NCBI RefSeq assembly: GCF_947495705.1
Contig: NZ_CANLZR010000011.1
Location: 1 to 64,000, forward strand
Length of the DNA: 64,000 nt
From: an uncultured Phycicoccus sp.
Lineage (GTDB): Bacteria; Actinomycetota; Actinomycetes; Actinomycetales; Dermatophilaceae
Direction of reading: 5' to 3'
Part shown: piece after piece, positions 1-64,000 of the stretch
Layout: each line of letters begins with the position of its first letter
Position numbering within the stretch: the first letter of the stretch is position 1
Translations under genes and position numbers: made by a program
The notes under the pieces: generated by a model
The model's database searches: none
Told to the model about the DNA's origin: nothing
The model's input: only the letters and a program-made list of their open reading frames with translations

Positions 1-255
1 AACGGGTCCGGGCTGTGCGCCCGCTGCAACGGCGTCAAGGAAGCCCCCGGCTGGCAGGCCCGGGTGCTCTCCACCTCACCCCACGAGCTCGAGGTCACCA
101 CCCCGGCCGGGCACACCTACCACTCCCACGCCCCGCCCCTGCTCGGCTGGGGCACCGACCCACCCGACCCCGAACCCGAGCCCGCGTCAGGCACCGAGCC
201 TGACCCAGACTCTCCCCTGGAACGACACCTCCAGGCACTCCTCCACGCCGCCTGA
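1..255 (+). CDS. HNH endonuclease, C-terminal end (partial)
   Basis: The gene is open at the left edge; 84 residues remain before the TGA. The start of the fragment (GLCARCNGVKEAPGW) is the second half of an HNH nuclease zinc/metal fold, with a CxxC pair followed by an Asn and a Lys-Glu-Ala-Pro-Gly-Trp stretch. This is typical of the DUF222-plus-HNH proteins found in many copies in actinobacteria. The tail is Pro/Glu/Asp rich and looks disordered. The N-terminal DUF222 part would lie outside the window. Family membership is inferred from the short motif only; function in this organism (phage defence, mobile element or other) cannot be told. Confidence 0.75.
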   Translation, partial: NGSGLCARCNGVKEAPGWQARVLSTSPHELEVTTPAGHTYHSHAPPLLGWGTDPPDPEPEPASGTEPDPDSPLERHLQALLHAA

Positions 256-408
256 CCCGGGCGGCCGAGGGCACACCTCCGGAGCAGATGACCTACGTCA
301 AACGCGGCCCGGAACGACGCAGTTGCAGAGTGTCCGACTCTTCCGAGGGGCAGGCACATGCATCCTGGAACCGACCACGCCGTCCAGCTGGGGGCGCTGG
401 GCCAGGTG

Positions 409-1164
409 CTACACCCTGATGGCCACCACGGTGTAGTTCTCTGCCTCAGGGTCAAACGTGCTTGTCTCGACTTCTAGCCCGACGCGCTCCAGTTCCGAGA
501 CGAGGTCGACGTACCGGTACGGCCACGACGACAGCCGTTCGGAGTGAACCAGGACCGAGTTGTCCTTTGCGACTTCCGCGATAGCGATCTCGATGTGGTG
601 CTCGTCCTCCCAATGCGGCGCGATCTCCCACCAGTAGACCACCATGCCATCCCGGCCGTTCCGGCTGATGAGTCGGTCGCCGACGTCAAGCCGGGAACCT
701 CTGGACCTGACGAGCTCCCACGTGCGGGAGGTCAAGACCAGGCGCCCGCGGGGGCGTAGAAGGCGTGACATCGACTCCAGGGCTGCCGCTCTTCCTCTCG
801 CGCCCACGGCATGGTGCAGCGAGTTGCCGACGCAGAACACCATGTCGAAGGTGTCGTCGTCGAAATGGTCGGGCAGTTCCTGCCAGTCCGCCCATACCGT
901 CCGGACAGATGCCCTGTGCTCCTCGGCGAGCTCCGCGGTCCGACGAACCATCGCTTCGCTGGCGTCGGTGGCGACGACCTGCATGCCACGACCGGCGATG
1001 CCTACCGCCAGCTGTCCCGTTCCGCACGAACAGTCGAGGACGTGAGCGTTCGACGGCAGGAGATCGAGGACGTCGTCGAACGACGCAGCGAACTCGGCTG
1101 GAACCAGCTTTGCGTCGGAGATGAGCCACTCGTAGACCTCAGCCAGCTCGCCGTAGCTGGTCAC
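409..1164 (-). CDS. SAM-dependent class I methyltransferase
   Basis: A 251-residue protein with the class I Rossmann pattern: motif I VLDCSCGTGQ near residue 43, an acidic residue after the next strand (VVATDAS), and a post-motif FDMVFCVGNSLHH. The substrate is unknown; closest in appearance to glycine/sarcosine-type or generic methyltransferase-domain-25 proteins. I chose GTG 1164 because a GGAGG core lies a few bases upstream (complement of 1169-1176); an in-frame ATG at 1194 would add 10 residues but lacks such a site. Third codon positions are visibly less GC-rich than in neighbouring genes, with many NNT and NNA codons, which hints at acquisition from elsewhere. It stands alone, tail to tail with the HNH gene. 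Confidence 0.85.
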   Translation of the reverse strand: MTSYGELAEVYEWLISDAKLVPAEFAASFDDVLDLLPSNAHVLDCSCGTGQLAVGIAGRGMQVVATDASEAMVRRTAELAEEHRASVRTVWADWQELPDHFDDDTFDMVFCVGNSLHHAVGARGRAAALESMSRLLRPRGRLVLTSRTWELVRSRGSRLDVGDRLISRNGRDGMVVYWWEIAPHWEDEHHIEIAIAEVAKDNSVLVHSERLSSWPYRYVDLVSELERVGLEVETSTFDPEAENYTVVAIRV

Positions 1165-1422
1165 AGCACCCCCTCCGTCACACGGCAGACTCACGATGAC
1201 GCATCAGTACATCAACGGAGCAGTGAGGGCACAAACGCTTTGCCGCAAGCGCAACTCGTCCGCTCGTGCCGCAACCCGGGCGGTCGACACGCGGCGCTAT
1301 GCAGCGGGTCCACGACCTCGGGGAGGCGGTTCAGGGCACGTCCGATGGCTCAGCCCGTGGAGTTGCCACCCCAACGGCAGTGCCGCCACCCGCGCCCTCG
1401 ACGGAGTAGCCCGTCGCCCCGA

Positions 1423-1480
1423 CGAACGACGAGAACATGCCGCGCCGCTGACCTCGTCGACGGCGTGTTCTCGTCGTTCG
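1423..1480. repeat. Inverted repeat, 15-bp perfect arms extended to 20 with one mismatch
   Basis: Left arm 1423-1437 CGAACGACGAGAACA is exactly complementary to right arm 1466-1480 TGTTCTCGTCGTTCG. The match continues inward (1438-1442 with 1461-1465) with a single mismatch, leaving an 18-base loop. There is no T-run, so an intrinsic terminator is only one option. The two arms read outward as NTG TTC TCG TCG TTC on opposite strands, resembling two duplicated gene starts facing apart. It could be a recombination scar, a regulator site or an RNA hairpin. Confidence 0.7.
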
Positions 1481-1581
1481 ACGCAGGGGTGGTCGGGGTA
1501 GCCCCTTCTGGGCGAAGAGACGCAGGTTCAGCTCGGGCCGGGGTCGCGCAGTCGGCTGGGATCCCTCGGTGTGCGCCGCCG

Positions 1582-1587
1582 TAGACT
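1582..1587 (+). promoter_or_regulatory. Leaderless -10 element of cysM
   Basis: TAGACT lies seven bases before the GTG at 1595, the spacing expected if transcription begins at the start codon. No Shine-Dalgarno sequence precedes the GTG. No clear -35 is seen. Confidence 0.6.
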
Positions 1588-1594
1588 CCTGCGG

Positions 1595-2509
1595 GTGAGC
1601 AACCCTCCGACGTACCCCACGATGGAGGACGTCATCGGCGACACCCCACTGGTGCGTCTGCAGCGCCTGCCCGGGCCGGAGAACGACCGCCGCGGCAACG
1701 TGCTGCTCGCCAAGCTCGAGGGGAACAACCCGGCCGGCTCGGTGAAGGACCGGCCGGCGATCAGCATGATCCGGGGCGCTGAGGCGCGAGGGGAGATCGC
1801 CCCCGGCGACACGCTGCTGGAAGCCACGTCGGGCAACACCGGGATCGGCTTGGCGATGGCGGCGGCGATCAGCGGCTACCCGCTGGTCCTCGTGATGCCC
1901 GAGGACGCCTCCACCGAGCGGATCCAGACGATGAAGGCATACGGAGCCGACCTGGTCCTCACCCCGGCAGGTGGCGGCATGGAGGAGGCCCGCGACGTCG
2001 TGACGCGGATGGAGCGGGAGGGCCGCGGCCGGGTCCTGGACCAGTTCGGGAATCCGGACAACCCGCGTGCCCACGAGGACGGGACGGGCCCGGAGCTGTG
2101 GCGCCAGACCGACGGACGGATCACGCACTTCGTGTCCGCGATGGGCACCACCGGCACGATCACCGGGGTCTCGCGGTTCCTGAAGTCGCGCAACCCCGGC
2201 ATCCAGATCGTCGGCGCACAGCCCGCGGAGGGCTCCAAGATCCCCGGTATCCGTGCCTGGCCACCGGAGTACGTGCCGAAGATCTTCGACCCGTCGGCGG
2301 TGGACCGGACCGTGGAGGTCACCCAGACCGACGCCGAGGAGGCGGCCCGCCGGCTGGCCCGCGAGGAGGGCATCTTCGGCGGCGTCTCCGCGGCCGGCGC
2401 CTGCTGGACGGCCCTACAGGTGGCCCGGGAGGTCGAGGGGGCGACGATCGTCTTCGTGGTCTGCGACCGCGGCGACCGGTACCTCTCCAGCGGCGTGTTC
2501 CCCGCCTGA
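1595..2509 (+). CDS. cysM: Cysteine synthase B-type, PLP-dependent
   Basis: A 304-residue fold-type II PLP enzyme that makes L-cysteine from an activated serine (O-acetylserine or O-phosphoserine) and a sulfur donor in the cytosol. The PLP lysine is K51 in NNPAGSVKDRP, the phosphate/substrate loop TSGNTG is at 78-83, and GTTGT follows in the second domain. Length matches the CysM family (about 300). I chose GTG 1595, giving VSNPPTYPTMEDVIGDTPL; the -10 element sits seven bases before it. ATG 1622 is an alternative. The next gene on this strand begins 500 bases away, so it is probably transcribed alone. CysM rather than CysK is judged from overall sequence character; CysK is the main alternative. 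Confidence 0.9.
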   Translation: MSNPPTYPTMEDVIGDTPLVRLQRLPGPENDRRGNVLLAKLEGNNPAGSVKDRPAISMIRGAEARGEIAPGDTLLEATSGNTGIGLAMAAAISGYPLVLVMPEDASTERIQTMKAYGADLVLTPAGGGMEEARDVVTRMEREGRGRVLDQFGNPDNPRAHEDGTGPELWRQTDGRITHFVSAMGTTGTITGVSRFLKSRNPGIQIVGAQPAEGSKIPGIRAWPPEYVPKIFDPSAVDRTVEVTQTDAEEAARRLAREEGIFGGVSAAGACWTALQVAREVEGATIVFVVCDRGDRYLSSGVFPA

Positions 2510-2549
2510 GAGCGTTCCCGCGGCGGCCGTTCGCAACAGCGACGTCGAG

Positions 2550-2825
2550 TCACGCCACCCGTGAGGAGAAGGACGAGGAGCCGTCCTCGGCGGTCTCCAG
2601 GCGGTGGTCGGAAGCCAGCCGGTCGGCGTCGCGCTCAGGAAGGAAGCCCGAGTCCTGGCGACAGTCGTGGCAGACCGCGACGGCTTGGCGGCCGAGATGG
2701 ACGACCTCGACCAGGTGAGGCTGGCAGGCCTCGTCACCTCCGTGGTGGTGGTCGCGTCGGTGGACTGCTTCGACGGTGCTGACGGCCACCGGGTTGTGGG
2801 ACTGCGTGGGTGTCGAGTCGAACAT
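2550..2825 (-). CDS. Small His/Cys-rich putative zinc-binding protein
   Basis: A 91-residue protein with C34-x2-H37 and C52-H-D-C55, plus a cluster DHHHGG at 25-30 and H74, a pattern suited to one zinc site. The ATG at 2825 is preceded by GAAAGG about ten bases upstream. Third positions are strongly G/C in this frame, supporting real coding. It converges on cysM with 40 bases between stop codons. I recognise the type as a recurring actinobacterial hypothetical with a CHDC core but know no function. It could be a small nucleic-acid or protein-interaction module. Confidence 0.6.
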   Translation of the reverse strand: MFDSTPTQSHNPVAVSTVEAVHRRDHHHGGDEACQPHLVEVVHLGRQAVAVCHDCRQDSGFLPERDADRLASDHRLETAEDGSSSFSSRVA

Positions 2826-2961
2826 CGGGCCGGCCCTTTCGTGAGGTCGTGTCTCTGCCTCCACTGAACCGCTGTCCGACGCTCCGGATCATCGGGCGAT
2901 GGGCCGGGGGGCCCCGACGAACGGAGGAGCGTCAATCGGGTGATCGACCAGCCCGGACCAT

Positions 2962-2967
2962 AGGCTG
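2962..2967 (+). promoter_or_regulatory. Predicted -10 element for the amidotransferase gene
   Basis: TAGGCT lies about 40 bases before the ATG at 3009, so this transcript would have a short leader; AAGGAA at about 2999-3004 can serve as ribosome binding site. No convincing -35 was found. Confidence 0.4.
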
Positions 2968-3008
2968 TCGACGCTCACCCCGAGCGACCCCGTCAGTCAA
3001 GGAACCCC

Positions 3009-3959
3009 ATGTGCCGAGTGCTCGCGTTCATCGGGCCGGAGACCCCGCTGGCGAACCTGCTCCTCACGCCCACGAACAGCCTGTTCAACCAGGCACTCGA
3101 CCCTGAACGGCACCCGGAGCTCCAGCTGGCCGGATGGGGCTTCGGCGCGTGGAGTGAGCACCTCCTGAAGCCGGAGGACCCGTTCATCTACCGCCGTCCC
3201 ATCGCAGCCTTCTACGACGACAACCTCGAGCGCATCGTCCCGAGCCTGCGCGCCAGCACGATGCTCGCCCATGTCCGGGCAGCCGCCTACGACGCGAAGG
3301 TCGTCCTGGCCGACGAGAACTGCCATCCCTTCTCGTTCGCCGAGACGCCCTGGATCGTCGCCCAGAACGGCTACCTGCCGAACTGGCAGCTCCTGCAGCG
3401 GGAGCTCCTGCGACACTGCAAGGACACCTACCTGGAGCAGATGCGTGGCACGACGGACACCGAGTTTCTCTACGTGCTCCTGCTCTCGCTGCTCGAGGGC
3501 GACAGCAACGAGGACGTCCAGCGTGCGGTCGAGGAGATGATCCGGCTGATCGCCGGAGCGATGGCGGACCTCGACCTCCCGGGTCTGACCAAGCTGAAGA
3601 TGGCGCTGGTGTCCCCGAACCGCATCATCGGGGTCAACGCCGGTCTCGGACTCCACGGCGAGACGAACCCGACCGGCGACTGGAAGGAGCTGCGCGAGTC
3701 AGGTCCGGGCACGGACGACTTCGCCCTCTCCATGCTCCTGGAGCCGATGTACCTCCTGATGGGTCGCAACTTCGAGAAGGACGAGACGACCTACAACTTC
3801 GAGACGTGCGACGAAGAAGGGGCGACCGGCGCCATCTTCGCCTCCGAGGCCCTCACCGACGACACCGACGGCTGGTCCTACGTCGAGTTCGGCGAGATGG
3901 TGTTCCTCGAGAACGACGGCGAACGAGTGACCAGGACCGTCAGCACGCTGTCGGTGTAG
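3009..3959 (+). CDS. Class II (Ntn) glutamine amidotransferase
   Basis: A 316-residue protein whose second residue is Cys (MCRVLAF), which becomes the N-terminal nucleophile after Met removal. This fixes the start. Class II hallmarks follow: HVRAAAYD (about residue 90), a QNGYLPNW segment (glutamine-loop region) and a C-terminal half ending in a β-rich GATase fold. The family is YafJ/EgtC-like, standalone amidohydrolases that hydrolyse glutamine or γ-glutamyl amides. EgtC acts in ergothioneine synthesis, but no egtB or egtD is near, so the substrate is open. It converges on dinB with 40 bases between them. Confidence 0.85.
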   Translation: MCRVLAFIGPETPLANLLLTPTNSLFNQALDPERHPELQLAGWGFGAWSEHLLKPEDPFIYRRPIAAFYDDNLERIVPSLRASTMLAHVRAAAYDAKVVLADENCHPFSFAETPWIVAQNGYLPNWQLLQRELLRHCKDTYLEQMRGTTDTEFLYVLLLSLLEGDSNEDVQRAVEEMIRLIAGAMADLDLPGLTKLKMALVSPNRIIGVNAGLGLHGETNPTGDWKELRESGPGTDDFALSMLLEPMYLLMGRNFEKDETTYNFETCDEEGATGAIFASEALTDDTDGWSYVEFGEMVFLENDGERVTRTVSTLSV

Positions 3960-3999
3960 GCGCGAACCCGACCCGGGCCGCGGGTGCCGACGCCTCGGA

Positions 4000-5088
4000 T
4001 CAGACCCGACCGCGGACCGGGGTGCGGCCGACCTCGTCCCCGTCCTCGTCCGGCATCGTCATCTCGGCGCGGACGCCGAGGAGCCGCACCTCCCGGCCCT
4101 CCTCGAGGTGGTCGGCGAGGAGGGCCTGGACCGCGGCCTGCACCGCCTCGGGCTCCGACGTGGGGGCCGGCAGCTTCCGGCTCCGGTTGACGGTGAAGAA
4201 CGGGGCGTAGCGGATCTTGAGCCCGACCCGCTGCACCGGCCGTCCCTCCCGGTGCACGTCCTGGAGGACCTGCGCGGTGAGCACCCGGACCGCGTCGGCG
4301 ATCGTCTCCGTCGTCGTGAGGTTCTGCTGGTACGTCGTCTCCCGGCTGTGGCCCCGCGCCACCCACGGCGCGTCGTCGACCTCCGCGCTACCCTCCCCGC
4401 GGCCGAGGGCGCCGTACCAGGCCCCCATCCGCGGCCCGAACTCGGCGACGAGCACCTCGGGGTCGGCCGCCGCGAGCTCGTCGACGGTGCCGATGCCGTG
4501 CTTGTCGAGGCGCGCCGACACCCGGGACCCGACGCCCCACAGCGCGATCGTCGGCCGGTGCCCCATGACCCCGGCCCAGTTCTCGGCGGTCAGCCGGTAG
4601 ACACCTCGGGGCTTGCCGAAGTCGGTCGCGATCTTGGCCCTGACCCGGTTGTCCCCGACGCCCAGCGAGCAGTGCAGCCGGGTCCGCTCGAGCACCGCCG
4701 CCTGGATGCGGCGGGCCAGCGACTCCGGGTCGTCGGTGTCGCCGCCGACGAAGCCCTCGTCCCACCCGAGCACCTCGACGACGAGGCCGAGATCGCGCAC
4801 GGTCGCGAACACCTCCTCGGACGCCGCGAGGTAGTGCGGCCCGTCGACGGGCAGGAACACCGCGTCCGGCGCCTTGCGGGCCGCGACCCGCAACGGCATG
4901 CCGGAGTGCACACCGCGCTCGCGCGCCTCGTAGCTGGCCGTCGAGACGACCGCTCGCTCGCTGGGGTCCCCGCGCCCGCCGACGACGACCTCGCGCCCGG
5001 CGAGCTCGGGGTGGCGCAGCACCTCGACCGCCGCGATGAACTGGTCGAGGTCGAGGTGCAGGACGAAGGGGAAGGCGCGCGCCGCCAT
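4000..5088 (-). CDS. Y-family DNA polymerase (DinB-type)
   Basis: A 362-residue translesion polymerase. Palm motif DLDQFIAAVE at 13-22 and WDEGF with D110/E111 supply the metal-binding carboxylates D13, D110 and E111. The fingers segment YEARERGVHSGMP, the HhH thumb (VGSRVSARLDKHGIGTVDELA) and a little-finger domain follow. The residue at the steric-gate position is Ile18, where most family members have Phe or Tyr. No canonical clamp-binding peptide is evident at the C terminus. The start ATG 5088 has a purine-rich GGAGGGG stretch 13 or so bases upstream. No TCGAAC-type LexA box is visible in the 188 bases before the divergent hmgA. Resembles mycobacterial DinB2 more than standard DinB (inference). 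Confidence 0.88.
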   Translation of the reverse strand: MAARAFPFVLHLDLDQFIAAVEVLRHPELAGREVVVGGRGDPSERAVVSTASYEARERGVHSGMPLRVAARKAPDAVFLPVDGPHYLAASEEVFATVRDLGLVVEVLGWDEGFVGGDTDDPESLARRIQAAVLERTRLHCSLGVGDNRVRAKIATDFGKPRGVYRLTAENWAGVMGHRPTIALWGVGSRVSARLDKHGIGTVDELAAADPEVLVAEFGPRMGAWYGALGRGEGSAEVDDAPWVARGHSRETTYQQNLTTTETIADAVRVLTAQVLQDVHREGRPVQRVGLKIRYAPFFTVNRSRKLPAPTSEPEAVQAAVQALLADHLEEGREVRLLGVRAEMTMPDEDGDEVGRTPVRGRV

Positions 5089-5226
5089 CGCCCCATCATC
5101 CCCTCCAGGCTCGCGGATCGCCCGGCGGTGGGCAGGTTGTCCGGCCGGCGTCGGGTGGGGGTGGACACTCCTGGCCACAGTGACCCGGGTCGACCGCACA
5201 GGGATGCCAGTCGATCGCGCAGACTC

Positions 5227-5232
5227 TAGGGT
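5227..5232 (+). promoter_or_regulatory. Predicted -10 element for hmgA
   Basis: TAGGGT sits 45 bases before the GTG at 5277, giving a leader of about 35-40 bases. Ribosome binding is weak (GAGG near 5261). Confidence 0.35.
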
Positions 5233-5276
5233 GGGCTGGACCGAGCTCCGACCCCACAGCGAGGTGGACGACAACC

Positions 5277-6515
5277 GTGGCGCACTACCAGGCGATGGGC
5301 AGCATTCCCCCCAAGCGGCACACCCAGCACCGCCGGCCCGCCGGCCGCGGCAAGCAGGGCGAGCTGTACTACGAGGAGCTCATGGGGGAGGAGGGGTTCA
5401 GCTCGGACTCGAGCCTGCTGTACCACCGCAACATCCCCTCGACGATCGCCGGCGCCCGGGTCTGGACCCCCGGCGACCTGTCGACGACGCCGAACCACCC
5501 ACTGACGCCGCGTCACCTCAAGCTGCACGACCTCTTCGCCCCCAAGGACGTCAAGAGCACCGACGTCGTCACCGGCCGCCGGCTCGTGCTCGGCAACGGT
5601 GACGTGCGCATCTCCTACGTCGTCGCCGGCGAGCCGAGCCCCTGGTACCGCAACGGCGTCGGCGACGAGTGCGTCTACGTCGAGCGCGGCCAGGCGCGGG
5701 TCGAGACCGTCTTCGGGGCCTTCGACGTCGCCGAGGGCGACTACCTCATCATCCCGCGGGCCACGACCCACCGCTGGATCCCGAAGCGGTCGACGAAGGA
5801 CCCGCTGCGCGCCTACTGCATCGAGGCCAACAGCCACATCGCCCCGCCCAAGCGCTACCTCAGCAAGTACGGCCAGCTGCTCGAACACGCCCCGTACTGC
5901 GAGCGTGACCTGCGCGCCCCGCAAGGCCCCCTGCTGGCCGAGGACATCGGCGCGAAGGCCACCGACGGCGCCGAGGTGTACATCAAGCACCGCGGCAACG
6001 GTCCTGGGGGCATCGTCGGCACCATCCACGAGGTGCCCTTCCACCCCCTCGACGTCGTCGGCTGGGACGGCTGCCTCTACCCGTACGCGTTCAACGTCCG
6101 CGACTACGAGCCGATCACGGGCCGCGTGCACCAGCCGCCGCCGGTGCACCAGGTCTTCGAGGGCTGGAACTTCGTCATCTGCAACTTCGTCCCCCGCAAG
6201 GTCGACTACCACCCGCTGTCGATCCCGGTGCCGTACTACCACTCGAACGTCGACAGCGACGAGATCATGTTCTACGTCGACGGCGACTACGAGGCCCGCA
6301 AGGGCTCGGGCATCGGCAAGGGCTCGATCTCGGTGCACCCCGGCGGTCATGCCCACGGGCCGCAGCCGGGAGCGTCCGAGGCGTCCATCGGCGTCGAGTA
6401 CTTCGACGAGCTCGCCGTGATGGTCGACACCTTCCGCCCGCTCGAGCTGGGGGAGGGCGGGCTCGCCGTCGACGACGGCGTCTATGCCGACTCCTGGAAC
6501 CGCGGGCGCGGCTGA
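5277..6515 (+). CDS. hmgA: Homogentisate 1,2-dioxygenase
   Basis: A 412-residue cupin dioxygenase that opens the ring of homogentisate to maleylacetoacetate in tyrosine/phenylalanine catabolism. Iron-binding residues are visible in VPYYHSNVDSDEIMFY (His and Glu) and HPGGHAHGP (His) in the C-terminal half. The N-terminal region MAHYQAMGSIPPKRH is typical of actinobacterial members. Length is slightly below the proteobacterial average of about 430. The other homogentisate pathway genes (maleylacetoacetate isomerase, fumarylacetoacetase) are not next to it. Start GTG 5277; ATG 5295 is an alternative. Confidence 0.92.
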   Translation: MAHYQAMGSIPPKRHTQHRRPAGRGKQGELYYEELMGEEGFSSDSSLLYHRNIPSTIAGARVWTPGDLSTTPNHPLTPRHLKLHDLFAPKDVKSTDVVTGRRLVLGNGDVRISYVVAGEPSPWYRNGVGDECVYVERGQARVETVFGAFDVAEGDYLIIPRATTHRWIPKRSTKDPLRAYCIEANSHIAPPKRYLSKYGQLLEHAPYCERDLRAPQGPLLAEDIGAKATDGAEVYIKHRGNGPGGIVGTIHEVPFHPLDVVGWDGCLYPYAFNVRDYEPITGRVHQPPPVHQVFEGWNFVICNFVPRKVDYHPLSIPVPYYHSNVDSDEIMFYVDGDYEARKGSGIGKGSISVHPGGHAHGPQPGASEASIGVEYFDELAVMVDTFRPLELGEGGLAVDDGVYADSWNRGRG

Positions 6516-6530
6516 CCCCACCGGGCCTCC

Positions 6531-6536
6531 TATCCT
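6531..6536 (+). promoter_or_regulatory. Leaderless -10 element of clpS
   Basis: TATCCT followed by six bases and GTG 6543; only 16 bases after the hmgA stop. No Shine-Dalgarno sequence. Confidence 0.6.
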
Positions 6537-6542
6537 GGGGCG

Positions 6543-6833
6543 GTGTCGCTCGCACCCGTGACCGAGGAGGTCGTGACCCCCGAGGGGGACGTGGCTCCGG
6601 ATGTCCCCTGGGTCACGATCGTGTGGAACGACCCCGTCAACCTCATGTCGTACGTGACGTTCGTGCTGCAGCAGCACTTCGGGTACTCCAGGGCGAAGGC
6701 CGAGAAGCTCATGATGCAGGTCCACACCGAGGGCCGCTCCGTCGTGAGCACCGGGCCGCGCGAGGCGATGGAGGCCGATACCGAGGCGCTCCACGGCTAC
6801 GGCCTGTGGGCGACGTTCCAGAAGGACTCCTGA
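6543..6833 (+). CDS. clpS: ATP-dependent Clp protease adaptor ClpS
   Basis: A 96-residue adaptor that binds N-degron substrates and hands them to ClpA/ClpC-ClpP. The conserved core is present: [12 protein letters not shown] (binding pocket residues N-D at about 29-30), then [17 protein letters not shown] and a C-terminal YGLWAT strand. Leaderless start at GTG 6543. Stop overlaps the next start (TGATG), so it is coupled to the DUF2017 gene, a standard actinobacterial pairing. Confidence 0.93.
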
Positions 6834-7453
6834 TGGCCAAGGCCTTCCGGCGTCAGGGCAAGGGCGCGGACCGCCGCTACGTCGCGACGCTCGACGCCGA
6901 CGAGCGCGAGATCGTCGCGACGCTCATGGAGCAGGTCGCCGACCTGCTCGAGGCACCCGACGTCGCGGGGACCGGGGACGCGCGGTTCGACGCGATCGTC
7001 GCCGGGATGACCTTCTCGGGGGACCCCCACGAGGCGACGAGCCGGGGCCGCACCGCCGGCGGGGGCCAGCGCGACCCGGCCCTGGACCGGCTCCTGCCGA
7101 CGGCCAACCGGCAGGACCCCGAGGCGGCCGACGAGTTCCGGCACCTCACCGAGGGCGGCATCCGGCACCGCAAGGCGGCGGGGCTCGCGGCCTCGGTCGC
7201 CGCGGTGCGCGCCGCGAGCGGGGACGACGTCGTGCTCGACGCCGACCAGTCCCGGGCGTTCCTCACCGCGCTCACCGACGTGCGCCTGGTGCTCGGCGAA
7301 CGGCTGGGCCTGCACACCGACGAGGACGTCGAGGCGGTCGAGGCGCGTGCCGACTCCTCGGACCCGGACGACCCGCTCGTGTACGCCGTGGCGCTGTACG
7401 ACTTCCTCACCTGGCTCCAGGAGACCCTCGCGACCGCACTCCTGAGGCGGTGA
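6833..7453 (+). CDS. DUF2017 family protein
   Basis: A 206-residue, mostly helical, soluble protein of unknown function. It follows clpS across most actinobacteria, so a role tied to Clp proteolysis is often supposed but not shown. The first 45 residues (KGADRRYVATLDADEREIV) and the C-terminal helical part (ADQSRAFLTALTDVRLVLGERL) match the family's usual pattern. The middle region (about 65-90) is Gly/Arg rich and probably flexible. ATG 6833 overlaps the clpS stop; its own stop overlaps the GTG of the VanZ-like gene. Confidence 0.85.
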   Translation: MAKAFRRQGKGADRRYVATLDADEREIVATLMEQVADLLEAPDVAGTGDARFDAIVAGMTFSGDPHEATSRGRTAGGGQRDPALDRLLPTANRQDPEAADEFRHLTEGGIRHRKAAGLAASVAAVRAASGDDVVLDADQSRAFLTALTDVRLVLGERLGLHTDEDVEAVEARADSSDPDDPLVYAVALYDFLTWLQETLATALLRR

Positions 7454-7905
7454 CGCCCGTGCGACGCCCCGGGGCCGGGGCGGCCGTCGTCCTCGCCGTG
7501 CTCCTCGTGCCGGTGCTGCTGTGGCCCGACGGCGAGGCCGTGCGCCGCGTCGTCGTCGACGGCTACGTGGTCCTGCTCGAGCGGGGGATGCCGCAGCAGG
7601 TCCGGCCGGAGCACTACGCGGCCCTGCTCAACGTGCTCGTCTTCGTCCCGTTGGGGTGGCTCGGGGTGGCCGCCCTGCGCGCCCGCGTCCTGACGACCGT
7701 CCTCGTGCTGGCGGGTCTCAGCGGCGCCGTCGAGCTCGCCCAGCTGCTGCCGGTCATGGAGCGCCAGGCGAGCCTGCTCGACGTCGCCTGCAACACGGCC
7801 GGCGCCGCCGTCGGGGCGCTCGTCGCGTCACGCGTACGTCAGCACGCCGGCCGCGACGAGGTCGTCGACGAACCGGGTGACGTCGTCCGCGACGACCTCG
7901 GCTGA
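7450..7905 (+). CDS. VanZ-like membrane protein
   Basis: A 151-residue protein with four hydrophobic segments (about 9-24, 61-78, 83-101, 111-129). The VanZ pattern is visible: LLNVLVFVPLGW, then ELAQLL and LDVACNTAGAAVGAL, i.e. N..F.P.G, E..Q and D...N..G. VanZ proteins affect teicoplanin resistance in enterococci; the role in actinobacteria is unknown. GTG 7450 overlaps the previous stop (GTGA). The last 26 codons overlap the end of the convergent PqqD gene by 78 bases, an unusually long tail overlap. Confidence 0.8.
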   Translation: MTPVRRPGAGAAVVLAVLLVPVLLWPDGEAVRRVVVDGYVVLLERGMPQQVRPEHYAALLNVLVFVPLGWLGVAALRARVLTTVLVLAGLSGAVELAQLLPVMERQASLLDVACNTAGAAVGALVASRVRQHAGRDEVVDEPGDVVRDDLG

Positions 7906-8097
7906 GGTCTCCGCCGCGGCGGCCACCCGCGCGACGACCTCGGTGAGCGTCCCGCCCGGGACCGCCGCTCGCCACACGAGCGCGCCCGGGCCGTGCAGGA
8001 CCAGGGGTGGGCCGTCGGGGAGCGCGGCCGCGTAGACGACACCGTCGACCTCGACCCAGCCCGCGGCGGCACTGACCTCGACACCCGGCGCTGTCAT
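7828..8097 (-). CDS. PqqD-like peptide-binding protein
   Basis: An 89-residue protein with the PqqD/RRE winged-helix pattern: a start strand (WVEVDGVVYAAALPDG), then PLVLHGPGALVWRAAV, then a helical ADDVTRFVDDLVAAGVLTY end. PqqD domains bind leader peptides in RiPP pathways, but small PqqD proteins also occur in polysaccharide loci beside nucleotidyltransferases. ATG 8097 overlaps the stop of the nucleotidyltransferase gene (ATGA), so it is the last gene of the minus-strand glycan series. No radical SAM or other RiPP enzyme is nearby. Ligand unknown. Confidence 0.82.
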   Translation of the reverse strand: MTAPGVEVSAAAGWVEVDGVVYAAALPDGPPLVLHGPGALVWRAAVPGGTLTEVVARVAAAAETSAEVVADDVTRFVDDLVAAGVLTYA

Positions 8098-8993
8098 CGG
8101 CGGACCATCCGGCCCGCCACGGCCCCCACCCCGGTGCGCAGCCGCCGGACGAACTCGGCGGCGACGTCGGACCCGGTCGGCTCGTGCCCGAGCCGCTGCC
8201 GCAGGTAGTACCGGTTCACCCCGAGAGACCGGACGGCCACCGAGACCTTGGCCGCGGGGCCGCGGGCGGCCCGCCAGCGGGCCCGCCACTCGCCGAGCCG
8301 GTCGTCCTCCCGGGCGAAGACCTCCCACAACGCCGCCTCCGGCGTTCCGGCGTGCCGGGCGAGCTCACCGATGGCCGCGGCCAGGGCGACCGTCGCCCCG
8401 GTGCGCTCCGCCAGTGCGCGCAGGGCGTCCCGGTCGGCGGCGGTGCGCTCGGTCCAGTTCGGGGCGATGTCGGGATGCTCGCCCGCCGTGCGGGTCCGGG
8501 CCGCGTGCAGCAGCAGCACCAGGGACTGCCCCAGCGGGCTCGGCACGGCGCAGGCGACGTGGGCGAGCGGGCGGGCGCCGCGCTCGGCCCACAGCACCTC
8601 GAAGGCCGCCGCGGGCTCGTGGTCCATCCCGGGGTAGAGGCGGTGGACGTCGACGAGCCCCCAGCTGGGGTGGTACAGGTTCGCCGCGTGGTCGAAGGCC
8701 GACCCCGCCTCGAACGTCGTCTCGACCCGCCACCCGTGGGCGGCGAGGGCGGCCATGAGCCGGTCGACCCCGTCGGGGCGCACCAGGACGTCGGCGTCGG
8801 AGCCCGAGGACTCGTGACGACGCAGCCCGGGGTCGACGGCCGGACCCTTGATGTGGAGCACGTCGACCCCGCACGAGTCGGCGAGGCGCTGCACGGCGGC
8901 GTGCGCCAGCTCGACCCGCACCCGCAGGGGGACGGCCTGGCCCTCGGACACGAGCCCACTGTAGGTGGGCGCGCCGGTGCGCGGTGGCAGCAT
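8094..8993 (-). CDS. Nucleotidyltransferase-fold family protein
   Basis: A 299-residue protein with a nucleotidyltransferase-5-like core: VLHIKGPAVDPGLRR then SSGSDADVLVRPDGVDRLMAALAAHGW, where the D-x-D (SDAD) would hold metal, and LVDVHR as the third acidic strand. A helical C-terminal half follows. Members of this family sit beside PqqD and, in proteobacteria, HprK-related kinases in exopolysaccharide/HPr-rel-A loci; substrates are not known. ATG 8993 starts 11 bases after the preceding gene. Its end overlaps pqqD. Confidence 0.75.
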   Translation of the reverse strand: MLPPRTGAPTYSGLVSEGQAVPLRVRVELAHAAVQRLADSCGVDVLHIKGPAVDPGLRRHESSGSDADVLVRPDGVDRLMAALAAHGWRVETTFEAGSAFDHAANLYHPSWGLVDVHRLYPGMDHEPAAAFEVLWAERGARPLAHVACAVPSPLGQSLVLLLHAARTRTAGEHPDIAPNWTERTAADRDALRALAERTGATVALAAAIGELARHAGTPEAALWEVFAREDDRLGEWRARWRAARGPAAKVSVAVRSLGVNRYYLRQRLGHEPTGSDVAAEFVRRLRTGVGAVAGRMVRR

Positions 8994-9004
8994 CGGGCCG
9001 GTCG

Positions 9005-10597
9005 TCAGTACGCGCCGCGCGCCCGGACCACGGCCGAGGCGGTGCGCCACAGGATGGCGAGATCCTGCACGAGCGACCAGTTGTCGACGTAGTACAGGTC
9101 GAGGCGCACCGAGTCCTCCCACGACAGGTCGGAGCGGCCCGACACCTGCCACAGCCCGGTCATGCCCGGGCGCACCGCGAGCCGGGTGCGGACGTCGTCG
9201 GTGTACCGCTCGACCTCGCCCGGCAGCGGTGGGCGTGGCCCGACGAGGCTCATCTCGCCGCGGAGGACGTTGAGGAACTGGGGGGTCTCGTCGATCGAGA
9301 AGCGCCGGATCACCCGGCCGGGGGGAGTGACCCGCGGGTCGGTGGCGTCCTTGAACAGCACGTGCTCCTCGCCGTGCATGTTGCGCGGGGTGCGCTCGCC
9401 GGTCGGGGCGTCGGCGTCGATGACCATCGAGCGGAACTTCAGGCAGTCGAAGAGCTCGCCGCCGCGACCGACCCGTCGTTGCCGGAAGATGACGGGCCCT
9501 CCGTCGTGGCGTCGGATCGCGAGGGCCGTGACGAGGAGCAGGGGGCTCGCGAGGACGAGGCACAGGCCGGCCCCGACGATGTCGAAGGCCCGTTTGGACA
9601 CCCGGCTCGCCCGGTGCGCGCGCGGACCCTCGAGCTCCATGAGGTGCAGCCCGGCCGCCGGTCGGACCCGCACCCGGTCGGTCGCGACCTCGGTGAGGCT
9701 CGGGACGAGCATGATCTGCACGTCGGTGTCGTCGAGGTCCCAGGCGGTCCGGCGCATCTGCTGGGCGGAGGTCACGGCGCCGCCGGCGAACAGGACGATG
9801 TCGCAGGCCACCTCGGCGGCTACGGCTGCGGTGCGGGCCGTCGAGCCGAGTACGGGGATGCCGCCCGGGGTGCCGGTGCCGGACTCGCCGGCGGGCAGCA
9901 GGGCGCCGACGACCCGGAACCCGAGCCACGGCTCGCGTCGCAGCACGTCGGCCACCTCGTCGACCTGGCCCGCCGACCCGGCGACGACGACGCGGTGGGT
10001 GAGGTGCCCGCGCCGGCGCAGCGCGTGGATGGCCCGACGCAGCAGGTAGCGGCCGAGGAGCAGCGAGGGGACGCCGAAGAGGAGGAGGAGGAAGAAGAAC
10101 CCCCGGGACAGCGGGACCTTGCCGAGGAAGCTCACGACGCCGATGGCACCGGCGGTGACGAGCGACGCCCGGACGATGACCTTGTACTCCTGGGTGCCGG
10201 CGCCGAGCAGGTGCGGGGCGTACCCGCCGTGGAGCGCGATGATGGCGACCCAGCCGACGACGATCGGCGCTCCCGCCATGGCGACGAGCTCGGGGACGTC
10301 GCCGACGTCGACGAACACCGGGAGCCGGGCCCGCCCGAACCCCGCGGCCAGCGTGACGAGCACGGCGAGGGCGAGGTCGACGAGGACGGCAGCGGCCGCG
10401 GGGGCGCGGCGGTTCCAGCGGGCGGAACGGGCGGCGAGCCGGGGCGCGAGGAGCTCGTTGACGGTCATCGGCGGCCTGGGGTCGGGAGTGTCGGGGGTGC
10501 CAGTATGGCCAGGCCCGGCGCTGTGCGGGGCCACGCCGGGGTCCTCCCGTCCGTTCGGACGAGGGCGGCGGTCCGGCCCGTGCTCAGGCACGGTCAC
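9005..10597 (-). CDS. Polyprenyl glycosylphosphotransferase (WbaP-like sugar transferase)
   Basis: A 530-residue integral membrane enzyme that starts glycan assembly by moving a sugar-1-phosphate from an NDP-sugar to undecaprenyl phosphate. An N-terminal set of about four membrane segments (residues roughly 65-170) leads to a Rossmann-like CoA-binding-type domain (HRVVVAGSAGQVDEV). The catalytic C-terminal bacterial sugar transferase domain has KRAFDIVGAG, FKDATDPRVTPPGR, SIDETPQFLNVLRGEMSLVG, PRPPLP and PGMTGLWQV. GTG 10597 lies within the end of the upstream gene; ATG 10468 (MTVNELL) is a shorter alternative. The sugar cannot be predicted. Confidence 0.92.
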   Translation of the reverse strand: MTVPEHGPDRRPRPNGREDPGVAPHSAGPGHTGTPDTPDPRPPMTVNELLAPRLAARSARWNRRAPAAAAVLVDLALAVLVTLAAGFGRARLPVFVDVGDVPELVAMAGAPIVVGWVAIIALHGGYAPHLLGAGTQEYKVIVRASLVTAGAIGVVSFLGKVPLSRGFFFLLLLFGVPSLLLGRYLLRRAIHALRRRGHLTHRVVVAGSAGQVDEVADVLRREPWLGFRVVGALLPAGESGTGTPGGIPVLGSTARTAAVAAEVACDIVLFAGGAVTSAQQMRRTAWDLDDTDVQIMLVPSLTEVATDRVRVRPAAGLHLMELEGPRAHRASRVSKRAFDIVGAGLCLVLASPLLLVTALAIRRHDGGPVIFRQRRVGRGGELFDCLKFRSMVIDADAPTGERTPRNMHGEEHVLFKDATDPRVTPPGRVIRRFSIDETPQFLNVLRGEMSLVGPRPPLPGEVERYTDDVRTRLAVRPGMTGLWQVSGRSDLSWEDSVRLDLYYVDNWSLVQDLAILWRTASAVVRARGAY

Positions 10598-11705
10598 GCG
10601 CCCCCAACAGGTGGACCTCGTCCCGGAGCCGCGTCGCGAAGCCGGCCTCGGCGAACCCAGCGGCGTGGGCCCTCAGGATCTCGGGGTCGAACGGTCGCGC
10701 CAGCGACTCGAGGGCACCGGCCCGCAGCAGTGCCGGGTCGGCCCGCTCGACGTACCGGCCGGTGACGCCGTCGCGGACGGTGTCGAGGTACCCGCCGGCG
10801 CCGAGGGTGAGGCTCGGGACCCCGAACGCGGCGGCCTCCAGGGGCGAGAGGCCGTAGTCCTCGATGCTCGGCGCGACGAGGAGACGTGAGTGCGCGTACG
10901 TCCACCGGACCTGGGCGTCGCTGATGCCCGAGACGAGGCGGACGTTGCCGGGCATCCGGGCCAGGAGGGCCTCGCGGCCGGGCCCGTCACCGACGACGAC
11001 GAGCCGCAGGTCGGTGCCCCGGACGGCCTCGACGACCGCGTCGACGTTCTTGTACGGCAGCAGCCGCGACACCACGAGGAGCCAGCCCTGATCGGCCCAG
11101 TCGGCGAGTGCGGGCACCGGCTCCTGAGCGGCAGCGGGGTCCATCGAGTGCGGCGCGGGGACGACGTCGGCGTCGATCCCGTACGTGCTGCGGATCCGGC
11201 TCTGGACGATGCGGGAGTTCGCGAGGTAGCGGTCGTTGCGGCGGGCAGCGTTCGCGTCCCATCGGCGCAGCGGGGGTCGCATCGCGAGGAGTGCGACCCC
11301 TTTCGCCGACCGCGCCGGCGAGCCGCCGAGGTAGGTGGCGCTCTGGTAGAGCCAGCGGGCCGGGCTGTGGCAGTAGACGATGGACCGCCCGGTGTGCCGG
11401 AACCCGTGGGCCCAGCCGCTGGAGGAGACGAGGGTGACGTCGGCGTCCACCGTCATCGCGCTCGCGGCCGGGGCGAACAGCGGCAGGCCCACCCGGTGGT
11501 CACGGCGTACCGGCCCGATCCGGTTGAGTGGCGAGGTGACGATGTCGTGGTCGGCGAACTCGGGGTAGGTCGTTCCAGGCTCGTACAGCGTGGTGTGGAT
11601 CCGCGCCTCGGGGAAGGCCCGGGCCATGGCGAGGACCACCCGTTCGGCGCCGCCCCGCTGGGTGAGGTAGTCGTGGGCGATGGCCACCGGGGGGCGCGCA
11701 CTCAC
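10584..11705 (-). CDS. Glycosyltransferase family 4
   Basis: A 373-residue GT-B enzyme. The N-terminal domain begins VAIAHDYLTQRGGAERV, a signature of GT4 enzymes that act early on lipid-linked sugars. The C-terminal nucleotide-binding domain holds VSRLLPYKNVDAVVEA and the E-x7-E motif in SIEDYGLSPLEAAAFG. GTG 11705 overlaps the stop of the 48-codon gene upstream (GTGA), implying translational coupling. Acts at the cytoplasmic membrane face; donor and acceptor unknown. Confidence 0.9.
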   Translation of the reverse strand: MSARPPVAIAHDYLTQRGGAERVVLAMARAFPEARIHTTLYEPGTTYPEFADHDIVTSPLNRIGPVRRDHRVGLPLFAPAASAMTVDADVTLVSSSGWAHGFRHTGRSIVYCHSPARWLYQSATYLGGSPARSAKGVALLAMRPPLRRWDANAARRNDRYLANSRIVQSRIRSTYGIDADVVPAPHSMDPAAAQEPVPALADWADQGWLLVVSRLLPYKNVDAVVEAVRGTDLRLVVVGDGPGREALLARMPGNVRLVSGISDAQVRWTYAHSRLLVAPSIEDYGLSPLEAAAFGVPSLTLGAGGYLDTVRDGVTGRYVERADPALLRAGALESLARPFDPEILRAHAAGFAEAGFATRLRDEVHLLGARDRA

Positions 11706-11848
11706 GCTGCGACCCGCTCGGACCCGGTGCGCAGGCCAGGTCGCGAGGGCAGGACTGGGGCACCCGGGGCGGCGGTCTCGTCGCGGACGTCGCCGAGCAC
11801 CTCCGAGTCCTGGCCGCCGGCGATGCCGGTGCTGAGAGCACGACTCAT
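11702..11848 (-). CDS. 48-residue small protein, unknown
   Basis: A short gene that fits the gap between two glycosyltransferase genes. It reads MSRALSTGIAGGQDSEVLGD, then a Pro/Gly/Ala-rich tail ending SERVAA. Most third positions are G or C, as in real genes here. The stop overlaps the GTG of the next glycosyltransferase (GTGA), the same junction type used throughout the operon. A GACACT box six bases before the ATG suggests a leaderless start and a promoter inside the operon. There are no Cys, no membrane segment and no known domain. It could be a leader/regulatory peptide, a small complex subunit, or (with PqqD in the same operon) a modified peptide. Coding status is inference from context. 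Confidence 0.5.
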   Translation of the reverse strand: MSRALSTGIAGGQDSEVLGDVRDETAAPGAPVLPSRPGLRTGSERVAA

Positions 11849-11854
11849 GAGGAC

Positions 11855-11860
11855 AGTGTC
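11855..11860 (-). promoter_or_regulatory. Possible internal leaderless promoter
   Basis: On the minus strand GACACT precedes ATG 11848 by six bases, in the only intergenic gap (34 bases) of the middle of the glycan operon. First base departs from the TAnnnT form, so the call is weak. Confidence 0.35.
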
Positions 11861-11882
11861 GCCTTCGCTGTGTGGTGAGCGG

Positions 11883-12917
11883 TCATCCTCGCAGACCAGC
11901 CGTGACCTGGACCCCGAGGTGATGGGTCAAGGCAGCCGCGGTCCGCTCCGCGACACGCTCCCACGTCCATGCCGCCGATCGCGCCGGACCCGCCAGAGCG
12001 AGCTCGCCGGCGCGGACCTGGTCGGTCAGGACGGTCGCCATGGCAGTGGCCATCGCCTCGACGTCGTGGGGGTCGGCGTAGAGGCCGGCGTCCCCGACGA
12101 CCTCGGGGAGGGAGGTCGTCGACGAGGTGACCACCGGGGTGCCGCAGGCCATCGCCTCGAGCGCCGGGAGGCCGAAGCCTTCGTGGGTCGACAGGACCAG
12201 CACCGCTGCGGCGCCCCGGTACGCCTGGGCGAGTCCGATGTCGTCGAGTCGGCCGAGGAACCCGATCCGGTCCAGCACGCCGACGTCCTCCGCGAGGGCG
12301 CGGACGCGCGGCGCCGGGTCTCCGCTGAAGAGCAACAGCGTGTCGTCCGTGCCTCGCGCGAAGGCCTCGAGCATCCGGGGCAGGTTCTTGTGGGGCTTGT
12401 GGTTCCCGACGTAGAGGAGGTAGTCCTTCGGCTCCTGGCGGCAGGGGCCGTCGGGGCTGAACGTCGAGCTCACCCCGTTCCCGACGGTGACGACGCGCTC
12501 CGGCGGTAGACCGGCCCAGCGGAGGATGCGCGAGCGGGAGTGGTCGGAGACGGTGAGGACGACAGCGGCCGATCGCACGGACCGCAGAACGACGGTGTCG
12601 AGATACGCGCGCCGGGCGCGCCCGGCCTCTCCCGGCACGTCGCGGTGCATCAGGTCGTGGATCACGACCGCGGTCGGAGCGGGCCAGCTCAAGGGCGCCA
12701 TGAACCCGGGGCACACGAGCGCCCGGGGGGTGGGTCTCCGGCGTTCTCGCACCGAGGCCAGCTCGAGGTCGAGCAGCCCGCGAAGGGAGGCCGGCGCGGC
12801 GTCCCCCGCGGCGATCGGGGGGATGCCGAGGCGGCCGCGCACCTCACGGCTGAAACGTCCGATGCCGCTGACCACCTCCCAGCGGGTGTCCCACGCGATC
12901 GTCGACGGCGGGGTCAC
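11883..12917 (-). CDS. Glycosyltransferase family 4
   Basis: A 344-residue GT-B enzyme of the mannosyltransferase-B-like type: TAVVIHDLMHRDVPG in the N-terminal domain, then LLYVGNHKPHKNLPRMLEAF (donor site) and STHEGFGLPALEAMACGTPVV with the E-x7-E pair. GTG 12917 overlaps the stop of the upstream gene (GTGA); it is the last gene before the 34-base gap that holds the possible internal promoter. Probably adds an internal sugar of the repeat unit; specificity unknown. Confidence 0.9.
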   Translation of the reverse strand: MTPPSTIAWDTRWEVVSGIGRFSREVRGRLGIPPIAAGDAAPASLRGLLDLELASVRERRRPTPRALVCPGFMAPLSWPAPTAVVIHDLMHRDVPGEAGRARRAYLDTVVLRSVRSAAVVLTVSDHSRSRILRWAGLPPERVVTVGNGVSSTFSPDGPCRQEPKDYLLYVGNHKPHKNLPRMLEAFARGTDDTLLLFSGDPAPRVRALAEDVGVLDRIGFLGRLDDIGLAQAYRGAAAVLVLSTHEGFGLPALEAMACGTPVVTSSTTSLPEVVGDAGLYADPHDVEAMATAMATVLTDQVRAGELALAGPARSAAWTWERVAERTAAALTHHLGVQVTAGLRG

Positions 12918-13981
12918 GTGCGCACCTCGCGGTAGACCTGGGCGATGTCGGCGCACATCTGGGCCCGGGTGGGCCAGCCGGCGGGCAGGGCCGGCCGAGT
13001 CGACGGCTCGAGCCCCTGCCGGGCGACGGCATCCGCGACGGCGGCCGGCTCGTCGTGCGGCACGAGGGCCGCGGAGGGCAGGATCTCGGTGTTGCCACCC
13101 ACCGGTGTGGCGACGACGCCCACCCCGTGGACGAGGGCGTCGAGGAGGGAGTACGAGCAGTTCTCCCACACCGACAGCTGGACGAGGACGTCGGACCGCC
13201 CGAGCAGGTCCGCGGCGTCGACGTGCCCGGGGAGCTCGGTGGCGTCGGCGAGGCCGAGCTCGTCGACGAGGCGGCGCACCGGCTCCTCCAGCGCGCCGGT
13301 CCCGGCGAGGGTCAGCCGGGCACCGGGATGGGTCGCGGCCAGCGTGGCGAAGGCCCGGACGAGCGCGTCGAGCCGCTTCTCGGGGGCGAACCGGGCGATC
13401 GAGCACACGTGCAGGCCCGGCGCCCGCTGCTCGCGGTGGGGGAGCGGGTCGACCCCGTTGCGGACGACGCGCACCCGGGTCGAGCGGCCCGGATGCCACC
13501 GGGCCCGCACGCTGCGCGCGGTCGCCTCGGACACCGCGATGACGGCATCGGCCCGGCGGAGCCGCGCGGTGTGCAGCGCCGCCTTGGCCCGGGACCGCCA
13601 CACGGTGCGGTGGTACACGAGGTCGTCATCGGCGATGCCGTGCTCGGTGCTCACGAGGGCGGTGCCCGAGCCCACGGTCGCGGCGGCCGTGACGACGTCG
13701 GCCCAGGACAGGTGGGAGTGGACGACGGCGGGGCGTCGCTCCCGCACGGCTGCGCGCGTCGCGATGAGGGCCGAGCGCCCTCCGTGCTCCGGGCCCACGG
13801 GGCCGGTCGTGACGTCCGCGCCGCCGGCCCGCAGCCGGTCCGCGAGCGGACCGGGCGGGCACAGGACGGCCACCCGGTACCCGGGGATCCCGACCTCGGT
13901 GACGTCCAGGACATGGCGTGCGACCCCCCCGAGGTCGGAGACCGGGAGGACCCACAGGGCCAGCGGAGCCGTCAGAACCAC
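12914..13981 (-). CDS. Glycosyltransferase family 4
   Basis: A 355-residue GT-B enzyme. N-terminal LPVSDLGGVARHVLDV and VVHSHLSWADVV acceptor-side motifs; C-terminal VCSIARFAPEKRLDALVRAF and SVWENCSYSLLDALVHGVGVV, where the first Glu of the usual E-x7-E remains and the second position is Asp. The start GTG 13981 overlaps the end of the NeuB fusion gene by ten bases and has no better alternative in frame close by. Part of the same translationally coupled series. Confidence 0.87.
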   Translation of the reverse strand: MVLTAPLALWVLPVSDLGGVARHVLDVTEVGIPGYRVAVLCPPGPLADRLRAGGADVTTGPVGPEHGGRSALIATRAAVRERRPAVVHSHLSWADVVTAAATVGSGTALVSTEHGIADDDLVYHRTVWRSRAKAALHTARLRRADAVIAVSEATARSVRARWHPGRSTRVRVVRNGVDPLPHREQRAPGLHVCSIARFAPEKRLDALVRAFATLAATHPGARLTLAGTGALEEPVRRLVDELGLADATELPGHVDAADLLGRSDVLVQLSVWENCSYSLLDALVHGVGVVATPVGGNTEILPSAALVPHDEPAAVADAVARQGLEPSTRPALPAGWPTRAQMCADIAQVYREVRT

Positions 13982-16245
13982 TGCTCCAGCCGTTCGAGCG
14001 CCACCCAGAAGCCCTCGCCGTGGTTGACGTGCCCCTGCCAGATCTCCGGGATGAACGGGACCCCGGGGGCCTGCGCGTCGAGCTGCTCGGCGAGCACGGG
14101 CCAGTCGATCTCGCCGTCCCCGACCTGCGGGCCCTCGCCGTCGACCCCGACGGCGTCGACGAGGTGCAGGTGGATGGTGTGCGGCGCGAGGAGGTCGACG
14201 GCGTCCCGGAACGAGCGCCCGAGGAAGTTCGTCGCGAGCTTGGTGTGCGAGGTGTCGAGCGTCAGCGGGATGCCGGTGGAGCGGGCGAAGTCGGCGGTGT
14301 CGTCGGGGTCGAGGAAGAGGTTGTGGAAGTGCTGGCCTCCGATGAGCCACGGGTACGGGGGGAGGGTCTGGGCCGTGAGCCGGACCCCGGCGCTGTCCAC
14401 CTGGGCCACGGCGGCCTCGACCCGCTCGTACCGGATCGCGCGCTCCGCAGGGTCGAGGTGCCGGTCGGAGGTGAAGCCGCCCATCGTCGCGACGACGACG
14501 GGGTCGTCGGTGAGGGTGAACCACTGCGCGAGCCGGCGGGTCACGTCGATCGTGCGCTGCAGCTCGTGGATCGACCGCTTCCAGGTGTCGTCGTCGAGGG
14601 AGGCGAGGTCGACGATGAAGTCCCGGGAGAACAGGTCGGGCAGGTGCGTCGTGAACGCCATGCCGAGCACGCCCGCGCGGTCGGTGCAGTGGTCGGGAAG
14701 GTCCCGGAAGAACGCCTCGGGCTCGAGCTCGAGGTCCTTGTACGAGAGGTGGAACTCGAGGAAGTCCGGCCGGGTGTCCGCGACGAGCTGGCGCCAGTCG
14801 TGGTAGCGGACCGGGACGCCCCACGGCCTGCGGAACGTGTAGTCGCGGGCCGTCGGCACGGAGTCGGCGAGGTCCGAGGCGTAGAAGAAGTCACCGGCCG
14901 CCAGCGGCCGGTTGGCGGTCCGCCCGACGAGCCGGTCCATCGCGTTCGGCTGGAGCCCGCGGCCGGGGCTCTTGACGTCGACGGCGGGGCGGTCGATGAC
15001 CTCGCCCGGCGCGATGTCCCGGGCGGCGACGAGGCTCTTGGCGAGGTTGACCCGGTTCATCATCTCGCCGGTCGACACCTGACGCGGTGCGCCGCTCCCC
15101 AGAGCCTCCTCGACCTCGCGGATGCGCACGACCATCGCGCGCAGCTCGTCGGGCAGGAGCGAGACGGTGTGGTCGTTGCCCTCCATGGACCGGTCGACGG
15201 TGACGTGCTTCTCGATGATCGTCGCGCCCAGGGCCACGGCCGCCAGCGGGACGTGGAACCCGCGTTCGTGCCCGGAGTAGCCCACCGGGCAGTCGCCGAG
15301 CTCGGCGAGCCGGGCCAGGTAACGCAGGTGGACGTCCTTGAAGGGCGCCGGGTACGTCGACTGGCAGTGCAGCAGGGCGAACGGCGTGCCCGTGCCGCGC
15401 AGGAGCGCGACGCTCTCGCGGATCTCGGCCTCGGTCGACATCCCGGTCGAGACGACGAGCGGGGTGGCCGACGCGGCCGCATGGCGCAGCAGCGTGTGGT
15501 TCGTCAGGTCGGCCGAGGCGATCTTGAGCGCGGGCACGCCGTACTCGACGAGGGCGTCGACGCTCGGGGCGTCCCAGGGGGTGCACATGACGTCGACCCC
15601 GACGTCGCGGGCGTGGTCGAACACCTCGAAGAGGGACTCGGCGGGGAGGTTGACCCTCGAGAGCAGGTCCAGGGTGTACTGCGGACCGAGATCCTCCCCG
15701 GCGCTGCTGCCCGCCGTGCCGCGGTACAGGGCCGCCATGTCGCGGAGCTGGAACTTCACCGCGTCGGCCCCGGCCTCGGCCGACAGCTCGACGAGGCGCT
15801 TCGCGAGCTCGACGGACCCGTTGTGGTTGTTGCCGATCTCGGCGATGACGAACACCGCCTGGTCCTTGCCGACCTCGCGACGGCCGACCCGGAAGGCGTC
15901 GCTGCGGTTGACCGCGACGGCGACGAGGTGCCCGTGCTCGTCGAGGATCGGGATGTGGTCGACGGCCTCGGTGAACAGGGGCCGGATCTCGGACGGGGTG
16001 GCGGCCTCGGGAACGCTGACCGGGGCGGTGTTCGCCACGTCGGAGCACGGACGCGAGAGGTCCACGGCATCCTGGCCGGCCATCCAGCGGCGGACGTCGC
16101 CGTCGGAGATCGAACCGACGAGGTGGCCGTGCTCGGTGACGCAGAAGACGATGCGGGCCTTGTTCGCCGTGATCTTCTCGAGCGCCCTCAGGACGGGGTC
16201 CTCGCGGTAGACGACGAACGGGGTGACGGTGCGCTCGATGATCAC
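13972..16245 (-). CDS. CBS-NeuB-SAF-TIM barrel fusion, nonulosonate synthase type
   Basis: A 757-residue multidomain protein. Residues 1-125 are two CBS motifs (RIVFCVTEHGHLVGSISDGD; HIPILDEHGHLVAV) likely to bind a nucleotide. Residues 126-390 are a NeuB-type synthase TIM barrel with FVIAEIGNNHNG, DAVKFQ, KIASADLTNH and GYSGHERG, which condenses phosphoenolpyruvate with a hexose to a nine-carbon sugar acid. Residues 395-460 are an SAF/antifreeze-like domain (KSLVAARDIAPGEVI). Residues 468-757 are a xylose-isomerase-like barrel (LEFHLSYKDL, LDTSHTKLA, IHLHLVDA, IPEIWQGH). Ordinary NeuB has only the two middle parts (about 340 residues). GTG 16245 overlaps the cytidylyltransferase stop. Exact sugar unknown. 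Confidence 0.9.
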   Translation of the reverse strand: MIIERTVTPFVVYREDPVLRALEKITANKARIVFCVTEHGHLVGSISDGDVRRWMAGQDAVDLSRPCSDVANTAPVSVPEAATPSEIRPLFTEAVDHIPILDEHGHLVAVAVNRSDAFRVGRREVGKDQAVFVIAEIGNNHNGSVELAKRLVELSAEAGADAVKFQLRDMAALYRGTAGSSAGEDLGPQYTLDLLSRVNLPAESLFEVFDHARDVGVDVMCTPWDAPSVDALVEYGVPALKIASADLTNHTLLRHAAASATPLVVSTGMSTEAEIRESVALLRGTGTPFALLHCQSTYPAPFKDVHLRYLARLAELGDCPVGYSGHERGFHVPLAAVALGATIIEKHVTVDRSMEGNDHTVSLLPDELRAMVVRIREVEEALGSGAPRQVSTGEMMNRVNLAKSLVAARDIAPGEVIDRPAVDVKSPGRGLQPNAMDRLVGRTANRPLAAGDFFYASDLADSVPTARDYTFRRPWGVPVRYHDWRQLVADTRPDFLEFHLSYKDLELEPEAFFRDLPDHCTDRAGVLGMAFTTHLPDLFSRDFIVDLASLDDDTWKRSIHELQRTIDVTRRLAQWFTLTDDPVVVATMGGFTSDRHLDPAERAIRYERVEAAVAQVDSAGVRLTAQTLPPYPWLIGGQHFHNLFLDPDDTADFARSTGIPLTLDTSHTKLATNFLGRSFRDAVDLLAPHTIHLHLVDAVGVDGEGPQVGDGEIDWPVLAEQLDAQAPGVPFIPEIWQGHVNHGEGFWVALERLEQWF

Positions 16246-16943
16246 GACGTCGCTCCGGGGGCCGTGGTGAGCGAGCGCAGGGTCTGCTCGGCGACCGCGA
16301 GGTCGAGCTCGGTGTCGACGTCGACACCTTCGAGCTCGTCCATGACGAAGAGGCCGACGCGCCCGCCGATCCGGTTGTCCAGCTCGTCGTACACCCAGGT
16401 CCGGGTGAGGTAGAGCGACCCGGTCTCGCGGTACCGGAGGGTCTGCGGGGTCAGGTCCTGGCGGCGGGGGCGGGCGGTCACGTCGTACGCGGCGCTCGGT
16501 TCGGGTCCGTCGGTCCAGATGAACGGGGCCTGCGGGACGACCCCGACGAGCGCGTCGACGCCGGTGGTCTCGAACTGGGCCACGGCCCGCGAGATGGTGC
16601 CCGGGAGCCGGACGGGTGAGGTGGCCTGGAGCAGCATGACGGCGTCAGGTGCAGCGTCGGCAGCGCGCGCGGCGGCGATGGCGTGCCGGACGACGGGTTC
16701 GGTGGGGGTGTCGTCGCGGGCGAGGTCGGCGGGACGCAGGAACGGCACGAGCGCGCCGGCGGCCCGGGCCACGGCGACGATCTCCTCGTCGTCGGTGGAC
16801 ACGACGACGTCCATCGCGGGCCGGGCGGCGAGCGCCTGCTCGACCGTCCAGGTGATGAGGGGCCGCCCCGCGACGGGCCGCACGTTCTTGCGGGGGACGC
16901 CCCGGGACCCGCCGCGTGCGGGGACGACGCAGAGGATCCTCAC
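16242..16943 (-). CDS. CMP-nonulosonate cytidylyltransferase (NeuA/PseF/LegF type)
   Basis: A 233-residue enzyme that would activate the product of the downstream NeuB-type synthase with CTP, giving a CMP-sugar donor. The N-terminal nucleotide loop VVPARGGSRGVPRKNVRPVAGRPL is the family signature; VVVSTDDEEI and LLQATSPVR follow, and DVDTELDLAVAEQ closes the fold. GTG 16943 and its stop overlap both neighbours by four bases. Which CMP-sugar it makes depends on the NeuB product. Confidence 0.92.
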   Translation of the reverse strand: MRILCVVPARGGSRGVPRKNVRPVAGRPLITWTVEQALAARPAMDVVVSTDDEEIVAVARAAGALVPFLRPADLARDDTPTEPVVRHAIAAARAADAAPDAVMLLQATSPVRLPGTISRAVAQFETTGVDALVGVVPQAPFIWTDGPEPSAAYDVTARPRRQDLTPQTLRYRETGSLYLTRTWVYDELDNRIGGRVGLFVMDELEGVDVDTELDLAVAEQTLRSLTTAPGATS

Positions 16944-18001
16944 CTGTTCATCATCCCCTCCACGACGTCGGCCACGGCGCGGGAGGGCTGTACGGCGGGC
17001 CGTTCGGGGGAGGCCGTCGGGGGGCCGCCCCACGGGCTGAGGCCGTACCGGTCCCAGAGGGCGGTGAGCCACGCCGGCGCATCGGGGCAGTACACGTGGG
17101 CGGGCAGGCCGGCGGCGGCGGCCTCGAGCACCCCGGTCGAGAACACACTGACGACGGGCGCGCCGAGCTCGCGCAGCGGGGTCCCCGTGCGGTCGACCGT
17201 GATGCCCGTGGCCTCGAACCGGGTGTGGACCGCGCGCGAGCGCCGGTCGCGCTCGACGGGATGCGGCCGGTAGGTGGCGCCGGTCGTGCGGCAGAAGGTC
17301 TCGGCTGCGGCGACGAGCAGCTCGTGCGGCAGCTCCGCCCCGTGCATCTGCCCGAGGAAGACGGGCGGGACGCCGGGCCGGGCGGGTGACGCGGGCGGCC
17401 GTCCGGCCTCCCAGAGCAGCTCGGAGCCGACGACCGTGGGTCGCACGTCGTCGCGGCCGGCGCCCCAGAAGGCGGCGTCGGCGTCGGACCAGGCGAGCAG
17501 CGTCGTCCCCTCCGCCAGCGGGGGCGCGTGCGGGGTGAGCAGGCCGTGCTGGACGGTGACGAACCGGGCGGGGTCGGTGACCGCGTCGCGCGCCGCGCGG
17601 CCGAGGGGAAGGTAGTGACCGGTCGAGAGCACCGCGGGGGCCCCGGCGGCGAGGCGTGGCAGGTCGTCGTACACGAGGCCGCTCGACTCCCGCCACACCC
17701 AGGTGGGCAGCAGGTCGCGGACGGGCTCGGGCGAGAGCACGGTGACGCCCGCGAGGTCGAGGTGCTCGAGCGGGCGCGCGAGCGCCGACACCGTGCTCGT
17801 CGAGCGGGAGTCGAGGACCACGAGGACGCGCGTGGGTCCGGTGCCGCCGCGGGTGACGACGACCTCGCCCGGCCGGGTGCTCGGTCGCGCGATGTCCGCG
17901 AGGACCCCGGCGAGGTTGCGGACCCGGCGGCGCCACGGCTGACGTTCGAGCTGCCACCGGTGCCAGGCCTCGAGGTCGCGGGGGTGGGTCAGTCCGTCCA
18001 C
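16940..18001 (-). CDS. Putative GT-B-like surface-glycan protein
   Basis: A 353-residue cytosolic protein with no motif I can assign with certainty. Features: RVLVVLDSRSTSTVSALARP near residue 50, RFVTVQHGLLTP, a Rossmann-like PPVFLGQMHG and TYRPHPVERD, and a C-terminal VVSVFSTGVLEAAAAGLPAHVY. The H-P-x-E and S-T-G-V-x-E-A-x-x-x-G pieces resemble those of capsule glycerophosphotransferase and polysialyltransferase-type GT-B enzymes, which fits its place directly before the CMP-sugar gene. GTG 18001 overlaps the previous gene by 13 bases. It may be the transferase that uses the CMP-nonulosonate (inference). Confidence 0.6.
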   Translation of the reverse strand: MDGLTHPRDLEAWHRWQLERQPWRRRVRNLAGVLADIARPSTRPGEVVVTRGGTGPTRVLVVLDSRSTSTVSALARPLEHLDLAGVTVLSPEPVRDLLPTWVWRESSGLVYDDLPRLAAGAPAVLSTGHYLPLGRAARDAVTDPARFVTVQHGLLTPHAPPLAEGTTLLAWSDADAAFWGAGRDDVRPTVVGSELLWEAGRPPASPARPGVPPVFLGQMHGAELPHELLVAAAETFCRTTGATYRPHPVERDRRSRAVHTRFEATGITVDRTGTPLRELGAPVVSVFSTGVLEAAAAGLPAHVYCPDAPAWLTALWDRYGLSPWGGPPTASPERPAVQPSRAVADVVEGMMNR

Positions 18002-19002
18002 AGCGACTCCAGGGCCCGGGCGCGGTGCGCGAAGGTGTGCTCGGCCAGGGTCCGCGCGCGGCCGGCACGGCGCAGCCCGTCGGCCCAGGTCCGGTCCGTG
18101 GCCGCGCGACGGGCCAGCTCGACGGCCTCGTCGGCGTCGGTGAACACCGCGACCTCCGTGTCGGGGTCGTAGTGGAGCGTGACGTCGGCGCGGTCGAGGA
18201 GCTGGACGGCCCCGATCCCGCACGCCTCGAAGGTCCGCATCGTGAAGCCGTCCTGGTCGCCGTGGATGTTGAGGGTCGCCGTCGCGCCCGCCATCACACC
18301 GTAGGCGTCGGCGCGGTCGAGGTCACGGCCGGCGGGGAGGCCGGGCGCGCCGACGCGCCAGGTCCGGAGCCGGTCGACGGGGTGTGGCGACCAGTCCCGC
18401 CCGTAGGCGTGCACCGGGACGCCGGCGGCGGCGAGCCGGCGGAGCGTGGCCTCGCGGGACGGGTACCGGGCCCCGACGAACACGACCTCCTCGCGGGCCG
18501 CGCCGACGGGCCCCACCGGGTGGTCCGGGTCGTGGGCGAGCGGCACGTGCGTCGCCCGGATCCCCCGGGCGGTGAGGGCGGCGACGTCCAGAGGGGAGTA
18601 GGACGCGATCGGACCCGCTGCGGCCAGCGAGCGTCCGTCGTGACCGGTGCGGCGCAGCTCGTCGTACAGCCACAGCACGCGTCGCTGCCGGCGGTCCTCG
18701 AGCAGCTCCCAGAAGGCGTCGTCGAAGGCGTCGCCCTTGACGACGACGAGGACGTCGGGGTCGTGCTCGAGGACGGCGGCCCGGGCCCGGGCGCCGAGCA
18801 TCGCGCGCCGGCGCGTGTCGGACCCGCCGAGCCGCTCGGGCAGGTCGTGGCCGACCTTGGCGGCCAGGCGGGTGAGCCCCCGGTGCTCGTCGTACGGGAC
18901 GGTCCGGACGTCGTGGCCGAGGCCCCGGAGGGCGCGCTCCAGCGAACGCCAGTAGCCGTGGAAGGCCGGGCTGAGGACGAGGATCCGGGTCGGCCGGCTC
19001 AC
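17989..19002 (-). CDS. Glycosyltransferase, CgeB/spore-maturation-like
   Basis: A 337-residue GT-B protein: RILVLSPAFHGYWRSLERAL at the start, DVLVVVKGDAFDD and RRVLWLYDE in the N-terminal domain, then EEVVFVGARYPSREATLRRL and TLNIHGDQDGFTMRTFEACGIGAV in the C-terminal domain, the last being the family's acidic donor-site motif (MRTFEA). CgeB-like enzymes glycosylate surface polymers. GTG 19002 overlaps the epimerase stop (GTGA). Confidence 0.82.
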   Translation of the reverse strand: MSRPTRILVLSPAFHGYWRSLERALRGLGHDVRTVPYDEHRGLTRLAAKVGHDLPERLGGSDTRRRAMLGARARAAVLEHDPDVLVVVKGDAFDDAFWELLEDRRQRRVLWLYDELRRTGHDGRSLAAAGPIASYSPLDVAALTARGIRATHVPLAHDPDHPVGPVGAAREEVVFVGARYPSREATLRRLAAAGVPVHAYGRDWSPHPVDRLRTWRVGAPGLPAGRDLDRADAYGVMAGATATLNIHGDQDGFTMRTFEACGIGAVQLLDRADVTLHYDPDTEVAVFTDADEAVELARRAATDRTWADGLRRAGRARTLAEHTFAHRARALESLWTD

Positions 19003-20063
19003 GAGGTGAGGCCGCGACGGGCCAGCTCGTCGAGGGCGGCGTCCCAGGCCGCGGCACCCGCGCCCGGCCGGTCCCAGGAGCGGCGGATGAAGTCGGCGAC
19101 CGCGTCGTGCGCGCCCCACCGGGGCTCGGGGGCCCCGAGCTCGCGGAGCCGGTCGAGGTCGGCGCAGGCGTGGTCGATGTCGCCGGCCCGGTGGACGTCG
19201 ACGTGCGTGACGCCGGGGGAGCGGACCGGTGCGCCGCTGATCGCGGCCTCGGCGAGCTCGACGAGGGTCGTGCGGACGCCGCTGCCGCAGTTGAGGATCC
19301 GCGGCTCGCCGGGCGGCGGCTGGTGCTCGAGGGCCCAGGCGAGCAGGGCGACGAGGTCGGAGACGTGGACGAGGTCCCGGGTCTGGTGCCCGTCGCCGTA
19401 GACGGTGAGTGCCCGACCTTCTCGCAGCATCGCGAGGAAGGCGGCGAGCACCCCGGTGTAGGGGTTGTGCAGCGCCTGGCCGGGGCCGACGACGTTCTGC
19501 GGCCGCACGACGGTGAGCGGGACCGCGCCCGCCGCCGCCTCGACGGCCGCCGCCTCGGCGAGCGACTTGGTCTCGCCGTACACCGACACGGGGTGGTGGG
19601 GGTCGTCCTCACGGGAGGCGGCCGGGGCCGCCCGCCCGCAGCAGCGCCCGCCGAAGGTCGTGCCGTGCTCGGGGCAGCCGTAACGCCCCTCGCCGTACAC
19701 GGCCCGCGAGCTGAGGGAGAGGAGCGGCAGGCCCCGGGCGGCGGCGAAGCCCGCCGCCAGGCGGGTCCCCTCGACGTTGACCCGGTGGTACCGCTCGACC
19801 TCGTACATCGACTGGCCGGTGCCGGTCTCGGCGGCGAGGTGGACGACGGCCTCGATGCCCCCGGGCAGGTCGCCCCACGCGGCCTCGTCCGCGACGTCAC
19901 CGACGGCGACCCGCCCCGGGAACGCCTCGACGGCCCGGTCCGGGTCCGCGTGCACCTGGGGGAGCAGCAGGTCGAGGGCCAGGACGTCGGCGCCGGCGGC
20001 CACCAGACGACGCGCGAGGTGCTGGCCGATGAAGCCCGCACCCCCGGTGACGAGGACGGTCAC
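18999..20063 (-). CDS. NAD-dependent NDP-sugar epimerase/dehydratase (rhamnose 4-epimerase-like)
   Basis: A 354-residue extended SDR. NAD loop [10 protein letters not shown] at the N terminus; Y-x3-K catalytic pair in [29 protein letters not shown]. Between strands there is a Cys/His insertion (CPEHG ... RCCG) after YGEGRYG, like that of dTDP-L-rhamnose 4-epimerases (Tle type), which may bind zinc. It would interconvert a nucleotide sugar (6-deoxy-talose or similar) for the polymer. GTG 20063 overlaps the acyltransferase stop. Confidence 0.85.
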
Positions 20064-20605
20064 GGGGTGGCTCCCACGACCCGCGCGGGGACGCCCGCGA
20101 CGGTGGCGCCGGCGGGCACGTCGTGGGTGACGACCGCGCCGGCGCCGACGGTGGCGCCCGCACCGATGCTCACCCCGCCGAGGACGACGGCGCGCTGGCC
20201 GATGAACACGTCGTCACCGACGACGACCGGACCCGACCCGTGGACGGCCGACCGGTCGGCACGGTCGTGGTCCGCCGAGCCGATGTACACGTCGTCGACG
20301 ATGTGCACCCGGTCGCCGACCGTGACCGGGTCGAGGCAGTGGATGTGCACGCGGTGGCCGAGGTAGGCGTCGTCCCCGATGTGCAGCGGGCCGCCCCCGG
20401 CCTCGACCTGGAGCCAGACGCCCGCGTTGACCGCGCAGCGCGACCCGATGCGGATGTGCTCGACCCCGCGCAGCACGCGGGGGCGCACGATGACGGACCC
20501 CGGCCCGAAGCCCGCGAACGCGCGGCGGTACAGCGGACCGCGGACGCGGGCGAGGTGCCAGCGGATCGAGGGCGGAGCCTCGACGAGGCGGCGCGCGGCC
20601 CTCAT
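20060..20605 (-). CDS. Left-handed β-helix acyltransferase
   Basis: A 181-residue hexapeptide-repeat protein ([71 protein letters not shown]) of the maltose/WbbJ acetyltransferase type. A His in YIGSADHDR probably serves as catalytic base. Likely O- or N-acetylates a sugar of the glycan using acetyl-CoA. ATG 20605 overlaps the GT2 stop (ATGA). Confidence 0.9.
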
Positions 20606-21510
20606 CGGCGGTCACCGTGGATGAGCCGCCACTCCTCGCGTGCGACGGCGACGGGGTCGACGTCGGACCCCCTGAGGTGGCGGACGACGTTGGCCACGGT
20701 GTTCACGCCGGTGGCCACCGTCAGCGCCACTGCGAGCCGGCGCCGGCCGCCCCAGCGCTGCGCGTAGGCCATCCGGGAGGCGACGAGCCAGCGCCTGCGG
20801 GCCGCCGGGTCCGACGACCCGCCGCCGACGTGGGTGAGCGACACCGTGCCCGCGAACACCGAGGGCAGGCCGCGCTCGCGCAGCCGGCGCTGGAGGTCGA
20901 CCTCCTCGGAGTTCATGAAGTACCGCGGGTCGAAGCCCTGCACGGCGCGGAAGTCCGCCGTGGGCACGAGCATGGCCGCCCCGACGACCCAGTCGACGGA
21001 GAGCACCGCTCCGGGGATCGCCCGGGTGTCGTGGCCGACGGCCTCGTGGAGCAGACGACGCTCCCGGAACCGCGCGAGCGGGGTCAGCCACTCGACGGCG
21101 TGGTGCCGGACCCTGGGGAAGTGGCGGGCGGTGGGAGCCGGCTTCCCCCCGGGGTCGAGGACGAGCGGGCCGACGACCGCGGGGAGCCAGGGGCGGGCGG
21201 CGGCCACGAGGTCGGCCACGAACGTCGGACCCACCGAGACGTCACTGTTGAGGATGAGGAGCAGCGGATGGCGGGCGTGCTCGACCCCGGTGTTGACCGC
21301 GGACCCGAAGCCCCCGTTCGTCGACCGGTGCACGACCTCGGCTCCGTCGAGGTCCCCGAGCGGCTCGGGGGAGTGGTCGTCGACCACGACGATCTGGAGG
21401 GGAGCGTGACGCTGCGCGACGAGGGAGCGCACCGTGTCGCGCGTCGGGGCCGGCGGCCCGTAGTGCGGCACGACGACGGTGACGCCCTCGGCGCGTCGGT
21501 CATCGGGCAT
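20602..21510 (-). CDS. Glycosyltransferase family 2 (rhamnosyltransferase-like)
   Basis: A 302-residue GT-A enzyme: VTVVVPHYG start, [38 protein letters not shown] (the D-x-D equivalent), [10 protein letters not shown] and [18 protein letters not shown] (E-D-x-D-L type acceptor motif). This pattern is common in dTDP-rhamnosyltransferases of actinobacterial glycans. Predicted leaderless start at ATG 21510. It heads a run of four-base overlaps that continues down to the internal gap at 11,849-11,882. Confidence 0.92.
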
Positions 21511-21516
21511 GCGTGG

Positions 21517-21522
21517 ATGCTA
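21517..21522 (-). promoter_or_regulatory. Leaderless -10 element for GT2 and downstream glycan genes
   Basis: TAGCAT on the minus strand, six bases before ATG 21510. It overlaps the last codons of the pyruvyltransferase gene, so the operon may be read both from here and from 22,650. Confidence 0.5.
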
Positions 21523-22650
21523 GCCGCGACCCTCCCGCGGTGCGGCCACGGAACGGAGAACCTCGACCGAGCGGACCAGAAGAGCGTCAGCCCTCGCGCG
21601 GGCGGTCCGGGCCTCGTCCTCGAGGTCCTCGCGGTCGAGCTGGGCCAGCACGGCCGCCGCGCTGTCGCGGGTCGTCCGGAGGTCCACGGTGGTCGTGACT
21701 CCCAGGGGCTCCAGCAGGGGGCCGAACTTGCGGGAGTACGCCATGGGGACGACCGGCGTGCCCATGGCCAGGGCGTTGAGGCAGGCATGCATCCGGCTGC
21801 CGACGACGACGGCGGCGGACCCGACGATCTGCCGGACGTCGTCGAGCGAGGCCGGCTCGGCGACCTCGACCGCGTCCGCACCCAGCGCGGGCAGCATGCC
21901 CTCCACGGCCGCCCAGTCGTTGTCCCCCACGGCGCCGCGGGCTCCGAGGACGTGCGGCAGCAGCGTCACCCGGCGACCGCGGTCGAGGAGCGCGCGGACC
22001 AGCGTCAGGCTCTGCTCGCGATACTGCACCGCGTCGACGTGGGGGTTCGTCTCGTCCCAGAGCAGGCCCGACACGTTGAGGACGACGTCGCGGGTGCGTG
22101 CCACGTGCGGCGCCGGCAGCGCGAACACGACGTCGGTGGACACGGCGTCGACCGGCCGGCCGAGGCGGGCCGCGGCGGTCGCGCTCTCCGGATCCCGGGC
22201 GCAGACGGCGGCCGCGGTCGCGAGGCTGCGCCGGGCGAGGACCCGCCCCCGGACGGTCCGGAACGGGCCGATGGTCTGTGGGGCCATGAAGACCGGCACC
22301 CCCCATCGGTGGGCGAGCTCGGGCAGTGCGGACATCTTGACGAGGCGGCGGACGCCGTAGATGTCCGAGAAGCTGTCGCCGGCGCGCGTGTCGACGACGA
22401 CGTCGAAGGACGTGAGCCACTCGCGCAGCCCGCGCCGCGGCTGCACCACCTCCCGTGCCAGGGGTGGCAGGTGGCCGATGTTCATCGGGCCGTCGTTCGC
22501 CGGGTCGGCCCCTGCGCCGGCCCCCGAGCCGTGCGTCCTGACGTCGGCGTTCGGGAACGCCTCACGTGCGATGATGGCGGCGCCGGCGGCCAGGGCCCGT
22601 ACCCCGAGGTTCGGTTGGTCCGCTCTGGCCCAGACGACGAGCACTCGCAC
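21520..22650 (-). CDS. Polysaccharide pyruvyl transferase family protein
   Basis: A 376-residue GT-B-like protein of the CsaB/WcaK type: VLVVWARADQPNLGVRAL start, FDVVVDTRAGDSFSDIYG, VFMAPQTIGPF (the family hallmark), VCARDPESATAA, and VVGSRMHACLNALAMGTPVVPMAYSRK. It would add a pyruvyl ketal to a sugar from phosphoenolpyruvate, giving the polymer negative charge. GTG 22650 appears leaderless. The FrhB-like partner often coupled to this family lies divergently at 24,188. Confidence 0.9.
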   Translation of the reverse strand: MRVLVVWARADQPNLGVRALAAGAAIIAREAFPNADVRTHGSGAGAGADPANDGPMNIGHLPPLAREVVQPRRGLREWLTSFDVVVDTRAGDSFSDIYGVRRLVKMSALPELAHRWGVPVFMAPQTIGPFRTVRGRVLARRSLATAAAVCARDPESATAAARLGRPVDAVSTDVVFALPAPHVARTRDVVLNVSGLLWDETNPHVDAVQYREQSLTLVRALLDRGRRVTLLPHVLGARGAVGDNDWAAVEGMLPALGADAVEVAEPASLDDVRQIVGSAAVVVGSRMHACLNALAMGTPVVPMAYSRKFGPLLEPLGVTTTVDLRTTRDSAAAVLAQLDREDLEDEARTARARADALLVRSVEVLRSVAAPREGRG

Positions 22651-22657
22651 GAGGGAG

Positions 22658-22663
22658 ACGATA
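22658..22663 (-). promoter_or_regulatory. Leaderless -10 element for the glycan operon
   Basis: TATCGT on the minus strand, seven bases before GTG 22650. The 65-base divergent region to the flippase must also hold the opposite promoter, which I could not pin down. Confidence 0.55.
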
Positions 22664-22715
22664 TGGCACGTCGGCCTCGGGACGGTTCCGTACTGCGTTT
22701 CCCCGATGGGCGCCG

Positions 22716-24191
22716 ATGACGGCCGCCAGCCCGCCGTCGTACGGGGCCCGGGCGGGGCGTGGCGTCGTCGCCACGATCGGCAACCAGCTGTACCGGATCC
22801 TGCTCCAGGTCACGTCGGTCGTCGTCCTCGCGAGGTTGCTCGACCCCCGTGACTTCGGGCTGGTCGCGATGGTCGTCGCCATCATCAGCCTCGGCGAGGT
22901 CCTGCGCGATCTGGGCCTCTCCGGTGCCGCGATCCAGGCGCCCGAGCTCACCCCCGGGCAGCGCGACAACCTGTTCTGGCTGAACACCGGAATGGGCGCC
23001 CTCGTCGCGCTCGTCGTCTGCGCAGCGGCCCCGCTCATCGCGGCCGTGTACGGCCGGCCGGAGCTCGTCGCGATCACCCTCGCCCTGGCCCCCACCTTCG
23101 TCGTGTCGGGCCTGACGACGCAGTACCGCGTCGGCCTCGTCCGGGCGCTGCGCTTCCAGCGGCTCGCCTGGATCGAGGCGGTGTCGGTGACCCTCGCACT
23201 GGGTCTGGGGGTCGCCCTGGCGCTCGCGGGCGCGGAGTACTGGGCACTGGTCGGGCAGCAGCTCGCGAGCGGGGTGTTCATGCTCGGGCTGGTGGTCGGC
23301 GCGGACCCCTGGCGGGCGGGCCGGTGGCGTGGGGGAGAAGGGACGCTGCGCTTCGTGCGGTTCGGAGGTCACCTGCTGGCGTCATCGGTGGCCAACTACC
23401 TCAGCTCCAACGCCGACACGGTCGTCGTGGGGCGCTCGTTCGGCGCGGACGTACTCGGGGTCTACAACCGGGGCGCCCAGCTGATCCGTCAGCCGGGCCG
23501 CCAGGTGATGGGGGCCTTCGGTGTCGTGCTCCAGCCCGTTCTCGCGAAGATCCACACCGACCGCACCCGGCTCGAGGCCGCGCTGCGGGACAGCCAACGG
23601 GCCGTCGCCTACCCGCTGGCCGTCGTCGCCGCGGTCGTGGCGGCGGCGCCCGCGGACATCGTGCGGCTGGCGCTCGGCGAGCGGTGGGTGGTCGCGGCGC
23701 CCTACCTGACGGCCATGAGCGCGGGGGTCGTGCTGCGTGCGGTGACACAGAACGTGTCCTTGGCCCTGGTCGCCTGCGGCCTCGGCCGGCACCTGTCCCG
23801 GTACGCGGTGTTCTCCGCCGCGTCGACCGTGACCGTCGTCGTCGTGGCCTCGCTCGGTGGCCCCGTGGCGGTGGCATGGACGGCCGCCCTGGCGCCCCTG
23901 CTGACCTTCACCCTCGGCTACGCGTGGCTCCACCGGTGGGCCCAGGTCGAGGTCCGCAGGCTGCGGCTCGACGGGGCCAGGGTCGTCGCGCTCGGCGTGG
24001 CCGCCGCCCTCGCGGGGAGGCTGGTGGCGGCCCAGGTGCCGGATCTGCACGATCTGGCTCGGCTGCTCCTCGTCGGTGGCGCCGTGCTGGCCGTCTTCGC
24101 GGTCGCGGTGACGCTGCGGCCCGTCAGACGCGATGTCGAGGCCCTGGTCGGGCACATCCGACGTGCTCTCGACCGAGGTGCGGCCTCATGA
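22716..24191 (+). CDS. Oligosaccharide flippase (Wzx/MOP type)
   Basis: A 491-residue membrane protein with about 12-14 hydrophobic segments spread over the whole length. The start VVATIGNQLYRILLQVTSVVVLARLLDPRDFGL and SSVANYLSSNADTVVVGRSFGADVLGVYNRGAQL are typical of the polysaccharide-synthesis export family (RfbX/WzxC). It would flip lipid-linked repeat units made by the divergent operon across the membrane. No Wzy polymerase is in this cluster; the O-antigen-ligase-like protein at 45,886 is the nearest candidate. Stop overlaps the next gene (ATGA). Confidence 0.92.
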   Translation: MTAASPPSYGARAGRGVVATIGNQLYRILLQVTSVVVLARLLDPRDFGLVAMVVAIISLGEVLRDLGLSGAAIQAPELTPGQRDNLFWLNTGMGALVALVVCAAAPLIAAVYGRPELVAITLALAPTFVVSGLTTQYRVGLVRALRFQRLAWIEAVSVTLALGLGVALALAGAEYWALVGQQLASGVFMLGLVVGADPWRAGRWRGGEGTLRFVRFGGHLLASSVANYLSSNADTVVVGRSFGADVLGVYNRGAQLIRQPGRQVMGAFGVVLQPVLAKIHTDRTRLEAALRDSQRAVAYPLAVVAAVVAAAPADIVRLALGERWVVAAPYLTAMSAGVVLRAVTQNVSLALVACGLGRHLSRYAVFSAASTVTVVVVASLGGPVAVAWTAALAPLLTFTLGYAWLHRWAQVEVRRLRLDGARVVALGVAAALAGRLVAAQVPDLHDLARLLLVGGAVLAVFAVAVTLRPVRRDVEALVGHIRRALDRGAAS

Positions 24192-25447
24192 GGCCGCTGC
24201 TCCCCAGGGGATGGCGGCGCTCGGTCGATGTCCTTCCCTCGGCGGTCGGGAGGGTCGTCGACCGTGAGCTGTGCACCGGCTGCGGGGGGTGCGTCCAGCT
24301 GGACGACCGCATCACGATGGGCGACGTCCGCGGGTTCCGGCGGCCGATCGTCGACCCCGGCGCCGGTGCGCGGGACACGCGCGCCGCGGCGCGCACCTTC
24401 CGTCGGATGTGCCCCGGGATCTCGGTGACTGCGCCACGGCCGGACGGCGCGCGCCGCGACCGCACCCTGGGACCCGTGCTCGCACTCCGGCGGGCCTGGG
24501 CGGTCGCCCCGGAGGTCCGCCACGCAGGCAGCAGTGGCGGTACCTTGACCGCCCTCGTCGGTTGGCTGGTCGAGCGTGACGGGTCGGGGCCGTGCGTCGC
24601 GTCGTCCGGTGGTGCGTCGGACCCCCGCACCACCGTCCCGGTCCGCATCACCACGCGCGACGAGGCCTTCGCGACCGCGGGCTCGCGGTACGCCCCGGTA
24701 TCGGTCGCGGCGCACCCGGCGACGACCGACCCGGCCGCCACCGTCGTCTGCAAGCCGTGTGAGGCGTCGGCCCTCCGCCGGCTCGCCGAGATCGAGGGCA
24801 GGGAGCCGCCGCTCCTCCTGACGTTCTTCTGCGCCGGGACGCCGAGCCAACGGGCGACCGACGATCTCGTGACGACCCTCGGCATGCCGGCCGAGGCGGT
24901 CCTCGAGTCCGTCCGCTACCGGGGCCGGGGGTGGCCCGGCCGGTTCGTCGCACGCTCGGTCGACGGTGCGGAGGTGTCCACCGACTACCGCACGTCGTGG
25001 GGCGCCCATCTCGGACCCCACGTCCAATGGCGGTGCCGGACCTGTCCTGACGGCGTGGGGGAGTCGGGTGACCTGTCGGCCGGCGACCTGTGGGACACCG
25101 ACGACGAGGGCTACCCGTCGTTCGCGGAGGCGCCCGGGACGAGCGCCCTGGTGGTGCGGACGGCCCGGGGCCGGGCCCTGCTGGACGAGGCGGTCGCCGC
25201 GGGCGTCCTCGAGGTCGAGCCGGTGGAGGCGGAGACCGTCGTGGCCGCCCAGCCGTACCAGGCGCACCGTCGCAGGCTGCTGCTGCCACGGCTCGTCGCG
25301 ACGCTCGTGCTGCGTCGCGCGGTGACTCGGGCGCGGGGTTTCGGCATTCTGGGCAGCGCGGCCCGGGCGCCGCGCGCCGCGCTCCGGGAGCTGCGGGGAA
25401 CGGTCGTCCGCCTCAGGTACCGGGACCGCGAGGGCATCCGGTCCTGA
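24188..25447 (+). CDS. FrhB/FdhB-like iron-sulfur protein of glycan locus
   Basis: A 419-residue protein related to the β subunit of coenzyme F420 hydrogenase/dehydrogenase. An N-terminal ferredoxin-like site CTGCGGC with a later RRMCPG supplies four Cys for a 4Fe-4S cluster; HAGSSGGTLTALVGWL, VCKPCEAS, FFCAGTPS and WRCRTCPDG are family landmarks. Such proteins sit beside pyruvyltransferase-like genes in surface-polysaccharide loci; their reaction is not known. ATG 24188 overlaps the flippase stop. Confidence 0.88.
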   Translation: MRPLLPRGWRRSVDVLPSAVGRVVDRELCTGCGGCVQLDDRITMGDVRGFRRPIVDPGAGARDTRAAARTFRRMCPGISVTAPRPDGARRDRTLGPVLALRRAWAVAPEVRHAGSSGGTLTALVGWLVERDGSGPCVASSGGASDPRTTVPVRITTRDEAFATAGSRYAPVSVAAHPATTDPAATVVCKPCEASALRRLAEIEGREPPLLLTFFCAGTPSQRATDDLVTTLGMPAEAVLESVRYRGRGWPGRFVARSVDGAEVSTDYRTSWGAHLGPHVQWRCRTCPDGVGESGDLSAGDLWDTDDEGYPSFAEAPGTSALVVRTARGRALLDEAVAAGVLEVEPVEAETVVAAQPYQAHRRRLLLPRLVATLVLRRAVTRARGFGILGSAARAPRAALRELRGTVVRLRYRDREGIRS

Positions 25448-25453
25448 CGACGT

Positions 25454-25492
25454 CACCGACGCCACACTCCGAGACCCTCGGCCACGTCGGTG
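25454..25492 (+). terminator. Nested hairpin after the glycan plus-strand operon
   Basis: CACCGACG (25454-25461) pairs with CGTCGGTG (25485-25492) and encloses CCGAG-acc-CTCGG (25469-25481). It lies seven bases after the stop codon. There is no T-run; a factor-independent terminator is only possible. Confidence 0.35.
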
Positions 25493-25500
25493 TCCGCGCT

Positions 25501-25506
25501 TAGGCT
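25501..25506 (+). promoter_or_regulatory. Leaderless -10 element of murI
   Basis: TAGGCT followed by six bases and GTG 25513. Confidence 0.6.
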
Positions 25507-25512
25507 GCTCGG

Positions 25513-26340
25513 GTGACCGACTCACCCATCGGGGTCTTCGACTCCGGCTACGGCGGGCTCACCGTCATGCGGGCGATCCTCGACCAGCTGCCGCACGAGT
25601 CCGTCGCGTACTTCGGCGACACCGCGCGGGCCCCGTACGGCCCGCGACCCATCGCCCAGACCCGCGAGTTCGCGCTCGAGTGCCTCGACCGGCTCGTCGA
25701 CCACGGGGTCAAGGTGCTCGTCATCGCCTGCAACACCGCGAGCGCGGCCGTGCTCCACGACGCCCGCGAGCGGTACGACGTGCCGGTCGTCGAGGTCATC
25801 CGGCCCGCCGTCCGGCGCGCGGCCGCGGCCACCCGCACCGGCCGGGTGGGGGTGGTCTCGACCCGCGGCACGCACCAGTCCGGGGCCTACCTCGACGCCT
25901 TCGCCGCCGCCCCGCACCTCGAGGTCACCTCCACCCCGTGCCCGCGGTTCGTCGAGTTCGTCGAGGCCGGCGTCACCGGCGGGGCCGAGCTCGTCGGCGT
26001 CGCGCACGAGTACCTCGACCCGCTCCGCGAGCGTGGCGTCGACACCGTCGTCCTCGGCTGCACCCACTACCCCCTCCTCACCGGCGTCATCTCCTACGTC
26101 ATGGGCGAGGACGTCACCCTCGTCTCCTCGGCCGAGGAGACCGCCAAGGACGTGTACCGGGTGCTGGCAGACGCCGACCTGCTGCGGCCCGACGACCTCC
26201 CCCCGCCCGGACACGGCTTCACGACGACGGGGGACCCCGAGGAGTTCCGCCGGCTCGCCGCGCGCTTCCTCGGCGTCGGGGCCTCGGTCGGCCCGGTGTT
26301 CCCGTCGCCGCCCGTCGTCGTCCGGGCGGGCATCTCATGA
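25513..26340 (+). CDS. murI: Glutamate racemase
   Basis: A 275-residue cofactor-independent racemase that makes D-glutamate for peptidoglycan. N-terminal [12 protein letters not shown] with catalytic Asp10, the two catalytic Cys at 73 (ACNTAS) and 183 (GCTHYP). Length is normal. Leaderless GTG start; the stop overlaps the ATG of the MBL-ASCH gene. First gene of the murI-MBL unit that precedes rph in many Micrococcales. Confidence 0.95.
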
Positions 26341-27608
26341 GGCTCACCGTCGTCGGCTGTGCCGGGTCCTTCGCCGGGCCGGACTCACCCGCGTCGTCCT
26401 ACCTCGTCCGGGCCGAGCACGCGGGCCGTACCTGGAACCTCCTGCTCGACCTCGGCAACGGTGCCCTCGGCCCCCTGCAGCGGCACGTCGACCTCGCGGA
26501 GGTCGACGCCGTCCTCGTGAGCCACCTGCACCCCGACCACTGCGCGGACATCCTCGGGCTCTACGTCACGCGTCGCTACCGGCCGGAGGGTCCGCTGCCG
26601 CACCGGATGCCCGTGTACGGACCGGCGGGCACGGCCGAGCGGCTGGCGCTGATGTACCACGGGCTCGAGCCCGGCGGGATGGACGGCGAGTTCGACGTCC
26701 TCGTCGTCACGGACGCCCAGCCGTTCACGGTCGGCCCGTTCACGGTCACGCCGTACGCGGTCGAGCACCCCGTCGAGGCCTACGGCTACCGGGTCGAGGC
26801 CGACGGCGCCGTCCTCGCGTACACCGGCGACACCGACGACTGCCCCAACCTCGACCCGCTCCTCGCGGGCGCCGACCTCGCGCTGCTCGACGCGGCCTTC
26901 GTCGACGGTCGCGACGCCACCCGCGGCATCCACCTCACCGGTTCGCGGGCCGCCGCGGCGGCGGTGCGCGCCGGGGGAGTGGGGCGCCTCGTCCTCACCC
27001 ACATCCCCGCCTGGAACGACCCCGAGGTGTGCCGGGCCCAGGCCGCCGAGGTGTGGGGCGCTCGGGTCGAGCTGGCGCGCTCCGGCTGGACCACCGAGGT
27101 CGGCGCGCTGCCCCGAGAGACGGACCTGCTCGACCGGGCCGCGGCCCGGCGGATGTGGGACGAGTACGTCGCGACGGTCCCCGACCTGGTCGACCTCGAG
27201 ATGCCCGTCGTCGAGTGGTTCGGCGACTCCCCGGAGCTCGCCGACGAGCTGCTCGCGTTCGTCCTCTCGGGCACCAAGCGGGCCACCGCGGGGCTGGTGG
27301 CCGAGTACACGGCCGAGCACGAGCCGCTGCCGCGGGTCGGTGACCACTGGGTGGTGTGCGACGGGTCGGGCGCACCGCGCGCCGTCCTGCGGGCCGTCGA
27401 GCTGCGGGTCGGGCCGCTGTCCAGCGTCGACGAGCGGTTCGCCTGGGACGAGGGCGAGTACGAACGCACGCTCGAGTCGTGGCTGCGCAACCACCGCGCC
27501 TACTGGCGCCGTTCCTGCGCCCGCATCGGGGTCGAGTTCTCCGACGACCTCGAGGTCTGCTTCGAGCGCTTCCGCGTGGTGTGGCCCCCGGAGCTCGCTG
27601 ACGCCTGA
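26337..27608 (+). CDS. Metallo-β-lactamase-fold hydrolase fused to an ASCH domain
   Basis: A 423-residue two-domain protein. Residues 1-255 are an MBL-fold hydrolase of the cyclic-phosphodiesterase/RNase Z-like group, with H63-x-H65-x-D67-H68 in [27 protein letters not shown] and LTHIPAW. Residues about 275-423 are an ASCH domain: [31 protein letters not shown] and the closing FERFRVVWP, a PUA-like RNA-binding fold. The murI-linked MBL protein is usually about 250 residues and stands alone. There is no stop, frameshift or low-complexity linker at the joint. ATG 26337 overlaps murI. Confidence 0.88.
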
Positions 27609-27639
27609 GGGCGCCGCGACCCGCGCGCCGGCGCGTGGC

Positions 27640-27645
27640 TAGCCT
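27640..27645 (+). promoter_or_regulatory. Leaderless -10 element of rph
   Basis: TAGCCT, seven bases before ATG 27653. This decides the start over the in-frame GTG at 27635, which lies upstream of the element. Confidence 0.6.
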
Positions 27646-27652
27646 GCTCCCC

Positions 27653-28395
<743 letters not shown>

Positions 28396-28399
<4 letters not shown>

Positions 28400-29031
28400 C
28401 CCGACGCCTCGTCCTCGCCACCCGCAACGAGCACAAGGTCCACGAGCTGCGGCAGATCCTCGCCGATCTGGTCGACGAGCTGGGGCTGGAGATCGTCGGC
28501 GCCGGCGAGGTCGACGGTGCTCCCGACGTGCCCGAGACCGAGGTGACCTTCCTCGGCAACGCCCGCCTCAAGGCCGTGGCGCTCGCCGACGCCACCGGGC
28601 TGCCCGCCGTGGCCGACGACTCCGGGCTGGCCGTCGAGGTGCTCGGCGGGTCTCCCGGGGTCTTCTCGGCGCGCTGGTCCGGGACCCACGCCGGGCCGGG
28701 TGCGTCCCGGGCCGACGTCGACCGGGCCAACCTCGACCTGCTGCTCGAGCAGGTCGCCGACGTCCCGGACGAGCACCGGGCCGCGGCCTTCGTCTGCGCC
28801 GCCGTGCTCGCGCTGCCCGACGGGCGGGTCGAAGGCGTGCAGGGCCGCGTCGAGGGCACGATCGTGCGTGAGCCCCGCGGGACGGGCGGGTTCGGGTACG
28901 ACCCGGTCTTCGTCCCGGCCGGCGACACCCGCACCCTGGCCGAGTACAGCGATACCGAGAAGAACGCCATCAGCCACCGCGGCACCGCGTTCCGCGCCCT
29001 CGCGCCGGTGCTGCGCGACCTGCTCGGCTGA
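28396..29031 (+). CDS. rdgB: RdgB/HAM1 non-canonical purine NTP pyrophosphatase
   Basis: A 211-residue house-cleaning enzyme that hydrolyses (d)ITP and XTP to monophosphates. [13 protein letters not shown] at the N terminus, [23 protein letters not shown] with the catalytic Asp, [10 protein letters not shown] and EKNAISHRG near the end. ATG 28396 overlaps the rph stop. A six-base-pair hairpin (29035-29049) follows the stop and may slow transcription before the tRNA gene. Confidence 0.95.
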
Positions 29032-29064
29032 CTCCCCGGAGCGTCCGGGAAGCAGCCGAGCCCG

Positions 29065-29070
29065 TACCCT
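29065..29070 (+). promoter_or_regulatory. Predicted -10 element for tRNA-Leu
   Basis: TACCCT ends ten bases before the first base of the tRNA. Confidence 0.4.
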
Positions 29071-29079
29071 GGGGGCCGC

Positions 29080-29161
29080 GCGCAAGTGGCGGAACTGGCA
29101 GACGCGCCAGGTTTAGGTCCTGGTGCCTTCGGGTGTGCGGGTTCGAGTCCCGCCTTGCGCA
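29080..29161 (+). tRNA. tRNA-Leu (anticodon TAG)
   Basis: Acceptor GCGCAAG pairs with CTTGCGC (29154-29160), discriminator A at 29161. Anticodon stem CCAGG/CCTGG encloses TTTAGGT, giving TAG. A long variable arm (TGCCTTCGGGTG) is as expected for leucine. T-arm with GTTCGAGTCCC. CCA is not encoded. Confidence 0.95.
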
Positions 29162-29188
29162 CGACACGGCTCCCACCTGCTCGTCCGT

Positions 29189-29194
29189 TAGGTT
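29189..29194 (+). promoter_or_regulatory. Predicted -10 element for bcp
   Basis: TAGGTT, 29 bases before GTG 29224; the leader carries AGGAGA at about 29213. Confidence 0.4.
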
Positions 29195-29223
29195 GGGGAC
29201 GGCACCGACGACAGGAGACACCC

Positions 29224-29694
29224 GTGGCCGACCGGCTCGCCCCGGGCGACATCGCGCCCGACTTCACCCTGCCCGACGACACCGGGTCGAAGGTGACCCT
29301 CAGCGACCTGCGCGGCCGCAAGGTCATCGTCTACTTCTACCCGGCCGCCATGACGTCCGGCTGCACGAAGCAGGCCTGTGACTTCAGCGAGTCCCTCGAG
29401 AGCCTGAGCGCCGAGGGTTACACCGTGCTCGGCATCTCGCCCGACCCGCCCGAGAAGCTCGCGAGGTTCCGCGCCGAGGAGTCCCTGACCGTCCCGCTGC
29501 TCGCCGACACCGACCGCGCCGTGATGACCGAGTGGGGCGCCTTCGGCGAGAAGAAGCTGTACGGCAAGACGGTCCAGGGTGTCATCCGCAGCACCGTCGT
29601 CGTCGGCGAGGACGGCACCGTGAGCCATGCCTGGTACAACGTCAAGGCCACCGGGCACGTCGCCAAGCTGCGCCGTGACCTCGGTTTGGACTGA
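29224..29694 (+). CDS. bcp: Thioredoxin-dependent peroxiredoxin (BCP/PrxQ)
   Basis: A 156-residue peroxidase that reduces peroxides with electrons from thioredoxin. Peroxidatic C47 in TSGCTKQAC with resolving C52 five residues on, the PrxQ arrangement; FYPAAMT precedes it. GTG start has AGGAGA at correct distance. Followed after ten bases by the DUF3618 gene. Confidence 0.94.
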   Translation: MADRLAPGDIAPDFTLPDDTGSKVTLSDLRGRKVIVYFYPAAMTSGCTKQACDFSESLESLSAEGYTVLGISPDPPEKLARFRAEESLTVPLLADTDRAVMTEWGAFGEKKLYGKTVQGVIRSTVVVGEDGTVSHAWYNVKATGHVAKLRRDLGLD

Positions 29695-29704
29695 GGGAGG
29701 ACCC

Positions 29705-29968
29705 ATGAGCGAGCAGAACTCCATACCGGCCCTCGAGGCCGAGGTCGTCGCCCGTCGCGAGCGGCTCGCCCGCACCGTCGACGAGCTCGTGGTCACCGCG
29801 AGCCCCAAGGCGATCCTCCAGCGCCAGGTCGACTCCGCGAAGGCCCGGTTCGCCGACGTCGCGCAGACGCCGGAGGGTGAGCTGCGCGTCGAGCGGCTCG
29901 CGGCCGTCGTCGCGGTCGTGGCCGTCGTCGGCGGGTTCGTCGCCTGGCGTGCCGTGCGCCGACGCTGA
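29705..29968 (+). CDS. DUF3618 membrane-anchored protein
   Basis: An 87-residue protein: a charged helix (RRERLARTVDELV) with the DUF3618 motif SPKAILQRQVDSAKARF, then a single C-terminal membrane segment (AAVVAVVAVVGGFVAW) and a basic end. Good GGAGG before the ATG. Found after bcp in many actinobacteria; function unknown, perhaps envelope related. Confidence 0.85.
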   Translation: MSEQNSIPALEAEVVARRERLARTVDELVVTASPKAILQRQVDSAKARFADVAQTPEGELRVERLAAVVAVVAVVGGFVAWRAVRRR

Positions 29969-29971
29969 CCC

Positions 29972-30307
29972 GTGGCAGCCGCACGCGGGCGGAGCCGCCT
30001 GCCCATCCGGATGCTGCACGACCGCGTCCTGGTGAGCCTCGAGGGTGAGCAGGGGGAGCGGCGCTCCGGCGGGGGCATCGTCATCCCCGCCACGGCCAGC
30101 GTCGGGAAGCGGCTCTCCTGGGGTGGGGTCGTGGCGCTCGGCCCCGCGGTCCGCAACCTCGAGACCGGCGACCGGGTGCTGTTCGACCCCGAGGAGCGCG
30201 CCGAGGTCGAGATCGGGGCCAAGGACTACGTGCTGCTCCGGGAACGCGACATCCACGCCGTCGCCGCCGAGCGGGTCGACGAGGGATCCACCGGCCTCTA
30301 CCTCTGA
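29972..30307 (+). CDS. GroES-like co-chaperonin paralogue
   Basis: A 111-residue protein with the GroES β-barrel pattern: IRMLHDRVLVSLE, a mobile-loop equivalent RSGGGIVIPATAS, GGVVALGPA, GDRVLFDPE and KDYVLLRERDIHAV. The genome's main groES would normally accompany groEL; none is here, so this is probably a second, divergent copy. The loop keeps the I-V-I-P that contacts GroEL. GTG 29972 is four bases after the previous stop. Its end overlaps the convergent GT2 gene by ten bases. Confidence 0.82.
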   Translation: MAAARGRSRLPIRMLHDRVLVSLEGEQGERRSGGGIVIPATASVGKRLSWGGVVALGPAVRNLETGDRVLFDPEERAEVEIGAKDYVLLRERDIHAVAAERVDEGSTGLYL

Positions 30308-31326
30308 CCCGGGTCGCCTTGGGGTCGCGACCGTTCGCGGGCGGTCTCCCGGCCCTTCTGGGCCCGGAAGGTCGACAGGTCCGCGGGCCCGTGCCGCCGG
30401 CCCGCCAGCCCGGCCGCCTCGACCGAGAAGGCGACGAGCAGGCCGCCGAGTCGCGGGGTCAGGCGCGGCAGGGCCGCTTCGACGCCCCGCCCGAGCCGCT
30501 CGTAGGCCGTCCAGGTGCGCAGGACCCGCGCCGTGAGCCTGGTCCCGGCCGCCCAGACGTGCTGCGCGGCCGTCGTGGGGACCGCGTCGGCGACGTCGTG
30601 GGTGGCGCCGTGGACGCGCTGGAACAGGCTCCGCGAGGCGCCGGCGACGTACGCCCGGGGTACCCGGTTGGCCGCCGAGAGGCAGGCGCCGCGGTGCTCG
30701 ATCTCGAGGGCGGGGTCGAGCACGACGATCACCCCGGACCGGACGAGCCGGAAGGCGAGCTCGCTGTCCTGCCCGTAGACGAACCGCGGGTCGAAACCGT
30801 GGTCGAGCCGGTCCCACGCGGCGCGGGTGACGGAGTTGTGCGCGGACCAGTCGATCCAGCGCAGCGCGGCCGGCCGCTCGGAGAACTGCCGTCGCCGCCG
30901 GGCGGCGGCGGCAGCGCCGTACGCGGTGACGTAGGGGGCGCTGGAGGGCATGTCGCGCGTCAGGCAGGACACCCCGAGGTCGTCGCGCCCACGGTGGTGG
31001 TCGAGGTGCAGCCGGACCATGCCCGGGGCGGGCGTGAGGTCGTCGTCGCAGCGGATGAGGACGCGGCCGCGGGCGGCCGCGAACCCGGCGTTCAGCGCCG
31101 CGACCACCCCGTGCGGCGGAGGGCTGTCGATGACGCGCAGCGGCAGCCGGTCACGGTAGGCCTCGAGCACGTCGCGGGTGTCGTCGGTGGAGCCGTCGAC
31201 GACGACGAGGACCTCCCACGGTTCCGACGCGTCCTGGGCGGCGAGCGCGTCGAGAAGGACCGGCAGGCGGTGCCCGCCCTGGTAGGTGGGGACGACGACG
31301 GACGCGGCCGGGTCGGGCGTCGTCAT
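30298..31326 (-). CDS. Glycosyltransferase family 2
   Basis: A 342-residue GT-A enzyme: ASVVVPTYQGGHRLPVLLDAL, VVVDGSTDDT, RCDDDLTPAPG (D-x-D) and FDPRFVYGQDSELAFRL (acceptor motif). A C-terminal region with long helical stretches follows. Stands alone on the minus strand, 26 bases upstream of the hairpin that follows tRNA-Lys; not part of a visible glycan operon. Acceptor unknown. Confidence 0.88.
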   Translation of the reverse strand: MTTPDPAASVVVPTYQGGHRLPVLLDALAAQDASEPWEVLVVVDGSTDDTRDVLEAYRDRLPLRVIDSPPPHGVVAALNAGFAAARGRVLIRCDDDLTPAPGMVRLHLDHHRGRDDLGVSCLTRDMPSSAPYVTAYGAAAAARRRRQFSERPAALRWIDWSAHNSVTRAAWDRLDHGFDPRFVYGQDSELAFRLVRSGVIVVLDPALEIEHRGACLSAANRVPRAYVAGASRSLFQRVHGATHDVADAVPTTAAQHVWAAGTRLTARVLRTWTAYERLGRGVEAALPRLTPRLGGLLVAFSVEAAGLAGRRHGPADLSTFRAQKGRETARERSRPQGDPGQR

Positions 31327-31352
31327 GGGTCCTCCCGGGTCCGGAGACGAGT

Positions 31353-31378
31353 GAGGCTCCCCGTGGCCGGGGAGCCTC
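31353..31378 (-). terminator. Hairpin downstream of tRNA-Lys
   Basis: An 11-base-pair perfect stem (GAGGCTCCCCG / CGGGGAGCCTC) with a four-base loop, 17 bases past the tRNA-Lys 3' end on the minus strand. No T-run, but the stem strength and place suggest transcript ending. Confidence 0.6.
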
Positions 31379-31395
31379 TGCTCGGTGAGCGATGG

Positions 31396-31468
<73 letters not shown>

Positions 31469-31478
31469 GCGACGGGAG

Positions 31479-31484
31479 ACATTA
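31479..31484 (-). promoter_or_regulatory. Predicted -10 element for tRNA-Lys
   Basis: TAATGT on the minus strand, ten bases before the tRNA 5' end. Confidence 0.45.
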
Positions 31485-31514
31485 GCAGCCGGGTGGACCG
31501 GTCGCGAAATCCGG

Positions 31515-32141
31515 TCAGCCGGCCGCCCCGTCCGGCCCGTCGTCGGTGGGCCGCCGGGTCCGCGCCAGGAGCGCGCCGCCGGTGGCGAGCAGTGCCAGGA
31601 GGGCCAGGAAGGCGGCCGGCAGGACCCAGCCGGGCGTGCCGGCGGCGGCGGTGGGGGCCGTCGCCGGGCTCGCGCTGGACGCGGACGGGGCCGCAGTCGT
31701 GGCGGACGGGGTGGGGGTGGCCGGCGGCGTCGGGGTGGCCGCCTCGTCGGTCGTGGTGAAGGAGACCGTGCCCGACACCGGGTGCCCGTCGACGCTGACG
31801 ATCCGGTACGTGACGGTGTGCTCACCGGCCGGGAGGCCGGCGGCGAGCGCCTGGGTGACGGCGGTGCCGTCCACCGTCGGCTCGCCGTCGGTCTCGTCGC
31901 CGCCGGGGCCGTCGACGCGGACCTCGACGAACGTCTCGTTCACGGTCTCGCTGAAGGTCAGCACGACCTCGGTCGCGGTCGCGACGGTGCTGCCGTCGGC
32001 CGGCGTCGTCGAGACCAGCCGGGCGTGCAGCGGCAGCGCGGCGGGGCCGGCGAACGCCGGCAGCGCGGAGGCGAGCAGGGACAGCGCCACGAGGGCGACG
32101 AGGAAGATCGTCACGGCGGCCGACATCTTGCGGGTGAACAC
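31515..32141 (-). CDS. CopC-domain copper resistance-type protein
   Basis: A 208-residue exported protein anchored by one membrane segment. Signal peptide at about 1-30 (TIFLVALVALSLLASALPAFA); a CopC β-barrel starts LHARLVSTTPADGSTV with the metal-ligand His near the mature N terminus, and ends SVDGHPVSGTVSFTT with the second His. Then a Thr/Pro/Ala/Ser linker, a membrane helix (LPAAFLALLALLATGGALL) and a short basic tail. No copD is adjacent. GTG 32141 chosen for the leaderless element six bases before it; ATG five codons in is an alternative. Confidence 0.85.
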   Translation of the reverse strand: MFTRKMSAAVTIFLVALVALSLLASALPAFAGPAALPLHARLVSTTPADGSTVATATEVVLTFSETVNETFVEVRVDGPGGDETDGEPTVDGTAVTQALAAGLPAGEHTVTYRIVSVDGHPVSGTVSFTTTDEAATPTPPATPTPSATTAAPSASSASPATAPTAAAGTPGWVLPAAFLALLALLATGGALLARTRRPTDDGPDGAAG

Positions 32142-32147
32142 CGGTCC

Positions 32148-32153
32148 ATCGTC
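32148..32153 (-). promoter_or_regulatory. Leaderless -10 element of the copC-like gene
   Basis: GACGAT on the minus strand with six bases to GTG 32141; weaker than TAnnnT. Confidence 0.4.
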
Positions 32154-32193
32154 GCAAACCGGCGCTGCGGCAGCTGAGCGACCCCGGACATGA

Positions 32194-32225
32194 CTCGGCC
32201 CCCGGTGCGAAGACCGGGGGCCGAG
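32194..32225 (-). terminator. Hairpin downstream of tRNA-His
   Basis: A perfect 12-base-pair stem (CTCGGCCCCCGG / CCGGGGGCCGAG) with an eight-base loop, directly after the tRNA-His 3' end and before the copC-like promoter. Confidence 0.65.
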
Positions 32226-32231
32226 TGCTGG

Positions 32232-32305
32232 GGTGAGTGACGGGACTTGAACCCGCGGCCCTCGCGACCACAACGCGATGCTCTACCAGCTGAGCTACAC
32301 CCACC
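32232..32305 (-). tRNA. tRNA-His (anticodon GTG)
   Basis: Acceptor GTGGGTG pairs with CACTCAC (one G-T pair), with an extra 5' G opposite C73, the histidine identity feature. Anticodon loop TTGTGGT gives GTG. T-arm GGTTCAAGTCC. Confidence 0.95.
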
Positions 32306-32368
32306 ACGGCGGGCGGCAGCCGTCCCGGAGGGGATGGCGTGCGCCCGCAGCGCGGATCATCCTACCTG

Positions 32369-33052
32369 CTACGAGGGGGTGCTCCCGACCGCCCCGGGTC
32401 CGGGGTCCTCGGCGGGCTGCTCGGCGGCCCCGTGGTCGACGACGTGGCGGGCCGCAGCGGCCCGCAGCTCCTCGCTGGACCGGCCGGGCGGGTCGACGAA
32501 CACCGCCTCGCGGTAGTACCGCAGCTCGGCGATCGACTCGCGGATGTCGGCCAGCGCCCGGTGGCCGCCCGACTTCGCCGGCGCCGAGAAGTAGGCCCGG
32601 GGGTACCAGCGCCGGGACAGCTCCTTGATCGAGGAGACGTCGATGATCCGGTAGTGCAGGTGCTCCTCGAGCGCGGGCATGTCGCGGGCGAGGAACGCGC
32701 GGTCCGTGGCCACCGTGTTGCCGCCGAGAGGCGACCTGCGGGCCTCGGGCGCCCAGAGGCGCACGTAGTCGAGGACCTTCGCCTGGGCCTCCTCCAGGGT
32801 CACCCCGGCGGCCAGCTCGTCGAGCAGGCCAGACGTCGTGTGCATCTCGCGGACGAAGTCGCCCATCTGCTCGAGGGCGTGGTCGGGGGGTCGGATCACG
32901 ACGTCCACACCCTCGCCGAGGACGGTGAGGTCGAAGTCGGTCACGAGGGCGGCCACCTCGACGAGCGCGTCGTGCTCGAGGGACAGGCCGGTCATCTCGC
33001 AGTCGATCCACACGATGCGGTCGGTGTGCGTGCGGTCGGTGGGGCTGGACAT
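32369..33052 (-). CDS. orn: Oligoribonuclease
   Basis: A 227-residue DEDDh 3'-5' exonuclease that degrades dinucleotides and very short RNAs. VWIDCEMTGL carries the D-x-E pair, VATDRAFL the second Asp, SGGHRALADI the His-Asp closing pair. The C-terminal 30 residues are an acidic, Pro/Ala-rich extension. Predicted leaderless ATG. The stop is 64 bases before tRNA-His; a TAGGAT box for that tRNA overlaps the end (complement 32359-32364). Confidence 0.95.
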   Translation of the reverse strand: MSSPTDRTHTDRIVWIDCEMTGLSLEHDALVEVAALVTDFDLTVLGEGVDVVIRPPDHALEQMGDFVREMHTTSGLLDELAAGVTLEEAQAKVLDYVRLWAPEARRSPLGGNTVATDRAFLARDMPALEEHLHYRIIDVSSIKELSRRWYPRAYFSAPAKSGGHRALADIRESIAELRYYREAVFVDPPGRSSEELRAAAARHVVDHGAAEQPAEDPGPGAVGSTPS

Positions 33053-33059
33053 GCGCGCC

Positions 33060-33065
33060 ATCGTA
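33060..33065 (-). promoter_or_regulatory. Leaderless -10 element of orn
   Basis: TACGAT on the minus strand, seven bases before ATG 33052. Confidence 0.6.
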
Positions 33066-33108
33066 GGTGGCGGGGGCGCCCTTCCGGGACGGGTCGGCGC
33101 ACGGGCGC

Positions 33109-33114
33109 TAGGGT
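33109..33114 (+). promoter_or_regulatory. -10 element of prsW
   Basis: TAGGGT with eight bases to GTG 33123; no ribosome site, so leaderless or nearly so. Divergent from the orn promoter with 43 bases between the boxes. Confidence 0.5.
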
Positions 33115-33122
33115 TCGGGCTC

Positions 33123-34283
33123 GTGAGCGGGGACCTGCGGACGGTCGAGGCCGGGGCGCTACGGCGCGACCCGACGACCCGCTCCGCCCTGCGCTCGTGG
33201 GTGCTCACCGGCGTCGCCGGGGTGGGCTTCCTCGTCGCCGCCCTCGTCGTGTCGGCCTACCTCGGTGCCACCTTCGGCGTCCAGACCGCGCTCCTGGCGC
33301 TGGCCGTGGCCGTCATCCCGCTCGGCATCGTGATCCCCACCTTCCTGTGGCTCGACCGCTTCGAGGCCGAGCCGACCCGGTACCTCGTCGGCGCCTTCCT
33401 CTGGGGGGCGCTCGTGGCCGCCCTGGTCGCCGCGGTCTTCAACACGAGCGCCATCGTCGTGCTGCAGTCGGCCACCGACGCCGACGCCGCGCTCGCGACG
33501 ACCGCCGTCGTCGTGGCCCCCGTCGTCGAGGAGGCCCTCAAGGGGCTGCTCGTGCTCCTCGTGTGGCTCCTCCTGCGGCGTGAGTTCGACGGGGTCACCG
33601 ACGGCATGGTCTATGCAGGCGTCTGCGCGGCCGGGTTCGCCTTCACCGAGAACATCCAGTACCTCGCGCAGGCCTACACCGAAGGCGGCGGGGAGGCGCT
33701 GACGGCGACCTTCGTGGCCCGGTGTCTCCTCTCGCCGTTCGCCCACCCGATGTTCACCGTGCTCATCGGGGTGGGGGTCGGGGTCGCGGCGACGAGCCGC
33801 ACCTGGCTCCCGCGGATCCTCGCGCCGGTCGCCGGGTACGTGCTCGCGGTCCTCGCCCACGCCCTGTGGAACCTCGCCGCCGTCTCCGGCGGGGCGGGTC
33901 TGCTCACCGTCTACATCCTCATCGAGGTCCCCGTGTTCGTCGCGTTCGTCGGGTTCGTCGTCTGGGCGCGCCGCCGGGAGGGGCGGCTCATCGGCTACTT
34001 CCTGCGGCCGTACGCCGACGCGGGGTGGATCTCGCCGGACGAGGTCGCGATGCTCTCGTCGATGCCGCGGCGCCGCGAGGCCCGGATGTGGGCGCGGATG
34101 AACGCCGGGCCGCGGGGGCTCGCGGCGATGCGGGCCTTCCAGGACACCGCGAGCGAGCTGGCCCTGCTGCGGCGCCGCATGCAGCACGAGGCCGCCGACT
34201 CCCACGCGCTGGACCAGGAGCGGGAGCTGCTCGCGGCCCTCACCGCGCGCCGGGGCCACTTCGTCGGGATGCCGGTCGGATGA
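33123..34283 (+). CDS. PrsW-family intramembrane metalloprotease
   Basis: A 386-residue multipass membrane protein with about eight segments between residues 25 and 290. PrsW motifs are present: VVEEALKG (E-E-x-x-K), FAFTENIQY (F-x-x-x-E-N), FAHPMFT and LAHALWNL. PrsW cleaves anti-sigma factors in Bacillus; the target here is unknown. A soluble C-terminal part (about 300-386) is charged and helical. Stop overlaps the amidohydrolase start (ATGA). Confidence 0.9.
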   Translation: MSGDLRTVEAGALRRDPTTRSALRSWVLTGVAGVGFLVAALVVSAYLGATFGVQTALLALAVAVIPLGIVIPTFLWLDRFEAEPTRYLVGAFLWGALVAALVAAVFNTSAIVVLQSATDADAALATTAVVVAPVVEEALKGLLVLLVWLLLRREFDGVTDGMVYAGVCAAGFAFTENIQYLAQAYTEGGGEALTATFVARCLLSPFAHPMFTVLIGVGVGVAATSRTWLPRILAPVAGYVLAVLAHALWNLAAVSGGAGLLTVYILIEVPVFVAFVGFVVWARRREGRLIGYFLRPYADAGWISPDEVAMLSSMPRRREARMWARMNAGPRGLAAMRAFQDTASELALLRRRMQHEAADSHALDQERELLAALTARRGHFVGMPVG

Positions 34284-35500
34284 CCGTGAGCGCTGCACTC
34301 GAGGCCGCCCGGCGGCACGGACCCGACCTCGTCGACCTCCGGCGACGGCTGCACCGGGTGCCCGAGGTCGGCCTGCACCTGCCCGAGACCCAGGCCGTGG
34401 TCCTCGAGGCGCTGGCCGGGCTGGACCTCGAGGTGACCACCGGCGCCGGGCTCAGCTCGGTGGTGGCGGTGATGCGGGGCCGGGCCCCGCACTCGGGGGA
34501 GCGGCCCGTCGTCCTCCTCCGCGGCGACATGGACGCGCTGCCGGTGGCCGAGGAGGTGGACGTGCCCTACCGCTCCGAGCGGCCCGGGCGGATGCACGCC
34601 TGCGGGCACGACCTGCACGTCGCCGGGCTCGTCGGCGCCGCCCGGGTGCTCGCCGAGCTGCGGGACGAGCTCGTCGGTGACGTCGTGCTCATGTTCCAGC
34701 CCGCCGAGGAGGGCCCCGGCGGCGCCGAGCCGATGATCGCCGAGGGCGTGCTCGAGGCGGCCGGCCGGCGGGTCGACGCCGCCTACGCCGTCCACGTCTA
34801 CGCGGCCGACCACCCGCGCGGCACCTGGTTCGGCCGGCCGGGCACGCTCATGGCCGCCGCGGACGAGGTGCACGTGCTCGTCCGCGGGGTCGGCGGGCAC
34901 GGGTCGGCTCCCGAACGGACGAGGGACCCGGTGCCGGTGGCGTGCGAGATCGTGCTGGCGCTGCAGACGGCCGTGACGCGCCGGTTCAGCGTCTGGGACC
35001 CGGTCGTGCTGACCGTCGGCCGGGTCGCCGCGGGGACCAAGGACAACATCATCCCCGACGACGCAGCGCTCGAGGCGACGCTGCGGACGTTCTCGGCGGA
35101 GCACCGCGAGCGGGCCCACGCCGTCGTCCGCGAGGTCGCCTCCGGGGTCGCCGCCGCGCACGGGCTGAGCGCCGAGGTGACGATCGCGCACGGGTACCCG
35201 GTCACGGTCAACGACGACGACGAGTTCGCCGTCGCGCGCGGAGTCGTCGTCGACCTGTTCGGGGAGCAGCGCTGGGCCGACATGGTCAACCCCGAGGCCG
35301 GCTCCGAGGACATGTCCTTCGTCCTCGAGCAGGTGCCCGGTGCCTACCTCAACGTGTCGGCCTGTGTGCACGCCGACCACACCCTCGCCGCCGACAACCA
35401 CTCGCCGAGGGCCGCGTTCGACGACTCGGTGGTCCCGGACGTGGCGGCGGCGATGGCCGAGATGGCGCTGCGCCGGACCCGGCAGCTCGCGTCGGGCTGA
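34280..35500 (+). CDS. M20-family amidohydrolase
   Basis: A 406-residue zinc aminoacylase/amidohydrolase (AmhX/hippurate hydrolase type). Metal motifs: LRGDMDALPV, MHACGHDLH and FQPAEEGPGGA; the dimerisation domain begins TWFGRPGTLMAAAD, and EAGSEDMSFVL and HTLAADNHSP close the catalytic domain. It would deacylate an N-acyl amino acid or amide; exact substrate cannot be read. Coupled to prsW by overlap. Confidence 0.9.
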   Translation: MTVSAALEAARRHGPDLVDLRRRLHRVPEVGLHLPETQAVVLEALAGLDLEVTTGAGLSSVVAVMRGRAPHSGERPVVLLRGDMDALPVAEEVDVPYRSERPGRMHACGHDLHVAGLVGAARVLAELRDELVGDVVLMFQPAEEGPGGAEPMIAEGVLEAAGRRVDAAYAVHVYAADHPRGTWFGRPGTLMAAADEVHVLVRGVGGHGSAPERTRDPVPVACEIVLALQTAVTRRFSVWDPVVLTVGRVAAGTKDNIIPDDAALEATLRTFSAEHRERAHAVVREVASGVAAAHGLSAEVTIAHGYPVTVNDDDEFAVARGVVVDLFGEQRWADMVNPEAGSEDMSFVLEQVPGAYLNVSACVHADHTLAADNHSPRAAFDDSVVPDVAAAMAEMALRRTRQLASG

Positions 35501-35524
35501 GCCGCAGCCGGGCTCACGCACACC

Positions 35525-35530
35525 TACACT
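35525..35530 (+). promoter_or_regulatory. Predicted -10 element for tRNA-Arg
   Basis: TACACT, 28 bases before the tRNA 5' end; no clear -35. Confidence 0.35.
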
Positions 35531-35558
35531 GGCGGCGGCGTCCGCCCGGTCGCCACCG

Positions 35559-35632
35559 GCCCCCGTAGCTCAGCCGGATAGAGCAAGAGCCTTCTAATCT
35601 CGAGGTCGCAGGTTCGAGTCCTGCCGGGGGCA
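35559..35632 (+). tRNA. tRNA-Arg (anticodon TCT)
   Basis: Acceptor GCCCCCG pairs with CGGGGGC, discriminator A at 35632. D-arm GCTC/GAGC, anticodon loop CTTCTAA giving TCT, T-arm GCAGG/CCTGC. The anticodon stem has three Watson-Crick pairs with an A-G mismatch at its top and a C-T at its base. Confidence 0.92.
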
Positions 35633-35669
35633 CCCGAGAACGACCTGCGGCGCCTCGGCCGCCACGGAG

Positions 35670-36224
35670 TCAGCCGCCGAGCGGCAGGCGGGCCAGCACG
35701 TCGTGGCGCGGCCGGTGGCCCCGTTCGCGCGGGAGGTGGGACTCCACGACGACGACCTCGCCGACGATCCATTCCGGGCCCGTGTACGTGTCGAGCACGT
35801 GGAGCCAGCGGCTCGCGTCGACCGGCCGGGGGAAGCGGGCCACCGTGAGGTGGGGGCGGAACCGGCCGCCGGCAGGGGCCGCGCCGACGACCGCCGCCGC
35901 CGAGCGCACCCCGCCGGCCAGCGGCGCGACGGCCTCGCCGCCGGCGATCCCGGCCCACAGGACGGTGGCCCGGGTGACGTCGGGGAAGCAGCCGCCGCCG
36001 GAGACGGCGATGGGCACGGGTGCCTGCCCGGCCGCGACGACGCGCAGGGCCTCGACGAGCGGCTCGAGCACCCGGGAGGGAGCGTCCGCCATGAACGCGA
36101 GGGTGACGTGCCATTCGGCCGACGGCAGCCAGCGGGGGCCCGGCACGTCCCGGCGCGGGTCGAGGAACGCGTCGAGGTCCTCGACGGCCGGCGCCGGAGG
36201 GACGACCGCGACGAACACCCGCAT
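35670..36224 (-). CDS. 2'-5' RNA ligase family (ThpR-like) phosphoesterase
   Basis: A 184-residue 2H-phosphoesterase with both H-x-T motifs: EWHVTLAF (about residue 43) and RPHLTVARF (about residue 123). RVFVAVVPP start is typical of ThpR/LigT. The family includes 2',3'-cyclic phosphodiesterases acting on RNA ends. ATG 36224 has a CAGGAT box six bases upstream. Divergent from the GTPase operon. Confidence 0.88.
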   Translation of the reverse strand: MRVFVAVVPPAPAVEDLDAFLDPRRDVPGPRWLPSAEWHVTLAFMADAPSRVLEPLVEALRVVAAGQAPVPIAVSGGGCFPDVTRATVLWAGIAGGEAVAPLAGGVRSAAAVVGAAPAGGRFRPHLTVARFPRPVDASRWLHVLDTYTGPEWIVGEVVVVESHLPRERGHRPRHDVLARLPLGG

Positions 36225-36230
36225 CCCGAC

Positions 36231-36236
36231 ATCCTG
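36231..36236 (-). promoter_or_regulatory. Possible leaderless -10 of the thpR-like gene
   Basis: CAGGAT on the minus strand, six bases before ATG 36224. Confidence 0.35.
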
Positions 36237-36280
36237 GCCCGTCGGGCGGGGGAATGCACGGGGACCCCTCGCCGCCTCGT

Positions 36281-36286
36281 TAGGCT
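36281..36286 (+). promoter_or_regulatory. Leaderless -10 element of the GTPase pair
   Basis: TAGGCT, seven bases before GTG 36294. Confidence 0.6.
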
Positions 36287-36293
36287 GTGTCCC

Positions 36294-38000
36294 GTGGCAG
36301 TGGACCGGGACGTGGAGGCTCTTGTCTCCGCCGTCGAGTCCCTGCGCGGGGAGGTCGAGCAGGCGGTGCTGCCGCTGGACGTCCCCGGGCGCGACGAGGC
36401 CGCCACCGCGCGCCGGCGGCTCCTCGACCAGCTCGACGACTACGTCCTCCCACGGCTGCGCTCCCTCGACGCGCCCCTGCTCGCGGTGGTCGGCGGATCC
36501 ACCGGTGCCGGCAAGTCCACCCTCGTCAACTCCGTCGTCGGCCAGACCGTCAGCCGCACCGGGGTCCTGCGCCCGACCACGACCTCGCCGGTGCTCGTGC
36601 ACCACCCCGAGGACCTCACCTGGTTCGAGGACGAGCGCATCCTGCCCGGGATCGCGCGCGTCACGGGCCGGCAGACCGTCGAGGACCAGCCCGGCACGGT
36701 CCGGCTCGCCGCCTCGGACACCCTCCCGGCGGGCCTGGCCCTGCTCGACGCCCCGGACATCGACTCCGTCGTCTCCGCCAACCGCGAGCTCGCCACCCAG
36801 CTGCTCTCCGCGGCCGACCTGTGGCTCTTCGTCACGACCGCAGCCCGCTACGCCGACGCCGTGCCGTGGGACCTGCTCCGCACCGCGGCCGAGCGCGGCA
36901 CCGCGGTCGCGATCGTCCTGGACCGGGTCCCGCCGGAGGCCGTCGAGGAGATCCGTCCCCACCTGTTCTCGATGCTGCGCGAGCAGGGCCTGCCGACGGC
37001 CCCGATCTTCAGCATCCCCGAGGTGACGCTCGAGGAGGGCCTGCTGCCCGCCTGGACCTTCGCCCGGCTCCGCGACTGGCTCGAGGCGCTCGCCGGTGAC
37101 TCCCGGGCCCGCGACATCGTCGTGAGCCAGACCCTCAGGGGGGCGGTCGGCTCGCTCTCGGACCGGACCCGGGCGCTCGTCGCGGCGAGCCGGGCCCAGC
37201 AGGAGGCCGAGGACGCCCTCGTCGCGGCCGCTCGCGAGGCGTTCGAGGTGGCCCACGGGCGCGTCGCCGACGGGATGACCGACGGCACCCTGCTGCGTGG
37301 CGAGGTCCTGGCCCGCTGGCAGGAGTTCGTGGGCACGGGGGAGTTCTTCCGGCAGGTCGAGTCGACGATCGCCCGCTGGCGCGACCGCATCACCGCCGCC
37401 GTCAAGGGCACGCCCGCGCCGGTCGACACCCTCGGCGAGGCCCTGCACACCGGGGTCGCGGCCCTGCTGCTGGCCAACCTCGAGGCCGCGACCTCCGACA
37501 CGGTGCGCAGCTGGCGACGGCTCCCCGGGGGCCCCGCGGTGCTCGCGGCGAGCCCCGGGCTGGGCTCCCCGTCCCCGGAGGCGACCGCTGCCGTCGAACG
37601 GCTCGTGCGGGCCTGGCAGGGCGAGGTGTTCGACCTCGTCCGCACCGAGGGCCAGGGCCGCCGCACCAACGCCCGGGTCGCCGCGTACGGCGTGAACGCG
37701 ATCGGCCTGTTCCTCATGCTCGTGGCCTTCGCCCAGACGGGCGGGCTCATCGGCGCCGAGGTCGGGATCGCCGGCGGGACGGCACTGCTCGCGCAGCGCG
37801 TGCTCGAGGCGATCTTCGGGGACCAGGCCGTCCGCGACATGGCGACCAAGGCCCGCCGGCGCCTGCTCGAGCTGGCCGACGAGCTGTACGGGCAGGAGCG
37901 GGGACGATTCCTGGCTGCGCTCGCGACCCGGACCGCGCCGCAGGACCAGGCCTCCCGCCTGGAGGCCGCCGGCACCCGGCTCGCGGCGGTCGCGCGATGA
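36294..38000 (+). CDS. Dynamin-like GTPase, first of pair
   Basis: A 568-residue large GTPase. P-loop GGSTGAGKSTL (about residue 64), switch Thr in RPTTTSP, DxxG equivalent LLDAPDID, and LDRVPP near the base-binding position. A helical middle part (about 290-450) precedes a hydrophobic stretch (VNAIGLFLMLVAFAQTGGLIGAEVGIAGGTALL, about 465-500) likely to insert in the membrane. Actinobacterial dynamin-like pairs (DynA/DynB in Streptomyces) act in sporulation septation; this pair is organised similarly but orthology is unproven. Stop overlaps the second GTPase. Confidence 0.82.
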   Translation: MAVDRDVEALVSAVESLRGEVEQAVLPLDVPGRDEAATARRRLLDQLDDYVLPRLRSLDAPLLAVVGGSTGAGKSTLVNSVVGQTVSRTGVLRPTTTSPVLVHHPEDLTWFEDERILPGIARVTGRQTVEDQPGTVRLAASDTLPAGLALLDAPDIDSVVSANRELATQLLSAADLWLFVTTAARYADAVPWDLLRTAAERGTAVAIVLDRVPPEAVEEIRPHLFSMLREQGLPTAPIFSIPEVTLEEGLLPAWTFARLRDWLEALAGDSRARDIVVSQTLRGAVGSLSDRTRALVAASRAQQEAEDALVAAAREAFEVAHGRVADGMTDGTLLRGEVLARWQEFVGTGEFFRQVESTIARWRDRITAAVKGTPAPVDTLGEALHTGVAALLLANLEAATSDTVRSWRRLPGGPAVLAASPGLGSPSPEATAAVERLVRAWQGEVFDLVRTEGQGRRTNARVAAYGVNAIGLFLMLVAFAQTGGLIGAEVGIAGGTALLAQRVLEAIFGDQAVRDMATKARRRLLELADELYGQERGRFLAALATRTAPQDQASRLEAAGTRLAAVAR

Positions 38001-39658
38001 GCCCGCTGCGGATGGGCGCGGCCCGCGGTGCCGTCGTCTCGCCCGAGCGCCTCGCCGCGGCCGCGACGTCGCTGAGCGCCGCCGTCGACGCGGGCGACAC
38101 CGAGCTGCCGGCGGACGAGCGGCGGCGGGCCCACGCCGTCGTCGACAAGGTGGGCCGCCGCACCGCCCTCGTCGGCGGCCACACGGTCGTCGCGCTCGCG
38201 GGAGCCACCGGGAGCGGCAAGTCCTCGCTCTTCAACGCCCTCATCGGGGCCGACGTCGCCACGGTGGGCGTGCGCCGCCCGACGACCTCGACCCCGACCG
38301 CGGCCATCTGGGGTGACGCGCCGGCAGGGGAGCTGCTCGACTGGCTCGGCGTCGGCGCCCGGCACCACGTCGCGGCCGAGGACGGGGCCCAGGTCGGCTC
38401 CCTCGACGGCCTCGTCCTGCTCGACCTGCCCGACGTCGACTCCCGGGAGCTGGCGCACCGCGTCGAGGCCGAGCGGGTGCTCGAGCTCGTCGACCTCTTC
38501 GTCTGGGTCGCCGACCCGCAGAAGTACGCCGACGCCCGCCTCCACGACGACCACGTCGCCACGCTCGCCTCGCACGAGGCCGTGACGATGGCCGTGCTCA
38601 ACCAGTCCGACCGGGTCGCCCCGGAGGACATCCAGCCGCTGCGCACCGACCTCGTCCGGCTCATGGAGCGTGACGGGATGCCGGGCGCCACGGTGCTCGC
38701 CACGTCGGCCCGCACCGGCGCCGGGGTCGACGAGCTGCGCCAGCGCCTGGCGAACGCCGTCGCCGCCCGGACGATGGCCCGCGCCCGGCTCGCCGCCGAC
38801 GTGCGGTCCGCGGCCGGCGCGTTGTCGGCCCACGTGGCACCGGCGGAGGGCGGCGTCGACGACAGCACCCGCGCCGAGCTCCTCGACGCCCTGGCCCGCA
38901 GCGCCGGGGTGCCCGCCGTCGTCGAGGCCGTCGTCCGGGACTACCGGATGGAGGCCGCGGCCGACACGGGCTGGCCCTTCACCCGGTGGGTGCACCGGCT
39001 GCGGGCGCGGCCGCTGCGCCGGCTGCGCCTGGACGGCCGGGACGTGCGGGTCTCGGAGTCCGACGTGCGCTCGGTGCTCGGCCGGTCCTCGCTGCCGCCG
39101 CCGTCCCCGGCGGCCCGCGCCGCGGTCGAGCTGGCCACCCGTCGGGTGGCGGACCGGGCCGGTGCCGACCTCCCGGCGCCGTGGGCCGAGGCGGTGCAGC
39201 GGGCCGCGACGCCCGCAGGCCCGGACCTCGGCGACGCCCTGGACCAGGCCGTCGTGGGGACCTCCCTGTACGCCCGCTCGCCGGTCTGGTGGCGGGTCGC
39301 GGCCCTCGTCCAGCTGCTGCTCGCGGCCGCGGTGGTCGCCGGTCTCCTCTGGCTCGCCGCCTACGTCGTCGCCGGCTGGCTGCAGCTCGACGGCCTGCTC
39401 CCCGAGGCGCCGACGGTCGGGGTGCTGCCCGTCCCGTTCCTCCTCTTCGCGGGCGGGCTCGTGCTCGGCCCGCTCCTGGCCGCGCTGTCGTCGTGGCTCG
39501 CCCGGATCGGGGCGCGCCGCCGCGGCACGGTCATGGATGCCCGGCTGCGGTCCTCGATCGAGACGGTCGCCGACGGCGAGATCCTCGCGCCCGTCCGGCG
39601 TGTCCTCGACCGGCACGCCGCGACCCGCGAGGCGCTGCGGCACGCCGCCGACGTCTGA
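37997..39658 (+). CDS. Dynamin-like/YfjP-type GTPase, second of pair
   Basis: A 553-residue protein: P-loop AGATGSGKSSL (about residue 72), RRPTTSTPT, LLDLPDVDS, LNQSDRV (N-x-x-D base motif, about residue 200) and SARTGAGVDEL. Two hydrophobic segments near the end (LVQLLLAAAVVAGLLWLAAYV; VPFLLFAGGLVLGPLLAAL, about 435-500) anchor it. ATG overlaps the first GTPase stop, so the two are probably made in equal amounts and may form a complex. Converges on the LD-carboxypeptidase with nine bases between stops. Confidence 0.85.
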   Translation: MSPLRMGAARGAVVSPERLAAAATSLSAAVDAGDTELPADERRRAHAVVDKVGRRTALVGGHTVVALAGATGSGKSSLFNALIGADVATVGVRRPTTSTPTAAIWGDAPAGELLDWLGVGARHHVAAEDGAQVGSLDGLVLLDLPDVDSRELAHRVEAERVLELVDLFVWVADPQKYADARLHDDHVATLASHEAVTMAVLNQSDRVAPEDIQPLRTDLVRLMERDGMPGATVLATSARTGAGVDELRQRLANAVAARTMARARLAADVRSAAGALSAHVAPAEGGVDDSTRAELLDALARSAGVPAVVEAVVRDYRMEAAADTGWPFTRWVHRLRARPLRRLRLDGRDVRVSESDVRSVLGRSSLPPPSPAARAAVELATRRVADRAGADLPAPWAEAVQRAATPAGPDLGDALDQAVVGTSLYARSPVWWRVAALVQLLLAAAVVAGLLWLAAYVVAGWLQLDGLLPEAPTVGVLPVPFLLFAGGLVLGPLLAALSSWLARIGARRRGTVMDARLRSSIETVADGEILAPVRRVLDRHAATREALRHAADV

Positions 39659-39667
39659 GCGGAGAGG

Positions 39668-40675
39668 TCAGGCCAGTCGCTGCACGATCTCGCGGGTCTC
39701 CCCGTCCACGGTGACCGTTGCCAGCGCCCCGTTGACGAGCGGGAGGTGCGGCGGGACGTGGCCGATCTCCAGGTCGAGGACGATCGGGAGCCCGAGCCGG
39801 CCGAGAGCGTCGAGGACGGCCTCGCGCTGGGTCATCCCTGGGCTGTCCGCCGCGTTCGTCCGGCCCACGAGGACCGCCCGGGCGTGCTCGAACCACCCGG
39901 CGAGGCGCAGCCCGTGCAGGTTCCGGCAGATCGTCGCCGCGTCGTCCCCGGAGGCCTCGACGTAGACGACGAGCCCGTCCTCCGCGTGCCGCCGGCCGAA
40001 CGCGGCGACATCGCCGTACGGGGTGCCGGCGAGGTTGGCGAGGGTCTCGACGCAGCCGCCGACGAGCCGGCCGCTCACGTGGAGGGTGTCGGCGCCGTGG
40101 AGTGTCCACGCGCCGGCGCCGACCTGCTTCCAGGTGGTGGCGCGGCTGTCCTCCTCGAACCGCCACCAGTCGGCGACGAGGCCGGAGTCCCGTTGCCGGT
40201 GCGGACCCGGCGCCGAGACGATGTCGAGCCAGCGGAGCAGGCCCGCGGGCGGGGTGTACGGGGTGTCGGCGAGGTTGTCGCCGTGGACGGTGGCCCAGCC
40301 GAGGCGGGTCGTCACGGGCAGCAGGACGGTCGAGATGTCCGAGAAGCCGACGAGCCAGGTCGGATCCGCGGCCGCCAGGGCGTCCCAGTCGAGCAGGTCG
40401 ATGAGGTCGATCGCGGTCTCCCCGCCCCACGGAGGGACGACGCACCGGATCGCCGGGTCGCACAGCATCGCCGTGAGCTCCGCGGCCCGGACCGCGGCGG
40501 GGGCCGAGGTGATGCCGGTGCCGTCCATGGCCGCACCGACGACGACGTCGTAGCCGGCCTCGCGCAGCCAGCCGACGCAGAAGTCGATGCGGTCGGCAGC
40601 CGGCCCCGCCACGCCGGACGAGGGTGAGGTCACGCCGATCCGGTCACCGCGTCGCAGGGGGGCAGGGAAACGCAT
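39668..40675 (-). CDS. S66 LD-carboxypeptidase family protein
   Basis: A 335-residue serine peptidase of the LdcA/MccF family that cuts L,D bonds in murein peptides or resists microcin-C-like compounds. RGDRIGVTSPSSGVAG start; nucleophile Ser in VGFSDIST; PPWGGETAIDLID before it; HVPPHLPLVNGA near the end carries the His. ATG 40675 has a CACGAT box six bases upstream. The presence of a WWRFEEDS segment points to the MccF side of the family (inference). Confidence 0.85.
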   Translation of the reverse strand: MRFPAPLRRGDRIGVTSPSSGVAGPAADRIDFCVGWLREAGYDVVVGAAMDGTGITSAPAAVRAAELTAMLCDPAIRCVVPPWGGETAIDLIDLLDWDALAAADPTWLVGFSDISTVLLPVTTRLGWATVHGDNLADTPYTPPAGLLRWLDIVSAPGPHRQRDSGLVADWWRFEEDSRATTWKQVGAGAWTLHGADTLHVSGRLVGGCVETLANLAGTPYGDVAAFGRRHAEDGLVVYVEASGDDAATICRNLHGLRLAGWFEHARAVLVGRTNAADSPGMTQREAVLDALGRLGLPIVLDLEIGHVPPHLPLVNGALATVTVDGETREIVQRLA

Positions 40676-40681
40676 CACCGC

Positions 40682-40687
40682 ATCGTG
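40682..40687 (-). promoter_or_regulatory. Possible leaderless -10 of the LD-carboxypeptidase gene
   Basis: CACGAT on the minus strand, six bases before ATG 40675. Confidence 0.3.
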
Positions 40688-40737
40688 CCAGCCCGAGTCC
40701 CGGTTCCGCCTGCTGGTTCCGGGCGGTGGGGGAGCGG

Positions 40738-40776
40738 TCGTCCACAGGTCGTCGCCGGGCAGGCCCCTCGTCCACA
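40738..40776. promoter_or_regulatory. Two DnaA-box-like direct repeats
   Basis: TCGTCCACAGGTC (40738) and TCGTCCACAGATC (40768) differ at one base and start 30 bases apart, about three helical turns. TCGTCCACA matches the actinobacterial DnaA box TTGTCCACA at eight of nine places. They lie between the LD-carboxypeptidase start and the SSB-like gene, so DnaA or another regulator could act on either. Confidence 0.45.
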
Positions 40777-40865
40777 GATCCGCCCGCGGCCGTTGTCGGG
40801 GCGCGCGGCGGCGACGAGCGTGGTGCTCGCCGGGCCGGGAGGCGGCCCCGCGGGAGGAGCACACG

Positions 40866-41393
40866 ATGTACGAGACCTACACGACCGTCCAGGGGCGCCT
40901 CGTCGCCGACCCCGTCGTCAAGCAGGGGCGCTACGGGGACTTCACGACCTTCCGGGTCGCGCAGTCCGAGCGGCACCCGGTGCGCGAGGAGCCCGGCCGC
41001 TGGGCCGACTCCGAGCCGAGCTTCTACGACGTGTCCGTGTCGCGCGGCGCCGGGGAGAACGCCGCGCGCAGTTTGCGCAAGGGGCACCCCGTCCTCGTGC
41101 ACGGGCGGCTGCGGGTGCGCCAGTTCCGGCGCGACGACGGCTCCTACGGCACCGCGGTCGAGCTCGAGGCCTACGCCCTCGGTCACGACCTGCGGTGGGG
41201 GAGCACGACGTACACCCGCAACGGCGACCTGGCCCCTGCGCTGCCGGCCGGGGACGGCGGCGTCGGCGACCCGGAGCGGGACCCCTACGTCGTGCTCGAC
41301 GGCGGGATGGCCCCCGAGTCGACGCCCGGACCCGGCAGAGGGCATGCCGACAGCGGGCCGCTCGTCCCGCCCGCCGAGGAGCAGGTCGCCTGA
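40866..41393 (+). CDS. Single-stranded DNA-binding protein paralogue
   Basis: A 175-residue OB-fold protein: TVQGRLVADPVVKQGRYGDFTTFRVAQ, FYDVSVSRGAGENAARSLRKGHPVLVHGRL and GTAVELEAYALGHDLRWG match SSB core strands. The C terminus (PPAEEQVA) lacks the acidic DDDIPF-type tip used to recruit partners, so it is a paralogue rather than the replicative SSB, which is also normally found between rpsF and rpsR. ATG 40866 has GGGAGGAG seven bases upstream, a strong site. Confidence 0.88.
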   Translation: MYETYTTVQGRLVADPVVKQGRYGDFTTFRVAQSERHPVREEPGRWADSEPSFYDVSVSRGAGENAARSLRKGHPVLVHGRLRVRQFRRDDGSYGTAVELEAYALGHDLRWGSTTYTRNGDLAPALPAGDGGVGDPERDPYVVLDGGMAPESTPGPGRGHADSGPLVPPAEEQVA

Positions 41394-41444
41394 CCACGCC
41401 TCCGGGGGCGCCGCCGCGGATTCGGGCCGGGCCCCCGGGCTCGT

Positions 41445-41450
41445 TACGCT
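41445..41450 (+). promoter_or_regulatory. Leaderless -10 element of ettA
   Basis: TACGCT with six bases to ATG 41457. Confidence 0.6.
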
Positions 41451-41456
41451 GGGCCC

Positions 41457-43139
41457 ATGCCCGAGTTCATCTATGTGATGTCGCGTGCCCGCAAGGCGCA
41501 CGGCGACAAGGTCATCCTCGACGACGTCACCCTGTCGTTCCTGCCCGGCGCCAAGATCGGCGTCGTCGGCCCGAACGGTGCCGGGAAGTCGTCGGTGCTG
41601 AAGATCATGGCCGGCCTGGACCAGCCGTCCAACGGCGAGGCGCGCCTCACCCCGGGCTACACCGTCGGCATCCTCATGCAGGAGCCCGAGCTCAACGAGG
41701 AGAAGACGGTCCTCGGCAACGTCGAGGAGGGCGCGGGCGAGATCAAGGCCAAGCTCGACCGGTACAACGAGATCTCGGCCGAGATGGCCGAGCCCGACGC
41801 CGACTTCGACGCCCTGATGGCCGAGATGGGCCAGCTCCAGGAGGCCATCGACGCCGCCGACGCCTGGGACCTCGACTCCCAGCTCGAGCAGGCCATGGAC
41901 GCGCTGCGCTGCCCCCCGCCGGACGCCGACGTCACGGTCCTCTCCGGCGGTGAGCGCCGCCGGGTGGCCCTGTGCAAGCTGCTCCTGCAGAAGCCGGACC
42001 TGCTGCTGCTCGACGAGCCGACGAACCACCTCGACGCCGAGTCCGTGCTGTGGCTCGAGCAGCACCTCGCGAACTACGCCGGCGCCGTCGTCGCCGTCAC
42101 GCACGACCGGTACTTCATGGACAACGTCGCCGAGTGGATCCTCGAGCTGGACCGCGGCCGGGCCTACCCCTACGAGGGCAACTACTCGACCTACCTCGAG
42201 AAGAAGCAGGCCCGCCTCCAGGTCCAGGGCAAGAAGGACGCCAAGCTCTCCAAGCGCCTCGCCGAGGAGCTCGAGTGGGTCCGGTCCAACGCCAAGGCCA
42301 AGCAGACCAAGTCCAAGGCACGCCTCCAGCGGTACGAGGAGATGGCGGCCGAGGCCGACCGCACCCGCAAGCTCGACTTCGACGAGATCCAGATCCCGCC
42401 GGGCCCGCGCCTCGGCAGCAAGGTCATCGAGGTCACGAACCTCACGAAGGGCTTCGGCGACCGCGTCCTCATCGAGGATCTCTCGTTCACTTTGCCGCGC
42501 AACGGCATCGTCGGGGTCATCGGGCCCAACGGGGTCGGCAAGACCACCCTGTTCAAGACGATCGTGGGCTTGGAGGAGGCCGACGGCGGGTCCGTCACCG
42601 TCGGCGAGACCGTGAAGATCTCCTACGTCGACCAGAGCCGCGGCGGCCTCGACCCGAACAAGAACCTCTGGGAGACCGTCTCCGGCGGCCACGACTACAT
42701 CAACGTCGGCCACGTCGAGATCCCGTCCCGGGCGTACGTCAGCCAGTTCGGGTTCAAGGGCCCGGACCAGCAGAAGAAGGCCGGGATCCTCTCCGGCGGC
42801 GAGCGCAACCGGCTGAACCTCGCGCTCACCCTCAAGGAGGGTGGCAACCTCCTGCTGCTCGACGAGCCGACGAACGACCTCGACGTCGAGACCCTCGGCT
42901 CGCTCGAGAACGCGCTCCTGGAGTTCCCCGGCTGTGCCGTCGTCATCAGCCACGACCGGTGGTTCCTCGACCGGGTCGCGACCCACATCCTGGCCTACGA
43001 GGGCACCGACGAGAACCCGGCGCGCTGGTACTGGTTCGAGGGCAACTTCGACTCCTACGAGAAGAACAAGGTCGAGCGCCTCGGCGAGGACGCGGCCCGC
43101 CCGCACCGGGTCACCTACCGCAAGCTGACCCGCGACTGA
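41457..43139 (+). CDS. ettA: ABC-F translation factor EttA
   Basis: A 560-residue ABC-F ATPase that gates the first peptide bond on the ribosome by ATP level. Two ABC cassettes: GPNGAGKSSV (residue about 40) with LSGGERRRVAL and LLLDEPTNHLDAES; GPNGVGKTTL with LSGGERNRLNL and LLLDEPTNDLDVET. Arm domain in the first cassette (LNEEKTVLGNVEEGAGEIKAK) and linker (KRLAEELEWVRSNAKAKQTKSKAR) fit EttA rather than Uup. Length matches. Leaderless ATG. Confidence 0.95.
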   Translation: MPEFIYVMSRARKAHGDKVILDDVTLSFLPGAKIGVVGPNGAGKSSVLKIMAGLDQPSNGEARLTPGYTVGILMQEPELNEEKTVLGNVEEGAGEIKAKLDRYNEISAEMAEPDADFDALMAEMGQLQEAIDAADAWDLDSQLEQAMDALRCPPPDADVTVLSGGERRRVALCKLLLQKPDLLLLDEPTNHLDAESVLWLEQHLANYAGAVVAVTHDRYFMDNVAEWILELDRGRAYPYEGNYSTYLEKKQARLQVQGKKDAKLSKRLAEELEWVRSNAKAKQTKSKARLQRYEEMAAEADRTRKLDFDEIQIPPGPRLGSKVIEVTNLTKGFGDRVLIEDLSFTLPRNGIVGVIGPNGVGKTTLFKTIVGLEEADGGSVTVGETVKISYVDQSRGGLDPNKNLWETVSGGHDYINVGHVEIPSRAYVSQFGFKGPDQQKKAGILSGGERNRLNLALTLKEGGNLLLLDEPTNDLDVETLGSLENALLEFPGCAVVISHDRWFLDRVATHILAYEGTDENPARWYWFEGNFDSYEKNKVERLGEDAARPHRVTYRKLTRD

Positions 43140-43168
43140 CCACCCGCTGCCGGGGGCCGCGTCGCGGC

Positions 43169-43174
43169 TAGGGT
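43169..43174 (+). promoter_or_regulatory. Leaderless -10 element of the GT2 gene
   Basis: TAGGGT, seven bases before GTG 43182; this favours that start over the GTG at 43173, which overlaps the box. Confidence 0.55.
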
Positions 43175-43181
43175 GTCCGGC

Positions 43182-44195
43182 GTGGAGAGCGAGACCGGCG
43201 GGCCCGAGCCGCACCGTGTGTCCGTCGTGGTGCCCGTCTACCAGGGCGCACGGACCCTGCCGGCCGTCGTCGCCGAGCTCGCCGCGTCGACGGTGCCCCG
43301 CAGCACGCCGGGCGGGCGCGCCTACGTCGTCGAGGAGGTCGTCCTCGTCGACGACTGCGGCCCCGACGGGTCGGACGCCGTCATCCGGCGGCTGGCGGCC
43401 GAGCACGACTGGGTCCGTCCGGTCTGGCTGAGCCGCAACTTCGGTCAGCACGCGGCGACGCTCGCGGGCATCTCGGCCTCCGGTGGGGAGTGGGTCGTGA
43501 CGATGGACGAGGACGGCCAGCACGACCCCGAGCACATCGGGACGCTCCTGGACACCGCGATGGCCGAGCAGGCCGACCTCGTGTACGCGCGACCGACGAA
43601 CCCCCCGCCGCACGGGGCCGGCCGCAACCTCGCCTCCCGGTCGGCGAAGTGGCTCGTCTCGAAGCTCGCGCGGGGCGCGCGCGCCGCCGACTTCAACAGC
43701 TTCCGGCTCGTCCTCGGCGAGGTCGCCCGCTCGGTGGCCGCCTACGCCGGACCGGGCATCTACCTCGACGTCGCCATCTCGTGGGTCGCCCGGCGGGTCA
43801 CGACCGCGCCGGTCCCGATGCGCGCCGAGGGCGACCGCCCCTCGGGGTACGACGTGCGGCGGCTCGTGTCGCACTTCTGGCGTCTCGTGCTGTCCAGCGG
43901 CACGACACCCCTGCGCTGGGTCAGCCTCACCGGGGCGGCCGCGATCGTGCTGGCCCCGCTCATCGCGGTCGTGCTCGTCGTGGGCCGGGCCACCGCGCGG
44001 TGGGACGCGCCCGGCTGGACCTCGACGATGGTCCTGCTCATGGCCGCCACCGGCGCGATCCTCTTCGCCCTCGGGGTCATCGCCGAGTACGTCGGGATGG
44101 CCGTCAACATGGCGATGGGCAAGCCGCTCTACCTGCCCGTCCGGGACCGGCTCGACGGGCCCCTCGGGCGCGAGCGCGCCGGCGAGGAGGCGTGA
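43182..44195 (+). CDS. Glycosyltransferase family 2 (DPM1/GtrB-like)
   Basis: A 337-residue membrane enzyme that probably transfers a sugar to polyprenyl phosphate. VSVVVPVYQGARTLPAVV, LVDDCGPDGSD, SRNFGQHAATLAGISAS, VTMDEDGQHDPEHI (D-x-D) and DFNSFRLV (acceptor region) are seen; two C-terminal membrane segments (IVLAPLIAVVLVVGR; MVLLMAATGAILFALGVIAEYVG). Stop overlaps the epimerase start (GTGA). Confidence 0.9.
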   Translation: MESETGGPEPHRVSVVVPVYQGARTLPAVVAELAASTVPRSTPGGRAYVVEEVVLVDDCGPDGSDAVIRRLAAEHDWVRPVWLSRNFGQHAATLAGISASGGEWVVTMDEDGQHDPEHIGTLLDTAMAEQADLVYARPTNPPPHGAGRNLASRSAKWLVSKLARGARAADFNSFRLVLGEVARSVAAYAGPGIYLDVAISWVARRVTTAPVPMRAEGDRPSGYDVRRLVSHFWRLVLSSGTTPLRWVSLTGAAAIVLAPLIAVVLVVGRATARWDAPGWTSTMVLLMAATGAILFALGVIAEYVGMAVNMAMGKPLYLPVRDRLDGPLGRERAGEEA

Positions 44196-45151
44196 GCGCC
44201 GACCTCGCGCCGCTCGCCTGGGTCGTGGGCGCCGGGGGCCTCGTGGGCCGCCACCTCGTCACGGCCCTGCGCCGGGACGGCTGGGAGGTGCGCACCTGCA
44301 ATGTCCCCTGGGACGACGAGGCCGCGGCGTCGGCGGTGCTGGCCGAGGAGTACACCCGGTTCAGCGCGGACCGGGCCGGGCGCCGGTGGCTCCTCGCCTG
44401 GTGTGCGGGGGCGGGCGTCGTCGCGACCTCCGAGGAGGCGCTGGCCGGCGAGCTCCGCGTCTTCGAGCGGTTCGTGGGGCTGCTCGGCAGCGACGCCGCG
44501 GCCGACGACGACGGCGTCGTGTTCCTCGCGTCCTCCGCCGGTGGCCTCTACGCCGGCTCGTCGCGCCCGCCCTTCACCGAGCGCACCGCACCCGCCCCGC
44601 TCGTTCCGTACGGGCGCACGAAGCTCGCGATGGAGCGCGTCCTCACGGACGCGGCCGCCCGGACCGGGGTGCGGGTCGTCCTCGGCCGGCTCGCGAACGT
44701 CTACGGGCCCGGGCAGACGCTCGGCAAGCCGCAGGGCCTGCTGTCGCAGCTGTGCCTGTCCGACGCGACGACCCGCCCGCTGCCGGTCTTCGTCTCGCTC
44801 GACACGATCCGGGACTACGTCTTCGTCACCGACCTGGCCCGGATGATCGTGCGCTGTGCCGAGCTGGCCCGCGCCGCCGCGCCCGGGTCCGCCGTCGTCA
44901 AGGTCCTGGCCTCCGGGCGTCCCGTCACGGTCGGCCATCTCGTCGGTGAGGCGCGCCGGGTGTTCCACCGGCCGCTGCGGACAGTGACGGTGCCGGGTGG
45001 GCGGGGGCAGGTGCTCGACCTCCGGCTGGGGTCGGTGCGGTGGACCGAGGTCGACGCGCTCGCCGCCACCCCGCTCGCGGCCGGGCTCGCGGCGACCGCC
45101 GCCGACGTGCGGGCCCGGGTCGTCGCCGGGGGACCGCTCGACCGGCGCTGA
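44192..45151 (+). CDS. NAD-dependent epimerase/dehydratase
   Basis: A 319-residue SDR. N-terminal WVVGAGGLVGRHLVTAL; catalytic YGRTKLAMER with Tyr and Lys; RLANVYGPGQ and RDYVFVTDLARM. It would modify the sugar carried by the adjacent GT2, with which it is translationally coupled. Nucleotide-sugar substrate unknown. Converges on the methyltransferase gene with nine bases between stops. Confidence 0.85.
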   Translation: MSADLAPLAWVVGAGGLVGRHLVTALRRDGWEVRTCNVPWDDEAAASAVLAEEYTRFSADRAGRRWLLAWCAGAGVVATSEEALAGELRVFERFVGLLGSDAAADDDGVVFLASSAGGLYAGSSRPPFTERTAPAPLVPYGRTKLAMERVLTDAAARTGVRVVLGRLANVYGPGQTLGKPQGLLSQLCLSDATTRPLPVFVSLDTIRDYVFVTDLARMIVRCAELARAAAPGSAVVKVLASGRPVTVGHLVGEARRVFHRPLRTVTVPGGRGQVLDLRLGSVRWTEVDALAATPLAAGLAATAADVRARVVAGGPLDRR

Positions 45152-45160
45152 CCTCGCGGC

Positions 45161-45889
45161 TCAGGCGGGACGGGTGGCGGCGAGGAAGACCGAGGACCCG
45201 AACGGCAGGTCGCGCCGGGTCAGGACGGCCCGGTCGAGGCGGCACAGGGCGGTCAGGGCGGTGTTGACGACCGGAGGCACCCGCGGCACCTGCACGATGT
45301 CGACCGGCCCGTCGGCCCGGCGCCGCCGGATCCTGCGGCCGAGCCGCTCGGCCGCGAACAGCGGGAAGACGGTGGCGAAGCCGTAGGTGGCGCGGTCGAC
45401 GCGGAACCCGGCCGCGGTGACGGCCTCGACCGCACGGCGGCGGGTGTAGCGCCGATGGTGGCCGTTCGCGACGTCGAAGTCGCTCCAGGCCCAGGCGTAG
45501 GCGGGGACGGACAGGAGGAACGAGCCCCCCGGTCGCAGCACCCGACGGACCTCGGCCAGCGCCGCCTCCTCGGGGGCGCAGTGCTCGATGACGTCGAAGG
45601 CGGCCACGGCGTCGAAGGTGCCGTCGGGGAACGGCAGGGCGAGCGCCGATCCGCAGACTCCGCTCGAGTCCAGCCCGCGGGGGTCGATGTCGAGGGAGAC
45701 GGTGCGGGCGGCCGCCGCGCGGAACCACCCGGCGCTCGGCCCGTCGGCGCTGCCGATGTCGAGGGCGAGGCCCGCGCCGCCGACATGGCGGTGCAGCGCG
45801 GCCTCCAGGAGGTCGGAGCGGGCGACGTACCACCAGTAGTCGGAGACGGCGATCGAGGCCGAGCCGCCGTGGCCTTGCGTCGCTGTCAC
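45161..45889 (-). CDS. SAM-dependent methyltransferase
   Basis: A 242-residue class I methyltransferase: SDYWWYVARSDLLEA, LALDIGSADGPSAGWF (motif I), VSLDIDPRGLD, FDAVAAFDVIEHC and LRPGGSFLLSVPAY. The type is common in glycan and lipid loci. GTG 45889 overlaps the ligase stop (GTGA). A TACCCT box six bases upstream could also give a separate leaderless transcript. Confidence 0.87.
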   Translation of the reverse strand: MTATQGHGGSASIAVSDYWWYVARSDLLEAALHRHVGGAGLALDIGSADGPSAGWFRAAAARTVSLDIDPRGLDSSGVCGSALALPFPDGTFDAVAAFDVIEHCAPEEAALAEVRRVLRPGGSFLLSVPAYAWAWSDFDVANGHHRRYTRRRAVEAVTAAGFRVDRATYGFATVFPLFAAERLGRRIRRRRADGPVDIVQVPRVPPVVNTALTALCRLDRAVLTRRDLPFGSSVFLAATRPA

Positions 45890-47121
45890 CGCGTCAGGGT
45901 ACCCAGCGCGGCCGGGGACTCCGTCGGGGTGTCCGGTGGCGGGGGCTCCGCCGCGCGGCGGGCCGCCATCGCACCGAGCAGGCCCGCGCCCAGGGCGAGC
46001 ATCCCGGTCGTGGTCCCGAAGACCTCACCGAGCCGGAGGGCGCACACGAGCACCGCGACGTTGGCGGCTTCGGCGGCGGCCCAGGTCCGGGTGGCCCGGC
46101 CCGGGCGCAGCAGGCCCACGCCGACGAGAAGGGTCACGGCGACGTACGCGACGGCGAGCACCCAGCCGCCTTCGACGAAGGCGCTCCAGTACGAGTTGTG
46201 GAAGAGGAAGGTGCGGCCGTCGAGGAACACGTACGCCGAGCCGAGGCCCTGCCCGGGCCACGGGGTGTCCTCGACCTTGCCGCTGGACGCGGCGTCGATG
46301 CGCTGCCGGAGCGCGTCGGTGCCGTCCCGGTTGGCGAAGACCCCGACGCGGGCGTAGCGGGTCTCGATGACCTGGATGGCGGCGGCGAGGACCGCGGCCA
46401 GCGCGAGCCGGCCGAACCGCCCCAGGTGTGGCCGCAGGAGCAGCCAGGCGATGCCGCAGGCGAGCGCCGCGATCGACGTCCGGGACCCTGTCGTCCACAC
46501 GAGCCACGAGGTGGCGGTGAGGATGACCAGCTGCGAGGAGGTCCGCTGGGTGAGGCCGACGAGGAGCAGACCGGTGACCGTGTACGCGAGTCCGGCCACG
46601 TTCTTGTCGAGGAGGAACCCCGAGAGGTAGTCGCCGTACGGGGTGGGCGCCAGGCCGGCCTCGAAGAGGGCGGCGTTGGCAGCGAGCCCGGCCGCCAGTC
46701 CCCGGACGAAGGAGGGGTAGTGGATGCGGCCGGACACGACGACGAGGAGGAAGGCCATGACGAGGACGAGCCGCAACGCCCGCCGGGGCCAGCCGTTGAT
46801 GGAGTCGTCCGGCGTCGCGATGCTCACGGCGACGGCGAACGCGAACACGGTGAGCATGAGCGGCACGAACCAGCCCAGCCGGTAGGGGGCTCCGGTCAGG
46901 TGCCGCACCGGGCGCCGGGTCGCCCCGACGGCGACCGTCACGGCGAGGACGAGGAGACCGACGGAGAGCCCGTTCGGGAACCACGACGGGGTGACGGCGA
47001 CGAGCGCGAACGCGCCGAGCAGGGCGTCGACGACCCGAGTCGGCTCGGCCGCGGGCCGGTCGAGCACCACGTCGCCGCCGGGCGGGGACGCCACCGGCGT
47101 GCGGGTGCGGGGCTCGGTCAC
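45886..47121 (-). CDS. O-antigen ligase/polymerase-like membrane protein
   Basis: A 411-residue protein with about 10-11 membrane segments. The family's large external loop lies at about 255-310 (DGTDALRQRIDAASSGKVEDTPWPGQGLGSAY then FHNSYWSAFVEGG) with the H-N-x-Y/W motif of Wzy_C/WaaL ligases; GSRTSIAALACGIAWLL precedes it. It could polymerise or ligate glycan repeat units and may serve the 8-25 kb locus. Leaderless GTG 47121. Confidence 0.85.
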   Translation of the reverse strand: MTEPRTRTPVASPPGGDVVLDRPAAEPTRVVDALLGAFALVAVTPSWFPNGLSVGLLVLAVTVAVGATRRPVRHLTGAPYRLGWFVPLMLTVFAFAVAVSIATPDDSINGWPRRALRLVLVMAFLLVVVSGRIHYPSFVRGLAAGLAANAALFEAGLAPTPYGDYLSGFLLDKNVAGLAYTVTGLLLVGLTQRTSSQLVILTATSWLVWTTGSRTSIAALACGIAWLLLRPHLGRFGRLALAAVLAAAIQVIETRYARVGVFANRDGTDALRQRIDAASSGKVEDTPWPGQGLGSAYVFLDGRTFLFHNSYWSAFVEGGWVLAVAYVAVTLLVGVGLLRPGRATRTWAAAEAANVAVLVCALRLGEVFGTTTGMLALGAGLLGAMAARRAAEPPPPDTPTESPAALGTLTR

Positions 47122-47128
47122 GCGGGCC

Positions 47129-47134
47129 ACTGTA
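47129..47134 (-). promoter_or_regulatory. Leaderless -10 element of the ligase-methyltransferase unit
   Basis: TACAGT on the minus strand, seven bases before GTG 47121. Confidence 0.6.
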
Positions 47135-47154
47135 CGGCGGGCGGGTGCCGGGGA

Positions 47155-47177
47155 CCGGGACGATCGGGGAGTCCCGG
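47155..47177 (-). terminator. Hairpin after the TetR gene
   Basis: CCGGGAC (47155-47161) pairs with GTCCCGG (47171-47177) around a nine-base loop, 18 bases past the TetR stop. No T-run. Confidence 0.35.
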
Positions 47178-47194
47178 CGGCGGGGTCGGCCGGG

Positions 47195-47863
47195 TCAGCC
47201 GGTGCGCCGGACGAGCCGGACGGCGAGCTCGCCGTACTCGGCCTCGATGGCCTCGGGAGTCCTCCGGGCGCCCGGCACGTACCACCGGGCGACGTCGATG
47301 GCCATGGACAGCAGCGCCAGCGCGGTGGTCCGCACGTCGTCGACCTCGAACTCGCCGGACGCGACACCGTCGCTCAGGACGTCGGCGACGACGTGGTCGA
47401 TCTCCTTGCGCAACCCGAGGACCTCCACCTGGTGGTCCTCGCTGAGGTGGCGGAACTCGAACTGGACGATGCGACCCAGCTGGTGGTGCTCGGCGTGCCA
47501 CCGCGAGAACCCGCCGATGATCGCGCGCAGGGCCTCGGTGGCCGTCGCGGCGTCGCGGGACGCCTCGACGAGCAGGTCGCGAGCGCGGGCATGGCCGCGG
47601 CGGCTCAGCTCGAAGAGCAGGATCTCCTTGGACGCGAAGTGGACGTAGACGCCGGCGGGGGAGAGGCCCGCCCGGGACGCGATGTCCCGCGTGGTCGTGG
47701 CCGGGAACCCGTTCGCGGCGAACGCGTCGGCGGCGGCGAGCATGATCCGGACGGCGGTGTCGGACGCGTCGGTGCCGCCGCCCGGGCGCCCGCCCTCGGG
47801 GGCGATGGCGGCGAGGACGGCGCTCTCGGTGAGCGGTGTGGTGCTCGGCACGGTTGACAGCAT
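47195..47863 (-). CDS. TetR-family transcriptional regulator
   Basis: A 222-residue repressor. HTH DNA-binding domain at about 40-90 (AADAFAANGFPATTTRDIASRAGLSPAGVYVHFASKEIL), ligand domain after it. The first 35 residues are an extended, disordered-looking tail; ATG 47863 is used because no better in-frame start has a ribosome site, although a start near residue 41 cannot be excluded. Divergent from an acyl-CoA dehydrogenase gene with a palindrome between them, so it probably represses both and responds to an acyl-CoA. Confidence 0.9.
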   Translation of the reverse strand: MLSTVPSTTPLTESAVLAAIAPEGGRPGGGTDASDTAVRIMLAAADAFAANGFPATTTRDIASRAGLSPAGVYVHFASKEILLFELSRRGHARARDLLVEASRDAATATEALRAIIGGFSRWHAEHHQLGRIVQFEFRHLSEDHQVEVLGLRKEIDHVVADVLSDGVASGEFEVDDVRTTALALLSMAIDVARWYVPGARRTPEAIEAEYGELAVRLVRRTG

Positions 47864-47878
47864 GCCGCACCCGGGTCA

Positions 47879-47898
47879 GACTAAGCAAGCGCTTAGTC
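47879..47898. promoter_or_regulatory. TetR operator palindrome
   Basis: GACTAAGC (47879-47886), four-base spacer, GCTTAGTC (47891-47898): an exact 8-bp inverted repeat of the CTAAGC-n4-GCTTAG form seen for lipid-metabolism TetR regulators. TTGACA at 47854-47859 on the plus strand with CAGACT 17 bases on could be the dehydrogenase promoter, placing the operator across its -10 and start. Confidence 0.8.
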
Positions 47899-47942
47899 AA
47901 TGCGGCGTCGTCGCCGCACCCGCGACCGCTCGAGGAGCCCCC

Positions 47943-49088
47943 ATGCCGCGCAACCTGTACGCCAGCGAGCACGAGGACTTCCGCGCCTCGGTGCAGGAGT
48001 TCGTCGAGCGCACGCTCAAGCCGCGCGCCGAGCAGATGCTCGAGGTCAAGTCGATCGACCGCGACATCTGGAAGGAGGCCGGCAAGCAGGGCCTCTTCGG
48101 CCTCGACATCCCCGAGGAGTTCGGGGGCATGGGCGCCGAGGACTACCGCTTCAACGCCATCTCCGCCGAGGTCATCGCCGGCTTCAACTTCGCCGTGTCG
48201 TCGTGTTTCGGCATCCACTCCGACGTCTGCCCGCCGTACATCGTCGACCTCGGCACCGACGAGCAGAAGCAGCGCTGGCTGCCCGGCATGGCCAACGGCG
48301 ACCTCATCGCGGCCATCGCGATGACCGAGCCGTCCGGCGGCTCCGACCTCGCCGCCCTGAAGACCACCGCCGTCCGGGACGGCGACACCTGGGTCCTGAA
48401 CGGCAGCAAGACGTTCATCACCAACGGCTACCAGGCCGACCTCGTCATCGTCGCCGCCCGCACCGACCCGGGCAAGGGCGCCAAGGGCATCACCCTGTTC
48501 GTCGTCGAGGCCGGCATGGACGGCTTCACCCGCGGCCGCAAGCTCGACAAGGTCGGGCAGGAGGAGGCCGACACCTCCGAGCTCTTCTTCGAGGACGTGC
48601 GTGTCCCCGACACGAACCGGCTCGGCGAGGAGGGGCTGGGCTTCATCGCGATGATGCAGCGGCTCCCGCAGGAGCGGGTGGGCGCGGCCGTCGCGAACAC
48701 CGCCCACGCCTTCCAGATCTTCCGCGAGACCGTCGAGTACACCAAGGAGCGCACGGCGTTCGGCCAGCCGGTGGGTGCGTTCCAGCACAACAAGTTCAAG
48801 ATGGCCGAGCTGCTCACCAAGCTCGAGGTCACCCAGGCCTACGTCGACGACTGCGTCGCCGCGCACGCCGAGGGCGCCCTCACCCCCGTCGACGCCGCGA
48901 AGGCCAAGTGGTTCAGCGCTCAGGTGCAGAACGAGGTGCTCGACGAGTGCGTCCAGCTGCACGGCGGCTACGGCTTCATGAACGAGTACCGGGTCGCCCG
49001 GGCCTGGCGCGACGCGCGGGTCTCGAAGATCTGGGCCGGCTCCAACGAGATCATGAAGGAGCTCATCGGCCGCGACCTCGGCCTGTGA
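47943..49088 (+). CDS. Acyl-CoA dehydrogenase
   Basis: A 381-residue FAD enzyme for the first step of fatty-acid or branched-chain acyl-CoA oxidation. AIAMTEPSGGSDLAALKT (FAD/substrate site), TWVLNGSKTFITNG, ERTAFGQPVGAFQHNKFKMAE and the C-terminal QLHGGYGFMNEYRVARAWRDARV with IWAGSNEIMKELIGR. Length is normal. ATG 47943 has CGAGGAG about eight bases upstream. Probably controlled by the divergent TetR. Chain-length preference cannot be read. Confidence 0.94.
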   Translation: MPRNLYASEHEDFRASVQEFVERTLKPRAEQMLEVKSIDRDIWKEAGKQGLFGLDIPEEFGGMGAEDYRFNAISAEVIAGFNFAVSSCFGIHSDVCPPYIVDLGTDEQKQRWLPGMANGDLIAAIAMTEPSGGSDLAALKTTAVRDGDTWVLNGSKTFITNGYQADLVIVAARTDPGKGAKGITLFVVEAGMDGFTRGRKLDKVGQEEADTSELFFEDVRVPDTNRLGEEGLGFIAMMQRLPQERVGAAVANTAHAFQIFRETVEYTKERTAFGQPVGAFQHNKFKMAELLTKLEVTQAYVDDCVAAHAEGALTPVDAAKAKWFSAQVQNEVLDECVQLHGGYGFMNEYRVARAWRDARVSKIWAGSNEIMKELIGRDLGL

Positions 49089-49098
49089 CCGACGCGGC

Positions 49099-49854
49099 TC
49101 AGTCGAGCGGGCCGCCGGCGACGTAGATGACCTGCCCCGAGACGAAACCGGCCTCCTCCGAGACGAGGAAGGCGATCGTCGCGGCGATGTCGGCGGGCTG
49201 CCCGACCCGGGCGACCGGGATCTGGGCGGCGGTGTGGGTGAGGAAGTCCTCGAACGAGACCTTGAGCCGCTCGGCCGTCGCCCGGGTCATGTCCGTCTCG
49301 ATGAAGCCGGGCGCCACGGCGTTCGCGGTGACCCCGAACTTCCCGAGCTCGATGGCGAGGGTCTTGGTGAAGCCCTGCAGCCCGGCCTTGGCGGCCGCGT
49401 AGTTGGCCTGCCCGCGGTTGCCCTGCGCCGAGGAGGACGACAGGTTGACGATCCGGCCGTACCGCTGCTCGGTCATGTGGGCCTGGCACGCCTTGGTCAT
49501 GAGGAACGCGCCCTTGAGGTGGACGGCCATGACGGCGTCCCAGTCGTCCTCGGTCATCCTGAAGAGGAGGTTGTCGCGGATGATCCCGGCGTTGTTGACC
49601 AGGACGACGGGCGGGCCGAGCTCGGCGGCGACCCGGGCGACCCCGGCCTCGACCGCGGCCGCGTCCGACACGTCGACCCCCAGCCCGACGGCCCGGCCCC
49701 CGGCGTCCCGGATGCCGCCGGCCACGACCTCGCACGCGGCCTCGTCGAGGTCGAGCACGGCGACGGCGAACCCGTCCCGAGCCAGCCGCTCGGCGGTCGC
49801 GGCCCCGATCCCGCGGGCGGCTCCGGTGACGACGGCGACACGCTGCACGGGCAT
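49099..49854 (-). CDS. FabG-like short-chain dehydrogenase/reductase
   Basis: A 251-residue classical SDR: VVTGAARGIG (NADPH loop), LVNNAGIIRDN, NLSSSSAQGNRGQANYAAAKAGL (Ser-Tyr-Lys catalytic set) and VAPGFIETDMT. This is the 3-oxoacyl-ACP/acetoacetyl-CoA reductase type. ATG 49854 has GAGGAG about seven bases upstream. It converges on the dehydrogenase, so both may serve fatty-acid metabolism, but it is not in the same transcript. Confidence 0.9.
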   Translation of the reverse strand: MPVQRVAVVTGAARGIGAATAERLARDGFAVAVLDLDEAACEVVAGGIRDAGGRAVGLGVDVSDAAAVEAGVARVAAELGPPVVLVNNAGIIRDNLLFRMTEDDWDAVMAVHLKGAFLMTKACQAHMTEQRYGRIVNLSSSSAQGNRGQANYAAAKAGLQGFTKTLAIELGKFGVTANAVAPGFIETDMTRATAERLKVSFEDFLTHTAAQIPVARVGQPADIAATIAFLVSEEAGFVSGQVIYVAGGPLD

Positions 49855-49964
49855 GGTGGACTCCTCGAGGCTGGGGGGCTGGGCCGGAGGCCCGACAGTA
49901 GCCGAGCCGGGGCCCGGCCCGTCCAGGCCTGACGCGGAGGTCATCGACGGGCCCCCGGGCCGGG

Positions 49965-49970
49965 TAGGTT
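49965..49970 (+). promoter_or_regulatory. Predicted -10 element for glgX-treY-treZ
   Basis: TAGGTT about 79 bases before GTG 50049; the leader includes GAAAGG at 50037-50042. A GC-rich direct repeat (GCGCGGGGGACCCCCGCGCG, 49979-49998) just after the box is self-complementary and could form a hairpin in the leader. Confidence 0.4.
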
Positions 49971-50048
49971 GGGACCTCGCGCGGGGGACCCCCGCGCGAG
50001 CGCCGGCAGCGCGGCTGGCCTGTAGTGACCCCCCTCGAAAGGCATTCT

Positions 50049-52205
50049 GTGGAGATCTGGCCTGGGACGGCGTACCCCCTCGGCGCCACCTACGACGGCA
50101 GCGGTGTCAACTTCGCGCTGTTCAGCGAGGTCGCCGAGACCGTCGAGCTGTGCCTCGTCGACGACGACGGCGCCGAGACGCGCATCGAGCTGCCGGAGGT
50201 CGACGGCTTCGTCTGGCACGGGTATGTGCCGGGGATGCAGCCGGGCCAGCGCTACGGCTACCGCGTCCACGGGCCGTTCGAGCCGACCGAGGGGCACCGC
50301 TGCGACCCGAGCAAGCTGCTGCTCGACCCCTACGCGAAGGCCGTCGAGGGGCAGGTCGCCAACGACCAGGCCCTCTTCTCGTACGACTTCGCCGACCCGA
50401 CCGAGCGCAACACCGAGGACAGCCTCGGCAAGACGATGCTCGGCGTCGTCACCAACCCGTACTTCGACTGGGGCCACGACCGGCCGCCGCGCCACGAGTA
50501 CCACGAGAGCGTCATCTACGAGGCCCACGTCAAGGGCCTGACGATGACCCACCCCGAGATCCCCGAGGAGATCCGCGGCACGTACGCCGCGATCGCCCAC
50601 CCGGCGATCATCGAGCACCTCACCGCGCTCGGCGTGACCGCCATCGAGCTCATGCCGGTGCACCAGTTCGTCCAGGACACCTCGCTGCAGTCCAAGGGCC
50701 TGTCCAACTACTGGGGCTACAACACCATCGGCTTCCTCGCCCCGCACAACGGGTACTCGCGCTCGGACCGGGGGGAGCAGGTCACCGAGTTCAAGGCGAT
50801 GGTCAAGGCGCTGCACGAGGCCGACATCGAGGTCATCCTCGACGTCGTCTACAACCACACCGCCGAGGGCAACGAGATGGGCCCCACCATCTGCTTCCGC
50901 GGCATCGACAACGCCGCGTACTACCGGCTCGTCGACGACAACAAGGCCCACTACTACGACACGACGGGCACGGGGAACAGCCTCCTCATGCGCAACCCGC
51001 ACGTGCTGCAGCTCATCATGGACAGCCTCCGCTACTGGGTCACCGAGATGCACGTCGACGGCTTCCGCTTCGACCTCGCGGCCACCCTGGCGCGGCAGTT
51101 CCACGAGGTCGACAAGCTCTCGGCGTTCTTCGACCTCATCCAGCAGGACCCGGTCATCTCGCAGGTCAAGCTGATCGCCGAGCCGTGGGACGTCGGTGAC
51201 GGCGGCTACCAGGTGGGCGGCTTCCCGCCGCTGTGGACCGAGTGGAACGGCAAGTACCGCGACACCGTGCGTGACTTCTGGCGCGGGGAGCCCGGCTCGC
51301 TCGGCGAGTTCGCGTCGCGGCTCACCGGGTCCAGCGACCTCTACGAGCACAACGGCCGCAAGCCGATCGCCTCGATCAACTTCGTCACCGCGCACGACGG
51401 CTTCACCCTGCGCGACCTGGTGTCTTACAACGACAAGCACAACGACGCCAACGGCGAGGACGGGCGCGACGGCGAGTCGCACAACCGGTCGTGGAACTGC
51501 GGGGTCGAGGGCCCCACCGACGACCCCGAGGTCATCGCGCTGCGGGTGCGCCAGCAGCGCAACTTCATGGCGACCCTGCTGCTGAGCCAGGGCGTGCCGA
51601 TGATCGCCCACGGCGACGAGATCGGACGCACCCAGGGCGGCAACAACAACGTCTACTGCCAGGACAACGAGATCGCCTGGGTCGACTGGGACCTCGATGC
51701 CGAGCAGCGGCGCCTCTTCGCCTTCACGGCGGCGGTCGCCAAGATCCGCAGCGAGCACCCCGTGTTCCGCCGCCGGCGGTTCTTCGCGGGCAGCGCCGAC
51801 CACGGCGGGCAGTCCGAGATGGGCGACATCGCCTGGTTCCAGGCCGGTGGCGAGCCGATGGGCGAGCACGACTGGACCGACGGCGAGGCCCGGATGATGA
51901 CGGTGTTCCTCAACGGCGACGCCATCCCCGGCCCCGACACCCGGGGCCGGCGGGTCGTCGACGACGACTTCCTCGTCCTGTTCAACGCCGACCACGAGGG
52001 GCACGAGTTCCTCCTCCCCGGGCCGGAGTACGGCGAGCGGTGGGCCGTCGAGGTCGACACCGCCGTGGACGACGTCGACGCCGGCTGGCACGACGCCGGC
52101 GAGAAGGTCCACGTCGAGGCCCGCTCGGTCGTCGTCCTGCGTCACCCGCGCGAGGTCCCGGCCCCGCCGGCCGCCACCGCGGCCGCCGCCCCCGCCCGAG
52201 GCTGA
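50049..52205 (+). CDS. glgX: Glycogen debranching enzyme GlgX
   Basis: A 718-residue GH13 isoamylase-type enzyme that removes α-1,6 branches from glycogen. N-terminal CBM48 (GATYDGSGVNFALFSEVAETVEL), then the catalytic barrel: DVVYNHTAEGNEMG, MHVDGFRFDLAATL (Asp nucleophile), LIAEPWDVG (acid Glu) and NFVTAHDGFTLRDLV. GTG 50049 chosen because GAAAGG lies seven bases before; GTG 50025 is an alternative. The C-terminal 15 residues are Ala/Pro rich. Five bases separate it from treY; as TreX-equivalent it supplies linear glucan. Confidence 0.95.
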   Translation: MEIWPGTAYPLGATYDGSGVNFALFSEVAETVELCLVDDDGAETRIELPEVDGFVWHGYVPGMQPGQRYGYRVHGPFEPTEGHRCDPSKLLLDPYAKAVEGQVANDQALFSYDFADPTERNTEDSLGKTMLGVVTNPYFDWGHDRPPRHEYHESVIYEAHVKGLTMTHPEIPEEIRGTYAAIAHPAIIEHLTALGVTAIELMPVHQFVQDTSLQSKGLSNYWGYNTIGFLAPHNGYSRSDRGEQVTEFKAMVKALHEADIEVILDVVYNHTAEGNEMGPTICFRGIDNAAYYRLVDDNKAHYYDTTGTGNSLLMRNPHVLQLIMDSLRYWVTEMHVDGFRFDLAATLARQFHEVDKLSAFFDLIQQDPVISQVKLIAEPWDVGDGGYQVGGFPPLWTEWNGKYRDTVRDFWRGEPGSLGEFASRLTGSSDLYEHNGRKPIASINFVTAHDGFTLRDLVSYNDKHNDANGEDGRDGESHNRSWNCGVEGPTDDPEVIALRVRQQRNFMATLLLSQGVPMIAHGDEIGRTQGGNNNVYCQDNEIAWVDWDLDAEQRRLFAFTAAVAKIRSEHPVFRRRRFFAGSADHGGQSEMGDIAWFQAGGEPMGEHDWTDGEARMMTVFLNGDAIPGPDTRGRRVVDDDFLVLFNADHEGHEFLLPGPEYGERWAVEVDTAVDDVDAGWHDAGEKVHVEARSVVVLRHPREVPAPPAATAAAAPARG

Positions 52206-52210
52206 GCCCC

Positions 52211-54715
52211 GTGGCGGCCCACCGACCCGACCCCGCGCGCGTGGTCCCGACTGCCACGTACCGGCTCCAGATCCACGGCGGCTTCGGCTTCGACGACGCC
52301 GCGGCGCAGGTGCCGTACCTCGCCTCCCTCGGGGTGTCGCACGTCTACCTCTCGCCGGTCCTCCAGCCGGCGCCGGGCTCGACCCACGGGTACGACGTCC
52401 TCGACCACACCCGCATCAACGTCGAGGCCGGTGGGCGGGGCGCGTTCGAGCGGCTCGTCGCGGCCTGCCGCGAGGCGGGCCTCGGGGTCATCGTCGACGT
52501 CGTGCCGAACCACATGGCCGTGCCGTCGCCGGAGCACCTCAACGCGCCGTTCTGGTCGCTGCTGCGCGAGGGGGCTCGCTCCCCGTACGCGGGCTGGTTC
52601 GACGTCGACTGGGTCGCCGAGGACGAGCGGCTGCTCATGCCGGTGCTGGGTGGCAGCCTCGAGCAGGCGCTCGAGCGCGGCGAGCTGGCCCTGGCCGACG
52701 ACGGCGGCCCCGGCGGCACCGACCCCGTCCTGCGCTACTTCGACCACGAGTTCCCGGTCGCCCCCGGCACGGAGGGGCTGCCCCTGCGCGAGCTCGTCGA
52801 CGCCCAGGCCTACCGCCTGTCGAGCTGGCGGGAGGCCGGCGACGCGCTCAACTACCGCCGGTTCTTCGACGTCACCTCCCTCGTCGCCGTGCGCGTCGAG
52901 GACCCGGTCGTGTTCACCGCCACCCACGCGCTGCTGCTCGCGCTGCACGGGCACGGCGAGGTCGACGGCTTCCGCATCGACCACCCCGACGGCCTCGCCG
53001 ACCCGGGCGGCTACCTCGAGCGGCTCGCCGAGTCGACCGGGGACGCGTGGGTCGTCGTCGAGAAGATCCTCGAGGGCGAGGAGCGGCTGCCCGACGCCTG
53101 GCGGTGCGCGGGGACCACGGGGTACGACGCGCTCCTGCGGGTCCAGCAGGTCCTCACCCCGCCCGACGACACCGGCACCCTGGACCGCCTGTGGGCCGAG
53201 GTCGCGCCCGACCTCGTCGACCTCGACGAGGTCGTCATCGCGTCCAAGCGGCTCGTCGTCGACGACGTCCAGGCCGCCGAGGTCGACCGCCTGATGCGCC
53301 TCGTCCGCCGGGTCCTCGCCGGCGAGGACGCCGCCGCCCTGCGCCGGGCGCTCGAGGCGCTCCTCGTCGCGATGGACCGGTACCGCGCCTACGTCGTGCC
53401 CGGCCGGGGAGTCGACCCCGAGCAGGCCGCCGTCGTCGACGCCGCGGCCGAGCGGGCTCGGGCGCTGCTCGCGCCCAGCGACCACGACGCGCTCGACGTC
53501 GTCGTCCGTCTCGTGCTCGGGGGCCACCTGCCCCAGGCCCAGGTGGACAGCGGCCAGGCGGCCGACGAGTTCCGGGTGCGCTTCCAGCAGACCTGCGGAC
53601 CGGTCATGGCCAAGGGCATCGAGGACACCGCCTTCTACCGGTGGTTCCGGCTGGCGGGGGCGAACGAGGTCGGCGGCCACCCCGAGGTGCCGTCCATCGA
53701 CCTCGACGCCTTCCACCACTGGTGTGCCCGTCAGCAGGCGGAGTGGCCCACGTCGATGACCACCCTCACCACCCACGACACCAAGCGCTCCGAGGACACC
53801 CGGGCACGCCTGATGACCCTCTCGGAGGACGCGCAGGGATGGGCCGAGTGGCTGGAGCGGGCCCGCGGGCTCGCCGACCCGTACCGCACCGCCCGGGTCG
53901 ACCCGCCCACGGAGTACCTCGTCTGGCAGACCCTCGTCGGCACCTGGCCCATCTCGGGCGCCCGGCTCGAGGAGTACCTGCTCAAGGCCGTGCGCGAGGC
54001 CAAGGTCCACACGGCCTGGGTCGACGGCGACAGCGAGTACGAGGACGAGGTCGTCGCCTTCGCCCGCGCGCTCGGCCGGGACCTCGGCGTCCACGAGCAC
54101 CTCGACGCGTGGACGGTGCCGCACGAGGCGTCGGTGCGCGCGAACATCCTCGGCCAGAAGCTCGTCCAGCTGACGATGCCGGGCGTCCCCGACGTCTACC
54201 AGGGCGGGGAGCTCGGGATGCTGGCCCTCGTCGACCCCGACAACCGCCGCCCCGTCGACTGGACCGACCGCGTGGAGCGGCTCGCCCGCGTCGACGACGA
54301 CGAGCCCTGCTTCGACCTCGACGACGACAAGATGCGGCTCACCGCGCTCACCCTGCGGCTGCGGCGCGAGCACCCCGAGGCGTTCGTCGGCCCCGAGGCC
54401 ACGTACACGCCGGTCGAGACCGGCAGCGAGCACGCCCTCGCGTTCGCCCGGGGCGACACCGACGGCCCGCGTGCCGTCACCGTCGTCACCCGGGGGGCCG
54501 GCCGGCTCGCGGCCGCCGGTGGTTTCGGCGACGCCGGGTGCGCGGTGCCGCCGGGCCGGTGGCGCGAGGTGCTGGCCGGCCGGGACGTCGAGGTCGGCGG
54601 GTCCGGGATCGCGCTGGCCGAGCTGCTCACCGAGCGGCCGGTGGCCCTGCTCGTGCGCGTCGACGACGGGGGCGCGGCCGAGGAGGAGACGACCGGCGAG
54701 GAGGTCGGCGCGTGA
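52211..54715 (+). CDS. treY: Maltooligosyl trehalose synthase TreY
   Basis: An 834-residue GH13 enzyme that turns the reducing-end α-1,4 bond of maltooligosaccharides into α,α-1,1. PTATYRLQIHGGFGFDDAAAQVPYLASLGVSHVYLSP is the family start; DVVPNHMA, VDGFRIDHPDGL (Asp), VVVEKILEGEE (Glu), KGIEDTAFYR and TLTTHDTKRSED follow. Insertions between barrel elements make the size normal for TreY. GTG 52211; stop overlaps treZ. Confidence 0.95.
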   Translation: MAAHRPDPARVVPTATYRLQIHGGFGFDDAAAQVPYLASLGVSHVYLSPVLQPAPGSTHGYDVLDHTRINVEAGGRGAFERLVAACREAGLGVIVDVVPNHMAVPSPEHLNAPFWSLLREGARSPYAGWFDVDWVAEDERLLMPVLGGSLEQALERGELALADDGGPGGTDPVLRYFDHEFPVAPGTEGLPLRELVDAQAYRLSSWREAGDALNYRRFFDVTSLVAVRVEDPVVFTATHALLLALHGHGEVDGFRIDHPDGLADPGGYLERLAESTGDAWVVVEKILEGEERLPDAWRCAGTTGYDALLRVQQVLTPPDDTGTLDRLWAEVAPDLVDLDEVVIASKRLVVDDVQAAEVDRLMRLVRRVLAGEDAAALRRALEALLVAMDRYRAYVVPGRGVDPEQAAVVDAAAERARALLAPSDHDALDVVVRLVLGGHLPQAQVDSGQAADEFRVRFQQTCGPVMAKGIEDTAFYRWFRLAGANEVGGHPEVPSIDLDAFHHWCARQQAEWPTSMTTLTTHDTKRSEDTRARLMTLSEDAQGWAEWLERARGLADPYRTARVDPPTEYLVWQTLVGTWPISGARLEEYLLKAVREAKVHTAWVDGDSEYEDEVVAFARALGRDLGVHEHLDAWTVPHEASVRANILGQKLVQLTMPGVPDVYQGGELGMLALVDPDNRRPVDWTDRVERLARVDDDEPCFDLDDDKMRLTALTLRLRREHPEAFVGPEATYTPVETGSEHALAFARGDTDGPRAVTVVTRGAGRLAAAGGFGDAGCAVPPGRWREVLAGRDVEVGGSGIALAELLTERPVALLVRVDDGGAAEEETTGEEVGA

Positions 54716-56556
54716 GCCCCCGCACGATCGAGGTCTGGGCGCCGACCCCCGAGCGGGTCGAGCTCGAGTGGTCTCCCGTCCCGGATCCGACCAATAGGTC
54801 ACGCGGGGTCCGGCGGGAGGCGATGACGCCCGCCGGCGACGGCTGGTGGCGCCTCCAGCTGCCGCCCGGCGTCGGCGAGGTCGACTACGCCTTCGTCCTC
54901 GACGGCGAGGAGCCCGCACTGCCGGACCCGCGCGGCGCCTGGCAGCCGGGCACCGTGCACGGCCCCAGCCGGACCGTCGACACCGCCGGCTTCGGGTGGA
55001 CCGACGACGGCTGGCGCGGCCCGCGGGACGGCGCCGGAACCCTCGGCGGATTGTTCTACGAGCTGCACATCGGGACCTTCACCCCCGAGGGCACCTTCGA
55101 CGCCGCCCGGGCCCGCCTCGACCACCTCGTCGCGCTCGGTGTCGACGTCGTCGAGGTCATGCCGGTGGCCTCCTTCCCCACCGACCGGGGCTGGGGCTAC
55201 GACGGGGTCGGGCTCTACGCCGTCCACGACGCCTACGGCGGCCCGGAGGCCTTCGCGCGGTTCGTCGACGCCTGCCACGCACGCGGCCTGGGCGTCTGCC
55301 TCGACGTCGTCCACAACCACCTCGGCGCCAGTGGCAACTACCTGGCCCGCTTCGGCCCGTACTTCACCACCGCCCACGAGACGCCCTGGGGCCCGGCGGT
55401 CAACCTTGACCACGACGGCTCCGACGTCGTACGCCGGTTCCTGCTCGACAGCGTCCGCCGCTGGTTCACCGACTTCCACGTCGACGCGCTGCGGCTCGAC
55501 GCCGTGCACGAGCTCAAGGACGACTCGCCCCGCCACTACCTCGCCGAGCTGTCCGACGAAGTGGCCGCCCTGGCCCACCGGCTCGGGCGCCCGCTCGACC
55601 TCGTCGCCGAGAGCGACCTCAACGACCCGGTGATGATCACCCCCACCGCCCAGGGTGGCCACGGGATGACGGCGCAGTGGGACGACGACGTGCACCATGC
55701 CCTCCACGTCACGCTCACGGGGGAGACCCAGGGCTACTACACCGACTTCGGGGGCGCGGCGGGGACGCCCGAGGCCACGCCGCTCGCGGTGCTCGCCAAG
55801 GTCCTCACCCACGGGTTCCTCCACGACGGGACGTACTCCAGCTTCCGCGGGTCCACGTGGGGCGCGCCCCTGGACCGGCACCGGGTCGACGCCCGTCGCC
55901 TGCTCGGGTACCTCCAGACCCACGACCAGGTCGGCAACCGGGCGACGGGGGAGCGCATCTCCGCCCTCGTCGATGACCCCGCGCTGCAGGCGGCCGGTGC
56001 CGCGCTGTACCTGCTCGCCCCGACGACGCCGATGATCTTCATGGGCGAGGAGTGGGCGGCGTCCACCCCGTGGCAGTTCTTCACGAGCTTCGCCGAGGAC
56101 TGGCTCGCCGACGCGGTCCGGGACGGGCGGCGCGCGGAGTTCGGCACGCACGGCTGGTCCGCCGCCGACGTGCCGGACCCGCAGGACCCGGCGACACGCG
56201 ACCGCTCCGTCCTGGACTGGGCCGAGGTCGAGACCTCGGAGCACGCCCGGATGCTGCGCTGGTACACCGACCTCACGGCCTGGCGGCGACGGCTGGTCGG
56301 CGACGCGGCGACCCGGTTCGCCGACGTCGACGTCACGGTCGACGAGGACGCCCGCTGGCTCGTCCTGCGCCACGCCCGCGACGGTGCCGGCGCCTACGCC
56401 GTCGTCGTGAGCCTCGGTGCGGGCCCCGTGGAGATCCCGGTCCCCGGGCTCGAGCGGCTCCTGCTCACGTGGGACCCGGACGATGTGTCCGCCGGAGCCG
56501 GGACGCTGGCACATCGTTGCCGATCTGTGTCCGTCGTCTCGGTGGGGCCGCGCTGA
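54712..56556 (+). CDS. treZ: Maltooligosyl trehalose trehalohydrolase TreZ
   Basis: A 614-residue GH13 enzyme that releases trehalose from maltooligosyl trehalose. N-terminal β-sandwich (IEVWAPTPERVEL), then FYELHIGTFTPEGTF, DVVHNHLG, FHVDALRLDAVHEL (Asp), LVAESDLNDP (Glu) and YLQTHDQVGNR. The C-terminal domain is short. GTG 54712 overlaps treY by four bases. With GlgX and TreY it completes the glycogen-to-trehalose route used in osmotic and desiccation stress. Confidence 0.94.
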   Translation: MSPRTIEVWAPTPERVELEWSPVPDPTNRSRGVRREAMTPAGDGWWRLQLPPGVGEVDYAFVLDGEEPALPDPRGAWQPGTVHGPSRTVDTAGFGWTDDGWRGPRDGAGTLGGLFYELHIGTFTPEGTFDAARARLDHLVALGVDVVEVMPVASFPTDRGWGYDGVGLYAVHDAYGGPEAFARFVDACHARGLGVCLDVVHNHLGASGNYLARFGPYFTTAHETPWGPAVNLDHDGSDVVRRFLLDSVRRWFTDFHVDALRLDAVHELKDDSPRHYLAELSDEVAALAHRLGRPLDLVAESDLNDPVMITPTAQGGHGMTAQWDDDVHHALHVTLTGETQGYYTDFGGAAGTPEATPLAVLAKVLTHGFLHDGTYSSFRGSTWGAPLDRHRVDARRLLGYLQTHDQVGNRATGERISALVDDPALQAAGAALYLLAPTTPMIFMGEEWAASTPWQFFTSFAEDWLADAVRDGRRAEFGTHGWSAADVPDPQDPATRDRSVLDWAEVETSEHARMLRWYTDLTAWRRRLVGDAATRFADVDVTVDEDARWLVLRHARDGAGAYAVVVSLGAGPVEIPVPGLERLLLTWDPDDVSAGAGTLAHRCRSVSVVSVGPR

Positions 56557-56564
56557 CCCCCCGC

Positions 56565-56570
56565 TAGCCT
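56565..56570 (+). promoter_or_regulatory. Predicted -10 element for the FtsX-ABC operon
   Basis: TAGCCT, 41 bases before GTG 56612; the leader carries GGGAGGAG (56595-56602). Confidence 0.45.
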
Positions 56571-56611
56571 CACCCCCGGGGCGAGGACCCGCCCGGGAGG
56601 AGCGGTCGGCG

Positions 56612-59600
56612 GTGAGCGGTGCACGTCTGTTGCGTCGGCGCCTGCGGACCCACCCGGTGGCCGTCGCCGCCATCGTCGTCTCGGTGCTCATGGCACTGGT
56701 CGTCGTCACGGCGCTGCAGCTCCTCGCCGCCGCCATCACCGAGGCCGGGGTGCGCTCGACGCTCGACGTGCCTCCCGCCTCCCGGTCGCTGGTCCTCGCG
56801 GGCTCCCTGAAGCCCGGTGACCTCGACCCGGTCGACACCGCGTTCCGGCGTGCCGTGCAGCGACTCCCGGACGTCACCGTGACCCGGGTCGGGACGACGA
56901 CCACGCGGGCGCTGCCGTCCGGGGCCGCCACCGACCGTGCCTTCCTCGCCGACGTCGCCGGCATCGACACGGCCGCCGACCTCACCGACGGGCGGTGGCC
57001 GGTGGCACCGGACGACGCGGCCGCCGCCGGCGACGGGACCGTCGAGGTGGCCCTGCCCCAGCCGGCGGCGGAGGCGCTCGGTCTCGCGGTCGGTGACGAG
57101 CTCGAGACCGCCGACCTCGTCGACGAGGACGCCCCGCCGGTGACGCTGGAGCTCGTCGGTGTCTTCCGGCCCCGGTCGCCGCAGGACGCGCTGTGGGTCG
57201 ACCTGCCGCTGGGCCTCAGCGGCGTGACGACGACCGACTTCACGACGTACGGCCCGTTCGTGCTCGCCCCGGGCACCTTCGACGGCCCGCTCGTCGGGAG
57301 CTCGGCGGTCACGTGGCGGGCCACCCCCGACCTCGGCGTGGTCGGCGCGGCAGAGCTGCGGGCGCTGGGCCGCGACGTGGACGCGGCCGCTCGCGACCTG
57401 CGCCGCGCCACCGGCCTGCCGGAGCAGGCGGGGGCCGCGGGGGCCGCCGCCCCGGCCGGGCTCGCCCTGCGCGGCCCGCGGGTGACGACCTCGCTGCCGG
57501 GGCTCGTCGACGCCGCCGGTCTGGTCGGTGACCGGATCCGGGTGTCACTGCTCACCCCCGTGCTGCTGCTGGCGCTGCTCGGCGCCGTGGCTCTCGTCGG
57601 GTCCGCAGCCCTGCTCGCGACGCTGCGGGACGGCGAGACCAGGCTGCTGCGCACCCGCGGAGCCTCCACCGCCCGGCTCGCGGCGCTCGCAGCGGGCGAC
57701 GCCTGCGCCGTCGCACTGCTCGGCGTGCTCGGCACGCTGCTCCTCGCGCCGGGCGTCACGCGCCTCGCCGCCGGTCTCCCCGGGCCCTGGTGGACGCCGG
57801 CCGATGCGGCCGACCCCGCCCTGTGGCGCGCCCTGCTGCCCTTGGTCACGCTCGCGGTCCTCGTCACGGTCGCGACGACGCTGTGGGTGGGCCGGGCCGC
57901 CCGCGGCGCCACGACGGGGGCGGGTCGCCGGCGGGGGGCCCGGTTCGCCGCCGGGTCCGGCCTCGACCTCCTGCTCGTGCTGCTCGGCGCCCTCGCGGCC
58001 GTCCAGCTGCGCCGGTACGACACGGCGGGCGCCACGACGGTCGACCCGCTGACGGCGGCGGCCCCGGCCCTGGTGGTCGCCGGGCTCGCCGTCGTGTGCC
58101 TCCGGCTGCTGCCCCCCGTCGCCCGCTGGGTCTCCCGGGCCGGCGTCGGCCGGGCGGGGCTCGACGCGGCCTGGGGCGGGTGGCAGTTCGCGCGGCGGGC
58201 GGCGAGCCAGGGAGGCACCCTGCTCCTCGTCCTCCTCGCCGTCGGGATGGGCACCATCGCGCTGGGGCACTCCGCCACGGTGGGTCGGGCCGTCGAGGAC
58301 CAGTCGGCCTTCGAGGCCGGTGCACCGGTGCGCGTGGTCCGCGGGATCTCCGGCGGGGACGCGCTGGGCACCGGCGCGCTCGCCACCGCCGTGTCGGGCG
58401 GCCCCGAGCGGGTGTCGCCGGTCTGGCGCTCGGTGGTCGACCTCGGCGGCATCGACGACGTGACCGTGCTCGGGGTCGACGCCGCGACGGCCGGCCGGGT
58501 GGCCGACCCGAGGCCCGACACGCTCGGCGCGGCGACCTGGCAGGACCTCACCGGGCGGCTCCTGCAGGCCCGGGACGTCGGGGGCGGTGTCGAGCTGCCC
58601 GGGGACCCCCGCGAGCTCGAGCTCACGGTGCGGGTCGAGGGGGCCGGCTCGCTGCAGCGGTTCGGCGTCGGCTTCCCGGCCTCGGCGCACGTCCGGGACT
58701 CCCGCGGCCTGGTCACCTCCCTGCCGCTCGGGGGCCTGTCCGCCACGGCCCGGACCGTGTCGACCGACCTCACCGGCAGGGACCTGCAGCCACCGCTGGC
58801 GCTCGTCGGGGTCTCGGTCCCGGTGCCGGGGTTCGTCGCGTTCCGGGCACCGGAGGCCACGATGGTCCTGGACGTGCAGGCGGTGTTCGTCGACGGGGTC
58901 GAGGTGCCGACCGGTGGTGCCCTCGCGGAGGCATCCGACCAGCGGGGGCTGTGGCGGGCCGCGGCCCCCGCTGCGCTCGACGCCGTCCCGGTCGTCCTCA
59001 CCCGGGAGGTGGCGGACGCCCTCCAAGCCGGAGCCGGACGGTCGGTCGTCCTCCCGCTCGGCGTGCGCGACCTCACCGTGTCCGTCGTCGGGGTCGTCGA
59101 CAGCCTGCCCACGGCCGCGACGCCGACCCGTGCCGTGCTGCTCGACCTGCCGACCGCGATGGCGTTGCCGGACCGCACCGAGGCGGGTGCGGTCCGCTCG
59201 CGGGCGGTCTTCGACCCGGGGGAGTGGTGGAGCGCCCCGCCGGACCCTGCGGCAGCGGCCGCCCGGCTCCGCGCGGACGGGGCGTACGGCACGGTGGCCG
59301 TGGTCCGCGACGAGCTCGTCGCGGACCGCCGCGACGACCCGGTGAACGCCGGCATGCGCTCGGCGATGCTCCTCGTGACCGCGGCGTCGGTCGTCCTCGC
59401 CATGGTGGGCTTCGCCGCCAGCACCGCCGCGCTCGGACGCGCCCGCAGGCACGAGAACGCGGTCCTCCTCGCTCTCGGCATGCCGACGCGGCGGATCCGG
59501 CGCGTCCTGGCGGCGGAGCGGGTCCTCGTCGTCGTCGTCACGGTCCTGGTGGGCCTGCTGCTCGGCGTGGTCGCCGCGCTCGTCGTCGTCCCCCTCCTCG

Positions 59601-59773
59601 TCGGGGGTGACGGTCACGCCCAGGTGCCGTCGGTCCGGGTCGTGCTGCCGCCCCTCGTCCTCGGCGGGTACGTGACGGTGCTGCTGCTCTGCCTCTCGGC
59701 CGTCGGCGCGCTCGTCCTGCGCGCGAGCGTGCACCACCTCGCCGGCCAGCTGCGGGAAGGGGAGCCCTCGTGA
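56612..59773 (+). CDS. FtsX-like ABC transporter permease, large
   Basis: A 1053-residue membrane protein with two FtsX-type blocks. One N-terminal membrane helix (VAAIVVSVLMALVVVTALQLLAAA) is followed by a long external domain (about 45-300), helices at about 310-530, a second external part, and three helices near the end (about 910-1040) preceded by the cytosolic GMPTRRIRRVLAAERVL coupling loop. MacB-like permeases of this size move peptides, lipoproteins or signals rather than bulk solutes. Start at GTG 56612 by GGGAGGAG. Coupled to the next permease (GTGA). Substrate unknown. Confidence 0.82.
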   Translation: MSGARLLRRRLRTHPVAVAAIVVSVLMALVVVTALQLLAAAITEAGVRSTLDVPPASRSLVLAGSLKPGDLDPVDTAFRRAVQRLPDVTVTRVGTTTTRALPSGAATDRAFLADVAGIDTAADLTDGRWPVAPDDAAAAGDGTVEVALPQPAAEALGLAVGDELETADLVDEDAPPVTLELVGVFRPRSPQDALWVDLPLGLSGVTTTDFTTYGPFVLAPGTFDGPLVGSSAVTWRATPDLGVVGAAELRALGRDVDAAARDLRRATGLPEQAGAAGAAAPAGLALRGPRVTTSLPGLVDAAGLVGDRIRVSLLTPVLLLALLGAVALVGSAALLATLRDGETRLLRTRGASTARLAALAAGDACAVALLGVLGTLLLAPGVTRLAAGLPGPWWTPADAADPALWRALLPLVTLAVLVTVATTLWVGRAARGATTGAGRRRGARFAAGSGLDLLLVLLGALAAVQLRRYDTAGATTVDPLTAAAPALVVAGLAVVCLRLLPPVARWVSRAGVGRAGLDAAWGGWQFARRAASQGGTLLLVLLAVGMGTIALGHSATVGRAVEDQSAFEAGAPVRVVRGISGGDALGTGALATAVSGGPERVSPVWRSVVDLGGIDDVTVLGVDAATAGRVADPRPDTLGAATWQDLTGRLLQARDVGGGVELPGDPRELELTVRVEGAGSLQRFGVGFPASAHVRDSRGLVTSLPLGGLSATARTVSTDLTGRDLQPPLALVGVSVPVPGFVAFRAPEATMVLDVQAVFVDGVEVPTGGALAEASDQRGLWRAAAPAALDAVPVVLTREVADALQAGAGRSVVLPLGVRDLTVSVVGVVDSLPTAATPTRAVLLDLPTAMALPDRTEAGAVRSRAVFDPGEWWSAPPDPAAAAARLRADGAYGTVAVVRDELVADRRDDPVNAGMRSAMLLVTAASVVLAMVGFAASTAALGRARRHENAVLLALGMPTRRIRRVLAAERVLVVVVTVLVGLLLGVVAALVVVPLLVGGDGHAQVPSVRVVLPPLVLGGYVTVLLLCLSAVGALVLRASVHHLAGQLREGEPS

Positions 59774-62568
59774 GCCCGGGCCTGGGGCCGTGGCGCCTCG
59801 TGCGCCGCGGGCTCAAGGTGGCCCGGGGCACCGTCGTCGCCCTCACCGTGCTCGCCGCGGTGACGACCACCTACCTCGTCGTCACGGCGCGGGTGGAGTC
59901 CCGCGCCGCGGACGTCGCCATCGCCGACACGGTCTCGCAGGCACCCGCCCAGGCCCGTGAGGTCGGACTGTCCGCACTCCCGGCCGTCGTCCCGTCGCGC
60001 CCCGACGAGACGGGCGACCCGCGGGAGGGGCCCACCGCCCCGTTCGAGGCCGTCGACGAGGCGCTGCGTGACGTCCTGGGGCCGGAGGTCGTCGCGCTCC
60101 TCGAGGAGCCGACCTGGGCCGCCCAGACCGAGCCGCTGGCGGCCACCCGGCCCGGTGGCGAGGCGATCCGTCCCGACGGCACCCAGGCCGTCGTCCGGGT
60201 GCAGAGCGGACTGGCCGAGCGGGTCGAGTGGACGTCCGGCGGGGCGCCGGGGCCCGCCCTGGACGAGGTGCGGACCATCACCGGGCCGACGGGTGCGGCG
60301 CACCCCGCCCGCGTCGTCCCGGTGGCCGTCTCGGCCGGGACCGCCCGGTCGTGGGGCCTGCGCGTGGGGGATGCCCTGGACCTGACCCCCGTCGGCGACC
60401 AGACGCCGATGGCCGCGGTGGTCTCGGGGGTCTTCGTGCCTCTCGAGCCCACGGACGGCTTCTGGGCCGCGGAGCCGCGGATGGCCGGTCTGGCCGCGAT
60501 CCCGACCCCGCAGGGTGGAGTCGTGCCACAGGGTGCCCTCGTCGCCGCGGCGGAGAGCTACGGTGCCGTCTCCGACTCCCTCTGGCGCACGCCACCGGAG
60601 GCCGAGGAGCCGGCGGAGTCACCCGTCCTGGCCGCGACCTGGCGCTACCCGCTCGATGCCGGCCGGCTGACCCAGGAGGATGTCGAGCCGATGCGGCGCG
60701 TCCTCGTCCGGCTCGCCACCGACAGCCGCCTGGTGGGGCTCACGGCCCGACCGCTGGAGACCACCACCGGGCTCGCCGGGCTTCTCGACCGGTACGACTC
60801 GGCGGTCGCGGGTGCCCGCGTCCTGACGTCGTTCGCGACCGCGGGGCTCACCGCGCTCGCGGTGCTCGTCCTCGCGCTCACCGCCATCGTCGCGGTGCGC
60901 CGGCGGGCGCCCGAGATCCGCCTGCTGCGCGCCCGCGGTGGCTCGGTCCGGCAGGTGGTGGCCCAGGTCGGCACCGGCACGGCGGGCTCCACCCTGCCCG
61001 TCGTCGCCCTCGCAGCCGTCGCCGGGATGCTCCTGGTCCCGGGCACCACCGGCACGGACCTGTGGCTCCAGGTGGCGGCCGTCGGGCTCGTCCCCGTCCT
61101 CGCGACGGCCGGTGCGGCGCTCGCCCAGGTCCGCGAGCTCGACCGGAGCGACGCGTCCGAGGACGCCGTGCGGCAGCGGCGGGTCGTGCGCCTCGCCCGC
61201 CGCCTCGTCGCGGAGACCGGTGTGCTCGCCGTCGCCGTGCTCGCCGTGCTGACGGTCCAGGCCCGCGGCGGTCAGATCGCCGCCGGGCGCACCGACTGGT
61301 ACGCCGCCCTCACGCCCGTCCTCGTCGCGATCGCCGTCTCGCTCCTCGTCCTGCGCCTCCTGCCGTGGCCGGTGCGGTGGGCCTCCGGGCTCGCCGGGCG
61401 GGGACGCGGGCTCGTCGCCTTCGTCGGTCTCGCCCGGGCCGCGCGCACCGGGGCCGTGGCGGCCGTGCCCGTCGTCGCCGTCGTCGTCGGCTCCTCGGTG
61501 CTGGCCCTCTTCGCCGCCCTGTCGCTGACGATCCAGGACGAGCGGGAGGTCGCCTCCTACCGGGCGGTCGGCGCGCCCGCCCGGGTCGACGCCCTGCGGG
61601 TCGACCCCGAGGACATCGCCGCGCTCGAGGCGCGCCCCGGGGTCGGCGTGGCCGTCGCGGCCTATGTCGAGTCCGCCCAGCTCGTCGCCGGGAGCCGTGC
61701 GGAGCCGGTCGAGCTCGTCGCGACGGATGCCGCCGCGTACGCGCGGGTCGTGGCGGGCACCCCGCTGGCCCTCCCGGCGGTGCCCGGGGTCGAGGGGGAC
61801 CCGCTGCCCGTCGTCGCCGGTGCGCTGCCGGACGCCGAGGGCGGGGTCGAGCTGCTCGTGCGCGGCGTGCGCATCCCGGTGCGAGCCGCAGCGCTCGACG
61901 AGGACCTGGTGCGCGACGACGGCACGCGCGCGGTCCCCATGGTCGTCGTCGACCTCGCGCGCCTGCGCGAGGTCGTGCCGGCGGCCCAGCCCGACACCGC
62001 CTTCCTCACCGTCGACGACACCGGTGCCGCCGCTCTCGACGGGCTCCGCGACCCCGGCTCGCTCACCCCGAGCGGGCGGGTGACCGGGGTGGCCACCGCC
62101 GGCGCCGTCACGGACCGCGTCGCGGCCCTGGCGCTGCCGCGGCTCGTCGCGGGCACGTACGCGGTGGGGGCGGGACTCGCCGCCCTGCTGACCCTCCTCG
62201 CCGTCGCCCTGCTGCTCGCGGCGACCAGACCCGACCGCACCGTGCTCGTCCTCAGGCTCCGGGCCATGGGGCTGCGTGACGGCGGCGAGCGGGCCCTCGC
62301 CTGGGCGGAGGTGCTCCCCGTCGTGGCGTTCGCCGCGGTGTCCGGGGCCCTCGTCGGCACGCTCGCGCCGCGCCTCGTGGAGACCGCCGTCGACCTGTCA
62401 CCGTTGACCGGTGGGCTCACCCGCCCCGGTCTCCCCCCGCACGTGCCGACCGCCGTCGGCGCGGGCGTGTTCGTTCTCGTCCTCGGGGCGCTCGCCCTCG
62501 TCCTCGACGCCGCGTCCGCCCGGCGCGGCAGCCTCGCCGACCACCTGCGTGGAGGAGATCCGGCATGA
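59770..62568 (+). CDS. FtsX-like ABC transporter permease, second
   Basis: A 932-residue membrane protein of the same plan: a helix near the start (GTVVALTVLAAVTTTYLVV), an external domain to about 345, a block of helices (about 345-600) with RRAPEIRLLRARGGSVRQVV as coupling loop, another external part and closing helices (LAALLTLLAVALLLAA; VFVLVLGALALVLDA). It probably pairs with the upstream permease to form one channel. Stop overlaps the ATPase start (ATGA). Confidence 0.82.
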   Translation: MSPGLGPWRLVRRGLKVARGTVVALTVLAAVTTTYLVVTARVESRAADVAIADTVSQAPAQAREVGLSALPAVVPSRPDETGDPREGPTAPFEAVDEALRDVLGPEVVALLEEPTWAAQTEPLAATRPGGEAIRPDGTQAVVRVQSGLAERVEWTSGGAPGPALDEVRTITGPTGAAHPARVVPVAVSAGTARSWGLRVGDALDLTPVGDQTPMAAVVSGVFVPLEPTDGFWAAEPRMAGLAAIPTPQGGVVPQGALVAAAESYGAVSDSLWRTPPEAEEPAESPVLAATWRYPLDAGRLTQEDVEPMRRVLVRLATDSRLVGLTARPLETTTGLAGLLDRYDSAVAGARVLTSFATAGLTALAVLVLALTAIVAVRRRAPEIRLLRARGGSVRQVVAQVGTGTAGSTLPVVALAAVAGMLLVPGTTGTDLWLQVAAVGLVPVLATAGAALAQVRELDRSDASEDAVRQRRVVRLARRLVAETGVLAVAVLAVLTVQARGGQIAAGRTDWYAALTPVLVAIAVSLLVLRLLPWPVRWASGLAGRGRGLVAFVGLARAARTGAVAAVPVVAVVVGSSVLALFAALSLTIQDEREVASYRAVGAPARVDALRVDPEDIAALEARPGVGVAVAAYVESAQLVAGSRAEPVELVATDAAAYARVVAGTPLALPAVPGVEGDPLPVVAGALPDAEGGVELLVRGVRIPVRAAALDEDLVRDDGTRAVPMVVVDLARLREVVPAAQPDTAFLTVDDTGAAALDGLRDPGSLTPSGRVTGVATAGAVTDRVAALALPRLVAGTYAVGAGLAALLTLLAVALLLAATRPDRTVLVLRLRAMGLRDGGERALAWAEVLPVVAFAAVSGALVGTLAPRLVETAVDLSPLTGGLTRPGLPPHVPTAVGAGVFVLVLGALALVLDAASARRGSLADHLRGGDPA

Positions 62569-63482
62569 CCACCACCCCGACCGTCCGCCGCCGCGGCGCT
62601 ACCGCCGACGAGCCCCCGCAAGGACCGGACATCCTGTGCGACAACCTGGTCCGGATCTACCGAGCGGAAGGGATCGAGGTCGTCGCCCTCCAGGGGCTCG
62701 ACCTGACGGTGGGGCGCGGCGAGCTCGTCGCCCTCGTCGGCGCGTCGGGCTCGGGCAAGTCGACGCTCCTGGGGATCCTGTCGGGCCTCGACACCCCGAG
62801 CGCCGGGCTCGCGCGGGTCGCCGGGCACGACCTGTCGACCACCGACCGGCGGGCCCGGCTCGAGTACCGCCGCCGCACCGTCGGCTTCCTGTTCCAGCAG
62901 GCCGGCGCCAACCTCCTGCCGTACCTCACGGCGGCCGAGAACGTCGAGCTGCCGATGCTGCTGGCCGGGGTGCGCCGTCGCGAGCGGGCCACCCGGGCGC
63001 GCGACACCCTCGAGGTCCTCGGCATCGCCGAGTGCGCCGACCGCCGCCCGGCCGAGCTGTCGGGCGGGCAGCAGCAGCGGGTGGCGCTCGGGGTCGCCGT
63101 CGCGAACCGGCCGCGCGTGCTCCTCGCCGACGAGCCGACGGGGGAGCTCGACACCCGCAGCAGTGACGAGGTGTTCGAGGCGATCCGGCGGGCCAACAGC
63201 GAGCTCGGCACGACGGTCCTCGTCGTGACCCACGACCCGCTCGTCAGCGAGCACGTCGCGCGGACGGTCGCGATCCGGGACGGCCGGACCTCGACGGAGG
63301 TGCTGCGGCGCGACGGCGGGCACCCCGCCGAGGAGTACGCCGTGCTCGACCGCGCCGGGCGGCTCCAGCTGCCCCGCGCGTTCACGGCGAGCCTGCAGAT
63401 GCGGGACCGCGTCCGCCTCGACCTCGAGCCCGACCACATCGGCGTCTGGCCCGCGGCCCCCCGACCGGAGGAGGACTCATGA
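62565..63482 (+). CDS. ABC transporter ATP-binding protein (MacB/LolD type)
   Basis: A 305-residue ATPase: Walker A GASGSGKSTL, Q-loop FLFQQAGANLLPYLTA, signature LSGGQQQRVAL, Walker B VLLADEPTGELD, H-loop VVTHDP. The first 30 residues and the last 70 (after TVAIRDGRTS) extend beyond the usual 230-residue domain. Energises the two FtsX-like permeases. Overlaps both neighbours by four bases. Confidence 0.92.
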   Translation: MTTTPTVRRRGATADEPPQGPDILCDNLVRIYRAEGIEVVALQGLDLTVGRGELVALVGASGSGKSTLLGILSGLDTPSAGLARVAGHDLSTTDRRARLEYRRRTVGFLFQQAGANLLPYLTAAENVELPMLLAGVRRRERATRARDTLEVLGIAECADRRPAELSGGQQQRVALGVAVANRPRVLLADEPTGELDTRSSDEVFEAIRRANSELGTTVLVVTHDPLVSEHVARTVAIRDGRTSTEVLRRDGGHPAEEYAVLDRAGRLQLPRAFTASLQMRDRVRLDLEPDHIGVWPAAPRPEEDS

Positions 63483-64000
63483 TCGGCGAGCGGCTCGTGG
63501 TCCGGGACGTCCACCGGACCTTCGGCGTGGGTGCGACGGCGGTCGAGGCCCTGCGCGGGGTGTCGCTGGAGGTCGCGCCCGGCGAGCTCGTGGCCGTCCG
63601 CGGGCGCTCCGGCTCGGGAAAGACGAGCCTGCTCAACGTCATCGGTGGGCTCGACCGCTGCGACTCGGGGTCGGTGCACCTCGGCGAGCGCGAGGTGACG
63701 GCGATGTCGGACAACGAGCTGCTCGCGCTGCGCCGCGGGCCGGTGTCGTACGTCTTCCAGTCCTTCGGGCTCGTGCCGATCCTCACCGCGCGTGAGAACG
63801 TCGGGGTGCCGCTGCGGCTGCGGGGCGTCGACCCGCGCGACCGGGAGCGTCGCGTCACCGAGGCCCTCGAGCACGTCGGCCTGGCCGGGCACGGTGAGCA
63901 CCGCCCCGACGAGCTGTCCGGTGGGCAGCAGCAGCGGGTCGGGCTGGCCCGGGCGCTCGTCGCCGAGCCGGGGCTGCTCCTGGCGGACGAGCCGACGGGA
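63479..64000 (+). CDS. ABC transporter ATP-binding protein, second (partial)
   Basis: 174 codons of an ATPase that continues beyond the window: RLVVRDVHRTFG, Walker A GRSGSGKTSL, Q-loop YVFQSFGLVPILTA, signature LSGGQQQRVGL and the first part of Walker B (LLLADEPTG). Shorter N-terminal region than its neighbour. ATG 63479 overlaps the previous stop. Two different ATPases for two permeases suggest an ABC transporter with a mixed ATPase pair. Confidence 0.92.
   Translation, partial: MIGERLVVRDVHRTFGVGATAVEALRGVSLEVAPGELVAVRGRSGSGKTSLLNVIGGLDRCDSGSVHLGEREVTAMSDNELLALRRGPVSYVFQSFGLVPILTARENVGVPLRLRGVDPRDRERRVTEALEHVGLAGHGEHRPDELSGGQQQRVGLARALVAEPGLLLADEPTG

Follow-up and report, generated by a model that had tools for sequence, protein, structure and literature searches.

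The window, that is, the whole stretch of 64,000 nucleotides analysed here, carries five minus-strand open reading frames at one end of a glycan locus:

7828..8097, minus strand: PqqD/RRE protein of 89 aa, a predicted leader-binding adaptor (PF05402, 32.3 bits, cut-off 23.4)
8094..8951, minus strand: NT, a nucleotidyltransferase-fold enzyme of 285 aa (PF14907 NTP_transf_5, 36.5 bits, cut-off 31.2)
9005..10597, minus strand: PGT, a WbaP/WcaJ-type polyprenyl phosphoglycosyl transferase (PF02397, 219.9 bits; TIGR03025, 411.8 bits, cut-off 295.55)
10584..11705, minus strand: GT4, a glycosyltransferase of the glycan locus (PF00534, 66.6 bits)
11702..11848, minus strand: 48-codon ORF (48 aa), probably not a gene (no family match, no congener homologue, GC3 40/48)
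11883..24191, strand mark ".": remaining glycan locus, with (by Pfam) GT4s, a CBS-NeuB-SAF-TIM-barrel fusion, a cytidylyltransferase, an epimerase, a hexapeptide transferase, a GT2, a pyruvyl transferase and a Wzx-like flippase

All five frames lie where a preliminary description had placed them, as one unit joined mostly by four-base overlaps and headed by a possible internal promoter. Four-base overlaps were found between the small ORF and GT4 and between NT and PqqD, but the remaining junctions differ. PGT and NT are separated by 53 bp, and the first start codon of PGT (10597) gives a 14-base overlap with GT4; an alternative start at 10468, 115 bp after GT4, agrees with the called starts in two of five congeners (L035 and L038). 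For the internal promoter, a scan of 7600-12200 that covers sigma-70-type sites only gave 0 sites. The same uninterrupted gene order appeared in none of the five locus-bearing Phycicoccus congeners, all of which have an opposite-strand CpsD/Wzc-like gene between PGT and NT. Phycicoccus carriers of the locus include P. flavus CMS6Z-2 and strain HDW14. The five ORFs are real, yet what is conserved is the NT-PqqD core and not the set of five, and PGT is a member of the glycan locus, not of this pair.

The 48-codon ORF is probably not a gene. Searches against Pfam and NCBIfam returned no match at E ≤ 1, and no homologue was found in 11 congeners, where the best match (E 0.014) falls within an unrelated 334-codon frame. 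Its GC3 of 40/48, compared with about 0.94 in the adjacent genes (P 0.007), is a weak coding signal. GT4 overlaps the gene that precedes it by 4-17 bases in three of the five locus-bearing congeners; in L037 and L039 a 143-bp gap precedes the called GT4 start, and the protein search lists no small-ORF match there. On the missing homologues and the weak coding signal we also rejected it as a RiPP precursor.

The pairing of NT with PqqD, on the other hand, held up well. The two genes are adjacent in 32 of 39 NT loci, forming a single open frame in 3 of those 32, while 7 of the 39 had no adjacent PqqD by the profile used. In addition to scoring above the PF14907 cut-off, NT has the D-x-D motif and third aspartate of NTP_transf_5 proteins (D46, D48, D95), and these residues together with K29, G30 and H97 (numbering of the aligned stretch) are invariant in 38 aligned sequences. 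Its structure model is poor (pLDDT 55, from a 6-row alignment), and a first scan of the genome contigs with NT alone found no relative. The window's PqqD scores above the PF05402 cut-off and was modelled with the fold of peptide-binding RRE domains, like the recognition domains of lasso-peptide B1 proteins, at 21 and 14% identity to the lasso B1/PqqD RRE domains TbiB1 and 6jx3. To our knowledge, no function has been established for NTP_transf_5 proteins or for stand-alone PqqD domains outside RiPP clusters.

No kinase had been noted, which is true near the locus but not of the genome: another contig (G000:C3:216-1397) encodes a divergent P-loop kinase of HprK-like type that carries its own PqqD domain at the C-terminus. 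PF07475 gave 0 of 35 genomes over its cut-off, so a family-specific profile (A3) was used for the search. Among 98 related genomes, the kinase was present in 35/35 that are NT-positive and in 2/63 that are NT-negative; in 24 of the 35, over 12 kb separates it from NT or the two are on different contigs. Eight kinases were scanned against NCBIfam. TIGR04352 (HprK_rel_A) was the top match for five (L041, L045, L046, L048 and L051); for L066, L070 and L091, the last from the window's genome, it ranked second or third. All stayed below its cut-off of 200 bits: the kinase of the window's genome scored 20.6 bits and the other seven 18.3-35 bits.

What would such a system act on? In several loci the kinase, NT and PqqD genes adjoin genes for exported proteins, mostly of 130-360 aa, that share an N-terminal Tat-type leader, RRxxxxGAAWxxP...APAxAAS (in fuller form RRxxxxGAAWxxPxI...APAxAAS). 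Leaders cluster next to kinases far beyond chance, and the window's genome encodes two leader proteins, around G000:C2:239915 and G000:C1:467874; a CKxPG protein of 162 aa is among its leader proteins. In the leader alignment, the first arginine is kept in 57/58 sequences and the second in 59/59, alanine occupies position 27 in 46/59, and alanine or serine occupies position 29 in 57/58; just after this AxA, position 31 is serine or threonine in 56/58. With its twin arginine, hydrophobic stretch and AxA site, the family has the sequence features of Tat substrates and is predicted to be exported. A W/Y/LxxP sequence has been reported as a recognition sequence of lasso B1-type RRE domains. The earlier suggestion of peptide binding by PqqD in the service of nucleotidyl transfer is supported in outline by the conserved NT-PqqD pair, the RRE fold and a plausible partner family, but with a different peptide: the partners are plausibly the Tat-type leader proteins, whose genes lie elsewhere in the genome.

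The leader profile matched 35/35 NT-positive and 4/63 NT-negative genomes of the same 98; in this first sample the shared leader tracks NT and PqqD over 30 genera (35 genomes). Circularity of the profiles was checked by redoing the counts without the seed genomes. Phylogenetic inertia as the sole cause of the co-occurrence was tested and rejected with independent pairs on a marker tree, a quick build in which 19 of the 58 inner branches have good support: the correlated changes comprise 9-10 independent pairs, none opposite. There were exceptions. G014 has kinase and leader without NT, G027 has the kinase alone, G070 and G078 have leader matches without the kinase (the NT match in G078 being weak only), and in G081 a leader match (3.4e-4) stands beside a weak kinase match (1.7e-13) scored as negative. 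In a class-wide sample, scored for kinase and leader only on the best 7 and 19 candidates per genome, respectively, G395 and G307 have the kinase but no leader; conversely, leader matches occur in 14 kinase-negative genomes (4 at E ≤ 1e-5, 10 weaker). Overall, kinase, NT, PqqD and leader are associated by co-occurrence, co-localisation and correlated change on the tree.

The reading we prefer, somewhat more likely than not, is a protein-modification system with components dispersed over the genome: NT and PqqD would be two of its parts, the kinase the third, and the Tat-leader proteins its substrates. From the association, the modelled RRE fold and the intact catalytic motifs, we infer the binding and the chemistry as follows. 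In the cytoplasm, the leader's W-x-x-P stretch would be bound by the NT-adjacent PqqD and by the kinase's own PqqD domain, which would thereby bring the leader protein to both enzymes. The kinase would phosphorylate a serine or threonine, for which leader position 31 is the candidate, and NT may then add a nucleotidyl or sugar group onto that phosphate, by analogy with what is reported for PsmK and PsmN. Binding of PqqD could also delay Tat export until the modification is finished. In Phycicoccus, NT-PqqD sits within a glycan locus of the Wzx type, and that glycan may be attached at the mark. A tentative extension, possible but rather doubtful, is a dispersed RRE-guided tagging route across the Actinobacteria, in which a Tat-type leader containing the GAAWxxP recognition sequence would direct proteins first to the HprK-like kinase-PqqD and the NTP_transf_5-PqqD pair. 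These would build a phospho-sugar or phospho-nucleotide on the proteins, and in glycan-producing strains this mark would attach the exopolysaccharide to exported proteins.

In another reading, NT, PqqD and kinase may act on glycan synthesis itself, with the Tat-leader proteins being surface proteins that merely go along with the same type of envelope. A polysaccharide enzyme, for example, might be nucleotidylated or phosphorylated. NT was present in 6/12 congeneric genomes, with GT4 in the same 6. We compared the flanks of RNase PH/murI (15-40 kb adjacent, tblastn E ≤ 1e-10) in five NT-negative congeners and found no match nearby to any 11883..24191 gene, GT4a, PGT, NT, PqqD or VanZ. These five thus lack the entire glycan locus at that site, so within the genus, where NT-PqqD is gained or lost together with the whole locus, it could be the glycan and not NT-PqqD that enters into the association. 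In addition, the 39 NT loci often hold CpsD/Wzc-like (24), LMW-phosphatase-like (18) and phosphoglycosyl transferase (16) genes, as counted by single-linkage clusters. Nevertheless, we find this reading unlikely. The L041 system stands with its leader protein and no displayed neighbour matched the window's glycosyltransferases; the congeners G002, G008 and G009, negative for both NT and leader, have CpsD-like homologues (36-47% identical); and the frequent remoteness of the kinase from NT and the clustering of leaders beside kinases also speak against it.

Less probable again is that PqqD serves only as a Tat proofreading chaperone, holding the GAAWxxP signal until the protein is folded; regulation of PqqD or of the export machinery, instead of modification of the cargo, would then be the task of kinase and NT. 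Twin arginine, hydrophobic stretch and AxA are ordinary features of Tat signals, so WxxP could serve the Tat machinery. The occurrence of PqqD domains next to NT as well as in fusion with the kinase would suit such a role, and Tat-signal chaperones do exist for cofactor enzymes, TorD and DmsD among them. Against it, five leader proteins that we scanned had no confident match to any cofactor-enzyme family, and a kinase and a transferase with intact motifs suggest covalent chemistry. Finally, the earlier proposal of a PqqD that binds the peptide encoded by the 48-codon ORF at the head of a five-gene unit is hardly credible, since this ORF, although present and overlapping GT4 by four bases, has a weak coding signal and no homologue in 11 congeners, and the unit is broken by another gene in all five locus-bearing congeners. 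Absence of the small gene where the PqqD/NT pair is conserved is also the outcome that the proposal itself had named as refuting it.

Returning to the modification system, the co-occurrence of NT, PqqD, distant kinase and leader family points to an undescribed way of tagging proteins chemically before export. In the open-licence PMC literature we found no description of a Tat-leader family as partner of kinase, NT and PqqD, no mention of the motifs GAAWSVP, GAAWAVP or GAAWTVP, no mention of HPr-rel-A or HprK_rel_A, and nothing combining a Tat signal peptide with RiPP, leader peptide and RRE together, or PqqD with exosortase; matches for PqqD with twin-arginine were unrelated by title, and those for PqqD with HPr kinase concern lasso peptides. 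The leader shared across these genera offers a testable substrate class for NTP_transf_5/PqqD, connects RiPP-style recognition with Tat export, and gives a way into the possible modification of some exported proteins of actinobacteria.

Several known systems resemble parts of this one. HPr-rel-A type cassettes, with the NCBIfam kinase model HprK_rel_A (TIGR04352), likewise combine an HprK-like kinase, a PqqD-like protein and a nucleotidyltransferase. By contrast, the kinases here reach only 18-35 bits against the cut-off of 200, are mostly remote from NT and are partnered by a Tat-leader family; the window's PqqD exceeds the cut-off of no NCBIfam model of that system, its sole NCBIfam matches at E ≤ 1 being NF033530 (24.5 bits against a cut-off of 70) and TIGR04302 (20.7 bits against 100). 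The role of TorD and DmsD resembles the Tat-signal binding ahead of export proposed here, but their fold is unrelated, and none of the partners that we scanned is recognisable as a redox enzyme. Phosphorylating/hexosylating lasso clusters share a kinase, a nucleotidyltransferase homologue, a lasso-type RRE and a W/YxxP-like sequence; in pseudomycoidin, the kinase PsmK and the nucleotidyltransferase PsmN are reported to act successively on the lasso peptide. Unlike in those clusters, the partners here are exported Tat-type proteins and the components are scattered over the genome; the 25 most frequent Pfam families among 56 upstream and 53 downstream neighbours include neither the asparagine-synthetase-like lasso cyclase nor the transglutaminase-like B2 protease, and the partner peptide differs from that of the lasso B1/PqqD RRE domains. 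In PEP-CTERM/exosortase systems, a single short signal recurs on many dispersed proteins and goes together with a processing enzyme. The proposed system follows the same logic, but its signal is an N-terminal Tat-type leader with WxxP, and kinase, NT and PqqD take the place of the protease.

The conserved core of the unit is the pair formed by NT, a nucleotidyltransferase-fold protein, and PqqD. PqqD directly adjoined NT in 32 of the 39 fetched loci (L numbers), and the two domains lay within a single open frame in L061, L063 and L071. Seven loci had no PqqD directly beside NT (L040, L046, L059, L062, L064, L065 and L072); L046 had one 1.3 kb from NT. Residues K29, G30, D46, D48, D95 and H97 of NT were invariant in 38 aligned sequences.

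All five minus-strand frames of the preliminary description were found where it had placed them, at the end of a glycan locus. Its mostly four-base overlaps held for NT/PqqD and small frame/GT4, and failed for the remaining two of four junctions. The GT4 frame matched PF00534. Matches over cut-off identified the phosphoglycosyl transferase (PGT) as WbaP/WcaJ-type (TIGR03025), NT as NTP_transf_5 (PF14907) and PqqD as PF05402; the 48-codon frame had no family match.

Features in the window
7450-8097, VanZ-like gene (+) and PqqD (-), convergent with a 78-base overlap, a layout also present in L035
7828-8097, minus strand, PqqD
8094-8951, minus strand, NT
11883-24191, glycan locus: GT4s, CBS-NeuB-SAF-TIM-barrel fusion, cytidylyltransferase, epimerase, hexapeptide transferase, GT2, pyruvyl transferase, Wzx-like flippase
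13972-16245, CBS, NeuB, SAF and a xylose-isomerase-like TIM barrel in one 757-aa fusion
16242-16943, cytidylyltransferase adjoining the fusion

The last two resemble a pathway for a nonulosonate-type sugar, the fusion being unusual.

Named relatives of NT came from four Phycicoccus strains and one actinomycete MAG. Both NT and GT4 were found in the same 6 of 12 congeneric genomes (the window's own being 3.54 Mb), and conservation of the complete five-gene unit was not borne out. In 5/5 congeners with the locus, an opposite-strand CpsD/Wzc-like gene of 473-503 codons, so named from its sequence matches, interrupted it between PGT and NT. Nor was the small frame co-conserved with PqqD and NT: its best match in the 11 other congeners had an E of 0.014 and fell in an unrelated 334-codon frame, and its GC3 was 40/48 against about 0.94 in its neighbours (P 0.007). 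The one CpsD/Wzc-like copy scanned (L036) matched ParA/CbiA/AAA_31 in Pfam, and among 53 downstream neighbours, 8 such NT-adjoining proteins matched Wzz. The orthologue is 74-80% identical between congeners and is absent from the window's genome, including the PGT-NT junction (8952-9004). The sole copy in that genome, on contig C7, is 42% identical and of a kind present in G006 and G010 as well. Since all five congeners carry the orthologue and the window lacks it, the window's operon arose most simply by loss of this gene. Five NT-negative congeners (G001, G003, G007, G008 and G009; G002 was left out) were inspected over 15-40 kb by RNase PH/murI, and no glycan gene, NT, PqqD or VanZ match was found there at E<=1e-10; murI was directly followed by DUF2017 and clpS.

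The preliminary description had also stated that no kinase is present. This is right in that the kinase is unlinked to NT in Phycicoccus, but one is encoded elsewhere in the window's genome, at G000:C3:216-1397. An HprK-like P-loop protein lay near NT in 11 of 38 fetched loci (5.9-20 kb), with a C-terminal PqqD domain fused to it in four (L041, L045, L046 and L048). Its NCBIfam relation is HprK_rel_A, far under cut-off, and PF07475 does not detect it. We built a profile (A3) from 11 such kinases and scored kinase as present at E<=1e-40 and NT at E<=1e-8, so that weak matches to NT in G065 (4.1e-5) and G078 (9.2e-4) and to kinase in G081 (1.7e-13) and G092 (8.6e-13) counted as absent. The kinase was present in 37/98 genomes: every one of the 35 NT-positive genomes, and also G014 and G027. 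It lay within 12 kb of NT in 11 of the 35. The Phycicoccus form is a 382-411 aa kinase-PqqD protein; all six congeneric kinases had the C-terminal PqqD match and kept GTGKT/GAGKT and SDET/TDET. By neighbour names read from sequence, it adjoins App1-like and fpg genes, and a clpC-like gene stood beside the kinase in 6 of 14 other fetched kinase loci. The kinase belongs to the NT-PqqD system.

In three congeners, secreted proteins with chaplin-like GNQV...PV...GNA repeats adjoin the distal kinase:
L092 10820-12871
L095 10796-13226
L093 7077-9200

As read from the loci, secreted proteins with a Tat-type leader (RR...GAAWxxP) adjoin kinase, NT and PqqD genes. The leader profile (A6) had 38 positions and was made from twelve leaders of seven genomes, with a match defined as E<=1e-3. 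It matched 39/98 genomes, comprising every NT-positive genome (35) and G014, G070, G078 and G081, and gave 131 matches (1-16 per genome); the counts of kinase, NT and leader refer to sampled genomes, and their values depend on the thresholds. With the seven seed genomes removed, the leader was found in 28/28 NT-positive versus 4/63 NT-negative genomes (Fisher 1.6e-19), and within the genus in 6/6 versus 0/6. A marker tree of 61 genomes (MBL-fold protein, present in 47 rows only, RNase PH and RdgB; 701 columns; quick IQ-TREE, LG+G4; 19 of 58 inner branches starred) needed 13 changes for NT, 11 for kinase and 12 for leader. Over supported branches there were 10 independent pairs differing in NT; the leader changed in the same direction in 9.5 and in the reverse direction in 0 (p about 0.002), and the kinase in 9.2 and 0. 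Without seed genomes, 9 pairs gave 8.6 and 0 for the leader. That G006 (with) and G007 (without) are sisters shows that gain or loss can be recent. We also scored kinase and leader in 394 genomes drawn from the whole class, which partly overlap the first set, limiting each genome to its 7 best kinase and 19 best leader candidates. Among these candidates, leaders occurred in 17/19 kinase-positive versus 14/375 kinase-negative genomes, 10 of the 14 having matches weaker than 1e-5; outside the first set, they occurred in 13/15 kinase-positive genomes and in 12 kinase-negative ones. The co-occurrence of the leader with kinase and NT is strong.

Leader genes are also close to their proposed partners more often than expected. 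A leader lay within 3 kb of 14/45 kinase matches (expected 0.30) and 8/42 NT matches (expected 0.28); outside the leader seed genomes, one was near 8/36 kinase matches (expected 0.26, P 5e-10). In the class sample, 7/16 kinase matches outside the first set had a leader within 3.3 kb. Most leaders, 111 of the 131, had no kinase or NT match within 3 kb. In L041, leader, kinase-PqqD, NT and PqqD are consecutive on one strand. In L045, an intact kinase (8155-9207), a second kinase-like protein (10557-11765), leader, NT and PqqD follow one another on a single strand; the second protein has a PqqD domain and a P-loop that looks degenerate, and is possibly a pseudokinase partner. At L067 14375-17512, a tandem of five Tat-leader proteins with differing mature parts follows a kinase and a PqqD gene. 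One leader protein (L195, G005:C29) keeps GAAWSVP and has lost the twin arginine (WR).

We infer that kinase and NT may together place a phospho-sugar or phospho-nucleotide mark on leader proteins: the kinase would act first and NT second, building the mark before export. The NT-PqqD pair lies inside the glycan locus in Phycicoccus, and therefore glycan and protein could be joined through the mark there. Among the neighbours displayed for L041, none matched the window's glycosyltransferases, so the system may not need a glycan partner. The proposed order of steps is modelled on the pseudomycoidin cluster. According to a review (PMC9266682), PsmK phosphorylates the C-terminal Ser, and the attachment of one or two hexoses there depends on PsmN, an annotated nucleotidyltransferase; alternatively, PsmN attaches a nucleotide, which an enzyme of the host then extends. 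PsmN is likened to NT by its nucleotidyltransferase annotation.
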